From Telopea speciosissima (taxonomy: Eukaryota; Streptophyta; Magnoliopsida; Proteales; Proteaceae): a DNA stretch of 64,000 bases. The translations under genes were made by a program, and so were the position numbers. Of this stretch, positions 1 to 64,000 are shown piece after piece. The notes under the pieces are model-generated. The model saw only the letters and a program-made list of their open reading frames with translations. It was not told the DNA's origin and did no database searches. The number at the start of each line of letters is the position of its first letter. Position 1 is the stretch's first letter. Location of the stretch: assembly GCF_018873765.1 (NCBI RefSeq), contig NC_057918.1:11540862-11604861 (forward strand), written 5' to 3'.

Positions 1-1097
1 TAAGATGGATGAAAAATACCCCCCATCCAAAGGCTTTGGGTTTCTTTTGGAATAAATGACTAAAGTATATAAAACTTCTTAGGGAGTCTAAGCAATTGCT
101 CTCCGTCCATGCGTACTGAGTTTAATGTGCTGAAAACAAAACTTTGGATATGAATACGTACTTGGAAATAGTTTAGCATGTGTTCATATGATTGTACTAT
201 AACAGAGTCATAGAGTCTTTATTCTAATGGTATCATGTGTGTCTGCTGGAGTTGGGAGTCATTAAGAAGTTTCTCTTCCCCCCCCCCCCCCCCCTTGATG
301 TGCTTGAATTCTTTCATATTTGTTTTCCTTTTCTTGGGTTGGGCTGGGGGGTGGTGGTCAAGGAATGGCTTTTATTAGAAAAGATGGATTACACTCTTAA
401 GAGATCGGTGGAGGTCTTTCCTTTCCTCTCAAGTGGATTGCCTCTACTCTATTAGACTCGACCTTCTGAAAAGCGAGGAAAGTAGGTAGGCTAGGGAGAT
501 GCTCAAACCGGGGCTGTTATGAGAGCCTGGAAAGCTGGGCTAATAGTTGCTGTTTGCTCTTCCTATTGGGAAGCGGATTAGTCCTGGTAGTCTGTCCCCT
601 CTAGTGATCCTAACCAGTCCAGTTTCAGCAATGAAGACCCGCAGCAATCAAGGGAAAGGAGATACTTCCCCACCAACAACTGTTCGATAGTCCAAGTTCT
701 CAACAGGCCTAGCTAGCTGCCTTAGAAGAAGAAGAAATGAACCCAATTCTCGTGTCTGGAAAAGAACCACATAGAGATAGAGTTCAATATCAAAAACAAT
801 GTTACCCGAACCCCAAGCTACGAGAACACCAAAACAATCCCAGCAAAGAGATTCGCTACATTGGAAGACACCCCAAATGGATGGCCTGTCTGTTTATTCT
901 TGCCGTTGCCTAATGATCAGCATCAGCCACAACATTAGCTGATATTAGCTGCCATTGAAAAGAATTTCTCTATTAAGTAATCTGGCATTTCTTATTACGT
1001 GCATGTATCTCCATGGCCCTTCCATATTTGAGCTCAACCAATTTATAACTAAAGCTGCATCAACCTCAACAATCAAATTCAGCCACCCACTGGAAGC
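1..1097. other. Non-coding stretch, probably inside Cullin-3 intron 1
   Basis: No reading frame here resembles a known protein, and no Cullin-3 first exon was found. The only distinctive sequence is a run of about 17 C residues near position 280. The stretch lies upstream of the Cullin-3 last exon on the same strand, so it is either intron 1 of that gene or sequence before it. Confidence 0.4.
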
Positions 1098-1393
1098 AAG
1101 GTTCTAAATCTCGGTTTTGAGGCCGGTTTTGACCAGCCAGGAAAACGAGATTTCCCAGGTTTCGACCAAAAACAGGTCGAAACCTGGTATATTCTGGCAA
1201 AACTTGACATGTCATGTGCTGTCAAAGCTGGTTGAAACTAGGCTGGTCAAAACTGGTAGAAACTTGGTATTTTTTGGTCGAAACTACCAAAATGTGCGAA
1301 ATATGGTCGAAACCTGACTTGTACCAAGTTTAGTTTCGGTTTTTTGGGAAACCGAGATATCTTGCTCGAAAGCAGTAGAAGTCTTGAACCATG
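1098..1393. mobile_element. Small TIR element, AAGGTTCTAAA family (MULE-like MITE)
   Basis: The left end begins AAGGTTCTAAATCTCGG and the right end finishes CTTGAACCATG, an imperfect terminal inverted repeat. The flanks ACTGGAAGC (1089-1097) and ATTGGAAGA (1394-1402) match at 7 of 9 bases, as expected for an aged 9-bp Mutator-type target duplication. Related ends occur at 4827-5613 and 5943-7094. The interior contains repeated 'gtcgaaac' and 'ctggt' words and no protein. Superfamily assignment is inferred from the target-duplication length only. Confidence 0.5.
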
Positions 1394-1559
1394 ATTGGAA
1401 GATTCTTCCTCTAAGCCTGGATTACTGCCTTTAGTTGAGATGCAGTGCAACCTCACCAATTAATAGGACCTGAGAATGCCAAGATAATGTGCCTTGATGA
1501 TCTCTGCATACCCCACCTATACTGGTTTACTGGATTGCCTATGGAGCTTTTGTCAAAAT

Positions 1560-2449
1560 TGATGCAGATCGACCAGCAGGTACCTGGTCCAAATTCTGGG
1601 TTTATTCAAACCCATTGATTTCTGCCCCGAAGTGAGGTATTGTCCAGCAGCATAAAATTGGATTCACTTCCAGAATAAAAGAGGAGATCAATCAGTTATT
1701 TAATAAGATATTTTCTGTCCTATTTCCTATTACAGTTTAATTTCAGTTCATTATGAGGTGATTGATTAGTTTTATTTGGAGACTGTCATTTGCTATCACC
1801 AACCTGTCATGAAGGGTTTATTTTCCAGAATTGAACAGATCGTTCAGCTCTATTGGGAGGAGATTTCGTGACCAAGTGGGCCCCACAGCCAGCTAGCTAG
1901 CTAGTGAATTCAAATTTAAGACTCAATTGGCAATACGTGGAGGACTCCTACAGCTGTTATAATTAGTTATATTAGATAGGTTTCTATTGGGATTTGTTTC
2001 CGTTTTGGTTTTATTAATAAACTTATATGTAACCTGAAATTAAAAGGTTTGTTAGATTTAATTTCCTCGATAGATTACTTTTATTTGGTTTTCTTTTAAT
2101 ATATTTGTAATATCCATTAGCTGGGGACGATGGAGATAATGAATATTTAGATTTGTCTTCATGAAGCTGTGCGATTCAGTTGAGACGTGAGATGTCTTGA
2201 CAGGGTGAGATACCTATGGTTGAGAGGCCTAGGAGAGAATGAGAAGCTCAATCCAAATCTATCCATCTACCTTTCTTCGTTAATTGATTTGCTCATGAGA
2301 AATCTGTGTCCTGAATCCGTTGCAATCTGAGATCCATTCGAAAATCTAATTGGGTGGTTGCTATCCTTGTTCGATTGCTGAGAAGTGCTACTACTGATAT
2401 CTAAGTGATCCTGCTGTGGAATTAGTTCCTAGTTGGGGATGATTCTACA
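1560..2449 (+). repeat. 5' LTR of the outer element
   Basis: This is an 890-bp intact LTR that aligns along its whole length with the pieces 4774-4826, 5614-5942, 7095-7210 and 9014-9409 of the interrupted 3' copy. It starts TGATGCAGATCGACC and ends GATTCTACA. The two copies differ by many substitutions and small indels, so the element is old. It encodes nothing. Confidence 0.75.
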
Positions 2450-2535
2450 TTATTTGGTATCAAAGCCTATCATGGCTAGCCATGAGTTACCAGAATCTTA
2501 CTATGGACTGGAGCTTGTCCTTAATCACACCAAGG

Positions 2536-4691
2536 TGATGCAGGTGCACTACCTTGGACCAATCCAAACCCATTTGGGTATCCAGATGGAGATGAACCGG
2601 GTCCAGTTTGAGTCTTGGGTCTAGTAGGATATTAGTAGTCTTTTATTCTTTTGTTTTATTTTGAATACGGTATAAGCAGTGATAGAGTTTCATTATGTTT
2701 CAGTTTTTAGAGTTAGAATGGGAGTGCTTTGATTTCTTTTATTTATACCATGCAATTGTGCAATTAGAACTCAGATTGAATAGAATGGAATAGTGAAGTG
2801 TTTGTGAGTGCCTGTGTGGCCTAAGTGATTGTGCGATCTTCTTCTTTCCCCCCTTCTTATGCGATTTCTTCCCCTCCCCTGCAACTCTGAGACCCCTCTC
2901 AGGTTTCTCCTCCTTCCATAACCGGCCCGCCACCAATTTGGTATCAGAGCCGAAGGATCTATCATCCTTCCCCATCAATCTCTTTCCTTCCCTTCCCATT
3001 AATTTTGTTTCTACTTTACCAAGAGTTGAAACCCATCCCCTTCCTCTGTACGATCCCTTTCCTTTCCCCTCTAAGCTCCCCCATCAATTCCCACTGCAAC
3101 AACACCCCACCTCTTTTGTTTTCCTTGCTGTTAAAGCAAACAAAAGAAGAAGAAAAAAAGTAGGAACCTCAAACCACTAAAATCCCATACCCTTTCTGCA
3201 GTAACCATTTCCCTCTCCCATCTCTCGCTGAAACCCTATCCCAACCCATCCTTTTGATTCCCAGTTTCCCTCTCCACTGCAGTTACCTTAAAAAAAAAAT
3301 CTACACTGTTAGAAACAGAGGAGTCGAATGAAAACCCAGCCTCAACCCTCCCTTTGATTCCAGCAGTAAACCCAACCCCCCACGATTCCATAGCCCTTTT
3401 CTATCCGCTCCTTTCTTCTTCGACCGAACCCCCCTTAGGGTTCCCCCATACGTATTGCTTCTTGTGTTCCTTCTTGAACTTCCATATTATTGTTTTGCCC
3501 CCCTTTTAGGAACTTCAACTTATTTATGATTTTGCCCTCTTAAATTTTTCCAATTTTTACTGTTTTGCCATTAATTCATTAATTAGGGTATTTTTGTGGT
3601 TTTTTTTTTTTTTTTTTGGGTGTGAGCCCATAGTGAGTTCAAGTATAAACCTCGCCGTGGACTCCTTTGTGTTCAAGTTTAGAGTGTGTTTGCCCAATGG
3701 AAAACTTGCTATGTTGTTTCCATATTGCGATCTGTGGTGGATATGTTATCAAAGACTGACCAGATCATTATTAAGTTTGAGGGTTATGTATTCGTCCAAT
3801 TCTCTGTTTCTTATTATTGTGACGTTGTGTATTGTGAAGTGTTTGATTCTCCTCAGCGCATTATTAAATTGGGGTTAGAATGGTTTTAAGAATGAAAAGG
3901 CATCGTTGATCGTGACGGAAACTTGTGCACCTTACAACCTTTTCACATGAGCCAGAAATTAATTCTTCATCGGTTAGTTGATGACATTTGTTCCAAGCCA
4001 ACAAAGGCAACACTAGTGATGCAGCCTCAACTAGAACAGCAAATAGTGGCAACGAAAGACGAGAGGATCATGGATCCGGTAACGATGGAATCCAGTGCAG
4101 TGAAAACCATTCCCCATCAGGAGTTCCTTCTCCTCCATGATTTTCCAGACATGAATGCAACCCCAAAGCTTCAAATTTTTCAGCCGATAGCCCCCACTCG
4201 TGAGCTTTTAATTCTTCCGTTCTACCAAACTCGTGGATGAGTTTTTTTCAACACCTGGTGAATTGATGCAGGTGCACTACCTTGGACCGGCCCAAACCCA
4301 TTTGGGTATCTAGACACAGATGAAACGGGTCCAGTTTGAGTCTTAGGTCTAGTAGGATATTAGTAGTCTATTTATTTATTTGGATTGGATTTATATTGTA
4401 ATCTTTTGTTTTATTTTGAATAGGGTATAAGCAGTGATAGAGTTTCATTATGTTTCAGTTTTAGAGTTAGAATAGGAGTGCTTTAATTTCTTTTATTTAT
4501 ACCATGTAATTGTGCAATTAGAACTCAGATTGAGTAGAATGGAATATTGAAGTGTTTGTGAGTGCCTGCATGGCCAAAGTGATTGAGCGATCTTCTTCTT
4601 CTTCCCCCCCCTTTTGCGATTTCTTCTCCTGCCCTGCAACTCTGAGACCCCCTCTCAGGTTTCTCATTCTTCCCTAACTGGCACTCCACCA
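2536..4691 (+). mobile_element. Complete nested LTR element lacking pol
   Basis: LTRs at 2536-2935 (400 bp) and 4264-4691 (428 bp) both begin TGATGCAGGTGCACTACC and end in CCACCA. A perfect initiator tRNA-Met primer-binding site, TGGTATCAGAGC, lies at 2939-2950, three bases after the first LTR. The element is flanked by the 5-bp target duplication CAAGG (2531-2535 and 4692-4696). The internal region of about 1.33 kb carries no recognisable gag, protease, integrase or reverse transcriptase; the longest frame (3923-4240, 105 codons) resembles nothing I know. This is a short non-autonomous LTR element (TRIM/LARD-like) that would need enzymes from elsewhere. It sits between the primer-binding site and the 3' LTR of the outer element. 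Confidence 0.85.
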
Positions 4692-4826
4692 CAAGGTGGT
4701 TGTTTGAATGTTCAAAACTCGAGGCTGAGTTTTCCTTAAGTGTGTGTGTGTGTGTGGATGGGGTGGGGGGAGCTGATGCAAATCGATCAACAAGTTCCTG
4801 GTCCAACTTCTGGGTTTATTCAAACC

Positions 4827-5613
4827 AAGGTTCTAAAACTCGGTCTCGACCTGGTCAAGTTTTCCGAGATCTTGGTGAGAGAGTGTATTTTTTTTTTATG
4901 TTTCGGTGGGCATATGGCCATAGTCGGCTCTGAAACTTTAAGGTAAGCTTGTTTTAGGCTTAATAAACATATTTAAATGTTCAAATTGAAAAAAAAAAAC
5001 ACCCAATTTGGTGTTTTGGATTTGCACCCTTGGTTGACAGTAAAGGCCGAACCCTTAATGTAATATTGCCTATTCGACACATTTGTTTGAATGATATGAC
5101 ACATAATTGGCAAGTAAACAAGTAAATTATGCACATAATATTGAATAATTTCTTGAGAAATAATTGAAGACTTAAAAGTTTCTACTACAAACCACAAGAT
5201 ACAATGAAATGTTCACAATGCATTTTACATAGACACCCAACCTAAGTACAATGAATAATACAGAAGTCATAGACACCTTACTACTCTAGTCTTCCATGTC
5301 TTAACTCCCAAGTACCAACAATATAATACTATGACTCTATACTGAGGAGGTTGAGATTCTCAAAATATTCGAAAGCGCGGTCATAGTTGTCAAGGCGGCT
5401 CCTAGGCGGCGCCAAGGCGTCCAGGCGCTTTGGTCGACTGGGGCACCTTGGTCGCCAAGTTGGTGTCGCCTTGCTTTTTTACTATCCTCTCCAACGCCTA
5501 GGGTCGCCTACCCGCCGTGACAACTATGATCTCGGTCGAGTTTTTTGAGTTTTTACATTTTTTTGTTTCGTATAATTACTCGTCTCAAGATCTCGGCGAG
5601 ATTTTGAACTATG
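4827..5613. mobile_element. TIR element with 9-bp target duplication (MULE-like)
   Basis: This 787-bp insertion in the 3' LTR is bounded by an exact 9-bp direct repeat, ATTCAAACC (4818-4826 and 5614-5622). Comparison with the intact 5' LTR shows the empty site directly. Its ends, AAGGTTCTAAAACTCG and CGAGATTTTGAACTATG, are imperfect inverted repeats. It carries no transposase. A smaller MITE lies inside it (5381-5529). The 9-bp duplication suits Mutator-like elements; the superfamily call is inference. Confidence 0.7.
5381..5529. mobile_element. Fold-back MITE, TCATAGTTGTCA family, copy 1
   Basis: This 149-bp GC-rich fold-back unit has perfect 12-bp ends TCATAGTTGTCA and TGACAACTATGA. Its interior is dominated by 'aaggcg', 'cgcc' and 'aggcgt' words able to pair across the element. 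Three more copies lie at 22902-23011, 24264-24405 and 26359-26485. There is no coding capacity and I could not define a target duplication. It is nested inside the 4827-5613 element. Confidence 0.65.
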
Positions 5614-5942
5614 ATTCAAACCCATTGATGAGGTATCATCTAGCAACATAAAATTGGATTTACTGCCAGAATGAAAGAGGAGATCAATCGGTTATTTGAG
5701 GATATATCTTCTATCCTATTCCCTATTATCTCAAGCAGTTTATTTCCAGCACATTATGAGGCGATTGATTAGTTTTATTTGGAGACTGTCATTAGCTATC
5801 GCCGGCCTGCCATGAAGGGTTTATTTTCCACAATTGAACAAATATCGTTCAGCTCTATTGGGAGGAGATTTCATGACCAAGTGGGCCCCACAGACAGCTA
5901 GCTAGTGAATACAAATTGAAGACTCAATTGCGAATACGTGGA

Positions 5943-7094
5943 CATAGAACTAAAACTTGGAACTCGACCCCAACTCGATCCCTTGGGAAATCGAGTTGAC
6001 TCGAGATATCTCGAGATCTCGGTCGAGTTGATGCATTTCCAACTTGAAACTTGGTTTCGGTGGGTTTTAGACCTAGTTTGGGTTTGAAACTTGGTACTCA
6101 GCCTATTTTAGGCCATTTAAACACAATGGCACTATCAGATTTTGCAAAAACAAAGTCCAAATATGAGTTTCACTTCGGACCCTAGGTTGGTAGGCGACAA
6201 CGTATTAAAATTCCCTACTCTACACATAATTTAGTAATAGAAAGCAATCAAAACATTCAATTTTTATTAAAAATATTTATACCTTAAAATATAAAACATT
6301 ATAATGTAATGATGTATTTTACACCATTTGAATTTGGATATTATGTACATATGTTGTACATAATTTTCCAACAAAAACAGGTATTTTTCCTTAATATTAT
6401 ATATATATTTTTTAAATTTTAATAATATTTTTATTGATTCTGAAAAAAAAAATATTTTTTTTAATTGGTGAAAAAACAAAATGACTCCATGAGGCTGTAG
6501 AGCATCCAAAGTTGTGAAACATACATGAAAATCACTTCCAAACATTCACTATTCATCCTATTTTTTTCAATTTCTTTTTTCAAAATAATAAATTTTTTTG
6601 CAGAAAATATAATAAAAAAAATAATAACAGAAAAAAAAATTCGGACTCCATCAAGTGATAGATCGTCCAAAGTTATGTAATATATATTAAATTGACATGA
6701 ATCTACCAAGGTTTGAACAAATTTTTTTGAAACAAATAGATTTGGGGAAAATTGTTTACCTTTGAAAAATGCTTCAAATTTGAGATGAATCCTTCAATTG
6801 TGTAGTTGAATCAACTCTCCGGCAGGTTGTACGTTGAAATCCAGAGGTAAAATGAGCTCACAGCCTTCATAGGGGAAGAAAAGAGGTTTTGGATAGAACT
6901 CGATCGAGATATCTCGAGTTCTGTCGAGTTATGATACTTTTAAAGGATAAGATGGGTCGAGATCTTGAGTGTCGAGTTACGATACTTTTAAAGGATAAGA
7001 TGGGTCAGACCGAGATATTGCACTTTTAGAACTCGTATTTAGTCTCGTCTCGACCCCTTGGAAAACCGAGATCTCGCGAGTTTTAGTTCTATGG
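5943..7094. mobile_element. 1.15-kb TIR element in the 3' LTR
   Basis: The ends CATAGAACTAAAACT and GTTTTAGTTCTATGG form near-perfect terminal inverted repeats. The target sequence ACGTGGA is duplicated at 5936-5942 and 7095-7101, and the uninterrupted 5' LTR shows the empty site. The interior is very AT-rich (6240-6720) with scattered 'ctcgagatctcg' words near both ends and no transposase domain. End similarity (AACTAAAACTCG / AACCGAGATCTCG) relates it to the elements at 1098 and 4827. It is a non-autonomous DNA element, probably Mutator-like, though the exact duplication is 7 bp rather than 9. Confidence 0.65.
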
Positions 7095-7210
7095 ACGTGG
7101 AGGACTCCTACAGCTATTATAATTAATTATATTAGATAGGTTTCTATTGGGATTTGTTTCCGTTTTCGTATTGTTAATAAGCTTATATGTAATCTGAAAT
7201 TAAAAGGTTT

Positions 7211-9013
7211 TTGGGATTTTTGTTAGGGTTTTGAGATCGACTTTTTCAGGGTGGAGATTTGAGATCGATTCTTCATCAAGGTAGAGATTGAAGATCGATC
7301 CTTCATCAGGGTTTTGAGATCGATCTCAAAACCTTGACAAAAATCGATCTCAAAACCCTGATGAAAAGTCGATCTCAAACCCTGATGAACCCATCGATCT
7401 CCAATCTCTGAGTCTGGAACTTCAATGCACTCTTCACTCCATAAACCAATCACCACCGAAAAGAGAGACATAATCTTCAAGCATGAACTAGTCTCTAAAC
7501 AGTCCCAAAACATAGCATAGGGCGCTGCATCCCTTCAAACAAAAAACGAAAGAACCCGCAAACTAAAACTGATATGAATCAATCAATAATGATTGAAACC
7601 TTGAAAGGAAGAAGACTAGTTAATGTAGTCCTATATAGGCAAGGCCTAATAGGAGCCAGGTAAGATCAGGGTTCTGAAACTGTTTGCTAATTAGGCAGAT
7701 TTGGGGCTGTTTGGGGCAAAACTAGGGTTAGGGTTGGATATTGGAAAAGGGGTTTATACGGTATTAATGGGCAGGTCTAGAGGGCTATTATGGTATAAAA
7801 AAGTTAGGGTTTGGATGAATTTTGAAATTCTGCAATTTTGGACAGAATTTTGTTGCAGGCTTTGGGTTTTAATGGAGTGAAGGAATGGAGGGGATAGAGT
7901 GGGAGTTATGGGCTGGGATTTGGATCGACTGTAGGGAGAAGTGTGGGGGATGTATACTGGAAGTTTGGTTTGAAACTGATGGACAGATGTGAAGTTATGG
8001 AGGAGTCCTAGTTAGGGTAGGAGTTGCGGGTTTAATGGAGGGGATGTAAAACCGATTTTGAGGTCTGATGGGGAAAGGATGGCTTAGGTTGGAGGATGAA
8101 GGAGAGAAGGATGTATTCTGGAATTGAGAGTAAACTTACTGATCTGAAGAACCAGCAAGGCAGCAGCTAGAAACTTGAAGAAACCTCCCGATCTTCACGA
8201 TGCAAGGAGTCGTAGGAGTCCTCCCACCCTGTACCACCTTGAGATCCACAAGGATGCAAGCTCAGAGAGCAATAGACTATGGCAGCAGCAAGCTAGAAGC
8301 AAAAATATTTTAATTGAACTGTGGGGGAGCCTCCCACGATGGTGTTTATTCATAATCAGGGCTGAGCCCAAAATCCTATTCAGATTAGGAGTTAGGACTG
8401 ATAATTCCCAATCTGATTCCTAATTACAAACAACAGACTTGTACTCCAAATCTGAGTACAAAAACAAATTTAAACAAATCAATCCTCTAATAAAATTATG
8501 GAGGGGAAGTAAATCTAAGCAACAACTTAAAAATAATGAAAGGGGGAAAAGACTGATTTGCCCCTAATAACTTAGACACTAAAAAAAAACTAAGTATGGG
8601 AAAAGGCTCCAACGAAAAAACAAAACAGCAGCCTTCTCAAGGCTTCTTCTTCTTCTTCTTAGTGCTTGGACCTGCATCACAAGATACTAGGAAAGTTGTA
8701 GCCGTCCCTTGAGATCTTGCTCTGATACCATGTAAATAATAAGAGAAGAGAAAAAGAGAAGGGAAAGAGAGAAGAAAGACAAGAGGGGGAGAGCAATGAG
8801 AGACAATAGGTTTTGTGTAACTTTGGGAGTCTCAACTTAGTGTTAGAGTTCCCACTTCATTCAATATATAATCACTTAGAGGAACCAAGGGACACAACAG
8901 GAAAATAAGAAAATAGAAAACACATCATAATACCTAAACTACCCCTACTAACATATCTCGGTATTAGCACTAGCTAGCACTAATACCGAGACATTACATA
9001 GTCTTTACTAACA
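7211..9013 (-). mobile_element. Minus-strand LTR retrotransposon fragment
   Basis: This insertion interrupts the 3' LTR of the outer element between AAAAGGTTT and GTTATAATTTCC. On the minus strand an LTR of about 280 bp runs from TGTTAGTAAAG (9013) to TTATTTACA (about 8734), followed at once by an initiator tRNA-Met site TGGTATCAGAGC (about 8722-8733). No second LTR is visible, so it is truncated or recombined. The internal part (7605-8310) is a dispersed repeat also present at 49205-49990. A purine/pyrimidine fold-back built from 'gatcgat' words occupies 7224-7400. A 36-base near-palindrome containing CTAGCTAG (8956-8991) lies in the LTR. Confidence 0.55.
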
Positions 9014-9409
9014 GTTATAATTTCCTAGATAGATTATGACTTTTATTTGGTTTTCTTTAAATATATTTGTAATAGCCACTAGCTGGGGACGATTGAGATA
9101 ATGAATATTTGAAGTTTTCTTCATGAAGCTGTGCGATTCAGTTCAGAGGTGAGATGCCTTGAGAGGGTGAGAGACCAAAGAGAGAGTGAGAAGCTCAATC
9201 CAAATCTATCCTTCGACCTATCTTCTACCTCTCTTTATTAATCAATTTGCTTTGTGAGAAATCTGTGTCCTGAATCCACTGCAATCTGAGATCCATTTGA
9301 AGATCTAACTGGGTGGTTGCTATCCTTGTTCGATTGCTGAGAAGCGCTACTACTGATATCTTAGTGATCCTGCTGTGGAATTAGTTCCTAGTTGGGGACT
9401 GATTCTACA

Positions 9410-11139
9410 TAAAAGGTCAATTTAGTTTGGTTAGAAGGGGAATGTGATGATTCATGTTGAATCCTAGATAATTCTGTCTTCAGGATCTCTGAATGCCCAA
9501 CCTATTGAGTTAATCTTGATTGCCTTTAGAGCTTCCGTCAAAGTTCAACTTGGTAAATTTAGGTGGCAGAGTTGACCATTACCTTTGTCAGTAGCCCAGC
9601 GGTGGAAAAATCTTGTCTTCGCTTCTTGTCTCTTATTTTCCTCCCCTCTATATTTTGTTCTGTATCAAAAGATTGTGCTTTTTGGGCAGCAATCAATTGA
9701 CCGTCGTTGCATTTGCCACGATCTTGTTTATATCTGTGATGTCTATACTAGCTTGCTCATATTCTTTTTTGTTTTTTTAGGGGGGGGGGGGGGAGTATTG
9801 GTAATCATTGTCAAAACTTGGTATGCTGGAGAAAAATCCCCCCTCTCTTACTGTTTCTTCTTTCTTTATCAAATAGGAGTTGATCAATGCATTTTGATAT
9901 TGTCGTTGAATAAAAAAACAGTTGTGCTTTCTAGAAAGGAGAAGCACCCCTGCTTTACGCATGCATATCTCTTAATTGGTTAATTTGCTGCTGATTGTTG
10001 AAGTGTTGATTAATTTGATTCATAGTTTGCACCAGTTTCATGTTTCAGCAAAGTGTTAGAACATTTGTCCTGCAACTTTAATATTGACATAATGTGTTCG
10101 TTGTTGATATATATAATGTATACCATGATATTTAATTCTAGTTATTTTTACATCCTTTGAATTATCAATTATGCAGCATTTTGTAGTTATTTTTTTAAAC
10201 GGATTTTAATAACACATTATGACCCTCCCCCGACTCCGCAGTGGCAGGAGCCTCGTGCACTGGGTACTTCCTTTTTTTTATTATTAAATGGATCTTAATA
10301 ACACATGTAAACCCATATTTACCATTTCTCTTAGATGTTCAAAGGCAAGAAAGTTTGCATTGTATGCTTAATCTCATGATTGTAGATACCTAAACCTCAG
10401 TAGTTTTGCTTGCACTGTTGGGCTTCCATTTGTCATGTTTCTTATATTCACTTAAAACATCTCTGATATGGCTACTAACACATCACCCAAGGATTGGGGC
10501 TTAGGTGCTTTGTCTTTCACATGCCAAAATTTCCTGTGTACATGTGCAGGAGATTTGTAGACTGTGATGCAAGTATATCATCATTTGTGTTTTGAGTGAT
10601 TTTATTTATATTGAATAATAATGCTTGACATAAAGTGGATATAGCCTCCATTTTTACTTTGACACCATACATTTTCCATCATATGAAAAATAATGGAGGG
10701 TCAAGCCTCGGTCATGCTTGTTCAATCTGTCACTAGCAATGATAAAGTTATGCAAAGTTAGTGGATGAAATGGAAGCAGATGCTGTAAGCTGCCAGATTT
10801 TTTTCTTTTATTTTTGCTCTTCACTGAAGATCTGTGTAAATGACAATGTGCTCCACTTAAGATTCCCTTCGTCTTGACAAAAATACCTCCTGGAAAATAA
10901 GTTTTAGTTTTTCGTAAAATTTATTTTGTATTTGTTTGCCATTTGTCATTCTCCTCATTGATTTTACATGATTAGGAACCATGTTCAGGAATGGTTGATT
11001 GAGGCAAAGAACATTGTCATATTTTGGCATGGTTCTTAGATGGTTATTTGTGAGAGTGCTACTTTAGCTGCCAAGTATTTAATCTCTTTTGCATTTGAGA
11101 ATTTGTTCTCCTGATATGCTCAAACCACTTTGGACTCAG
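9410..11139 (+). other. 3' part of Cullin-3 intron 1, with SINE 3' fragment
   Basis: No coding exon is seen. Positions 10213-10279 match the 3' part of the Au-like SINE family in this window (CTCGTGCACTGGGTAC then a T-run), on the plus strand and lacking the tRNA-derived head. A run of 13 G residues starts at 9781. The segment ends in a polypyrimidine-poor but valid acceptor, CTCAG (11135-11139), directly before the Cullin-3 exon. Confidence 0.5.
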
Positions 11140-13180
11140 GAATGCTTACAATATGGTGTTGCACAAATATGGAGAAAAGCTGTATTCCGGACTTGTGACA
11201 ACAATGACGATGCATCTAAAAGAAATATCCAAATCTATAGAAGCTGCTCAGGGAGCTTTGTTTCTGGAGGAGCTGAATAGGAAATGGACAGACCATAACA
11301 AGGCATTGCAAATGATCCGAGACATACTAATGTATATGGACAGGACTTTCATTCCCAGTACCAACAAAATACCCGTCCATGATCTCGGTTTGAACCTATG
11401 GAGAGACAACATTATCCACTCTCCCAAGATCCAGACAAGGCTTCTCAATACACTTCTTGAGCTTGTGCACAGAGAACGGACTGGTGAAGTTATAAACCGG
11501 GGGTTGATGAGGAATATAATCAAGATGCTAATGGATTTGGGTTCATCTGTTTACCAGGAAGACTTCGAGAAGCCTTTCCTTGAGATATCTGCCAATTTCT
11601 ACAGCGTTGAGTCTCAGCAGTTCATCGAGTGCTGTGATTGTGGGGATTACCTGAAGAAAGCTGAGAGACGTCTAAACGAAGAGATGGAGAGAGTCTCCCA
11701 TTACTTGGATGCAAAGAGTGAAGCCAAGATAACTAGTGTGGTAGAGAGGGAGATGATTGCAAACCACATGCAGAGGTTAGTCCATATGGAGAACTCAGGC
11801 TTGGTGAACATGCTGGTGGATGATAAGTATGAAGACTTGGGGAGGATGTACAACTTATTCCGCCGGGTACCTGATGGACTCTCTACAATTAGAGACGTGA
11901 TGACTGCTCATATTCGGGAAACTGGTAAGCAATTGGTTACTGATCCTGAGAGGTTAAGGGATCCTGTGGACTTTGTCCAGCGGCTCTTGGATGCAAAGGA
12001 TAAACATGATAAGATAATAAGTTTGGCCTTCAACAATGACAAGACATTTCAGAATGCTTTAAATTCCTCCTTTGAGTACTTCATTAATTTGAATCCTCGG
12101 TCTCCGGAATTTATTTCCTTGTTTGTGGATGATAAGCTTCGTAAAGGCCTGAAAGGTGTCAGTGAAGAGGACGTAGAGATTGTCCTGGACAAGGTGATGA
12201 TGCTCTTCCGTTACCTGCAAGAAAAGGATGTGTTTGAGAAGTACTACAAGCAACACTTAGCAAAACGACTTCTTTCAGGCAAAACTGTCTCGGATGATGC
12301 AGAAAGAAGTCTCATAGTTAAGCTCAAGACAGAATGTGGTTATCAGTTTACTTCCAAATTGGAAGGCATGTTTACAGACATGAAGACCTCTCAGGATACA
12401 ATGCAAGGGTTTTATGCTAGCCAGGCTGCTGATACTGGGGACTGTCCTACACTGGCCGTCCAGGTCCTCACAACAGGGTCATGGCCAACTCAACCAAGCT
12501 CCACGTGCAATCTGCCAGCTGAGATTATGGGAATGTGTGAAAAGTTCCGAGCGTTTTATCTAGGGACCCATACTGGGCGGCGATTGTCTTGGCAAACAAA
12601 CATGGGCACAGCAGATCTGAAAGCAACCTTTGGGAAGGGCCAGAAGCATGAGCTGAATGTGTCCACATACCAGATGTGTATACTCATGCTGTTCAACAAT
12701 TCTGACCGCCTGAGCTATAAGGAGATTGAACAAGCTACAGAGATACCAGCCTCAGACTTAAAGAGGTGCTTGCAGTCACTGGCCTGTGTGAAGGGGAAGA
12801 ATGTTCTTAGGAAGGAACCCATGAGCAAGGATATAGGCGAGGATGATGCCTTTTTCTTTAATGACAAGTTCACAAGCAAGTTCTACAAGGTAAAGATAGG
12901 CACAGTAGTTGCACAGAAGGAGTCAGAGCCAGAAAAGCAAGAGACCCGGCAGAGAGTGGAGGAGGACAGGAAGCCCCAGATTGAGGCTGCGATTGTGAGG
13001 ATCATGAAGTCAAGGAGGGTCCTGGATCATAACAACATTGTTGCTGAAGTCACAAAGCAGTTGCAGTCACGGTTCCTGCCCAACCCTGTTATAATAAAGA
13101 AACGGATTGAATCCCTTATTGAGCGGGAGTTCTTGGAGAGGGACAAAGTAGACAGGAAACTGTATCGGTATCTTGCCTGA
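11140..13180 (+). CDS. CUL3: Cullin-3 (CUL3), last coding exon
   Basis: Cullin-3 is the scaffold of BTB-CUL3-RBX1 ubiquitin ligases: BTB adaptors bind the N-terminal cullin repeats and RBX1 binds the C-terminal cullin homology domain. The exon reads G-NAYNMVLHKYGEKLY through to the canonical cullin ending KLYRYLA. Cullin-homology signatures are visible: EKDVFEKYYKQHLAKRLL, AERSLIVKLKTECG, LTTGSWPTQ, LGTHTGRRLSWQ. The winged-helix segment ends in the NEDD8 acceptor motif IVRIMKSR, with the lysine at about residue 619 counted from the first Met (11153). There are no stops or frameshifts in 679 codons. Plant CUL3 genes typically have a first exon of about 54 residues ending just before NAYNM; that exon is absent here, so the feature is 5'-partial and the Met at 11153 is internal. 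The acceptor CTCAG at 11135-11139 matches the expected exon junction. Confidence 0.93.
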
Positions 13181-13904
13181 AAAACAACTTTCACTCTGTG
13201 GTCCTCTCTTCCGGTCAAGGCCTTGCCTTGAGGTGGAATCGTATCCTCCATTTGGTGAGAAAATGTCTTTGAATTGCTGCAACCTACAAGACTTTCACCG
13301 AAGATTTGTTTATTGCCCTCTGCTGCAGGTTCTGTTTATTTTTTATTTTAGTTTTTTCTGCTTAAAATGCCAGATTCAATCATCTCCCGGACAAACTTAT
13401 GTGCTAAGAGTCTTTGTGGGCTTTAAAAGAACTGAAAACTTGGGGGTGGATGTGCCATGGTAGCAGCTTCAGAGGTTGATAGAAAACATTGACTAAAGGA
13501 GATATTTGGATCCAGGAGAAATTGTGGTTACTCAATTTCCATTTTAGTGGTGTTTGTGGGGGTTTCAGTTATGTAGTTCCCATCGAGACAATCCTGGAAA
13601 GGAGTTGGCTGTCTAGATCGTGGAGAGGGTAGAGCCGTGATGGATTTGGATACAAGAAAAATAAGGTGCATTAAATAGTTTCATTATGATTTGGCATATT
13701 TATTAAAAAGGAAAATTTATTTAGTATAGGTCTGGATTATTCATGTGTCGAATATTAGAGCTTAATTCAATCAAATGCCGCCTTGTATATATTGTGCCAT
13801 TTGGAATGATGATATGGCTAATCCAGACCATTAGTTAGTATAGGTTTGGATTAGCCATGCGTCAAACATCAGAGTTCAATTCTATCAAATACATATATAT
13901 ATAT
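13181..13904 (+). other. Cullin-3 3' flank / UTR and a divergent direct repeat
   Basis: The sequence after the TGA is AT-rich and presumably contains the 3' UTR; no single polyadenylation site can be fixed. Two copies of a roughly 60-bp unit starting TTAGTATAGGT lie about 112 bp apart (near 13721 and 13833) and share GGATTA, CATG(T/C)GTC and TCAATTC blocks. No other gene is seen. Confidence 0.45.
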
Positions 13905-14165
13905 ATTTTTAGTATATGGGAGATCAAAAGAATAGAAATGGGGTGTACATAGTAGTGGATAATGATCTTAAGAATGATGTGTTTGATAATAAAAGATTTG
14001 GAGATAGAATTATCTTGAAATGCATTACTCACCAAGATACCACATGTCGTAGTTACATTAGGGCATCTGAAGTGAAAGGAGCCTTAAGAAGCCTTAAGAA
14101 TGATGAAAAATAGGCAAGACATCAAGTCCAGATGGGATCCCAATAGAAGTAAGATTTACCTGATT
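13905..14165 (+). pseudogene. RTE-type LINE relict, endonuclease joined to RT by deletion
   Basis: The frame from 13916 reads a piece typical of plant RTE endonucleases (NRNGVYIVVDNDLKNDV then FGDRIILK). It jumps within a few residues to a reverse-transcriptase start (SEVKGALRSLKN) and, after a frameshift, SPDGIPIEV. The several hundred codons normally between these parts are missing, so this is an internally deleted, dead copy. It lies about 0.7 kb downstream of Cullin-3. Family assignment is by pattern memory of plant RTE elements. Confidence 0.6.
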
Positions 14166-14582
14166 GACAACAAGCTTGATGTAGTGCTTTTTGATTCTTG
14201 CCGAACTGAGATTACCGTGGGATTCATCCGACAAAATTGGAACAGAAAATTGGTTTCCTTGATAAAGTTCACCATCATAGTATTTCTCGGTTTGTGTGCA
14301 TCATCTTTGTGCAGGGGCCATGCTGAACTTCGGTTTCCATGGATAAAATTCTGCAGCTTAGTATTTCTGTTTCCTTGGAACAAATTGAAACAGAATTCTG
14401 AAGTTTGGAATTTGAAGGTTAGAAAATTGGAATTACTGTTCTATCAAGGAGACGGTCAAGTAATTAGGGTTGAATTGTGTTGTTGTGCTATGTATCCAAC
14501 CCAAGTTGTTCCATACGACAACCCGCTTGGATTCTAGATACAACACACCAAAATCCCAAACTGAGAAGAGAATCCCTATGAT

Positions 14583-14989
14583 AAGATCCTGGATCTCAGC
14601 CCACAAAAGCGGTTCAGTAGGTGAGGGTGCCCAGGACTACATTAACCCACACCAGAGTTCATTACTCAGGGGTGGGAGAGTAGGATTGTAACATTCCACC
14701 ACGCTTCTGAACTGATGTCCCCGGTGGTCCACTGTATGGCGGCTTTCATTCCGGACCCCTTGAGCACCAGGTAGCCCTTTCCATAGGTCACCCATGCCGG
14801 GGCCCCGACCTGTAGACATGGCAGCCCACTCTGATACCACTGATACGATACGATCCTGGGATCTCAACCCACAAAACCAGTTCAATAAGAGAGGGTGCCT
14901 AGGACTATATGAACCCATACCAGAGTTCATTACTCTCTGATGTGGGATACCCATCAACTCTCGGGTGGGACAGCAGGATCGTTACACCC
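14583..14989. repeat. Duplicated retroelement-like unit
   Basis: Two related units (about 14583-14693 and 14850-14989) share GATCCTGGATCTCA, CCCACAAAA, the 'gagggtgcc(c/t)aggacta' block and CCAGAGTTCATTACTC, and both end in 'gggtggga' followed by a 'aggat(t/c)gt' block. The spacer contains TCTGATACCA, the reverse of an initiator tRNA-Met primer-binding site, suggesting LTR-element debris on the minus strand. No protein is encoded. Confidence 0.5.
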
Positions 14990-15369
14990 TAGGGGTGAGA
15001 TGTTGGGGGAAACTCAAGTAGATAAGATGCGTTCATGCACATGTTGTGGTCTTTACAGGTTCGTTCACTTCACTTAACCCTAGTGTAAGGTTGGACGTAA
15101 GGTGTCAATTCTGAACCGAACTGATAAACCAAACCAAAATTGACTGTTTAAAGGTGAACCAAACCATTGTTAACTGATTCATTTGGTTTTAGATGTAATG
15201 ATTGATTTATGTGTCCATCGCTTTCCTCAAATTCAAAATTGTTCGAATTTTCTCTTTTCTTTTCTTGGCTTCCAAACATAGCAATGTTCAATAATTGGTT
15301 CGATTTTGCTTTTGGCTGAGAAACCGTCTATTGCAAATAAACTAAACCGTTAAACTGATTAAATATCAT

Positions 15370-15730
15370 AATATTGCTTATGGAGAAAGAACGCTACCTG
15401 AGTGCGTGTGGTGCACTGCCCTTGGCCTCAACATCGGGGTGAGCGAAATGATCGCCGCACCCCCATGGAAAGGTGGAAACTTCTAGGGGTGCAACAGTCA
15501 TTTTGTGCCCCAATGTTTGGGTGCAGGGACAGCATACTGCACACGCCCAGGTAGCATTCTCTTTCCCTTTCCGGGAAAAAGAACGCTGCTTGGTTGTGCC
15601 CCAACGACCAGACACAAGAGGTAGAAAAATAACCACCACCCCACCCTCCCCTATGTTGGATGCTTGAGCGCACACTCCCATTCGCCTCCATGCTGATGCA
15701 GGGGCCACACGACAAAGCAAAATTCCATTT
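15370..15730. repeat. GC-rich fold-back repeat
   Basis: This segment is far more GC-rich than its AT-rich surroundings and has internal inverted symmetry: 'gaacgctacctg' near 15390 against 'caggtagcattc' near 15549, with further 'aagaacgctgc' and 'gtgccccaa' words. Long frames occur on both strands, but they come from the base composition and resemble no protein. It looks like a non-autonomous DNA repeat with unclear ends. Confidence 0.45.
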
Positions 15731-17549
15731 TTTAAGACTTCACAGGGTTATAAAATAACATTCCACCTAAGTTGCTATATAATTGTAGCATACCATCTCA
15801 TGCTTTTAATTTGCAATGACTATGTAAATTAATGCTTCATAAAAAAAAAAAATAATAAACTAAAAAAAACAAACATAAAAATATATAAAGATTGATGATA
15901 CCATTCAAACATTCTGAACTAGCCAATAATACAACTGATTGTGAACCAACTCCAGCCAAAATAAAAAAGAAGAAATAAAATTGCAGAAGCTTTATTACTG
16001 TTGCAAAAATGCCACTAGCTTGTTTGCTCCCTCTAGCATCAAAGGTTTCCTGATCATGAAAAGTAACCAAGAAGCCTTCTTCGCAACAGCAGCCAGGCAA
16101 AGAATTGATCCACCTCACTGAATTTGACTGTAACACAGCTAAAAATTACTTAAAACTTGGATATACAACTAAGCTGATCAGGGGAATGTACAAATTCCTG
16201 TATGGAGCGTCCAAAACATGCAATCCTTCGATATCACTGCATATATAAATGGCTGAATGCATTAGACTGCATAATAGGAACTCAAAAAAACTGAAGGCAG
16301 AAAATAAGTAACTGTTCTTTGGTCTAGACCTGGTATGGAGTCATTTCACCCGATGCCATTGCTATGTGTAAGTCAGGTCTCAAAAGCTTGACACATTGCT
16401 GGCTGGTTTATTTATAAAATGTGGAAGGTTACCCTAAGAATAGTTTTTTAAAACCACACCAAACTAGCAGTCACACCAAAAAAACCAGAACTGCCTACAT
16501 TTTTCAGTTCGATCTGAACTAGGAACCACCTTTGAAACAAACTGGAATCTACCTGTCCGGTTTTTGTTGTTTATCATCAACTATTCAAACCGGCTGGTTG
16601 GGTTCTGTAACAAAATAAATAAGAGAAACCAACAGAAGGAGAAGAATAAGAGAGAGATGCAGGTCGATGGGAGAAGTGATGGGAACGAGGTCTATCAGCT
16701 TAGAAGAAAAGAATAGGTTAAACCCTCCACTGATAGCCTCAAATATATACATAGTTTAAGTTCTGTAGAAAATACAAAAATACCATTGGTTTATGTACAT
16801 TTCAACCTAAAACCGTTACATATGAAGACTAAAATACCCCTATGGAAGACAATAACTAATAAACACTAATAACCAGCAAATTTAACACAGTATTCTCAAC
16901 AGGTTCAATGGTAACAATTATTCAAAAATTTTAATAAATTTTTTTTAAAAAGAAAACCGGAAACTTTGACCCCAAAAAACCCTGCCTCCAAGTTCACCCC
17001 TCCTACCCCTGCAGCATGGCTATTCCCCCTATACCATCCACCACCACCTCCATTTGCCATTTCTCCTCCCCTCTGGTGGTCACTGGCCCAGCAAATCCCA
17101 CCGGGGAGAAAGAAGAATGGGTATGTCCCGCACCACCTCTCTCTCAATTCACTCATTCAGGATTAAGCCTCAGACGACTGGCCGTGAGGATTTCAGGAGC
17201 AGCAACTCAGAAAGTGAAGAGGAAACAAAGGAAAGGAAGTTTCCACGCCTGCCTCCTTCTCAGTGATGCTGTGACAAGATGCAGGGTGAAGGTGATGTAT
17301 CAGGGCAGAGGAACTCTTCTCCCTTGTAAATCTGATAATGAAAAAGAATGATGGGTCAAGGTGAGGGCCTTGGGACTTGCTCACCTTCTGGGCTCAGCTT
17401 AAGTAAGAATTAGAAGGAAAATCAGCTTGTTTCCTGCCATAATAATGTTTTCAGTTGATTAGGATCTACGCTATTTTGTAATTTTTTCTGGTTTTGTTCA
17501 GGCTCTGCTTGTTGATGTGACTAATTGGTCTTGACTGGTCAAACTGTAG
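15731..17549. other. Intergenic, no gene recognised
   Basis: Reading frames of 60-110 codons on both strands (for example 16905-17351) show no recognisable domain and come from pyrimidine-rich or A-rich sequence. No RNA gene or clear transposon end was identified. The segment runs up to the target duplication of the Pack-MULE. Confidence 0.4.
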
Positions 17550-17558
17550 TTAAATTTA

Positions 17559-17871
17559 GGGTTTTTTTCACGTATCTCCCCTGAGGTATCACATAATTAC
17601 AAAAACACCCCTCAGTTTTGGAAAATTCTGCATGCCCCTCTGAGGTTCTTAAAAGTTAACACATGCCCCCATTCCGTTAGTGTAGGACTAACAACGTTAA
17701 AAACAAGGGGTGAACTGACAAAAATGCCCTCATCTTCCTCAAATCGTTTAGGGTTTGAAAAAAAAAAATCTGAAACTCATCTTCCTCAAAACCTGCAACC
17801 CGTCTTCCCCAAACCTGCACATCACTTCCCTTTCTCCTTCCATTTCTGAAACCTAATCTAATTAAAACCCT
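17559..17871 (+). repeat. Left long TIR of the Pack-MULE
   Basis: These 313 bp are inverted relative to 19126-19415. Shared words include CCCCTGAGGTATCAC, CCATTCCGTTAGTGTAGG, CTAACAACGTTAAAAACAAG and GAAACCTAATCTAATTAAAA. The left copy has about 23 extra bases near 17790-17815 from a short internal tandem duplication around the 'cctgcaacccgtcttcc' stretch, which accounts for the length difference. Confidence 0.85.
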
Positions 17872-17965
17872 TATGTTTATTACTTCATGGTAGATTTAAA
17901 AATTAAGAACACCTAGAGAAGAACTAGAAAGCGAGCAGGAAGTTCGGAAGTTCAGGATTCTAACA

Positions 17966-19125
17966 ATGGAGTATCCACTCACCATCGGTGAGAACCCATA
18001 CATCACGCGGGCTTGTAAGCTCGGAGGAGCCAACAGTTTTCTATGTCATGAACGATTCAAATTCAACTCTTCCATTCGACAGAAGAGTCGGCCACGAGAA
18101 ATTAGGGCTGAGAAGCAGCAAGCCCGAGCCAAAAAATGGCTCTCCTCCTCCAACGAAAGCAATTGGAATTTGATTTCTGAAGCTTGTATCGAGTGTTTAA
18201 GACGCTTTAATTTCCCTTTAATACTGGTTTCTGGAATCAGTAGCATTTACTTGTTCAGCTCCAATCTCTGCTCAGAAGCTCATGTAAATCAAATTCCTTT
18301 ATTTGGATCTGCTGCTTGTGAAGATGTTTCCAATCACTATTCCCAATTTCCCATGCTGAGAAGATAGAAGGGGAAGCACTAAAGAAAGAATTGCAATCTA
18401 TCATCTCAAGTCATCATCAATCCTTATCCTACAAAGAGGTATGGGAAGCACTCAAGATTCTTGATGCTTCTGATGTTGATAATCCTTACGATTCATCAGA
18501 GATAATTGAAATTTACTCCATGAGAACTGCATCAAAATCCATAGCAGGAAAACTGGAAGGATGGAATAGAGAACATCTGTGGCCTCGTTCTTATGGCCTA
18601 ACTCATGGCCCATCTTTAACTGATTTACACAATATTCGTCCAGCAGATGTGAACGTAAATTCATCTAGAGGAAACAAATACTTTGGAGAATGCCTCAGGA
18701 ACTCAATCGATTGTGTGAAGCCAGCAAACAAGGAAGCTGCTTTTGACACTGAAACAGTTAAAGAGAGATGGGCACCACCTCTTCAGGTTAAGGGAGATGT
18801 TGCAAGGGTAATAATGTATATGGCTGTACGTTGTGGGTTTCATCAGGTGGATGGAAACCCTATCCTTCATCTTTCAGATTCACCAAGCATTAGAAACAGA
18901 GAGACGGGTTTGCTTTCAACATTGTTGAAATGGAACAGACTTGATCCACCATCAAGAACTCAGTTGAATGAACAGAGGGCTCTTGTGCTTTACAAGCCAA
19001 TAAACAAACCATTAATGGAAATCACCATGAACTCGGTTTTGGCAGAGATGGGTTTTGAAAGAGGGTCCATGTTTCAGAAATGGAAGATGGATTTGGTTTT
19101 GGGATTAGATGGAGAAAATGGGCTG
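17966..19125 (+). pseudogene. Captured endonuclease I (EndA-like) copy, frameshifted
   Basis: The first frame (17966-18366) gives a plant-type N-terminus with a hydrophobic segment (FPLILVSGISSIYLF) and ends CEDVSNHYSQF. A second frame is open from 18352 to 19197 and continues HAEKIEGEALKKEL. It carries the endonuclease I core: WNREHLWPRSYG (catalytic Glu-His pair), DLHNIRPADVNVN and SSRGNKYFGEC (conserved Asn and RGN). The family makes secreted or organellar non-specific nucleases using a ββα-metal fold. Near 18339-18354 the sequence TTCCCA occurs twice eight bases apart; that near-tandem repeat explains the frame change. After about PPSRTQLNEQR the family C-terminus is lost, and from 19126 the open frame reads into the right TIR. 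No introns are present. I call it a broken captured copy; translation of the intact second frame cannot be excluded. Confidence 0.75.
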
Positions 19126-19415
19126 AGGGTTTTAATTAGATTAGGTTTCAGAAATGGAAGGAGAAAGGGAAGTGATGTGCAGGTTTGGGGAAGATGAGTT
19201 TCAGATTTTTTTTTTTCAAACCCTAAACGATTTGGGGAAGATGAGGGCATTTTTGTCAGTTCATCCCTTGTTTTTAACGTTGTTAGTCCTACACTAACGG
19301 AATGGGGGCATGTGTTAACTTTTAAGAACCTCAAGGGGGCATGCAGAATTTTCCAAAACTGAGGGGTGTTTTTGTAATTACGTGATACCTCAGGGGAGGT
19401 ACTTGAAAAAAACCC
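19126..19415 (-). repeat. Right long TIR of the Pack-MULE
   Basis: These 290 bp are inverted relative to 17559-17871. The C-terminal residues of the open frame ending at 19197 (RVLIRLGFRNGRRKGSDVQVWGR) are TIR-encoded, so they are not part of the nuclease family. The repeat ends GAAAAAAACCC directly before the duplicated TTAAATTTA. Confidence 0.85.
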
Positions 19416-19610
19416 TTAAATTTATTGTTTTAAATTTTTTTTTTCCCTTCTAATTTTCTCCACTTCCTGATTTTTATAGTTCCATGTTTCTAGATTATTT
19501 TCTGCAAACCAGTCTGACCAGTCAACCAAGCAGAACCGGAAATGGTCTCATTTTCAGTTCAGGGTCCAGCTTGGATTATAATTATAATTTTAAATTTTTT
19601 TTGAACATTT

Positions 19611-19790
19611 AGAGGGTGGACCTTGGTGCAACAGTAAGATTGCTCCGTTGTGACCAAGTGGTCACGGGTTCGAGTCTGGAAACAGCCTCTCTGCAAAAAC
19701 AGGGGTAAGGCTGTGTGCATTATGACCCTCCCCAGACCCTGCAGTGGCGGGAGACTTGTGCACTACCATTCTAATACTTCTCTGTATTTT
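19611..19790 (+). mobile_element. Au-like tRNA-derived SINE
   Basis: The element starts near GGGTGGACCTTGGTGCAACA, with an A-box-like TGGTGCAACAGT and a B box GGTTCGAGTC at about 19666-19675. After the tRNA-like head come blocks typical of plant Au SINEs: GGAAACAGCCTCTCTGC, AGGGGTAAGGCTG, GACCCTCCCCAGACCCTGC and GCGGGAGACTTGTGCAC. No clear target duplication was found. Related copies or fragments lie at 10213, 36501 and 38505. The tRNA-like head is not a functional tRNA gene. Confidence 0.75.
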
Positions 19791-20379
19791 GGAAACAAAT
19801 TGAATTAGTCCATTCCTGGTGACAGGTGAAGCTCATAGGCAGTGAGAAGTTATGGCAAACCGATATGGAACTATTTCATTCTGGAAAAGAATGAATCAGG
19901 TTTTGACAGGACCTATACTCAATATATGTTGAGCCCACAAAAGCGGTTCTTGGCATAAGCTTTACCAATAATATACAATTATCTCAGTAACTCATAAGAT
20001 GAATTAGTCCCAAGGTTTAAAAAATTATAATTAGAAAGAGAATCGGTCTCCATCAATTTCGATTCGAATATAATCCGATTGGATTGGAATCGGTTGGAAT
20101 AGACCGGAACTCTTGAAATTGGAATCAGGAAGAAGCAAGGATTTCCACAGATCTGTGATTTTCTTTTGGATTTTTTTTTATTCAAAAGAATTGTAGATCT
20201 TGCTACAAGAGGCAAGTTCATTGATTTTATGCTGTTTTACTAACTAAAAGAAGGGGAAAATGGCCAAAAATGAAGATCAAAGAGCATTCATAGCCAATTC
20301 CAAGATAGGCTGCAAGATTGGCTTTAATCAGAATTGGGGTCGGCCATTTCCAACTCCGCCAGTGTTTTATGCTGCCAAT

Positions 20380-21135
20380 CCCAAGCCCGGGTAAAGGAGG
20401 GTTAGTGCTCAGGCTGGCACCCGCCATTGTAAAAACAGTAGCCAACCCTTTTGCATGAATACTAGAACATTACATTTTCAACCATATGCTAGGGCATCCC
20501 CAGGAAGTGACACATTGCACTATGATCCAGGTGTTATGAACAGCGTCAACGTGCAATGGTTAGCTAGGGCGTCCCCTGCAAGTGACGCACTGCTTTGGCG
20601 TCCCAATGTTGTGACAAATGGGCAAGGGTTCTCGCACCATGGACAAGTGCTGGTAAAGAAGCTAGTCCAAAAGCATAGGATTAGATTAGCATCTTGGAAC
20701 ATAGGAACTTTAACGGGGAGAATTTAGAATTGATAGATATAATGAGAAGAAGAAAACATAGCTTGTATACAAGAGACTAGGTGGAAGGTAAAAAAGCTAA
20801 GGAATTAGATGACTACAAACTTCGGTACATTGGGGATAAAAATAATACTAGTGGGGTGGGAATAATAATAGATAAAGAGTTAAAAATGATGTTGTACATG
20901 TTAAAAAAAATGGAGATAGGATAATATCCAACCAACTTGTGCTAGGAAAAGAAGTAATGAATATAATTAAAGCTTATGCATCCCAAATAGGATTGGATGG
21001 AAATACTAAGAAACAATTTTGGGAACACGTGGATAGATTAGTTCGAGGAATTAGTCAAGGGCCCATAAAAATCCAACTGTTGCCACATGTTATGTTGCTT
21101 GGAATAATACTGGGAAAGAGATGTCTTGTTTGGTA
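20380..21135 (+). pseudogene. 5' part of an RTE-type LINE
   Basis: Positions 20455-20727 encode a leader with a repeated ARASP-SD motif followed by RLASWNIGTLTGR, the start of an RTE apurinic endonuclease domain. After stops and frameshifts the trace continues as KAKELDDYKL, GVGIIIDKELK and, near 20990, the IISAYAPQIGLD-type block, here IIKAYASQIGLDGNTKKQFWE. The reverse transcriptase is absent. It ends where minus-strand copia sequence begins, so it is truncated and dead. Confidence 0.65.
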
Positions 21136-21731
21136 GCATGTATTTTTTTGGTGAAGTTCATAACATTGGGCAGCGTTACCGACCTGTGAATAAGTGTCCT
21201 TGATAGTCTTCCAAATTTTGGCAGCAGTACCGAGAAGAAGGTAACCCCCAGCGATTTCAGGATCTATAGAGGTGATGAGATATGACATCACAAGAAAGTT
21301 GGATGTCATCCATTTATCTTAAAAGGACCAGCATCAATAGGCTTAACAGATGTCCCTGTAATGTAGCCGGAAAGACCACTATGGCAAGGAAGCAAGACCG
21401 TGACCACATCAAATAATTGCTCCCATTCAATTTAATGGAGCTGGCAGGGAACGGAAGGAAGTCACGCTGATTAGCTCCTTCATATCCAGTAGATGCGGTG
21501 GAGAGCTCAAAGTCGGCTGTAGTTGCTGGTCAGGGAAGAACTTAATAGAACATCAACACCATGCAAGGGATTCCACACAAAAAATCAACAAATCCCGATG
21601 GAAGAGGGATTTAAAACATGGCAGGGATAAAGACCTCTGGTGGGAGATAACTCGCCACCAAGGATGAAGAAAAAGAGGCGGAGAGGAAGGGGAGGAGGCG
21701 ACGGTGGCAGTGGTGCTTGGCGACATTGGAG

Positions 21732-21783
<52 letters not shown>

Positions 21784-22280
21784 GGTGGCGGCGGTGGCGG
21801 TACCTGATGGCACTGGAGGAGAGAGAGAGAGAGGGTGACAACAAAAGGTTTGGTGGTGGCTGACGGTGCAAAAAACGAGAAAGGAGGGAAAAAAGTGTTC
21901 TAGGGTTTCATGATGGTGGGCATTAGGGTTAGGATCCCGATGTGGATCCTAGCTCTGATACCATGTTGAGAATAGGAATAATGGCTTGTGACGATATGGT
22001 CAAAGCCCCTCTTTATTTAATGAGCTAGAGAACATTCCAGCATAGGTACAAAGACAGAAATATTCCTAGGACAAAACATACCCTTGAAAGCATATTACAA
22101 CACTAAGTTTATGACAGGATTGAGTCCTGATTATCAGTCCATTAAGAGCTAGTTACTAGCTCCCCCCAGGAGCCACACCCTCTCCCTTGGCCACGGCTAG
22201 CAACAAAGGCCGAGTTCTCTTTGGGAGATGGAGATATCTTAGTGCGTGAAGACGTAACGATACACTGAATATGTGCAAAA
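21136..22280 (-). mobile_element. Copia element fragment: gag, primer site and LTR, minus strand
   Basis: On the minus strand 21309 down to 21130 encodes a copia gag (UBN2-type) piece: VMSYLITSIDPEIAGGYLLLGTAAKIWKTIKDTYSQ. An initiator tRNA-Met primer-binding site lies at 21952-21963 (TGGTATCAGAGC on the minus strand). An LTR-like sequence begins at 21964 and extends right to about 22280, though its far end is uncertain. Stops interrupt the frame, and protease, integrase and reverse transcriptase are missing on this side. A GA microsatellite lies inside. Confidence 0.6.
21734..21781. repeat. (GA)n microsatellite
   Basis: About 24 uninterrupted GA units, with shorter GA runs at 21815-21832. 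The Ser-Leu repeats that can be translated from the minus strand come from the microsatellite. Confidence 0.95.
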
Positions 22281-22284
22281 GGCT

Positions 22285-22560
22285 CATTAAGGGAGTACAT
22301 CTGCTCTTCTTACATCCATTTATCCTACCCCTACTTCATGGATTATTGATTCGGGTGCCTCTACCCACATGACTGGTAAGTCCGAATTATTTTCTTCATT
22401 ATTAACTGTTTCTAACTCTTTTCCTGTTAACCTAGCTAATGAATCCTCTACCAATATGAATGGTCATGGTGCGGTTTCTCCTACTTCATCCATGACCTTA
22501 TCGGCTTATCCTCTATTCTTCATGTACCCCAGTTACAGTTAAGTTTGTTATCTCTTAATC
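22285..22560 (+). pseudogene. Copia protease-region fragment, plus strand
   Basis: Plus-strand translation from about 22317 gives PTPWIIDSGASTHMTGKSELF, the aspartic-protease active-site block (DSGAS-H) of copia polyproteins, followed by about 50 alignable residues and then stops. It lies opposite in orientation to the adjacent gag/LTR fragment, so the two come from different insertions or a rearranged element. Confidence 0.65.
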
Positions 22561-22639
22561 AACTGAACAATTCTCTTAATTGCTCAGTGAAGGGACTTCG
22601 GTCCACACTTTTTAGGCTCTCTATGAAGGCGAGAAGTAA

Positions 22640-22800
22640 CTCAGTTCAAGTCCCCCCTTTGAACAAGTTCCCAGGAACTATAGACAGGAGCTGGTGCTAA
22701 CCTCTAGCATTTTTTGCACAAAGTATCTGCCCTCATAGTTGAACCTGTGTCCTCAAACTGACAGCCCGAGCTTTTTACCATTGCACCAAGCGACGGCCCC
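22640..22800 (-). mobile_element. tRNA-derived SINE fragment, minus strand
   Basis: On the minus strand the sequence reads GGGGCCGTCGCTTGGTGCAA with an A-box-like TGGTGCAATGGT and, about 45 bases on, a B-box-like GGTTCAAC. This spacing is that of a tRNA-like SINE head. The tail differs from the Au-like copies, so it may be another family or heavily diverged. No target duplication was found. Confidence 0.45.
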
Positions 22801-22901
22801 AAGGGGGAAGTATAAAGTAAGAGTGAAATTGCTCAGATGATCATAGCATCTGACCTACTGCATTCTTATGGTTATGGGCCAGAAGAGCATCTAAAGTAGT
22901 G

Positions 22902-23011
22902 TCATAGTTGTCAAGGCGACTAGGTGACCCAAGGCATTGGAGGGGCGCTTAGGTAACAAGGCGCCCACCTACGCGTCACCTAGGTGCCCTAGGCGTGCAT
23001 TAATGACTATA
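22902..23011. mobile_element. Fold-back MITE, TCATAGTTGTCA family, copy 2
   Basis: Begins TCATAGTTGTCAAGGCGAC and ends in a degenerate AATGACTAT. The interior is rich in 'aggcg' and 'cgcc' words like copy 1, and shorter (110 bp). Confidence 0.55.
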
Positions 23012-23727
23012 TGTAATATAGCAATGATAATTTATATATATGTTTAGGTAAAGGTTTTCATGCATGGCCGTGCATGTGCGCAACCTGCATTAAATGCAGT
23101 CAGATTAGCATAAATGCCAACCTGAAATGACATAAAAGCCCCTGCACCCCTTGTTTGATGGAGTTGATGGAAGAATCTCCTGTTTACGAATACCTTCCTC
23201 TTTTGTTTATATGTAACATTGAAGCCTTATCAACGCCATATGATATAATTATGCTAGTAATGACCTAAAATGAGAAAACCAACATATAATAAATAAAGCA
23301 TTGGATATGATATAAGCATGCTCATCAAAAAACAAAGCAATAATCATAAATCAACTTAAAATCATGAAGTATCAACAAGGTGTGTTGTTGCCTTGGACCC
23401 AAGAAAGAGATTGGAAGCCTAGGCGTTGCCTACAACTATGAGTAGTATTGTTCCATTCATTTTAGATGGGCTGGTTTTTGAAGAAAGGGTCCCCTATGGG
23501 CACCTCCCAAACATTTGTACAAGCCCACAATATTCAAAACACTAATTGGTCATATTTACAGCTACATAACTAACATTAGACTGATCTCAATTATAGTTAC
23601 CAATCAATGAACCACGAATGAGAGAATTACCTGATAGTGAAAATTTGAACCAACCAAGCTGGAAGGACTTCCTCAACCTCCAAACCAGGCTTGAAGCCTT
23701 GAATGCCAAATCAATCTGGAATAATCG

Positions 23728-24219
23728 TCAAGGATGAGGAGGAGGATCCAATGCTGTCCTATGCCGGAATAATTTTACTAGTGCTCTACGTTCACAATCC
23801 TGAATCAACAATTCACTGACACAATTAGTGATATCTAACCTTTTTTTTCTAATTTTTTCTTGATTTTAAAATGCAGACACCAATAACCAGGGGAGAGAGG
23901 CATGGGTGAAAACAGATTCTAAGCCTATGGAAGGTGTAACATTGATGCAAAAGAATATGGCACATAAAGTCATGAAAAGTTAAATATAGGCCTATGCTGG
24001 AATAATTTCTTTAGTGCTCTATGTTCAGACTCCTGGATAAGTTAATATAGATATATATATATAGTATCGGTATTGGGTATTGGGTATCGGGTATCGTATC
24101 GGAAGGGTGAATTTAAGAGACGTATCGTATCGTACTGGTACCTCAAAGATACGATACGATATGTATCGGTTAGTATCAGCAGATACGGAAGGATACTTAA
24201 AACATTGATCCTACATCCA

Positions 24220-24253
<34 letters not shown>

Positions 24254-27200
24254 CACACACACACATAGTTATCAAGGCGGGAAGGCGACCATGGCGTTTT
24301 AGAGGGTAAAAAATCAAGGCGACACCACCATGGCGGCAAGGTGCCCGCTTAGACGCCCAAGGCGACCAAGGAGCCTAGACGCCAACGCGACGCCTTGATA
24401 ACTATATATATATTCTTTTATGATTTTCTGGATTTCAAAATTGTAATACCAATAGATTAAGGAGAGAAGCAGGTTAAAACATATTCATTATCTGATGTTG
24501 CAACCAGAATATAGGCATATGAAGCTATGAAAGGTCCAATAACTACAACCATGGTACAATTACTGATTAATTATATGATTAGGGAGTGGCTGACATGAGT
24601 TGCCAAATGTTCCCCATTCAGAGGAGGATTAAGCCCCCATTCTTCAACAGGTCCTACCACTAACTTAGAGATTGCCGGGCTATAAACAGCACAAGCAAAA
24701 AAAATTTGACAATCCAATCTTTAATGTTGTCATTCAGAAATTTATACCATTAACATCTCTTGCTCCAGCTCAGGCTTCTTGAAATGAGCCACATGTAATA
24801 CAAATAGATTGTGGATAGTGGCAGGTGTGATGAGTACTAAATCTGATCAAAGATTCTGAACCATTTTCCTTATCCTACCTTCCAAACAGAAAATAGGCAA
24901 ACGAAGTAATGAAAGGTTTAAGAACAACAACCATATTATGATTACTGGTTACTAAATATGATCAGGGAGTGGCTAGGTTCTGTGTAACAGGAAGGGGCAC
25001 CCATAATTTGCCAAATATTTCCTATTAAAAGGATTGGGCCCCATTCTTTGATTGGTCCTTTATGAAGGCTAATACCAGGAAAAATCCAGTGGGAGATTAG
25101 CTCAACAAGATCGTAGGAAATAGGGAAAGAAGCAGAGAAATAGAAAATTTAATCACTTGAGAAGAACAGGTATAATGGGCCTGCAATTGTAATAGAAGGG
25201 TCAGTCCAACCAGTAGAGAAGGTCTGAAAAGTTTGATTCAATAGATCAATTCTGACAGTAGGATCTTGAATTATAGAGTAATCCTATTGCAACTAGGAAA
25301 CCCCAAAACTGCAGAATCAATAAGGAAATTTTAAGAGTTCAAAAGCGGCTAGAATTTTAGAGCTTTTTAAAACTGAAGTTAAATCTGAGAATATGAGGCA
25401 ACTAGATATCAGATTTGGGCAGAATGTATGCAGCAACTAGAATTCAAGATCAAAAGCAAACATGAAACTGAAGATATGGTCAAACAGTATAGCCACAGGT
25501 AATAGGATAGAAATTCTGACCTGAACTTGCTTGTATGAAAGTGAAGAGATAAAAAGGAAGATATCTAAGCTAGGAATCCACTTAAGACCTACTTGGAATC
25601 CACCAAGTACGCAACTGAATCCGCAACAGCAACTATTCAATCCACAGCAGCCAAAATTCAGGAAAACTGAACTAGTTTATTTCATAAATCGTGTCTGAGG
25701 CTGCCATAGGATATCTATATATAGAAGTCACAAATTGACTTGATATTCAAACTATTACTTGGAATAGTAAAAAAAGGGACTTATTTGACACTTTTCTAAT
25801 AAAAAATAGGACTCAAAAAACAGTACATAACCTTAGAATAAAGTCTGGACACAAATTCCAAATGATTCTAGGACTTAGCAAACTTCTAACAATAAAAAGT
25901 ACTCAAATAACCCCCACAAACTTGGACTAAACTAATCCTATTTGACTAATCTCATAGTCCTAGCTCCTACCCTTAATGTAGGCCCATTAAAGTGGCCTAC
26001 AATGAAAAACCATCAGACCATAGATCCAATATGTATAGAAATCAACCCAAGAATTATTTCCACTAAATAAGCCCATTTTTCGGATTTATTTGCATCAGTC
26101 CTAGTACAAAATCAGAGACTGCCAGGCTAAAATAAGCACAAGCAAAGATCCATAACAATCTGATTTTTTTTAGTGTCTGTTTTTGGCATTTTGCAGAGCT
26201 TTACTAATTGTAACATATTTTTTCTCCTTTTCAACTGTCAAATAACAACAGTAAATATAGGCAGCTAGATCACCACATCAGGTTTTTTGCCTATGTATCT
26301 GGGCTGTTCAAGATAATACTAGGCTGGACCAATCCACTGTTGGGTGATGATCTTCTTTATATAGTTGTCAAGGCATTGCCGAATCGCCTATGCGGTCTAG
26401 TCACCATGGGCGCATTGGTTGTGTCGCCTTGCGTCCAGACCCCCTCCAAAACACTGGGTCGCCTAGACGCCGTTATATAACTATGCTTCTTTAAATGTAC
26501 CACATGTCTCCAAGAAGGTAACCAGAACATTATTTTGTGCCGATGACACAAGACTCAAGATTTTACCATAAAAAATCTCTTCAATCCGAATGATGTCATT
26601 TAAAAGAAAATGATTCAGTTATTGAAACAAATATTGTCAAAGATCAGAAAAAAAATGACCCTGTAGCTGTACCAGTACTTGTCAGTCTACAGACAGTGAC
26701 AGTTTAGAAATGCTGGAGACAAATTTCAGATTCTGCAGATGCATACACTACCTTAAACATGTTCAAAAAAAATGTTTTATCCGGGTTCATTCTTCTCAGT
26801 TTCAAGTAAGTATATGCGAAGCTCAGTTGATCACGAGAGGTGAAGCGATCAACTTCATTGAACCAAAGGCATGAAAATAAATTTGACATTGGTGAATGAG
26901 CCCTTGCGATGAAGGAGCCTTCAGGTACATCTGCAAGATCCCAGACAATAGGATCAAATTCTCGAATTTCTACTAAAAGAAAATTGTGTGATAAAAAAAA
27001 AAAGACAATTCCAGAATTTAATAAAAACAATAATGACACGCACAACTTGGAAGAGGGATATCTGGGTCTGACGGGTCAAACTTGGTCAGACCATCAGACT
27101 GGTAGAAAATAAACTGTTCATCGATGGCCGTGTGATTGTACTTATTTAGACGCTTATTTTGGAGTACCTCCTCCCAAACACAATGGCGATCATAATGGTT

Positions 27201-30200
27201 TGAAATAGCATACTCTGATTGCTTTCGCCATAAAAAGTATTCAAGAATCTGCATTGGATCAGTTTGAAGTCGCATTTTGCTATCAAGCCAAATAGAAAAC
27301 CTGAAAACAACAGAAAACCGATGAGCTTTTTTTTCTAAATTGAAACAAGAAAGAATTTAAAATTAACAAAGTGCAAGACTCTTGAGCTACAAAGAACTAT
27401 CTAGCCTTGCACTGGACTACTGGAGCAGATGGGCCGCCAGGTACCAGCATTTGGTGGATACCAGATTATACATGTTCGATAGTAAACAAGCAATACTGGA
27501 TGCTTGAAATGAGTGGTCCCATTACATTCACTCATACAATCAAAATACAGCACAGAGAAACATTTAGATGTTGGCTATGACCAGATATGCTTCACTTACA
27601 TCCCTTTCAGTCCCTCCTTGTGTGGTCCTTTTTTCCAGAAGTTCATGGTAACAATCATGTCATTTTTAGTTGAAGTTCTTATGTATCTAACTAGGCCAAC
27701 AATAAACAAACAAGACTACAAGAGTGTATACGCATCTTACCTAGCAGATGGGAAGAGTCGGTGTGACAAGAACTTTGGCACCTTTCCAGTTCTCCGCATG
27801 TCTGTGTAGGGTAAGTTCCTGACTATAACTATTCTCCATAAGCCAATGTACCCATCATCATTAGGAACATGTCCTTCCAAAGAAAGTTCTGCCATAGTTT
27901 GCTCATCCAGAAATATAACAAAACAAACATTCTTCTTTGAATAGTCGCTGATCTGAAATAAACAGAAGGTAATAACATTATACAATAATACGAAGAAACT
28001 GTTTTTTTTTTTGGGGGTGTTGTACAGAGAAAGTGCCAAATGAACATTGTATGGTTCTGTCCTGACATACAGAAATCAATTATAAATTTGAATAAAAAGA
28101 AAGTTTAGGAAATGGAAAACAATCAGACAGAAACTCTCAGCCAAGTAGAAAGACAAGTTTGGCACAAGCTATGGAAAACATAAATTGGCTGATCATCCAA
28201 AAGAGAATTTCAATAAATGCTAATAGTAACATACTAACAGCAAGTTGCGCCCTAGGCCACCAGGCTGAGGGCATGCCTGCCTGGGCGTCACGCATCGCGT
28301 CACCCACCCTCTCCTCTCCGACAATGCCCCCCTCCCCTCCAGCAGCCCCAACTGCTGCCTGCCCCACCCACATCCCCTGCACCATCCACTTCTCCTCCAT
28401 CCAGCCCTGTCCATGATCAATGCAACCCCCCTTCCATTTCTTGGAGCTCCCTCTACCAGCAGTTCCTCTGTCACCACTGAAAGACACTCCCTTCATTTCG
28501 TCCCTCCTTCCATCGTCGATGAGTCCAGAGTTGGCTTCTGCCCCAAGGGTCTGCTAGACGACGAGCTCTCCAAATGGCAGTGCTGCCTCGTGGGCCATTT
28601 CCTTGGTGCCTGTCCACCCTTCCATGTCGTCAAATCCTCTCTGCAAAAACAGTGGCGTGCTGCAGGGGTTGTCTTCACCTACCTGCTGTCCAGCGGCACC
28701 TTTATCTTCAGGTTCTCCGATGAATCCGACAAAACTCGAGCTTTGGAGGGTGGCCCATGGCAGGTTGGCAAGAAACCGATCTTCCTCCAGCAATGGGATC
28801 ATCGCTCCTCTCTCTGCAAAATCGACCTTAAGTCCATCCCCATCTGGGTCAATCTGCCTGGTCTTCCCTTCCACTATTGGTGTGCCTCTAGGCTCAGTAT
28901 CATCGGATCGACCATCGGCAATCCTCTCTTCTCCGACGAACGCACCAAGAAAATGGATCGACTTTCCTTTGCTCGTATCTGCGTCGAAATCAATGCAGAT
29001 GACCCTCCTCCAGATTATGTCACCATCCAGGAAGAAGATGGCCACTCCTTCTCTCAAAGAGTTGTCTACGAGTGGCTGCCTCACTACTGCTCCGTCTGCA
29101 AATTGTTCGGTCACCCATCGAAGCAATGCTTCCCTGGTCCTTTGGGTACTAAGGCTTATTCGAATCCATTGACTTCAGCTTTGGGGCCTTTGGTTGAGGA
29201 TGCTACCTGTGTTGATGTCCCTGCAGCAGCAACGCTGGCTGTCGATGAGGAGGAAGACGATGTTGCTGTAACTGTGGATACCCCCTGCGCCTCCGCCGCT
29301 GTTACGATTGGTGATCAGTCGATGGTGGCTTCCGTGGCCGGTAAACCTTTGGAGTCTGAAGGTTCTCCGATACTCTCCCGTGGTCGGAAAAAAGAGAGGA
29401 ACTGTCACCGGAAAAGCCTTTGTGATTCCGATGAGGTTCCCATCCATGGCGAGTCGTCCGATGCCCACCTACCACGCAGAACTTCTGACACTGACCACAA
29501 GAGGTTCGCAGTCCTACAAAGCCTCAACCCTCGTGCCGACTGTGAAGTCCCTGTCACGCTTGCTCCTCCCGAGCCCTGGAAGAACTATGGCACTGATCTG
29601 CAGGCTCCTCAATATACATGTAATTAAAACTATCCTGATTTGTACAATACAATTCTATGTACTGCGCCATTGTGATAAATTTCTTCGCCCAACTCTATCT
29701 CATTTTCTTCTTCTTCAAGGTCCTTCAAATCATGAGCTCTGTTATGTCGATTGGTTTGGGTTCCATCCGGTTGAGATTGTTTTGTTTTATCTTGTCAGAT
29801 AGTTCTTAATATATGGGCAGATTTTGAGGTACCCAGTGGGTGCATTGGGGGTAAAGGGATCTAGGAAAGCACTCAGACCTGGTTTCAAGGAAGTTATAAT
29901 GGGTTGAATGGATTTCACTTTCTTTAGGAATCTTCCCTTTATCATACCCTTTATCTCTATCACTTCTTCAATGATTTCACAGTATCGTAACAGTTATTGG
30001 CCAGTGATATCTATTTAATTTCTTAGTTCCATCCATGGTAACAGAGTCTTTGATGAGATGCATTTCACCAGTATTATGGTTTCCAATGGCAAGTTTGAGA
30101 ATAAGTCCCAAGCCAATAGTTTATGTGGTCGACTAGAGGGAACTCAGGAAAGTGATCAAAACCTTCTTGATATACCTAAATAAGGCCCATCAATACTAGT

Positions 30201-33200
30201 ATGGCACGTGGCAAACCCACTACTACATGGAGCAACCCCTAACCCATCAGGTTATACTTACACAGCATCCAACTGACCCAAATCAGAAATCCTATTCATG
30301 TGAGGATACGATCCCCACATAGAAGGGAGAGTACACACCCTAATCCTAATATGACGCTGCCAACCAGTAAGCATAGTCCAAAAGGAAACAAGATCTTCCA
30401 CCGATCAATATGGAATCTCCCATTATTGGTGGACTCTCCAGCTATTACTCTCCTAACAGGACTCTTACCTTAATAAGCTCAGTGTGGAGCACAAGACTCA
30501 TCGTCTCCTGGTGAGGCACAACCTCAGCCTATCTTGGTAAATAAATAGGAGGCCTACGGGTCAGGTTCCATCCGGAAGGATCAACTAAAGGTTTCTTGTA
30601 CACCTTCCCCTTTTGTTAACCCAAACCAAACCTTTTCCTCTGATAACCAAACCCCCACCTCGCTTTCCATGAGGTCCACAGTATCCAAAATCAAACATTT
30701 GCCCTTTCCACGTGTCCCATTTAATCACCATTCCCAAAATTTTGTCCCATCTCACTTTAACCCTTCCTCTAATAAATCAACTTCTCAGCTTGACCCGACC
30801 CAACAGCCCACCCATCTAACCCATTTAACTTCTTCCAAAGCCCCTTACCCATCTCGGCCGAACCTTGAGGAACCAGTTCCTGGTCCACCAACTGGTTCCA
30901 CCAAGGTCCACCCCCCTTCCTCCTTGTTTCTTCCCTCCCCCTCCTAGCCTCTGGTTTGCTTTCCCCCCTTGAGAGAGTATCGCCTGCGGCCCCGTAGTGT
31001 TCCCCCGGGGTCTCAGGTTAGTTCCACCTCTGGTTGGCTGCCCCTTCCCCCCCTTTACTTATGATCCCTTGGACCATTTGGAATGTCCGCGACCTTAATG
31101 CCCCGGCCAAACAAGCTGAGATCCGCGCCCGAATCAAATCCTCCAATCCCTCCTCTGCTGCCTCCTTGAAACGAAGGTTATTGAACCCAATTCGTCTTGT
31201 ATTGCCTACTCTCTTGCCCCCTCCTGGTCCTTCCTCTCCACTATACCCACTCTCCTAATGGCCGAATTTGGATTCTTTGGGGTCCCTCCAAATTCCATAT
31301 ATCCGTCTCCTCTTCCTCCCCCCAATACCTTCATCTCAGCATTTCTGACCATCTTCACAATCATCTTTTCTTTTTCACCATGGTTTACGCCTTTAATCGT
31401 CACTTGGATAGGCTCCCCCTTTGGGACGACATCCGTACCATTTCACTGTCCGTGGGCTCCGTCCCTTGGGGCATGGGAGGCGACTTTGATGTCGTCCGTT
31501 ATAGTCATGAAAAGTTGGGTGGTTCCCCCATCGACCACCAAGCTGTAGATGCCTTCAATTCTTGTCTCGAGGATTCTGGGCTAAACGACCTCAGATGGTC
31601 GAGTGCTGATCTTTCTTGGCACAATAAGCGCTCGGGCCTCAATAGAGTAGCTTGTAAGCTTGACAGAGTCCTCGTCAATGATCCTTGGCTCTCCTCCCTT
31701 CCTTCCTCTTATGCCTTCTTTGACCTCTCTGGCCTCTCAGACTACTCCCCCATCTCTCTTTTTGTCCTCCCTTTCTTATCCTTTGGCCCCAAACCCTTCA
31801 AGTTTTTTGACATGTGGTCCTCCCATCTTGGATTACTTCCTATTGTTCAAGCCGCTTGGGATAATCCTACCCAGTCCTTCTCCTCCCCTCTCCTCACCTT
31901 CTCTAAAAAACTCAAAAATGTCAAATTGGCCCTCAAATCTTGGAACTCCTCCACTTTTGGAAACATCTCCTCCCGTGTCTCCTCTTGTCGTGACACCCTC
32001 TCCTCCATCCAATCCCACCTTCAGTCCGACCCTCTCAACTCCTCCCTCGCTGAGAAAGAAATCCTTGCTGCCTCCGAGCTGTGCTCCTCTCTCTCCCAAG
32101 AAGAGAGTTTCCTTAAACAAAAATCCCGGATTAAATGGCTCGAGCTTGGCAACTCGAACACCGCCTTCTTTCACTGCTCCCTTAAAGCCAAATCCAACTC
32201 CAACTCCAACTCCGTTCTCTCTCTTACTACCTCTGATGGCTCGGTTCTTTCCTCTGTGGATGCTATCAAATCCGAAGTTGTGGCCTACTTCACTGGTATC
32301 TTTTGCCCCCCCTCCACCACGCAATCCACCCTCCCGGATGACCTAATCAACAAATTCGTCCCTTCCCACCTCTTCAACTCCCTTTGCTCCATCCCCTCTA
32401 ACTCTGAGATTGTCTCTGCTGTTCGCTCCCACAAGGCTAGTAAAGCTTCTGGCTCAGACGGGTTCAGCATGGGTTTCTTCTCCACTTGCTAGGATATCAT
32501 CGGTGCTGAGCTTATTAGTGCCATCAAGAGCTTCTTCTTTAACCCCCACCAGATCCAAAGCATCAACCACACCTTTCTTTGCCTCATCACCAAGTCTTCG
32601 GGAGCCTCATCCATGCCTGACTTCAGACCCATCTCCCTCTGTAACCTCCTCTATAAGTTCATTGCTAAAATTCTTGCCAACCGCCTTCAACTTGTCATTG
32701 ACTCCCTTGTCAGCTCCAGTCAGTCTGCCTTCATCTCTGGGAGAAGCATCTCGGACAACATCATCCTTTGCTAGGATATTGTTCGAGGCTTCGACCGTAA
32801 ATCCCACTCTCCTTCAGCCCTTTTGAAAATAGATATCCACAAAGCCTTCGACTCCATCCGTTGGGATTTCATCTCCCAAGTCCTTCTAAAGATGTCCTTC
32901 CCTCCCACCTTTGTTAACTGGATCCATTTCTACATCTCCACCCCTCGCTTCTCTGTCCTCCTCAATGGCAGCCCTGCTGGATATTTTCCCTCCTTTGTTG
33001 GTATCCGCCAAGGTTGCCCCTCTCCCCCTTCATTTTTTGCCTTTCCCTTGAGGTCCTCTCTCGTAGTATCCAATCCAAAACCGACCTCCATCTCATCTCC
33101 CCCCATCCCCAAATGCAAGCCTATTAACTTGACTCACCTTGCCTTCGCTGATGACCTCATGATCTTCTCCAAGGCTGACCCCCTCTCCATTGAGTCCATC

Positions 33201-36200
33201 ATGTCTTCCCTTCACCTTTTTCAAGGCCTTTTCGGTCTTTGCATCAACCTCCTCAAGTCCCAAATCTTCCTTGTTGGTGTTTCTGATACCACCACAACGT
33301 CCCTCTCCTCCATCACCGGCTTTTCCCTTGGCACCTTACCTGTCCGTTAGCTTGGCCTCCCCCTCATCCCTGCTAGACTTTCAGCCCACCACTGTACCCC
33401 CATTCTGGACCTCCTCCGTAGAGGCTGCAGCTTTGGAAAGCCAAGCTTTTATCCTATGCAGGTCGTCTTGAGCTCATCAGATCGGTGCTTCAGTCCTGCT
33501 ACATCTATTGGAGTGGTGTTTTTGGCCTTCCCAAGGCTACCATCAAGGCTGCCGAATCTATTATGTGTGCTTTCCTATGGAAAGGCGTGGATTCAGCCAG
33601 GTTCCTTCACCCCAAGAGCTGGTCTTCCATTTGCATCCCCAAATCTGAAGGAGGTCTTGGTCTCAGAAGGATTAAAGATGTAAACATTGCTGGTTCTATC
33701 AAGTTGTTATGGAAGCTCCTCACCAACAAATCCAGCATCTGGACTACTTGGGTGTACGCTGGACCTCTCCGTAGAGACTCTATCTGGATTGTTAGCTCAG
33801 TGACAAACTCCTCCTGGGTTTGGCGTAGAATCCTCCAAGTGAGGCATATAGCCAAGGAAGCTATATCTTGCAGGATCGATGACGGTTTGCAGACTTACCT
33901 CTAGCTTGACAAATGGCACCCTTCCGGTGTCCTATCTTCCCTTGTGAGCCCCCGTGACATCTATGCTTCTGGATTGGACAAATCAACCCTTGTGGCTTCC
34001 ATCATCAGCAGAGGCTCATGGTCCCCCCCTCTCCCCCCTCCCCTCGCAGATCTTTGGAGCTCCCTCCCCCCTATCCCCCTTGGTCACCGAGGTAGAGGTG
34101 ACACCATCTTGTGGCTCCCCTCCCCCTCTGGAAGATTCAGTTCCCACTCCGCTTGGGACATAGTTAGACATAGAGGGACCCCCTGTCCTTGGCATAAAGT
34201 ACTCTGGTTTAAAGGGCACATCCCTCGACATAGCCTTACCGCTTGGCGTGCCCTAGCAAACTACCTCCCAACCCAAGCATTCCTCATTCATCGCCACATG
34301 TAAGTCTCTCCCAGCTGCTGCCTTTGTTGGAATGGGCATGAAGATGCAGATCACCTGTTCTTCACTTGCCCCTTTGCTTCCTCCATTTGGAACTGTGTTC
34401 TTCGCCACTGTTGGCCTGCTCGCCGAAGGCCTCTTTCCCTTTCCAAGGAATGGGTTTGGATTGATATGACGTTTGGAGGCAACTCAATTTGTGATTTGGT
34501 TGGCAAGATTGCCTTTTGTGCCACTATCTCCCACATTTGGATGGAGCGTAACCTTAGAAGATGGACGTCCAACTCCCGCTCTTTCGACAAGATTTGGAAG
34601 ACCATCTTTTTTTATGTTTCATCTAAAATTAGTTCCCTCCCCCTTGTTGATGTAAAGGATACCCCGAGGAACAGGCTCATTGTCGTCTCCTGGGGTCTTC
34701 CTATATCCTTTTTGCACCCTAGCTAGTCTCTAGCTTCAGTTTTGTTGGCCCTTGGGCTTGTATATTCCCTCTCCTTTCTTCGTAATTAAATTTTCATTCA
34801 TCCAAAAAAAAAAAAAAAAACATACTAACAGCAATGACAAGCTAATCACATTCCAGGTGTAAACCAATTTTCACAGGCTAACCAGCTAACAGCTATTTCA
34901 CCTCCCAAGAAGAGCACAAGAATACTGAATACCCAAAAATAAACTAGGTAACAAACCTTCAGAAACTTGAGAAAGAGATAATGGTCATGTAAATGCACAT
35001 TAAGATTATATAAACTCAAGACATGATTCAGCCAAATTCTGGGGGAGTGGGAGATTTCAAGCTTGAATTAACATGAAAAGAAATACAATATTAATATAAA
35101 TATCAACAATGAATCCGAAAGTTCCAATCATACAGTATGTAGCAGCTCATTCCAAATGATAGAGAAAGATAGATATTGCTATAATGCTTTTCTTTAAAAT
35201 TAATCTAATTCAGAGAACCTAATAAAATATAAACCCACAATCATCTAGTTTTGACTCATGATTTTACTTTGAAGCAAAAAGCAAGAAACAGAATATTCAA
35301 GTGGAACAAACAGTGGAGGAACTTCAACTAGAAGTACAATATACAACATACATTCATCACAGAGAGAAAAGAAAGAAACAAAAGTACAATATACATTTTA
35401 TCCGAAGATCTTAAATAAGAATACCCCTTAAAACCACAGCTAATAGAAATTATTTTCAGAAGATGGCTCAGATACCTTTTTGCTTGTTGGTCTCCTCAAA
35501 AAATCAGAGCTTCCAAAAATGCATGATGATACCACAACGCGGCAGGTATTCATGTACTCCTTATCCTTTTCATATAAATCAAATCCAGTGGTCGGGGATC
35601 CCTCTGGTCCTTTAACAAAACCACAATGAATTGTTTGATTTCTTGCATAAAAGGAATTCTCTCTTTCTTCAAGAGTCTGATGTCCTCCAAATCTGGGTTC
35701 AAACTTATGATGCCCGTAAGTTATGTCCTCTCTTTCTATATATCCTAGGGTAAACTGAGTAAAATTCATGTACTCCTTGGGCTCCACTAGTTCATCGACG
35801 GACTCCACAAGCCCAACATCACAAGGAAAATCTGGAAGATCCAATATAAGAAAGTAAAAACCATATAATCATAAGTTAGCCATATAGAATGACTAAAACT
35901 AAATTCATGGGTAACATTGATGCAATCCCGGGTTAAGGAACCTAATAACGACCATAAGATTGATAAGTTACTCAAATTAAATGATTAATGGCAGTTTCAT
36001 AAAAATCCAAAACAATTTAGGAACCTTTTAAAGAGGTGAACAGAATTTGGGGGTAGCAAAATAATTAGTTTAAATGAAAAGGGCGAGCATGAATTTCAGA
36101 AAGAATAGGATAAGTTGAACACAGTTCAGAAAAGGGCTTTTATGTTATTACAAGAGTCAAGGTCTTATGTGCAATTAAGAAGAATTAGTCCTCTTCTTCT

Positions 36201-39200
36201 TCGATAGAAACTCATTCACGGTAGAACCAGCCCCCAACAATTTGATGGCAGCCAAACCTGATGAAACTTTAGGGTAGAGTTCTTAATCCAGTAACTCAGA
36301 TTCTCTGAAACCCTCACAAGAGTCATTCAAAACAGAAGAAAGAAAGAGAAGAAGCATAGCTGACCAGCAGGACATGCAAAGTAGCAGCTCAAAAGCTTGA
36401 AGAAATCTCAATGTCAAGTCGTCATTTTATTCGATCCAACTCAATCCCGTGTGGGTTACAATTTTATATAATAAATAAGCAAAAAAATTCTACGCGAAGC
36501 GAGGGTAAGGCTGTGTACATTTGCCCCTCCCAGACCCTGCAGTAGTGGGAGACTCGTGCACTGGGACGCTCTTTAAAGAAACAAAAACTCCTAAACAAAT
36601 TCTAAAACTGAAAGTAGAGTTCAAAGTTAATTTGGACTCTCACTCCTATGTAGCTAATAAAGAGACAATGTTAAAAATGGAAATTGATAAAAATAACCCC
36701 TAACCCTACTTGTAACTGCATCACACCTGCTATGAAAGAAATATAAATATACTACAAGTGGGTAAGGATCCTCTCCAATGGATCTAATGGGATTCTAATC
36801 ACCTAAAGACTAGGTTATAGAAAAAAAATCATAGGATTAGGAACAAAATCAGTTTTGCGGAAAAAAATTAGAAATTTGATGGAGAACAGTTCTGTGAAGT
36901 TTGATCAGATTCTGCACTATGTAAAAATTCTACTTGAATAAGGAAAACAAAATTTTGACATTCAGATTTAAAGCTTCAAGTTTTAATTTTGATACTGAAC
37001 TAATATGATAAACTAACCAGAAACGAGAGTTTTTTAGAAATCAAACTAGCCGTAGGACTGGAATTCGATGGTAAGTTCTGATTTAGAAACCAGAAAACAA
37101 ACCAGGACTTAGAACTGATAGCAAGAACTGAAATAGAAGAAGAATGGATCAGGACAAGCAACCAATCAAAATAGTAACTAATTAAGAAAAAGAAATTAGA
37201 AACTGAAGGAATAACATGTGCAGGAAAGGAATAGAGAGTTCTGACCTGTAACCATGGAAGAAGAAGATAGAAAGAAGAGAAGATATGAATCAGGAATCCC
37301 ACCTGATCCTCAGGGCTGGCATCGCTCCCACCAAGGCTTCACTGCATCTCACAGCAAAACAGAGCTCTGAATCTCACAGAACTCAAGGGCTGAAAGCCCA
37401 AAGAATTAGGTACATTATGTGAGGTATGGCTGTAAAAAAGAGAAGAAGCCGAGCTACAATAAAAATTCCTGTTGCTACTCATGTATAAGAGCCGAAATAG
37501 GGGTAGGGCCCTCCATGGCATCAGGTAACCACACATGAAGGGGGAATTGTGCAGATTTAGCAACTGCACCGACTTCTATTCATCAAATAGTGGGGGAGGC
37601 TAACGCTTATCCTCTTACATATATTTATAAAATTCTAACAACAAAACTCAAAATAGGACTCAATGCAATCCTAACTCCATCCCATCGATCTGCTGTTATG
37701 GAGGAGTTCTTAACTGACTCAATCTTTGAAATAAGGAAAGAAATGAACCCAAACAGAATAGAAAATTCCTTCATGTGCAGGCTGTGTATGGAAGTATCCT
37801 AGTCTAACCAGTAACCAAACAACCTAAATTAAGAAAAACTTGATTAAAAAAGAACGGGATTACATAGATACTAGTCTAGCCAGCTAATGACAATAACGTA
37901 ATAAAATTAAAACTCCTAAACTAGACCCACGACTGGAATGAACCACAGGTTCAGTTGAACAAGAAAACTGATTCAAACCATGAACCGTAGGACAAGAAGA
38001 GGCCCTGGTCTTCAAGCTATCACAGGAGCCTCTCTTCCTCTTCTTTCTGGCTGCTGAATAATACATCAGGATAGGTGACAAAAAGCATATAGGAGAGGAG
38101 TGGTATGGGATGTGGAGCCTGCTAGAGGACTGCGACCCCTCTCTGTCCTCTCCAGTGACTCGAAAGGGGCTGCGCCGCGCCCACTTCAAGCAAAATGTTT
38201 CTAGGTTAGGGACAAATGGAATGGCATATTCAGTTATTACAACAAATCCAATTCATCAAAACCCCCCCCCCCCCAAAGGTAATCAAAAAAAAATCTGGAA
38301 CACTTGTTCAACAAAGTGAACGATGAGTGATAATAAGAAAAAGAATCTAATAATTTCACATTAACTGGCTCCCTCACCTTTTAGACAAAACAGAGAGATA
38401 CAGGTGCCTTCTTTCTGCACAAAAAGTCCCAAAACCAGTAAATCTCTTCAGCTATGTCCTAACATCTTGGACTAGTCACAGATTACATGTGTGATGCAGA
38501 TAAAGGGACGTACCCAGTGCACAAGGCTCCCGTGTTTCAAAGGGTCTGGGAGAGGCAGATGGTAGGCAGCCTTATCCCCTTCACGGAGAGGCTGATTCCC
38601 AGGACTCGAACCCGTGCCACTGCACTGGCAGTAACGAGACCTTGTCATCGCACCAAGCAACGACCCTCTTCATGTGTGATGCAGATAAAACACAGAATTG
38701 GGCTTATTTTAGCGGAAATAAGCCTTGGGTTGGATATATATATATATATATGCTGGGCTTTAATCCATGGGTTTTCTTTGTAATAGGCCACTTTAATGGG
38801 CCTAAAATATGGGTGGAAGGTTGGAATACGGGATTTACTTTCTTAGTTTAGTTTGGGTTGTATTATTTCATTATTTTATTGTTTATCTCTTAACCAGTAA
38901 AGCTTGGATAGAGTCTCGTCTGAAGAGACTCTTCTACCTAGTTTGGATCGAGTTTTAGTAATGCGGGACATCTATTCTAACTATTTAGATAAGATAGAGT
39001 GTTAGTCATATGGGACACCTGTACCTACTTTGGATAGAGTTTCCCTCATCCTTCTTTCCTATTTCAGTTTCTATTGTAAGGCTTCATAAACCCCACAGTT
39101 TGCTAATTGAATAAAGTTGGCTTTTGCTTCCAATCTTCTGTGAGATTCAGAATGATGTTGGGAGATGCAGCGCAACCCTTGATGAGATTCTAAGGTAGCC

Positions 39201-42200
39201 AGAAAGGTTGATGGGATTGCAATCTAGTTCCATGTGAGATGCTTGCTCCATATCCTTGTACTTCTCTTCCATTCTTCTTCATCTTGTTCACCATCAAATC
39301 AGTCAGCATTTTGGTTTCTATTCTCTTCTTGAGCATACCCTACTCGCTGGAATTTCAATTTCTCCATTGTTTCCACTGTGATTCCAAATCTGATTTCACA
39401 CTTGGTAATTACATAGTATTCTAAACACCCCCACGGTTTCAAATTTTGGTTTTTGTGCTGATTTCTTAGAGTCCTACTTCAAATTGGATTTTTAGTTCTA
39501 CTCTAATTTAAGATCAGATTTGATTTTCTGTTTCAAATTAGTATCCTTATATTATTTCTGAAATCTGTTGGTGTTTTGATGCATTTTTTATTGCTGTTTT
39601 GAACCCATTAAAACCTGCTATCAGTAATCAATTCTAGAATTCTGTTTTCAAGCATCCTATCCCTAATAGGATAACTTTATAACTACAGATCAGACTCTTC
39701 TTTTGAGAAGTTGTTCCCCTCTACAAATCAAATCTTCGATCAAGGTTTCCCTTCAATCTGAGTTTCTGATCATTAGATATTTAATTTCTCTTGAATCAGC
39801 ACTTTTTGCTCTTCAATGCAGTTCTGGTTTTCAATTGAGTTTCTGAACCCAATCTCTTAGGCTTCTAGAAACCCATCAATGTGACTGGGTCAATTAGTCC
39901 CAAAAATTTAGAGGGGTTCAAATTGATCGTTTATGTAATTAAACTACGTGAGCCATTGCAAGTTCCATATAAAACTTGCATTTGGCTAAACCAAAACAAC
40001 ATGACGTTATGTCATTGGCTTCAGTATCGGTAAAGTAGTAAAACAAAGACCGAGTGAAGATGCATAGGTATGAACTATGAAGTTCTTGCAAATTGTAACA
40101 ATGCTAACCAATCTTTCCCAACAAAAAATCTTCTCCCCATCCAACATCCCACCACCCACCCTCTTTCTAGGAGGAGCTTGGTGGGTAGGTAAACATGGTG
40201 TTTAGTCTGTCAGTAGATGAGGAAAGGACTCAGAAAGTAGGACATACTTATTGGAGTATTGACACTCAGAAACTTTATGAAGTCAGCAAGTTCACAACCT
40301 CAAAACCCTACCCAGAAAGTAGGACATACTTCTTGGAGTTTTACCCTGAGTAGGGCACTAGAACCCTGGGCAAGATGTTTAATGCGTGCACATGACCAGA
40401 AGTGTTTTGTCTATAGTTGGTGTGCCAACGTATCCCAGTTTTTTCTACCTCCCAACTCAGTGGTTCAAGCTAAAACCAAACCCCATCACCCCTTAGACAA
40501 CACAAACACAAAGAAAAGAAAAGAAAAGTACAGAAGAACAAAAAAAATCATATTGTTGCATTTTGTCAAATGATGTCTCAATGTTTTTTTTTTTTTTGGG
40601 CTGTGTTGAAAACTATGCCAATTCATCAAAAACAATATTAGTCCAGTATCTGTACAAGAAGTTTTGAACCTTACCAAGAGAAACTCCTAGAATGGAGTTT
40701 GAAGAAAGCTCTTGAAATCATCAAGAAGACTACCTCTTCGTAGACAGGATGAAAATTAAGGAAATGTTTGTAATATCTGAAACAGCATTACATGCTGATA
40801 CCAAAAAAGGAAACAGCATCATGTGCTGAGTTGTCATCTGGGCCTTTATAATTCTCATCCTACTAATAATTTTAAAATGGATAAGGTCCATAACGTCATC
40901 TAATGACCAATAAATTCGGACAAAAGTGAGACATGAAATATGTACCAATGCAGTAGGGAATAAAAATTTTGCAAACCTCGTTTTCTGTACCTTAGACCCA
41001 CCCCAAAAGAAGCAAGGTATTAAATGGAAATTACCAGTCAGTTTTTTCCCTCAATTAAGCTAAGATGGTTCATAAACAAATAAGATTATGGCTTACATCA
41101 ATAAGAAAGAAGTGACTTATAAGACATTGAATCATAGGCAACTAGATTAGGCCATTAAAATAAAAGCACAAAATCACTTGGATCTCACTGGAAAAGATAA
41201 TTTTTTAACAGCAATAGCATGTAACATGATGGAAGAGAATCATAAAAGAAGGGAAAGCGTGCCAAACATACGTTGCTTACGACGTTTACTTCTAGGCTGT
41301 TCTAAACTGTATTGTTCTGAAGTTTCTTGATGTATATCCCATTGGGTTGAAGTTTCACCCTCAATTTTACCTACAAAGAGTAGTTAAAAGAATAAAGAAA
41401 GAAGAAAATTAAAAGCATCAAAGAAAATTAAAATGCCATCAAGAGGAACAACATATACTTGAAGAAAGGATAACTGAAGTTGAAAACTGAGTATTAGATG
41501 ACTCAAGACTCCGTTTCAACATTTACCACTAATTTTCCTTGACTTGATGATCGGTTCAAGAAACAATGGACTAGTGAGCCATGAGATAAGTTTTTTATGC
41601 AGATTCAAGATTCCAGATGAAATACCACAGTAGAAGAAAGGGCTTGTGATAGCATAAGAAACAGGACCTTCTCACCCTGCAGTTCATGGTTTGAACCAGT
41701 TTTCTGGTTCAACCAGGTTCTGCAGTTCACTTGCTTTTGTGCAGTTTAAGTTTTCAGTTTTTAGCTTGTAATAGGACACCTACTCACAGCTATAGATTGA
41801 ATATACTTCTTTTATTTTGTTTTTTTTCTATTAGTTTCCGAAGACTAGTCTGAACCAAAATTACATCAGCAAGTTATAAAAGCATGTAAGGGGGTTTCAG
41901 CATCCCCACGATTTTTTATGAATGATTAATGGCTTCAGCCTTTCAATTCTGTGAGATTCAGAATATTTGCTGCTTTGGTGATTCAACAATGCCTGGAGGT
42001 GACTCTGGACAGCAAGACCATCTAGGATATTATATTGACCCCTACCTTCCTTCCTCTGATCGGCAGCTAGTCTCTGCAGCCTTTTAATGGTCAGGAGATC
42101 CATTTTTTTTCCTTAAGTTTTTGGAGACTCTAAAATGTTTACATCCATAGAGAATAGGAAGATGAGAATGTGGAAAACAGAAAAACTTTTGATTATTAAT

Positions 42201-43276
42201 AAAACCTTTCCTCCTACTTTATACAACACGGTGACGTTGGCTGAAGGATCACCTCTAAAATTTCAGTTCTTTCTTGGACAACAGCACTGAAAAGAATCTT
42301 AAATATTGATCAATTTGGTTACACAGCCATATTATTCCCAACATATATATGTCTTATAAGTGCAGAAAATGTGGAGTCTGTTTTTGAGTTCTTTTTTTTG
42401 GGAGTGATATATTCTGTGGGTCATGCAGAATATACTAATGGAGATGATTCATGGTTAAGGACTGGTACATTATGTGTTGGGCTAAATGGAATTCCGTGGA
42501 TCATGCAGAAAACACTCATGGAGATGATTCGAGATTAAGGACTGGTCCATTATGTGTTGGGCTAAACTAGGCCAATTTCTGGTAGCTGACACCTATGGCT
42601 ATCAATACACTTGGCAGAGTTGGAAGAAACAAAGGAGCTCTAGAAGGCATCCAGACCCACCTATAAGGCGGCTTCCAAAGCAAAGGAGCTGATCATCTTC
42701 TGGCCCCAAAGCATAAAGAGTTTATTGACTCCCATAATTATGGGTGCCAACATTTATGGCATAATCCTTTTGCTCAGCCATTTAGTTTCTTTTTTTTGTT
42801 TTTTTTTTTTTTGGGGGGGGGGGCCGGGGGTTCTGTAGTTTGAAGACTGTAATAGAGGCTTGTATATACAAGTCAGGCCCCTGCGGGGCTACTGTTTATT
42901 TCTAATAAACTATCCTTTACCAGTTAAAAAAGAAAAATAGATAACTTTGGAAACAATTTAAAGTGATAGGCTTATATGTTCAAAGCTCACCAGGGAATGG
43001 CAATTTTCTGCCAAAGATTGACAAACATATCAAGAAAAGCAGCACAAGCAAAAACATCCAAAATGAAAGCCTCCGTCTGGTAGCATGACCAAACCTCCTC
43101 CCTCGACGGGATCTTGAACCATACTCATTTCGTTCATAAGATCGAATAACTGAACCAGCATTATCTCTTCTTTCCGGTAACAGTTCGCTAGTGTGACTGA
43201 GAAGGGTCATAGTGACATCTGACAATGCTATATCAACGAGCTCATCTGTTGGACAATTCGCCTGAGGAGAAAAAAT
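23728..43276 (-). CDS. DUF616 (TOD1/MUCI70-type) membrane glycosyltransferase-like gene
   Basis: Minus-strand exons with valid splice sites and consistent phase: 43276-42991, 41370-41272, 35831-35476, 27952-27741, 27300-27047, 26930-26752, 23799-23728 (stop). Together they encode 485 residues; the first exon starts at an acceptor, so 5' exon(s) are missing from this model. Order: basic stretch [15 protein letters not shown], one transmembrane helix ([16 protein letters not shown]), a short linker, then DUF616 from [142 protein letters not shown] and [14 protein letters not shown]. Family members include Arabidopsis MUCI70 (mucilage polysaccharide synthesis) and TOD1. A Golgi type II membrane location and a glycosyltransferase role are inferred from the family. 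Intron 3 holds a 6.6-kb antisense LINE. Confidence 0.85.
23970..24032 (-). pseudogene. Duplicated copy of the DUF616 terminal exon
   Basis: About 230 bp upstream (in gene direction) of the accepted last exon, the minus strand repeats it: acceptor CTTATCCAG then [24 protein letters not shown], compared with [14 protein letters not shown] in the accepted exon. Both are in the same phase and both end in a stop after 20-23 codons. The accepted exon keeps the family-conserved DCERR start, while this copy has ESEHR. It could be spliced as an alternative C-terminus or be a decayed tandem duplicate. Confidence 0.6.
24050..24263. repeat. TATCGG-rich repeat and (TG)n(TA)n(CA)n palindrome
   Basis: 24050-24205 is built from repeated 'gtatcg', 'ggtatt' and 'gatacgat' words on both strands. 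24219-24263 is a run of TG units, then TA units, then CA units, a near-perfect self-complementary dinucleotide palindrome of about 45 bp. It directly abuts the next MITE. It lies in DUF616 intron 6 (26751-23800). Confidence 0.7.
24264..24405. mobile_element. Fold-back MITE, TCATAGTTGTCA family, copy 3
   Basis: Ends are CATAGTTATCAAGGCG and CGCCTTGATAACTAT, perfect inverted repeats over 14-15 bases with the family's TTGTCA changed to TTATCA on both sides. The matching changes on the two arms suggest a diverged subfamily rather than random decay. About 142 bp, in DUF616 intron 6. Confidence 0.7.
24406..26358. repeat. Degenerate repeat modules in DUF616 intron 6
   Basis: Several blocks recur at low identity. 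'agagattgccgggctataaacagcacaagcaa' near 24665 resembles 'agagactgccaggctaaaataagcacaagcaa' near 26113. 'ttgccaaatgttcc' near 24600 resembles 'ttgccaaatatttcc' near 25008. 'gaaataggc' and 'gaaaggt' motifs recur near 23995, 24510 and 24890. No protein is encoded. The pattern suggests old local tandem duplication that may also have produced the duplicated last exon. An LTR-family copy (25900-26097) is embedded. Confidence 0.4.
25900..26097 (-). repeat. LTR-family (TGATGCA) copy B, minus strand
   Basis: Minus strand starts TGATGCAAATAAATCC and continues with blocks shared with 38677-38830 and 50523 downward: 'atgggcttattt', 'ggaaataa', then GGCCACTTTAATGGGCCTA. Only the first roughly 200 bp were aligned by eye; the other end is undefined. 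Confidence 0.45.
26359..26485. mobile_element. Fold-back MITE, TCATAGTTGTCA family, copy 4
   Basis: Begins ATATAGTTGTCAAGGC and ends GTTATATAACTAT; the interior contains 'gtcgcc' and 'cgcctagacgcc' words as in the other copies. The ends are more diverged. It lies in DUF616 intron 6, close to exon 6. Confidence 0.55.
28413..29627 (+). CDS. LINE ORF1: DUF4283 and CCHC zinc-knuckle protein
   Basis: This is an intact 404-codon frame. Residues about 45-190 match the DUF4283 pattern of plant LINE ORF1 proteins ([62 protein letters not shown]). A zf-CCHC knuckle follows, [14 protein letters not shown], then an acidic/Ser-rich tail. ORF1 proteins bind the element RNA and help form the ribonucleoprotein. 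The ORF stops at TAA before about 1 kb of unrelated sequence. A Pro-rich stretch at 30600-30950 looks like the rest of an ORF1 tail, so ORF1 may be truncated by an internal insertion. Confidence 0.75.
   Translation: MINATPLPFLGAPSTSSSSVTTERHSLHFVPPSIVDESRVGFCPKGLLDDELSKWQCCLVGHFLGACPPFHVVKSSLQKQWRAAGVVFTYLLSSGTFIFRFSDESDKTRALEGGPWQVGKKPIFLQQWDHRSSLCKIDLKSIPIWVNLPGLPFHYWCASRLSIIGSTIGNPLFSDERTKKMDRLSFARICVEINADDPPPDYVTIQEEDGHSFSQRVVYEWLPHYCSVCKLFGHPSKQCFPGPLGTKAYSNPLTSALGPLVEDATCVDVPAAATLAVDEEEDDVAVTVDTPCASAAVTIGDQSMVASVAGKPLESEGSPILSRGRKKERNCHRKSLCDSDEVPIHGESSDAHLPRRTSDTDHKRFAVLQSLNPRADCEVPVTLAPPEPWKNYGTDLQAPQYTCN
31061..34725 (+). pseudogene. LINE ORF2 (endonuclease, reverse transcriptase, zf-RVT), inactivated
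   Basis: The N-terminus [21 protein letters not shown] begins an APE-type endonuclease. After two frameshifts near 31150-31240 it runs openly from 31197 to 32489 with [16 protein letters not shown] and [10 protein letters not shown]. The reverse transcriptase follows: [60 protein letters not shown] and FADDLMIF (the metal-binding DD). The end carries a zf-RVT-like segment ([40 protein letters not shown]). Stops lie at 32490, 32772, 33348, 33902 and 34302, with a further frameshift between about 33350 and 33440. The usual GDFN and SDH endonuclease motifs read GDFD and SDY here. Confidence 0.85.
35832..38485. other. DUF616 intron 2, left part, with retroelement debris
   Basis: No exon is seen. 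36501-36575 is the 3' part of an Au-like SINE (GAGGGTAAGGCTGTGTACAT, then CTCGTGCACTGGGACG) on the plus strand. The stretch around 36370-36410 ('agcagctc...gcttgaagaaatctc') resembles 8170-8200, a piece of a dispersed retroelement. A C-run lies near 38264. The short open frames are random. Confidence 0.45.
38505..38670 (-). mobile_element. Au-like SINE, complete, with 19-bp target duplication
   Basis: A perfect 19-bp direct repeat, CATGTGTGATGCAGATAAA, flanks the element (38486-38504 and 38671-38689). On the minus strand it starts GAGGGTCGTTGCTTGGTGCG, has a B box GGTTCGAGTC, then CAGCCTCTCCGTGAAG, GGATAAGGCTGCC and GCCTTGTGCACTGGGTACG, ending in a short T-tract at the duplication. At 166 bp it is a full-length copy. 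It landed across the start of an LTR-family copy (38677). Confidence 0.9.
38677..39900 (+). repeat. LTR-family (TGATGCA) copy A, plus strand
   Basis: Starts TGATGCAGATAAAACACAG and shares 'gggcttatttt', 'ggaaataag', GTAATAGGCCACTTTAATGG and 'gggcctaaaatatgg' with the minus-strand copies at 26097 and 50523. The right end is not defined and the stated end is a guess from loss of T-rich LTR-like sequence. No primer-binding site was seen. It lies in DUF616 intron 2. Confidence 0.4.
39901..41271. other. Remaining DUF616 intron 2, no feature recognised
   Basis: AT-rich intronic sequence. A short duplication is visible: 'cagaaagtaggacatactt' occurs near 40231 and again near 40314. There are no exons, RNA genes or clear transposon ends. 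Confidence 0.4.
42411..42570. repeat. Two-copy 80-bp tandem repeat in DUF616 intron 1
   Basis: 42411-42490 and 42491-42570 share GGAGATGATTC, TTAAGGACTGGT and CATTATGTGTTGGGCTAAA, differing at about ten positions. The period is exactly 80 bp. The rest of this intron (41371-42990) is AT-rich with T- and G-runs near 42790-42830 and no exon. Confidence 0.75.
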
Positions 43277-43844
43277 CTGCATATAAAAATTAATAACATC
43301 GTTACACCCATAGTAAAAGCAGATAATAATTAAATTCCACCCATCACAAAAAAAAAAGAAAGCTGATAACAGTTCTGCAGTCCATTTGTAATGTGTTCAG
43401 TACTTCACTCTTTTTCTTTCTTTTTTTATTAATTATTATTATTATTATTATTATAAATAAAAAATGCATAAATCCAGGTCCCCATGTCTGCCTTCAACAA
43501 CGTTTCTTGAAGAAAACAATATAATAACAAAAACCATAAGCATACTATTATACTGCATTAACATAGAATTTAGAATTCAAGGATGGGAGAGTGCATTTAA
43601 TTTGGTCCCGCAATCCTGTGATTTCATTCCGAGGATGACATCAGGTGAAGAAAATTCACAGAACCATTGTCATAAAAAACACATGAGAAACACACAATAC
43701 AAAATCCACTGATCCCCTATAACGAAGCAACAATCGATAAAACAGGTCGAAACCAAGCTTAGGAGTTCTACAGATATGGAATGACAGTGCAAACCAGAGA
43801 GTGAATAGATCATACATTACTGCAATCAGAGACAAAGTTAGTAC

Positions 43845-44006
43845 CGGTGGAACGAACCAGATGTGGATTTCAAGTCCGGTAGATTGGCTGAAACTGATAA
43901 TGCTTCAAGCTTTACTTTTGAACCCCGTGAATCTCCGGAACTGTCGGATATCGAATTGCTCCGTTTTGTTTGTGCTTTGGCGGTTTCCTGGAGGCTTGCC
44001 GAATAC
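43845..44006 (-). other. Candidate upstream exon of the DUF616 gene
   Basis: On the minus strand an acceptor (CGTATTTCAG) precedes an open stretch YSASLQETAKAQTKRSNSIS, then a Ser-rich SDSSGDSRGSK and SANLPDLKSTSGSFHR, and a GT donor follows (CACCG/GTACTAAC). The Ser-rich character suits the N-terminal cytoplasmic tail of this type of protein. But the donor phase (2) does not join in frame to the exon at 43276; an earlier donor (TCAAAA/GTAAAG) would. The plus strand is also open here (43842-44072: FTFEPRESPELSDIELLRFV and onward), so even the strand is uncertain. Confidence 0.35.
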
Positions 44007-44072
44007 CTGAAATACGATTATTTTGGTTCCACAAGTGACAGAAGATATGGAAAACAGATAATTGCTTTTCAG

Positions 44073-45161
44073 AAAGGTATACTTTTTCCCCTTTTTCTAC
44101 ATGAAAGGGAAAGGTATAGTTTAGTGGGAAATAAGGCCCGTTTGCAACGTTCTTTTAGAATATTTTTTAAGAATAATTTGGGAGTGGAATTAATTTTATG
44201 TTCAAATGAATCAAAATGGTCCAAATGAATTGAACCGGTTTGATACGATTTCTATTTCGATTTCAAATTGATTTCATGAAATAGTTAACAAATACAATTT
44301 TTTTTATCAAAAAATTGAAATTGTTTTGGTTTCATCAATCTGAAATATTTTAAAACATATGAAGTATATTTTGTAGTTCAATTTTTGAAAATATATTCTA
44401 TATATTTTTTTGGTAAAGGGTGGTGGTGGTGGCAGGGCGATAGTGATAACGGTGGTGGTGATGGTGGCAAGGTGGCAATGGTGGTGGCATTGGCTGTAAA
44501 GTAGTAGTAACGGGGTGAACTGGTGATGGTGAGATCAAGAGAAAAAAAAAGGTGGTGTTTTATATTTAATTTGAAATTACTATTTTACCCATCAAATCAA
44601 TCGTGTGTTTATTTCAGAAATTATTTTTAGTTCTAAAATTGAAACATCTCCTCATTTATTTTAGAATTTCTATTTTATTTGATTTTTAATTCAAAAATCA
44701 AACCAAACAATTTCTAAAATAAAAATCGCCCTGAAATTGAAATAGAAATCATTAGGCGACACCACAGCCGTGAGCCCGTGATTGCCCTAATTCCTCGAGT
44801 CACACTGCCTACTGTATTAACGAACCGGGAAACCAAAAAACGTCCTCTGTAAGCTTTCAATCCAGAGGTTTGCTCCTTTCTTTCTGCTCCCTTCTTACGT
44901 CGCCGCTCTCTTCCTCGCTTCCTAATAGGAAGTGGAGGAAGAGCCACACCGGAGAAATTCTTCCCCATTGTCGGGCTCGAGTGAACTTGCAAGAAAGAAG
45001 AAATTTCGTCAATAAAAGATCAGAGTAATCACTTCGACCAGGTGAACATTCAATCTCAGCCTGTCTCTCCTCCGTTCCATTTAACAGTGCTGAATCTAGG
45101 TAAGCTTATTTATCTCAAACTGTAGCTCAAGTTTTTCAGATTGAAGCCTGGAGGAGTTAGG
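44073..45161. promoter_or_regulatory. Shared divergent upstream region of DUF616 and THADA genes
   Basis: The two genes point away from each other from here. 44100-44760 is AT-rich repeat-like sequence beginning near AAGGCCCGTTTGCAACGTTC, with a GGT-rich minisatellite (44416-44495). 44760-45060 is GC-richer with CT-rich stretches, as in a plant 5' UTR/promoter. No TATA box or start site can be assigned with confidence. A minus-strand frame here (44992 down to 44714) looks non-coding. Confidence 0.4.
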
Positions 45162-48100
45162 ATGTCTGCAAAATGGCGAGCTTTGCAGCACCGGCACCGG
45201 TGCACTTACAGCGCTGTGATATTCCCTCAGTATTACATCGACTCCCTGAATGAATTGCCTTCGGATATATCTTCTCTAAAATTCTTTACTGAACTGAAAG
45301 AGTTGATCTCTCTAAACTCGACTTACTCGCAAGTTGAATACGTAAAGAAAGTCAGTTCGTCTTTTGGAGAGTTGCTAAGCATTAGTGGAGATGTTGTAGT
45401 TTCAGAGGCAGCTCGGTTTTATTTGGAGGTACTGTTTCTTGAGAATTCTCAGCCGTTGCACAGAACTCTAGTTTCTGTTCTCGCCAGACCCCGTGATCAC
45501 CAGTCCCTAATTGGAAGTTGTCTCCGATCGCTGTGTGATGAATATGGTGTTTTAGGTTCGAAAGGAAAGAGATTTTCTGTATCTCGTGTGGCGCTGTCGT
45601 TGATGAGTTGCCCTAAGTTGAGCTTTTTATTGGAAATCGTGGAGGAATGCTCTGTTTCGGTAGCTTTGGATGTAGCTTTTGGTATGAATGCTGTGGTTTC
45701 CGAGATTGAAGTTGGCTCCCGGCCTTCACCCATTGTCATGGAGCAATGTCAGGAGGCATTGTCTTGTTTATATTACTTGCTTCAGCGCTTTCCCTCAAGG
45801 TTTACTGATCCCGGATGTTGCCGAAGAACTCTAATCCCTGAAGATTCGACCATATTTGAGATTGTTATGAAATCAATAATAAGAATATTGAAATCACCAG
45901 CCTTTTCAAGGGATTGCTGGGTGGCCGCAGGTGTGGGTTTCTGTGCTGCTCTCCAAGCGTGTATGAATCCTCAAGAGCTTGCTTTGTCTCTAGTTAAGCT
46001 TTTTTACCATCAGACTAGATGTTCAATTTCTGGTTACGAGGATGAATTCAGAAGTTCAGATTCCGGGTTACCTTATATAGGATTTCTATGTTTGGAAATC
46101 AAGGAATTCTCAGTATTGAGTAGGCTCTGCTTGCTGAGGGGAATCCTTACTGCAATTCCACGGATGGTGCTCAATACCCAGTTTATTTTATCAAAGGATA
46201 GTGTAAAGGATTTAAATTTCCATGGTACTAGGAATGACTTGATTTGGACCATACTGTTTGATGGGATTTTGCCTGAGCTATGCAGTTATTGCGAAGATCC
46301 CATTGATAGCCACTTTAATTTCCATGTCTTAACCGTTATGCAGATCTGCTTCCAACAGATAAAAACCTCAATACTAGCCGGACTTGTCAATCGGTCTGAA
46401 AATTATGACCCACTCCCTGAGAACATGGGAGCTCGAATATTGAGAATAATATGGAATAACTTGGAGGACCCTCTGAGTCAGACAGTCAAACAAGTTCATC
46501 TCATTTTCGATCTTCTTCTAGATATTCAATCCACACTTCCTTTGGCGGAGAGGAGCGTGGGAAGGAAGTCCTTCTTATGGAAGACTGCAGGGGATCTTCT
46601 TCGTCTAGGGTCGCGTTGCAAGGGAAGATATGTTCCTTTAGCTTCTCTTACCAAGAGGTTGGGTGCAAAAACTCTTTTAGACATGAGCCCAGACTTACTG
46701 TTTGAAACGGCTCATGCTTATGTGGATGATGATGTGTGCTGTGCTGCCACAACGTTCTTTAAGTGCTTCCTTGAATGCTTGCGTGATGAGTGCTGGAGCA
46801 GTTATGGCGTTGACAGAGGGTATGTAACTTTCAGAGGGCACTGCTTACCTCCTGTTCTTTATGGACTTGTTTCTGGAGCTTCAAAACTCCGTTCTAACTT
46901 AAACACTTATGCACTGCCTGTTCTGCTTGAAGTTGATGTGGATAGTATATTTGCAATGCTTGCTTTTATCTCAGTTGGGAGTGGAGATAAAACTGAAATG
47001 GTTTATCCCGAGCTTGCTGGTTGTGACAAGGATTTAATGGTTGACCAGCAAGTAGCTGCTTTGGTTTCATTAATGAAGGTATCTCGCTTGCTTGCACTGA
47101 TAGAAGGTGACATTGATTGGTACCATGACTCTTCAGTGCTTCAGGAAGAGGATGGTCTGGAAACAGAAGGTTGTGACCTTTTTGCGTTTGTTTGTATCAA
47201 GGGAAGAAAGGTCAAAATCATTGTGGAATGGCTAGTGCTGGCATTGACCCATGTTGATGAAACACTCCGTATTGATGCTGCAGAGTCTCTCTTCTTGAAC
47301 GCTAAGACATCTACTCTGCCTTCTCCTTTGGAACTGAGCCTAATGAAGGAAGCGATGCCCCTGAATATGCGGTGTAGCTCAACGGGCTTTCAGATGAAGT
47401 GGACCAGCTTGTTTAGAAAGTTCTTTGCTCGGGCTAGGACGGCATTGGAGAGACAGTTTAAAGAAGGTCACTGGCAGCCGCTAGGGTGCTCAGGCAATTA
47501 TAAAGTGGACCAAGATAAGGCAAACAAGGAAAATGTAGCTGATAGAGCTCAGAATCTTTTTCATTTTATGAAGTGGTTAAGTTCCTTTCTATTTTTTTCT
47601 TGTTATCCTTCTGCGCCATATGAGAGGAAAATTATGGCCATGGAGCTCATCCTGATAATGATCAATGTCTGGCCTATAATACCTGATCCGCAAGGTATGT
47701 GTAGTTCCATATCTCCTGCAACCTGTCTTTATCCCTACAGTGAAGGGTTCACGCTACCTGATTCAACTTTATTGTTGGTTGGATCAATAATCGATAGTTG
47801 GGACAGACTGAGAGAGTGTTCTTTTCGGATACTTCTAAATTTCCCTACCCCACTTCCTGGCATTTCCAGTCAAGACACAGTCAAGGAAGTGATTACATGG
47901 GCTAAGAGGTTGGTATGCAGTCCACGTGTCAGAGAAAGTGATGCAGGTGCCTTGACTTTGCGGCTTATATTTAGGAAATATGTATTGGAGCTTGGCTGGC
48001 GAGTTGGAGCTTTAGTTAACACTGTTCCTCATAATTCACAGTACAAACTGATTAATGGGGATACACAAATTTGTAAATCGAAATTCCCTGTGATAGATTA

Positions 48101-51100
48101 TATACTATCCTTGATTGATTGGTTGCATTTTGCTGTGGTAGAGGGAGAGAAGGACCTTTCTGAAGCATGTAAGAACAGCTTTGTTCATGGTATATTGCTT
48201 ACGCTTCGATACACTTTTGACGAGCTGGATTGGAATTCCAATATTGTTTTGTCCAGCAGTTCCGAGATGAAGGTTGCACTGGATAAGCTACTTGAGCTGA
48301 TCATGCGGATAACTTCGTTGGCACTTTGGGTGGTATCTGCAGATGCATGGTGTCTCCCTGAAGACATGGATGATGTGGTTGATGAGTCTTTTCTTTCGGA
48401 TGCACCAGTTGAAATGGATGTAGCTATGTCTTCCCCGGAACTTCAGGTCAATAATTCAAAGCTTGTGGACAATGTCAAACAATCAGAACAGATTGTCATG
48501 GTTGGTTCTTGGCTTGCTATGAAAGAGGTACAAATTTTATTTTTTTTACTCTGGTGGATTCCATCTTTCCTATATTAATCAATTTTGCTGACATTTACTT
48601 GGTATACATTGCTGGGTAGTAGCTGAGATCCATTTTGAAAAGCGATGACTAGAGATCGGATTTTAGAGCTTTTAACTTACGTCTGTACTTTTACTTTCCA
48701 GTTTAAGTTTTGAATTTCCACCGGAGAGAAAAGGAATATAAAAATTAAAAAGAACAATTTGTGCATGCCCAGATAACTTCAGTTTTTTTATTTAACAAAT
48801 GCAGAACGTTAATGGAGAAATGGTAATTTTTGTTCTTCAGGTGAGTCTTCTCCTGGGAACCATCATAAGGAAAATACCTTTGCCGAGTAGTGCTTTTTCA
48901 GATTCAACTAAGCACAGGGAACCTGTTTGTGAAGCTCGTGATGTACCACTAGTTACAACATCTGATGCAATGCTTAACATTATCCAACTTGAGAAAATAG
49001 GGAATCATTTCTTGGAAATCCTTTTGAAAATGAAGCACAATGGTGCTATTGATAAGACACGGGCTGGATTTACAGCTCTTTGCAATCGTCTACTTTGTTC
49101 AAATGATCCACGGTATATTTCAATTCATGCCTTTTGAAATCAGTGCATCTTAAATATATATATATTATTTCTTCAATGGATGCTCTATCAAGTTTGTTTT
49201 AATGACCCCAACATAATGTAGTCCTAGATAGGTAGGAGGCCTACTAGGAGCCAAACAACAAGATCAAATAACAAAAGGGGTTGCTGGTTCGAATGGACAG
49301 CACTAGGATTTAGGTCAATTCCTAGGGTTAGGGTTGGATATTGGGAAAGGGGTTTATAGGGTATTAATGGGCAGGTCTAGGGGGTCAATATGGTATAAAA
49401 ATAATAGGATTTGGGAAGGTTTTAAAATTCTGCAGTTCTGGACAGAATTGTGTTGCAGGTTTTGGGTTTTAATGGAGTGAAGGAATGGAGGGGATAAAGT
49501 GGGAGTTTGGGGCTGAAACTTGGATCGAGTGTCAACAATGATGTAAGGGATGTATGCTGAAAGTTTGGTTTGAAACTGATGGACAGATTTGGAGTTATGG
49601 AGGTTTCCTAGTAGAAGTAGGAGAGAGGGGTAAAACTGTAATTTCAGACAATCGGCTGGGTGGATGGTGCTGAAATTTGAATCGAGTCTCTCTTAGGGTT
49701 TGAGAAAGACTTGATCAAATTTTTAACAGATTCTAATGGTTAGATTTGGCTGGGCAGAATTCTCACGAAAATCACCTTGTATGTGACCTTCTAGAAGGAA
49801 GAAGAATAGTTGCAGAATTTCTTACTTGTTACAGGTCTTCAATGGCAACAACTTTGAAGATGAACAATGGGGTCTCCCGATCTTCACAATGCAAGGAGAT
49901 AAGTAGCAGCCCTCCCGATCTTCACAATGCAAGGAGTCGATTGGAGATCCACCAATCCCTTCAACCTTGATATTACTCACAAGGCACACTCACGATGGAG
50001 CTAAGGCAGCAAGCATAAAGCTAATTTTTATTAATCAAATTCGTATACAATGCTGGCCTCCCTTACAAACTTATATAGAAGACTCAAAAATAGACTTAGA
50101 CACTAAAAAGGAATGGCCTAACCTTATCCCTAATCTATTAGGCAACTTAAACTGACTAGGAAACTCAAATAGACTCAAAATAGAGTCCTAATGACTTAAA
50201 ACAACTTAAACTACTTAAAATAAAGAAGATTCCCTAGTAGCCAATAGGATATAAGAACCTCTTAGCCAATAGGATCACTTCACTTAAATTAGACCAATTG
50301 AACCAATTGGATGCAACCAATTTAAACCGGCTCAATTAAAAACACACAATAAAAACTAAGTATTGGGCTAATCCCGTATGCAACCTATGTACCCCTATTT
50401 TAGGCCCAGAAAAGTGGCCTATTACATTAGAAACCCATGGGATCAAAGGCCCAACATGTATGTAACCCAACGCTAGACTTATTTCTAATGAAACAAGCCC
50501 TATTTGGTGATGAATCTGCATCACAACATGTCTCTGATTTCCTGTATCGTCATTTTCCTTCTTTTTTCCCCCCTTCTTTATGGATTGATTTTAGTGTAAA
50601 GAATAGAAAGAATGAGAAGCAAACTGAGGGGCATAGGCAAACCCATGGGACTACATGATGCAATACAAAAATTGAAAAAGGAGACTGCAACTGTGCAAGT
50701 AACGCTACATAATCAGAAAGGAATACTTGGCCCAAACAAATCCTAACCCTTACTATCCCATGCTTTGCAAGGTCATCCTCTATTTCAGGTTTTCATTAGT
50801 TGATCTTCACTTAGTTTAGTCTATCTAGGACTTCTTATTGCCTTATGGTTTGTAGGAGTTTCCAACTTTGGTTTGTCTTTAAGTTCCTTGATTGTTTGGG
50901 TGTCTTTCTTAATAATTGAGTTAACTTAGAATTCTACCAAAGGTAGCCAACGACTTAGGAGCATAGTTCGAAAAATCATCTCGGAGGGCCATTTCGGCCA
51001 GACCGAAATTTCCAAGTTTTGGGTTTTGCCTCTTTTGTCTCTCTTCTTTCCCCCCACGATTTCTCTCTCCCTTCTCTCCTCTCTCTCTCTCTCTCTCTCT

Positions 51101-54100
51101 CATCGATCTCCTCTCTTCTCCCTCTTCTCCTTTTCTTCCATCAATTTGACCCACCACAGCAGATTCATCCACCTGATCTGCATCAATCTCTTATGACCTA
51201 CTGTCCTGGAATCCTCAGAGGGCACCCAACAAAGAAAGAAAATGAAAGACAGAATCCCAATTTGTTGCTAATATAAGGACCTTAGTTGATAGAATGGTGC
51301 ATCATAAAACCCAACTTCTGTCTAATGATGTTTAGATTGTTAATTTTCTTCCTAGGAATTCTATATCTCCTTTATTGTTTTCCTTTCAATTACCAAGCTC
51401 ATCAGGTTAGAAAGAAATAGTTAAACTTTTGCTGCTTGACATGCTAATTTATATTTGTTTTTCTAAAAGCAATTAAATTTGTTTTCACAATTGATTGTAC
51501 CCAGATATCCTTTATTGCATCCTTACATTATATCAATTTTATCCCAAAATTATGGATGTCATCTATATTTCCAATACTGCCCGAAGAAGTTGGTTAAGGC
51601 TTTGTTGAGTTCAGTTTAAGTGTATCTATCTTATTTCCAATTACTACAAGATGGTTTTGAGTGATAAGTGATAACTAATCATGCCCATTACTTTGCATAT
51701 GTTGTTATTAATCCATAAAGTGTGTGTATAATTGGTGAAATCATCCGTTCACATTATAATTTTTATTTCTTAATACTGTGGTTGATTTGCCTTCACAGGC
51801 TTTGTAAAATGACAGAGTCTTGGATGGAACAACTGATGGAAAGAACTGTGGCCAAGGGACAAACTGTGGATGATTTGTTAAGGAGAAGTGCTGGGATTCC
51901 TGCTGCATTCATTGCTCTTTTTCTGTCAGAACCAGAAGGAACTCCAAAGAAACTCCTCCCGCGGGCTCTAAAATGGCTAATAGATGTTGCTAACATGCCT
52001 TTAACCAATTCGACAAGAGCTAATAGTGAGCAGGCTCAGCACAATGATTTGCATGTGAACTTTGTAGAGCTTGACCAGGCATCTTTTTGTGCTCCACCAA
52101 TTCTGGCGGATGTGAGTGAAAAGAACTCAAAAATCCGAGATGAGGGTGTGATTCCCATGGTACATGCATTCAATGTCCTCAGGGCTTCTTTTAATGACAC
52201 CAATCTAGCAGCTGATACATCTGGTTTTTGTGCCGAGGCTTTGATTGTTTCAATACGTTCATTTTCCTCTCAATATTGGGAGGTTAGGAATAGTGCTTGT
52301 CTTGCATATACTGCCTTGGTTCGCCGCATGATTGGATTCCTTAATGTACACAAACGTGAATCTGCAAGGCGTGCATTAACTGGGCTTGAATTTTTTCATA
52401 GGTATTGTTGGTTACCATTTTACTTCTCCCCCCCCCCCCCGGGGCGAGGGGTGGAGGTTGTTACCCTACTCGATTTTGTTCCTTTTACTTTCTTTGAGGA
52501 AATGTCGTTTTAATCATCCAGTTGAAAAAATGAAACCATATAACTTCTTGAAAACTAATGCATGTGTTGAATGCCTGCATATTCTGTTGATATATTTTTT
52601 TTTTGGGTGAATAAAAAAAATGCATGTGTTGAATGCCTGCATATTCTGTTGATATTTTAATGCTTAAGATATTTGAAAAATGCCCCTTTTGGGTGTATAT
52701 GTGCCGTTGAACTGATCGGACAGTGTTTTCTTCTATGATTATCTAGGATCTGGGAGTGATTGCTTGTTATGTGAAGATTTACTTTCCTAATACTTTCATG
52801 AGAAATGATTGCATGATGGCAAATGTTATTTCCGTGTCTTTTGTTGTTATTCATGGCTTGGTGTCTTATTCTGATTTATGTCTTGGGCATTTCTGAACTA
52901 ACAATATTTTCCTATTTTTAGTTTTTCAAAACTGTATACTCAGATCTCGGTGTAATGCTTAAACTTTGAAGATATTTGCAGTTTTTTGGATTTCCTATGC
53001 AGTTGCTGTATGTAATATCTTATAGTCTAATTCTTCTTTGGATTTGTCCTTTTATATGAATAAATTTAGTGGTTGTGGAGTGTGACTAAGGAAAAAAGAG
53101 TGAATTATTCCTGAATTTTTTTTTACTACGGAGTTTACCATGGCCTTACCAAGACTGAGAGGATTCCAACCCCCCCCCCCCCACCCACCTTTTCCCCCTC
53201 TGTTCTAGTGGTATTCCTGAGGAAAATTATGTACTCTTTTTTTTTTCTTTCCAACTAAATGGATGTGATTTATCGTTCTAATACTTTTGATAGGTTATTC
53301 AGATGTAGTATTTTGTCCATTAAACTCAAACATGTAACTAAGATGGAATTTCAATATTTCATATGCTGGTTTAGCTGAGATGATCACCTTTTAATAAATA
53401 GCACTTTGTGTCAAGCACCATTCTTTTCTTTTTTAAGATGGATTACATTGTTTTTAAAGTAATGTTTGTTTGTTTATGTGTGTTTTATGCGACATGATTC
53501 AAAGTCCTAAAGTTATGTTTCAGTATTGTCATATCTGGATGATGATTGTGTGCTGACTGCTGATGCATGGATTCAGAGGGAGATGCTGTGTGTTGTGCTG
53601 TTTATGCATCAGTAGCAGCAGCAGCATTTGACTTCCTGCTTGTATTCTTTGACATGTACTTATTCAAATAACCAAGGTCGTATGATGTGATTTCTCTTCT
53701 GGGTATTATAGCGCAATGGTGTTTGTCTCGATCCCCTTATGGGGTCAACTAATATAATTTTTCATGCCTGAAGGTATCCAATATTGCATCCTTTCCTGTT
53801 CAACGAATTGAAGATTGCAACCGAGTTTCTTGGGGATGGTACCTCTGAACATTCGGGTTCAAACATCGCGAAAGTTGTGCATCCGAGCTTGTGTCCCATG
53901 CTAATTCTTTTATCCAGACTGAAGCCCTCACCACTCAGTAGTGAAAATGAAGATGGTCTGGATCCGTTCCTGTTCATGCCATTCATCAGAAGATGCTCAA
54001 TGCAAAACAATCTCCGAGTTCGTGTTCTTGCATCAAGAGCTTTAATAGGCCTGGTATCTAATGAGAAACTGCCAAATGTCCTGCTCAATATTGCCAATGA

Positions 54101-56207
54101 GTTGCCTCACACACGCCAGATGACTAGTAACTCCATTTCAACTAGCTCAGTAGACGGAATCGATGGGATCCATGTGGCTTCATTTAATTCCATTCATGGC
54201 ATGCTATTGCAGTTAAGTTCTCTCTTGGATAACAACTGCAGGAACTTGTCTGATGTCTCTAAGAAAGATCGGATACTTGGTGACTTGATACAGGTGCTCG
54301 TGACATGTTCATGGATCGGCAACCCCAGACTGTGTCCTTGTCCCGTTCTTAACTGCTCATTTTTACAAGTTCTGGACCACATGCTCAGTGTTGTGAGGAC
54401 ATGCAGGAGAGAACTTTATGGTTCTATCCGTAGCCTCCTCCTTGAATCGTCTTTGCAATGCTTAGATGCAGAGGTTTCTGATGGAACCCCATTTTATGAT
54501 CCAACTAAAATAGAACTCCGCAGGCAGGCAGCCATCTCCTATTTCAACTGCATTTTTCAAGCATCTACAGATGCAGGTGAAGATCTTCATATGAAGCCCC
54601 AGAGATGCTATTCACCTGCATTAGATTTGTCCAAAGCACCTGAAATTGAGAATGCTGTTCCTGTACTTCAGGAAAGACTGATACTTTCTTTATCTGATGC
54701 GTCTTACGAAGTTCGACTTGCTACGCTAAAGTGGCTTCTGAAGTTCCTTAAAGCAACGGGGTTTGGTGTAACCAATGGCCTATCTGACAGTGACGCTTAC
54801 ATTGTTCACCACTGGTCTAAGACTTACTTGCAGCCATCACTGATGCAGATCTTAGCAGTCGAGGAAAACCCTAGATGTACTAACTACATTCTGAGAATTC
54901 TTTTCTCTTGGAACATGCTGCAGTTTAAGAAATCAGGTGACCAATGCATGGGGACAATTTATGTTGGTGGGATGGATTATGACACAATATTTGAATTTTG
55001 GAATAATTTATTATCCTTGAACAAGCGTGCGAGACATTTGAAGACTCGTGAAACACTATTATGCTGCATGGGGATATGTGTGAAGCAGTTTTCATGTTTA
55101 TTCAAAAGCTCCTCTCCTTGTGATGTAGAAAAAAGCATTGATTCCAGCTTGCTTCATCAGCCAAAAAAATGGGCCCGGATCCTTGGATGCATCAATTCAT
55201 TTATTAACCTAATTAAGAAACATAGTTCCTCATCTGAGCCAGTCAATATGCGTAAGGCAGCTGCAGAATCCATTATTGCATCTGGGTTGCTGGCAGAAGC
55301 CGAGTATGTCAGTTCTTTTGTCTCAAATACCCAAATCCCTTCAGAAGAAAAGTGTCCTCATTTTGATCCATCAGAAGCTGCTGACACTTACGCTTATGGA
55401 ATACTAGATTTATGGTTCACATGTATCAGGTTGTTGGAGGATGAAGATATTGGGCTTAGACAGAGTCTTGCTGAAGATGTCCAAAGGTGTTTTACTTTAA
55501 AGGCATCCAGAAGAAGCCAGCAGAATGGGGTTGTTCCCACCCAGGTGGAGAAAGTGATTGAAGCAAGCTTTGAGTTTTTGTCTTCAATCTTCGGACACTG
55601 GATTGTGTACTTCAATTATCTTTCGAACTGGGTTCTGGACACTGCAAGTTGGACACTAACCAGAGGAGATCTAGTTAGACGGGTTTTTGACAAAGAAATT
55701 GATAATCACCATGAGGAGAAGTTGTTGATTTGCCAAATTTGTTGTTTCCATTTGGAGAAGCTTCCGATCTCCAAGTCTTGGGCAGCCAACATGGGCAACA
55801 GGAACGAGGTCATGATTTTCTTACAAAAAAGGAGACTTAGGTTTTACCATCAATTGATATCTTGTTCTAGCGATTATATAGGGATGCATGATGGTGTTGA
55901 TTGGATTGGCGGCATGGGTAACCACAAGGACACATTTATCTCATTATATGCAAATTTGCTCGGCCTTTATGCCCTATCACAATGCCTCTTCAATGGAGAA
56001 GCTGAGATTGGTGTGCCTCTACTCACTGACCTCATTGAACTTGGAGGAACTATTCGACCTTTTCTCAGGAACCCATTAATTTCTAACTTGTATTCATTAG
56101 TGATTCAATTACATGAGAGAAAGCTTGGTGTTGTGGACCCTTTCAGTGATGAATCAGGTGATTGCTTCATCTGGGAAGGTTTTGATCCTTATTTTCTTCT
56201 GAGGTGA
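45162..56207 (+). CDS. THADA: THADA homologue (DUF2428, Trm732/THADA family)
   Basis: Exons 45162-48527, 48841-49112, 51799-52401 and 53774-56207 join in frame (phases 0, 2, 2) to give 2224 codons, close to the usual size of plant THADA proteins. All introns are GT-AG. The start MSAKWRALQHRHRCTYSAV is the family's typical N-terminus; an in-frame TTG at 45141 is less likely. The DUF2428 core straddles introns 1 and 2: SWLAMKE/VSLLLGTIIRKIPLP, then GAIDKTRAGFTALCNRLL. The rest is helical, HEAT/ARM-like, with no catalytic motif. By family knowledge, yeast Trm732 and human THADA partner the Trm7/FTSJ1 methyltransferase to 2'-O-methylate position 32 of tRNA anticodon loops; a cytosolic scaffold role here is inferred. 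Intron 2 (2.7 kb) has absorbed retroelement sequence. The protein ends DCFIWEGFDPYFLLR. Confidence 0.93.
49205..50523. mobile_element. Retroelement-derived insertion in THADA intron 2
   Basis: 49205-49990 closely resembles 7605-8310: shared blocks include GGGTTAGGGTTGGATATTGG, GGGTATTAATGGGCAGGTCT, TTTTAATGGAGTGAAGGAAT and CTCCCGATCTTCACAATGCA. At the right end, 50523 leftward on the minus strand is LTR-family copy C (TGATGCAGATTCATC then GTAATAGGCCACTTTTCTGG). No coding capacity remains. The orientation and limits of the original element are unclear. The rest of the intron (50524-51798) holds a CT microsatellite (about 51076-51101) and nothing else recognised. Confidence 0.5.
52557..52655. 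repeat. 37-bp perfect duplication flanking a 25-bp A/T-rich filler
   Basis: AATGCATGTGTTGAATGCCT and the following 17 bases occur at 52557-52593 and again at 52619-52655 without a mismatch, separated by an A/T-rich 25-mer. It lies in THADA intron 3 (52402-53773), which otherwise contains homopolymer runs (C-runs near 52430 and 53171) and no exon. Confidence 0.9.
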
Positions 56208-57104
56208 ACTGTAATTTATACAATACTGACATTACCCATTTCAAGCTTATAGAATAGAGTAGCTTATTTCAAGAAGATTAGTGCTAAATATTTCTCTGAA
56301 GTGTTTCAAAAACATACAGCTCTTGTTCGCCCCATAACTGGGGTTTTGCTGGCTGAGAATCCTTGGAGGTAAATGTACTGCTGAAAGAAGAGCAAACCTG
56401 AGAAGTTTGGTAATGGTTATAAGTTTCATTGTCTACATTGTTATACTTTATAATATATTCCACGTCTAGGAATGGAAATTGTCTTCAATTGTTTGACAAA
56501 TTAACCCTGCAAGGATACAGAGGTTTTGTTTTCCTTTCTCAACAAAATAAAACCTCATAGGTGTTGGGTTTTAGAAGAAGAGATACTTTAGGGGTTACGA
56601 ATGGAAATTTCTTCACAGGAACTACAGGATCAACCACCCTAGAGGTTAGAAGATCCCCCAAATTCGATTCGGTTTTTTAAGTTCGATTTGGTGCCTTATT
56701 GGTTTTGATGCGATCCGATTTGATTTCGGTGTCATAAAACTCAATCCCAAACATGATCTAATAAGCTCAATTCAGTTTTTGACACTCCTTTCAAGGCCTT
56801 AACGAATGCATGAGTACTGGGATCAGTAAGTTGACCCAGTCCATGTTTAGGTCTTTGCATGATCGATGCAGACCAGTCCAGGAATCTTTTCTGCATCACC
56901 AATACTGGGGAGAGAGAGACTCGTGACTTTGACCATCAGGTTGCGAACAGTTGCAAACTCTGGCAGTAAATGGAATTTTAATTAGTCAGAAGTCATGAGC
57001 CAAATGGGCTTTGGAAATGATTACTCCCAGTCTATTTTGTCCTGTTTCGGTGGTTTGCCCTTTTAAGGTTCCTCTTCTTCCATCTCTCCTTGAACTAATT
57101 TCTC
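56208..57104. other. Intergenic region between THADA and the DUF26 gene
   Basis: Presumably contains the THADA 3' UTR and the promoter of the downstream gene. 'tcgattcggttt' and 'gttcgatttggtg' words near 56660-56720 suggest a degenerate repeat. No gene, RNA or clear transposon was found. Confidence 0.45.
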
Positions 57105-58034
57105 ATGGCTTCCTTTGTAATTTTGTTCCTCCTCCTTGGCTACCCAACATTAACCTCACCAATGCCTTCTCTTCTAGCTCTCAATTGCACCTCACAACAT
57201 AAACAGACCTTCATACCCAATAAATCCATCACATCCTTCTTTGATATTCTAATCTCTACTATAAATGCAACCCGATTGGTGGCCTTCAAAGTCGGAACCA
57301 GACCAGATCCTTTTGATGGGTTCATGCAATGCCGGCTTGATCTCTCGTTCACTGCCTGTGCCTTGTGTGCTCGAGTTGCTAAGGATACCATCTCCACATT
57401 ATGCCCCAACCCAGAATCTGTTACTGCTTGGTTCAATGGTTGTTACATCCAGTACTACAACGACTCCAAATTCTCTCAAGCAGTCCAAGTTTTCTCATCC
57501 ACATCAAATAAACAGAGTAAGATTATTGAAATGGGTCGTTTCGAAGTTGCTCTGGAAATCCTGCTTTTACAGTTAAGGGCTTCAATCACTGTGGCTTCAC
57601 ACCTTGGTTTTTCAAGAGGGGAGATTGTTTATGGAAGAAATGAAAGTAGAATTTATGCAGTTGCAGAATGTGTTCGATTAGTTTCTCTGAGAGATTGTGA
57701 AATTTGTGTGGGTGATGGGATAAAGAAGCTTCATGAATGTTGCGGAGGTAAGGTGGGAGGAGTAGTTGTTGCTGGGCATTGTATGGTTCAGTTTGAGGTT
57801 TATCAGTTTTTCTCACGTTCTATAACGTATGGCAATACTACTGGGTCAGATTCTGAAGGAGAAACACGAGTTGTTAGTTACAAGGAAAGGGAGAATGATG
57901 GTAGTTCTGGTTTCCGTTTGAAAGTAGTTCGGGCTTGGGGTGTTGGAGCTGTTCTTTTTATGGGGATTATTGTTGGAGCTTGGCTATTGAAAAGAAAGAT
58001 TGTAAATACTGCTAAGGTAGCAGAGGTTAAGTGA
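57105..58034 (+). CDS. Plasmodesmata-located-protein-like, two DUF26 domains
   Basis: A 309-residue single-exon frame. It has a hydrophobic signal peptide (MASFVILFLLLGYPTL), a first DUF26/Gnk2 domain with C-x8-C-x2-C at C76-C85-C88 (CRLDLSFTACALC), and a second with C189-C198-C201 (CVRLVSLRDCEIC). A transmembrane helix follows (about 277-295, GVGAVLFMGIIVGAWLL), with a short basic cytoplasmic tail. This layout, without a kinase domain, is that of PDLPs / cysteine-rich repeat secretory proteins, which target plasmodesmata and affect callose and symplastic traffic in characterised members. PDLP genes often contain introns; none is needed here. Start chosen as the first Met before the signal peptide. 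Confidence 0.85.
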   Translation: MASFVILFLLLGYPTLTSPMPSLLALNCTSQHKQTFIPNKSITSFFDILISTINATRLVAFKVGTRPDPFDGFMQCRLDLSFTACALCARVAKDTISTLCPNPESVTAWFNGCYIQYYNDSKFSQAVQVFSSTSNKQSKIIEMGRFEVALEILLLQLRASITVASHLGFSRGEIVYGRNESRIYAVAECVRLVSLRDCEICVGDGIKKLHECCGGKVGGVVVAGHCMVQFEVYQFFSRSITYGNTTGSDSEGETRVVSYKERENDGSSGFRLKVVRAWGVGAVLFMGIIVGAWLLKRKIVNTAKVAEVK

Positions 58035-59048
58035 GATGGTGATGAAGTTGGAACTTGGAAATTAATGAAGTCATGCTATGAAATGGATGTTTGTTCTGTG
58101 TTTGAGTAAGTGTTGTAATCGGTAAAACATGGTTCTATTTTGTGTTTGGCATGCATTCTAAGTCAATTTCGCATTCTTGGATGATAAAAACACCTATTTT
58201 TATCATTAGAGAATGTGAAATCAACTTAGAATACATTCCAAGAATGCATTACCAAATACTGCCTAAGTTTGAAAGTCTCTATTGCTTTAGGGAGGGATTT
58301 ACATTTTGCCCATGTGTATTGGCATCAAGCACACCAAACCAATGGGTGCAAAAGGAGTGTTTCACAATTCGTACATAGAAGGCCCTACATGATCAGGTAG
58401 GAGAGAGTGTATGAGAAGGCATATACTACAAGCAATGTGCACATCATTTTCCCATGCATCAATAGTATGCACAAATTATCTAAAAGGGCCAATCACATCC
58501 TAGGTGAAGAGGTCATGCTTTTTATTTGCGTCTTCTTTGACGCTGGAGAGAGAGAGAGATCTTTAGTGGCGTCAACTTCGACACTGCAAGTCTGCAACAT
58601 GAGCTAGTGAAGAAGAAGCAGCAACAATGGCATTCCCCTCCTCTAGTAAAAAACAAACGAAGGCCGGGCTCCAACGATGGTGAGATGAAGATAGCAAATT
58701 TATATTTAACCTCCTTAAATAAAGGATTCGTCATTTTATAAAGACAAAAATGTAATGGTTGCAAATTCTGTCTTGGTTACAAACAGATGCACCTTTTTAC
58801 CCATGAAAATTAATAATCTGACGAACCGTACATGGTTTAATCGGTTTTGAACCGGATTAAACTGATTTTAAAAAAAACTGATTTAAAAGTTAAAACCAAT
58901 TGGTTGAAATAAAAAGTGTTTTTCAATCTTCACCTTAGGAAACAAAAAAAAAAAACACAAAACCACAAGAAGGATTTTCAAGTTTCAATGTAAATAGTCT
59001 AGAATACTAGTAATTTTACATAATCCTCGCAGACTCGAAGTCACGATT
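58035..59048. other. Intergenic, containing a fold-back MITE
   Basis: 58146-58257 folds back on itself: arm 58150-58178 (CATGCATTCTAAGTCAATTT...) pairs with 58209-58238 (...ATCAACTTAGAATACATTCC), giving a hAT-like MITE of about 110 bp with no certain target duplication. 58780-58900 contains 'ggttttgaaccggattaaactgatt' type words. An A-run precedes the HGH1 start. No gene was seen. Confidence 0.5.
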
Positions 59049-62000
59049 ATGGCGACGGAACTTGAAGAACTAGTGGGCTTCCTCTCTTCTCCTTCCCCAC
59101 AGGTAAGGTTTATGTTTCGTTGCTGTTTCTGTTACGCACTTCTGTGTCGTATGTTTAAATCCTGTTAATATCATTGACGATTAAAAAGAAAAACCTTCAT
59201 TTCGCTTGGGACGGCAAATGTGTGTATCAGAAATTCGGATCGCTTTCATGAATTTCTTTCATGGTTCAGCAAAGAAACTCAGTAACCTTGAACTTATATA
59301 CCATATAACTCGATAACCTAGGTTCGTTATTTGAATCCAAAATAGAGAGTATTATGGTATTAAGTGTTTCACTCTGAAATAGAATCCCACTACATAAGCT
59401 TTCAGACTGGCTTGATACTCTCTGGCTCAGCCTAATCTACAAATTTCATCAACAAAAGGAGCCGATTTTACATTTGAACGATACATCTTGCTAGTCACCT
59501 CATGGAGCTTAAAGATTAGATTGAAGTTATTAATTAGGGCTATCGAAATTTTAGATTTTATGAGCAAGATAGGCTCAGGCAGGCTGTTGAGTCATTGCTT
59601 TGGTACGGGTGTCTTGAAACTTTACGTACTACCTCCATTGTTGTCACTTGAAGGTGGTTTATGTTCAGCAGAACTTTTGCCAGTGGATCACATTACTTGG
59701 GTGAGGCATGAAAATGGCTAATGTAGTTGTGGAGTCCACTTTTATCTTTATTTTGTAATCCTATGGTCCCAGGCCAATGACAATCCGTTCACAAGTGCTG
59801 TGAGTTTAGATACTGCTTTTGAACTTGTAACCAAGTTCACTGGTGAGCCCACAAATTGAGTTACATGTCTTAGCATTTCCAGTCCTGTGCAGCTGGACCC
59901 GAATTTACCCTTCAGCGAATTTTGCTAGTTAATTTGAAATATACAGGAAGTACCCAACCCCACTTGATCTGAATTGGTTGCTGCACTTTGTACTCCTTGT
60001 ATTGAAATGTCTTGTAAAATTTTCTGATAGTAATAGCAGTTGCAGTTAACAAAGGCATTTATTATCATTATACTCAGTACCACTGATATATCAGTTTCAA
60101 TTTTCCTTTTGTTTTATTTCCAAATGAGTTTCATTGGTATCGTTCATGACGAGTTTCGACCCATTATGTTTATTGGTTCCACTGATATGAAGTTGGACTC
60201 GATGGTAATTGGATGGGTTGCTGAGTAAGTGTCTAGTAAACTTTTGTTTTTGCCCTTCATGTGAGTTTTTTGGAGATATCATTTCAGTGTTTTCCTGGCT
60301 GCTAGTTTCCTTTGGTTACATTTGTGGAAGATGGTTTTCGATGAACCTTATGTGATTGGATCTTCCTCTGTCCTGGCGATCCCCAAAAGCTTAAAAATCC
60401 AGCCAATGGGTGCTGCCATGTCATTCATTGGTGGAAGAGGTTGTTGATGAGCAAGAGAGACTGTTGCTGGATGAAACATTGGGCAAAACTTAAGATTGCT
60501 GTCACAATGAAAGTGAGATATTTCATAGTGGATATGATGCTAACAGGTCCCCCTCTTCTCTTACTCAACCCCTCTCATTGTGTCTATAAAGCTAGAGGTG
60601 GTCCCAACTCCCAACAAGCTTTAGCAATTTTTCAGCATATTAACGACATTAAGGAGTACATTTTCTCTTTACCTATCTAAGGCCTCCAGGGTGTGACTTG
60701 TGCTTTTAGATCGTTTTGTTGACATGGTAATTAGGATCTCTGCCTAATGGTGTTTATGTGACTGGGGGTTATAGACACCTTGGTTGAAATTCTTTTTGGA
60801 GTAATTTTGTCCTATGAATTATATGGTTGTTTGAGATCTCTCTCGCTCTCCTCACAATTTGGGATTGGTGTTCAAGGATTTCATACTAAATTGATGTGGA
60901 AACTCTGTGCTTCCCCCTTTCCCATTTTATCTAACGGTAAAATTATGTACAGGTGAAAAAAGCAGCTGTTGATATAGTTCGAGATTTAACTGGTTCAGAA
61001 GATGGTTTGCTATCCCTTGCCAACTACTCGGAAATTGTGATTCCGTCACTGTCTCACCTTTTAGGTGAAAAAAAGGTTCTCTACACTTGTGTTTCTGCTT
61101 TTGCAAAAGAATAAAATACTCATTTTCTTCATATAATGTGGTTAAGGGATCAAGATCAACTGATCCACCAAACAATGCATTGGCGGAGCCTTGGCTGCTC
61201 CTTGATCCTCACTGGAATTTGCTTGGATTGGCCTGGCACAGTCCTTATCAGATCGTTTGGTCCTTAATCCTTGCTTTAATAATTAGGTAAATTTAATTGA
61301 CACCATCAGGCATAGGATTCTTATTGGAGGCTAGCAAAAATAAATTGAATAAAAGAACACTTTCACTATGCCAGTCTGTCTAATAATGAAGCTGGCATTT
61401 GTATAACTCTGTGTGAATTTTTTTCGTGCTTATTTCCAAAGTAGTAAAATGATGATGTTCTAAATAAGACAAATAGACAATAATCCACTGAGATTATTTA
61501 AAGCGGATTTGATTACCCTTCACTAGACATTATTGCCAAACTGTCTTCATCAAATACATACCCATGTGTTGGATGAATTCACCTCTTATGAATTGTACTT
61601 TGTAAATTTTCTAGGTGGTTATCTCCAGTGTATTCAAGATAGATGGTTCAAGGAGAATTAATCAAATCAGTTGGAGAAAAAAAATTAGTATAACATTAGC
61701 AAATTTACCTGAAGACCCTTGCTGATATGTAATAGTATGCGGCTGGATCCATGGGGTTTTTGCTCACCAATGATCTTGGGAAATTGGTGGATTACCTCTG
61801 AGTAGGCCATAGCACAAGAAATTGGGCCATTGGGAGATTCAATGATCCTCTATATGATATGTAGACTTTATTTGATGATTTCAGTATTGCTATGCTGAGG
61901 CTAAATTTTGGGTCATCCTTGAGATCAATGAGTGTGTATGTGATTCATGCAATAGTGCCATAATGAATTAATGAGCCTCATAGCTTAGTTCCATTTTTTT

Positions 62001-63835
62001 TACAAGTCACCTCTTCATAACACATCTGCAGATTAACTCATTTACTGATCTTTCAGGAAGTTTCAGAACCCGCAGCTGAAGCTCTTATAAATCTTTCACA
62101 AAATCTAGACCTATCTGCAAAGATGGTTGCAATAGGGATGATTAAAACAGCCATGGAGACGTTATACAAACAAGATTCTGGCATTGCTAGGTTGCTTGTT
62201 ATGCTCCTTGTTAATCTCACACAGTTGGATGAGGGTATTGTTTGCCTGCTTCAGGTGTAGTCGTATTTCCAAAATTCCTACTTCATACTATAATTGTCTA
62301 ATTGCCAATTTCCTGTGTAATTTGCATCAGAAGTATGCTTAAATTTAGTGACCCTATACGTTAATATTATTGTTTATGAGCATATTTATTGTGCAAGTAA
62401 ACAAGGCTAAGTATCATTTTTTTTTTGGCAACAGTGGCAGCATAAATCTGTATCCTATACTTCAATATTGAACATTCAATGCTTTTTATGTGAAATATTT
62501 TTTTTCCTGTTAATTCCTACTCCTTAGAACGAAGACAAGAATTTACAAGGACTGTATTTGATGAAGCTCGTTAGGTCATTCTGTACATCCTCAAGTGAAA
62601 AAAGAGGTGAGGAGTTGTATTGTTTTCTTATTTTTAATTGATTTTGTATATACTTTGAAATAATGTGTGTGCCCTGGCAATTGGTAACCCTGCAACTTTT
62701 TAAATGTAGTACTTGGATACTTCCACTAATAGTTTTTAATTAAGCTAAAGTGTTCTACTTGTCCAGAAGTAAAGTATAAGCTTTATTATGTGAAGCCTAA
62801 GTCTAGCGAGCATGAACTTTTGATTAATTAAATAAATTCATAGGATAAAGAGGGAAAAACTGAAATCTTTTTAAAAAATTTATATATAACAAAGGTGAAG
62901 GAAAAGTCTTAGAAGATATACATAAAAACTGAAGCATACAGTCCTCAAACTGAATGTTTGAGGCATGTGTTCCTTTGTGCTCACGCCTTAAGACAACTTC
63001 ATGTGCCTTTGAAGACAATGCTTCCACCGGGAAATCAAATTAAGGGCTGCATTTCAATCATAGGTGTTTTGCATCAGTTATTAGGTGATCAGGAGTCGGG
63101 ACTTATGCCTTGAGGTGAAGGTAAAATTTTCCACCATGAGGTTTTTGAAAACTGATACATGTGAAAGAAATGGATTTGGTTTATAGGAACTCTTAAATTT
63201 TCTTGGTTTATCATTCAGTTTATTTTGTGCTTCCCCTATTAACTTCTGTAATGATCATGCCCTTCATTTCTTATTATCTATTTATTTCTGTTTTCAATAA
63301 TAGAAAAAGCAATGTATGCTTATCAAAAAATAATAATAATAATATAACTAGTGTATGACAACTTTTGGTTTGGCATATTGTGTTTTATCTTTCCCTCTTT
63401 TCTTCTTCTTCTTCTTCCCCCCACCCCTTCCCTGCTGGGGAAATCCTTCTATTTGTAAATTTTCTTTTTCTTTTTCTTTTTTTCCCTTTTTTATTTATTG
63501 TAGAAAAATCACTCTGTTTACCTATCCTCTGGTGTTCCATCCGAGGTGATGGTGACTAACAATTAGTGGTGCCATCATTTTGTCAATCATGTTTCCACAC
63601 TCTAATTTGCATAGAGCATTGGCATTTTGCTAATATTGTGTCAAATTCAATCTGAGAGTGACCTTTTTTCCCTATTGCATGCATGTCAGAGGATCCTTTT
63701 GAACATGTTGGATCGATACTCGTAAACATCTCAAAAATGGAAGCGGGGAGAAAATTGCTATTGGACCCAAAGAGAGGTCTTCTGAAACAAATAATTCGAC
63801 AGTTTGATTCCACAAGTCCGCTGCGAAAGAAGGGG
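59049..63835 (+). CDS. HGH1: HGH1 homologue, first five exons (3'-partial)
   Basis: Exons 59049-59102, 60953-61075, 62057-62254, 62528-62606 and 63690-63835 join in frame to 200 codons, all with GT-AG introns. The protein starts MATELEELVGFLSSPSPQ/VKKAAVDIVRDLTGSEDGL, then EVSEPAAEALINLSQNLDLSAKMVAIGMIKTAM, LLVMLLVNLTQLDEG, NEDKNLQGLYLMKLVRSFC and DPFEHVGSILVNISKMEAGRKLLLDPKRGLLKQIIRQFDST. These are ARM/HEAT-like repeats characteristic of HGH1/FAM203. Yeast Hgh1 is a chaperone that helps CCT/TRiC fold translation elongation factor eEF2; the same role here is inferred. The window ends in intron 5, so about half the protein is missing. Introns 1 (1.85 kb), 2, 3 and 4 hold no other gene that I can recognise. 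Confidence 0.9.
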
Positions 63836-64000
63836 GTATGGATAAGAAGTTAATTCAATGGATAGTTTCTTGTATAGGAAATTTATTTCAGAAAACTAGT
63901 TATGTATAAATCTGCTTTCTTGAGATTGAGATTGTATAGTTTTTATCCCGATTCTTATTATAATGAAGAGACAATGTGGTTGCTATCTTAGATGTTTATT
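63836..64000 (+). other. Start of HGH1 intron 5
   Basis: Begins with the donor GTATGG immediately after AAGAAGGGG. AT-rich, with no exon before the window end. Confidence 0.7.

Follow-up and report, generated by a model that had tools for sequence, protein, structure and literature searches.

Positions 17550-19424 of a 64,000-nucleotide stretch of Telopea speciosissima DNA (C3:11540862-11604861; 'the window' means this whole stretch) hold nuclease-coding sequence between inverted repeats. Is this a mobile element with a working nuclease gene, a source of transcripts acting on a related gene, a resident gene beside chance repeats, or a gene fragment carried as a passenger? The evidence given below makes it very probable that the element is a non-autonomous Pack-MULE with a captured fragment of a host endonuclease I gene, its frame broken and its copies drifting as passenger DNA. 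The genome searched comprised 822,943,500 bases in 1287 contigs.

Structure of the element and its insertion site

The ends of the element are formed by the following features.

17550..17558, no strand: left target-site duplication (TSD) TTAAATTTA, the same letters as 19416-19424
17559..17871, plus strand: left terminal inverted repeat (TIR), 313 bp, beginning with GGGTTTTTTTCACGTA, from self-alignment and the genome family
19126..19415, minus strand: right TIR, 290 bp, from alignment to the left TIR
19416..19424, no strand: right TSD TTAAATTTA, the same letters as 17550-17558

The TIRs align with 7 mismatches in 298 columns and two gaps, of 23 bp and 1 bp; this alignment includes part of the TSD, and the 1-bp gap sits at the TSD edge. 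In a genome search with the left TIR, the right one was hit with E=1.4e-123. Pack-MULEs are characterized by long TIRs (100-500 bp in the part of PMC3310237 available to us), a range that includes both TIRs seen here, and by a target duplication of 9-11 bp, which at this locus is an exact 9 bp. They also lack an internal transposase. Seven ORFs of at least 50 aa are present inside the element; a Pfam scan of the two longest found no transposase (ORF 2, described below, gave PF04231 alone above the cut-off), and the other five are of 55-86 aa. The flanks are single-copy, with two genome matches that are both the window locus itself, and a search of the genome for a related empty site was negative, as the joined flanks matched the window locus only.

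The preliminary description had proposed TIRs of roughly 300 bp, an exact 9-bp target duplication, the absence of a transposase and, on these grounds, a Pack-MULE; the structure bears it out on all four, and the Pack-MULE identity draws further on the 9-bp TSDs of related elements, the parental gene elsewhere and the single-copy flanks.

Some neighbouring features of the window were observed as well. Beside the element, 19610-19760 resembles an Au-type SINE; a short ORF at 20455-20727, ending with RLASWNIGTLTGRI, is similar in look to the start of a LINE endonuclease and gave no Pfam match at E 0.01. The stretch 28269-33350, with a higher GC content (0.48-0.50) and ORFs with DUF4283 and reverse transcriptase, is probably a LINE-like element. 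Host genes lie at 11099-13180, with a cullin frame of 692 aa that is uninterrupted, and at 45126-56207, with THADA/TRM732-type frames.

The TIR family and its other cargo

Searching the genome with 17559-17871, as had been proposed, revealed further family members: a 37-base TIR core had 57 genome matches at up to 3 mismatches, while the reversed control had none. Considering TIR pairs with matches that begin within the first 20 TIR bases, we obtained 17 pairs from 38 merged stretches. An exact 9-bp TSD no more than 2 bp from the predicted ends was seen in four of the 17 pairs (the window element counted) and a 9-bp TSD with one mismatch in seven more, one of them (C11:51179251) an A-run that we distrust. 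The resulting 11 of 17 pairs (10 without the A-run) are a raw count with no random control; two of them, with similar flanks on C11, may go back to a single event. In the other six pairs, a nuclease-carrying copy on C4 among them, no TSD was seen at the ends.

Several members carry pieces of other genes. The element at C8:15990490-15992343, bounded by the exact 9-bp TSD TAATAAATT, holds a fragment of a thiamine-pyrophosphate enzyme (PF02775, E=3.9e-27; PF00205, E=1.6e-16), which resembles acetolactate synthase. We also observed that the stretch adjoining its right subterminal sequence recurs in members on C2, C11, C10 and C3. Leucine-rich-repeat fragments are present at C11:36034196-36035634 (PF00560, E=3.3e-11) and C4:21454891-21456172 (below the Pfam cut-off), each with an exact 9-bp TSD. 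A 4.7-kb relative at C11:412399-417082 shares with the nuclease element the left subterminal sequence (75% identity across 48 bp) and a 63-bp part of the right one; its cargo is a different one.

This 4.7-kb relative was considered as an autonomous partner and rejected, its listed ORFs being unlike a transposase; its interior has four ORFs of at least 80 aa, and the one that was scanned gave no Pfam match. Among 150 scored PF10551 matches (of 827 candidates) none was within ~10 kb of a listed TIR place, as judged by eye, and no autonomous partner with this TIR was found among them.

Origin of the nuclease sequence

The nuclease sequence belongs to PF04231, endonuclease I, which we take to be a family of bacterial-type secreted nucleases. 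Inside the TIRs the element is composed as follows.

17872..17919, plus strand: MULE left subterminal sequence, split by the 13-bp parental word ACTTCATGGTAGA at 17882-17894
17920..18967, plus strand: captured fragment, the 5' leader and parental residues 1 to ~341 of 419, from alignment to the C10 gene
18964..19125, plus strand: MULE right subterminal sequence, joined to parental sequence at a TTGA microhomology

A search with the nuclease segment, suggested earlier as a way of finding the parental gene, located a likely parent on C10: 17920-18967 aligns with C10:58662137-58663198 (minus strand) at 90% identity across its whole length, with no intron. The C10 locus is an intronless open frame of 419 aa that contains the whole PF04231 domain (profile 2-235 of 235, E=1.5e-37); among the 138 scored of 153 candidates, no other stop-free relative outside the window matches the greater part of the domain. 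Its domain has 41-46% identity to bacterial relatives among the best 80 loci. No TIR match was found around it in the ~1.5 kb read on either side; the C10 gene is thus a parental copy outside MULEs of the host-gene fragment that a Pack-MULE should carry. A retrocopy would look the same as other ways of capture here, as the captured part of the parental gene contains no intron.

Two further places, C1:71317240-71318851 and C4:1086676-1087620, contain the same nuclease hybrid, bordered by the same subterminal sequence on the left and on the right, so that the genome holds at least three copies (40 of the 118 candidates of the DNA search were scored). Both further copies are decayed. They have lost ~270-290 bp, the WNREH motif included; the C1 copy also has a nested insertion of ~600 bp and a truncated left end, which places it outside the TSD test, and a TSD of 8-11 bp with at most one mismatch was looked for at the C4 copy and not found. 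Compared with the C10 gene, all three copies have in-frame indels (18, 3, 9 and 3 bp). Because these are common to the three, the donor could be other than the present C10 gene; it may have been a paralogue since lost, or that gene in an older form.

One could still read the locus as a resident nuclease gene with repeats beside it by chance. We found no point in favour of this; the TIR family, the TSD, the parent on another contig, the single-copy flanks and the occurrence of TIR-flanked relatives of this hybrid at other places all speak against it. Within this genome the resident-gene reading is refuted by the TIR family, the C10 parent and the single-copy flanks, and we give it next to no chance.

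Capture junctions

At the right junction the parental CAGTTGAGAA meets the MULE subterminal TTGAATGA at TTGA. Right subterminal stretches, 84-96% identical over at least 57 bp, are shared by many members of the family that carry other cargo, and in elements carrying unrelated cargo the right subterminal sequence starts at the same point or a few bases off. At the left edge, a 74-bp query matched four places in the genome: the three nuclease copies and the 4.7-kb C11 relative. In the parent the 13-bp word abuts and overlaps the captured fragment, whereas in the window copy 25 bp separate them; the C11 relative has the MULE sequence around the word minus the word's last 9 bases. A 13-bp match was reached in 1 of 2000 single-base shuffles of the MULE stretch and in none of ~3000 random stretches of the window.

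The TTGA microhomology, together with the interleaved parental word, suggests that the junctions arose by repeated template switching during gap repair. Models of this class are discussed for Pack-TIRs in the available part of PMC8277862. Most likely, a gap within an ancestral element was repaired by copying from the wrong template, a host endonuclease I gene resembling the intact single-exon C10 gene, and the element thereby gained the 5' leader and roughly four fifths of the coding sequence. On the left side the polymerase would have switched from MULE to gene, back to MULE and again to gene; on the right side it would have passed from gene to MULE at TTGA. The hybrid then reached at least three places (the window on C3, C1 and C4), presumably by means of a transposase made elsewhere and supplied in trans, with the window copy entering single-copy DNA and producing the 9-bp duplication.

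Reading frames and the nuclease domain

Would the captured sequence still encode a nuclease? Three features of the window copy are of importance.

17966..18367, plus strand: ORF 1, 133 aa, the parental N-terminal leader with a hydrophobic stretch, then a frame-shifted end
18345..18352, plus strand: 8-bp frame-shifting insertion relative to the parent, from alignment to the C10 gene
18352..19197, plus strand: ORF 2, the nuclease domain, which lacks the conserved C-terminal block and continues into MULE sequence

The 8-bp insertion parts the leader from the nuclease frame, so that the uninterrupted PF04231 frame of a working gene is not present; ORF 1 gave no Pfam match at E 1. The first bases of the insertion remain at the edge of the C1 deletion (the C4 edge ends just before them), and since they persist in the C1 copy, the insertion predates the split of the C1 and window copies. 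The frame was thus broken before these copies separated, and their later changes would be drift as passenger DNA. We also observed 8-bp length changes relative to the parent at 17938-17953 and 18337-18353, which both resemble 8-bp tandem duplications, that at 18337-18353 being altered; either hAT excision footprints or slippage could account for them.

ORF 2 matches PF04231 with E=1.3e-26 over profile positions 2-221 of 235 (94.2 bits against a cut-off of 25). Its frame is open from 18322; the first in-frame ATG, at 18520, starts a product of 225 aa that covers profile positions 71-221 of 235 only, and the residue at this ATG is leucine in the parent. Both named motifs, WNREHLWPRS and DLHN...SSRGN, are present. 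The C-terminal block RN...YQHNRNPF.DHPE, kept in the parent, is replaced in the window copy by MULE sequence, although its Y and P still match; the ORF 2 tail consists of ~53 codons of MULE subterminal sequence and 23 codons of TIR.

Among 80 bacterial relatives 105 columns are at least 90% conserved; the parent agrees with 74 of them and the window copy with 58. Seventeen conserved columns kept in the parent are lost in the window copy: four within captured sequence (S59T, D136V, Y161C and the loss of a Glu at ~203, in ORF 2 numbering from 18352), 12 in the C-terminal block and one a loosely aligned column in the tail. The 12 block columns are 80/80 in the bacterial relatives, except for one His at 74/80. 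At one conserved column, V150, it is the window copy that agrees and the parent that differs.

As to the earlier reading, the nuclease-coding segment between the TIRs is genuine by its PF04231 match. The catalytic motifs, called intact, are so for the two named ones, but the copy is without the C-terminal block that the family conserves. The proposed C-terminal fusion to TIR-derived sequence holds for 23 codons, the further ~53 being MULE subterminal sequence. The mobile nuclease ORF exists as a nuclease domain frame but not as a whole copy, the insertion at 18345-18352 splitting the frames.

Selection on the copy

Between the window copy and the parent there are 31 nonsynonymous and 21 synonymous changes (dN/dS ~0.49); in the 3' half dN/dS is 0.38 (p=0.005). 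Changes were polarised with the C4 copy over 733 columns. Those private to the window copy were 10 nonsynonymous to 3 synonymous, against 3.01:1 expected (p=1.0), a small set of 13 changes in which the stretch absent from C1 and C4 cannot be polarised. Changes common to the window and C4 copies, which include the parent's branch, were 12:10 (p=0.044), and the private and shared ratios did not differ significantly (Fisher p=0.28). For the C1 copy, the first contiguous part was compared and the part behind the nested insertion was left out.

The private changes in the window copy look neutral, though they are few, and the signal of constraint most likely stems from the parent or predates capture. 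The pairwise dN/dS values could on their own point to constraint; we rejected that of 0.49 as a sign of function, as it fits a constrained parent and a neutral copy.

Is the nuclease copy functional?

The coding possibility is that ORF 2, as 225 aa from 18520 or as something longer, is a chimeric, altered nuclease under selection, the longer product arising through splicing or from a start codon other than ATG. Its long ORF, the retention of both named motifs and the low pairwise dN/dS in the 3' half would agree with this. On the other side, the ATG product is devoid of profile positions 1-70 and of the C-terminal block, the start codon stands where the parent has Leu, the private changes, 13 only, are at the neutral ratio, and the first motif is deleted in both other copies. 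We consider such a protein highly unlikely. The frame break, the lost block and the neutral look of the private changes likewise speak against a neofunctionalising mobile nuclease, which the preliminary description had put forward as a possibility.

The other possibility is regulatory: transcripts of the element would give rise to small RNAs acting on the C10 gene, much as the preliminary description had suggested for the parental gene. A stretch of ~1 kb that is 90% identical to the parent, in sense orientation relative to the left TIR, is consistent with it, and the available part of PMC8277862 holds small-RNA and 5'-UTR roles of Pack-MULEs possible. From the letters of the genome we would rate this unlikely. 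The chance is similarly small that either the truncated nuclease-MULE fusion is expressed or a transcript regulates the parental endonuclease I gene; if one of these were true, it would be a lineage-specific invention of Telopea speciosissima.

Thus the nuclease copy of the window is most likely a passenger fragment rather than a working mobile nuclease, because the frame is broken, the C-terminal block has been lost and the substitutions private to this copy, few as they are, look neutral.

Comparison with known elements

MULEs with captured enzyme-coding sequence are represented by KI-MULE, also called Kaonashi. The gene captured there codes for a protease (available part of PMC8277862); the cargo of the window element is a nuclease, truncated and with a broken frame. 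A second comparison is with tomato PM-ZIBP, a multicopy Pack-MULE family with 14 copies of a zinc-ion-binding-protein fragment (PMC3310237, in the part available). The two have in common long TIRs, TSDs of ~9 bp, a host gene fragment, a parent elsewhere and several copies; unlike PM-ZIBP, the window element carries a nuclease fragment, in at least three copies of which the other two are decayed, and has a single TIR per end, whereas the same part of that source gives tandem TIRs in 13 of 14 PM-ZIBP copies.

As to the domain itself, the WNREH and DLHN motifs are those of the endonuclease I family (Vibrio-type 1ouo/1oup, with relatives in Bacillus and Actinobacteria; four PDB sequences at E 0.0009-0.0016), from which the window copy differs in having neither the conserved C-terminal block nor a continuous frame.

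A search of the literature by title and start of abstract, with many subscription papers outside its coverage, found no nuclease-carrying Pack-MULE, nor was a match found for plant PF04231 endonuclease I. The available text of PMC8903248, on Pack-TYPE transposons, names no nuclease among captured genes, and the term 'pack-mule' was not found in the main text of PMC4053705, on sacred lotus, as far as available. The Pack-MULE class is already known, and the nuclease cargo is without a published report in the literature searched.

As a 'mobile nuclease' the element is of little importance. It is of value as a clean case of gene capture, for which a likely parent is at hand, the junctions can be read and at least three copies exist. 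A 13-bp parental word between two MULE stretches bears on how Pack-MULEs acquire genes, and a TIR family with several captured gene pieces makes this genome usable for testing models of capture.
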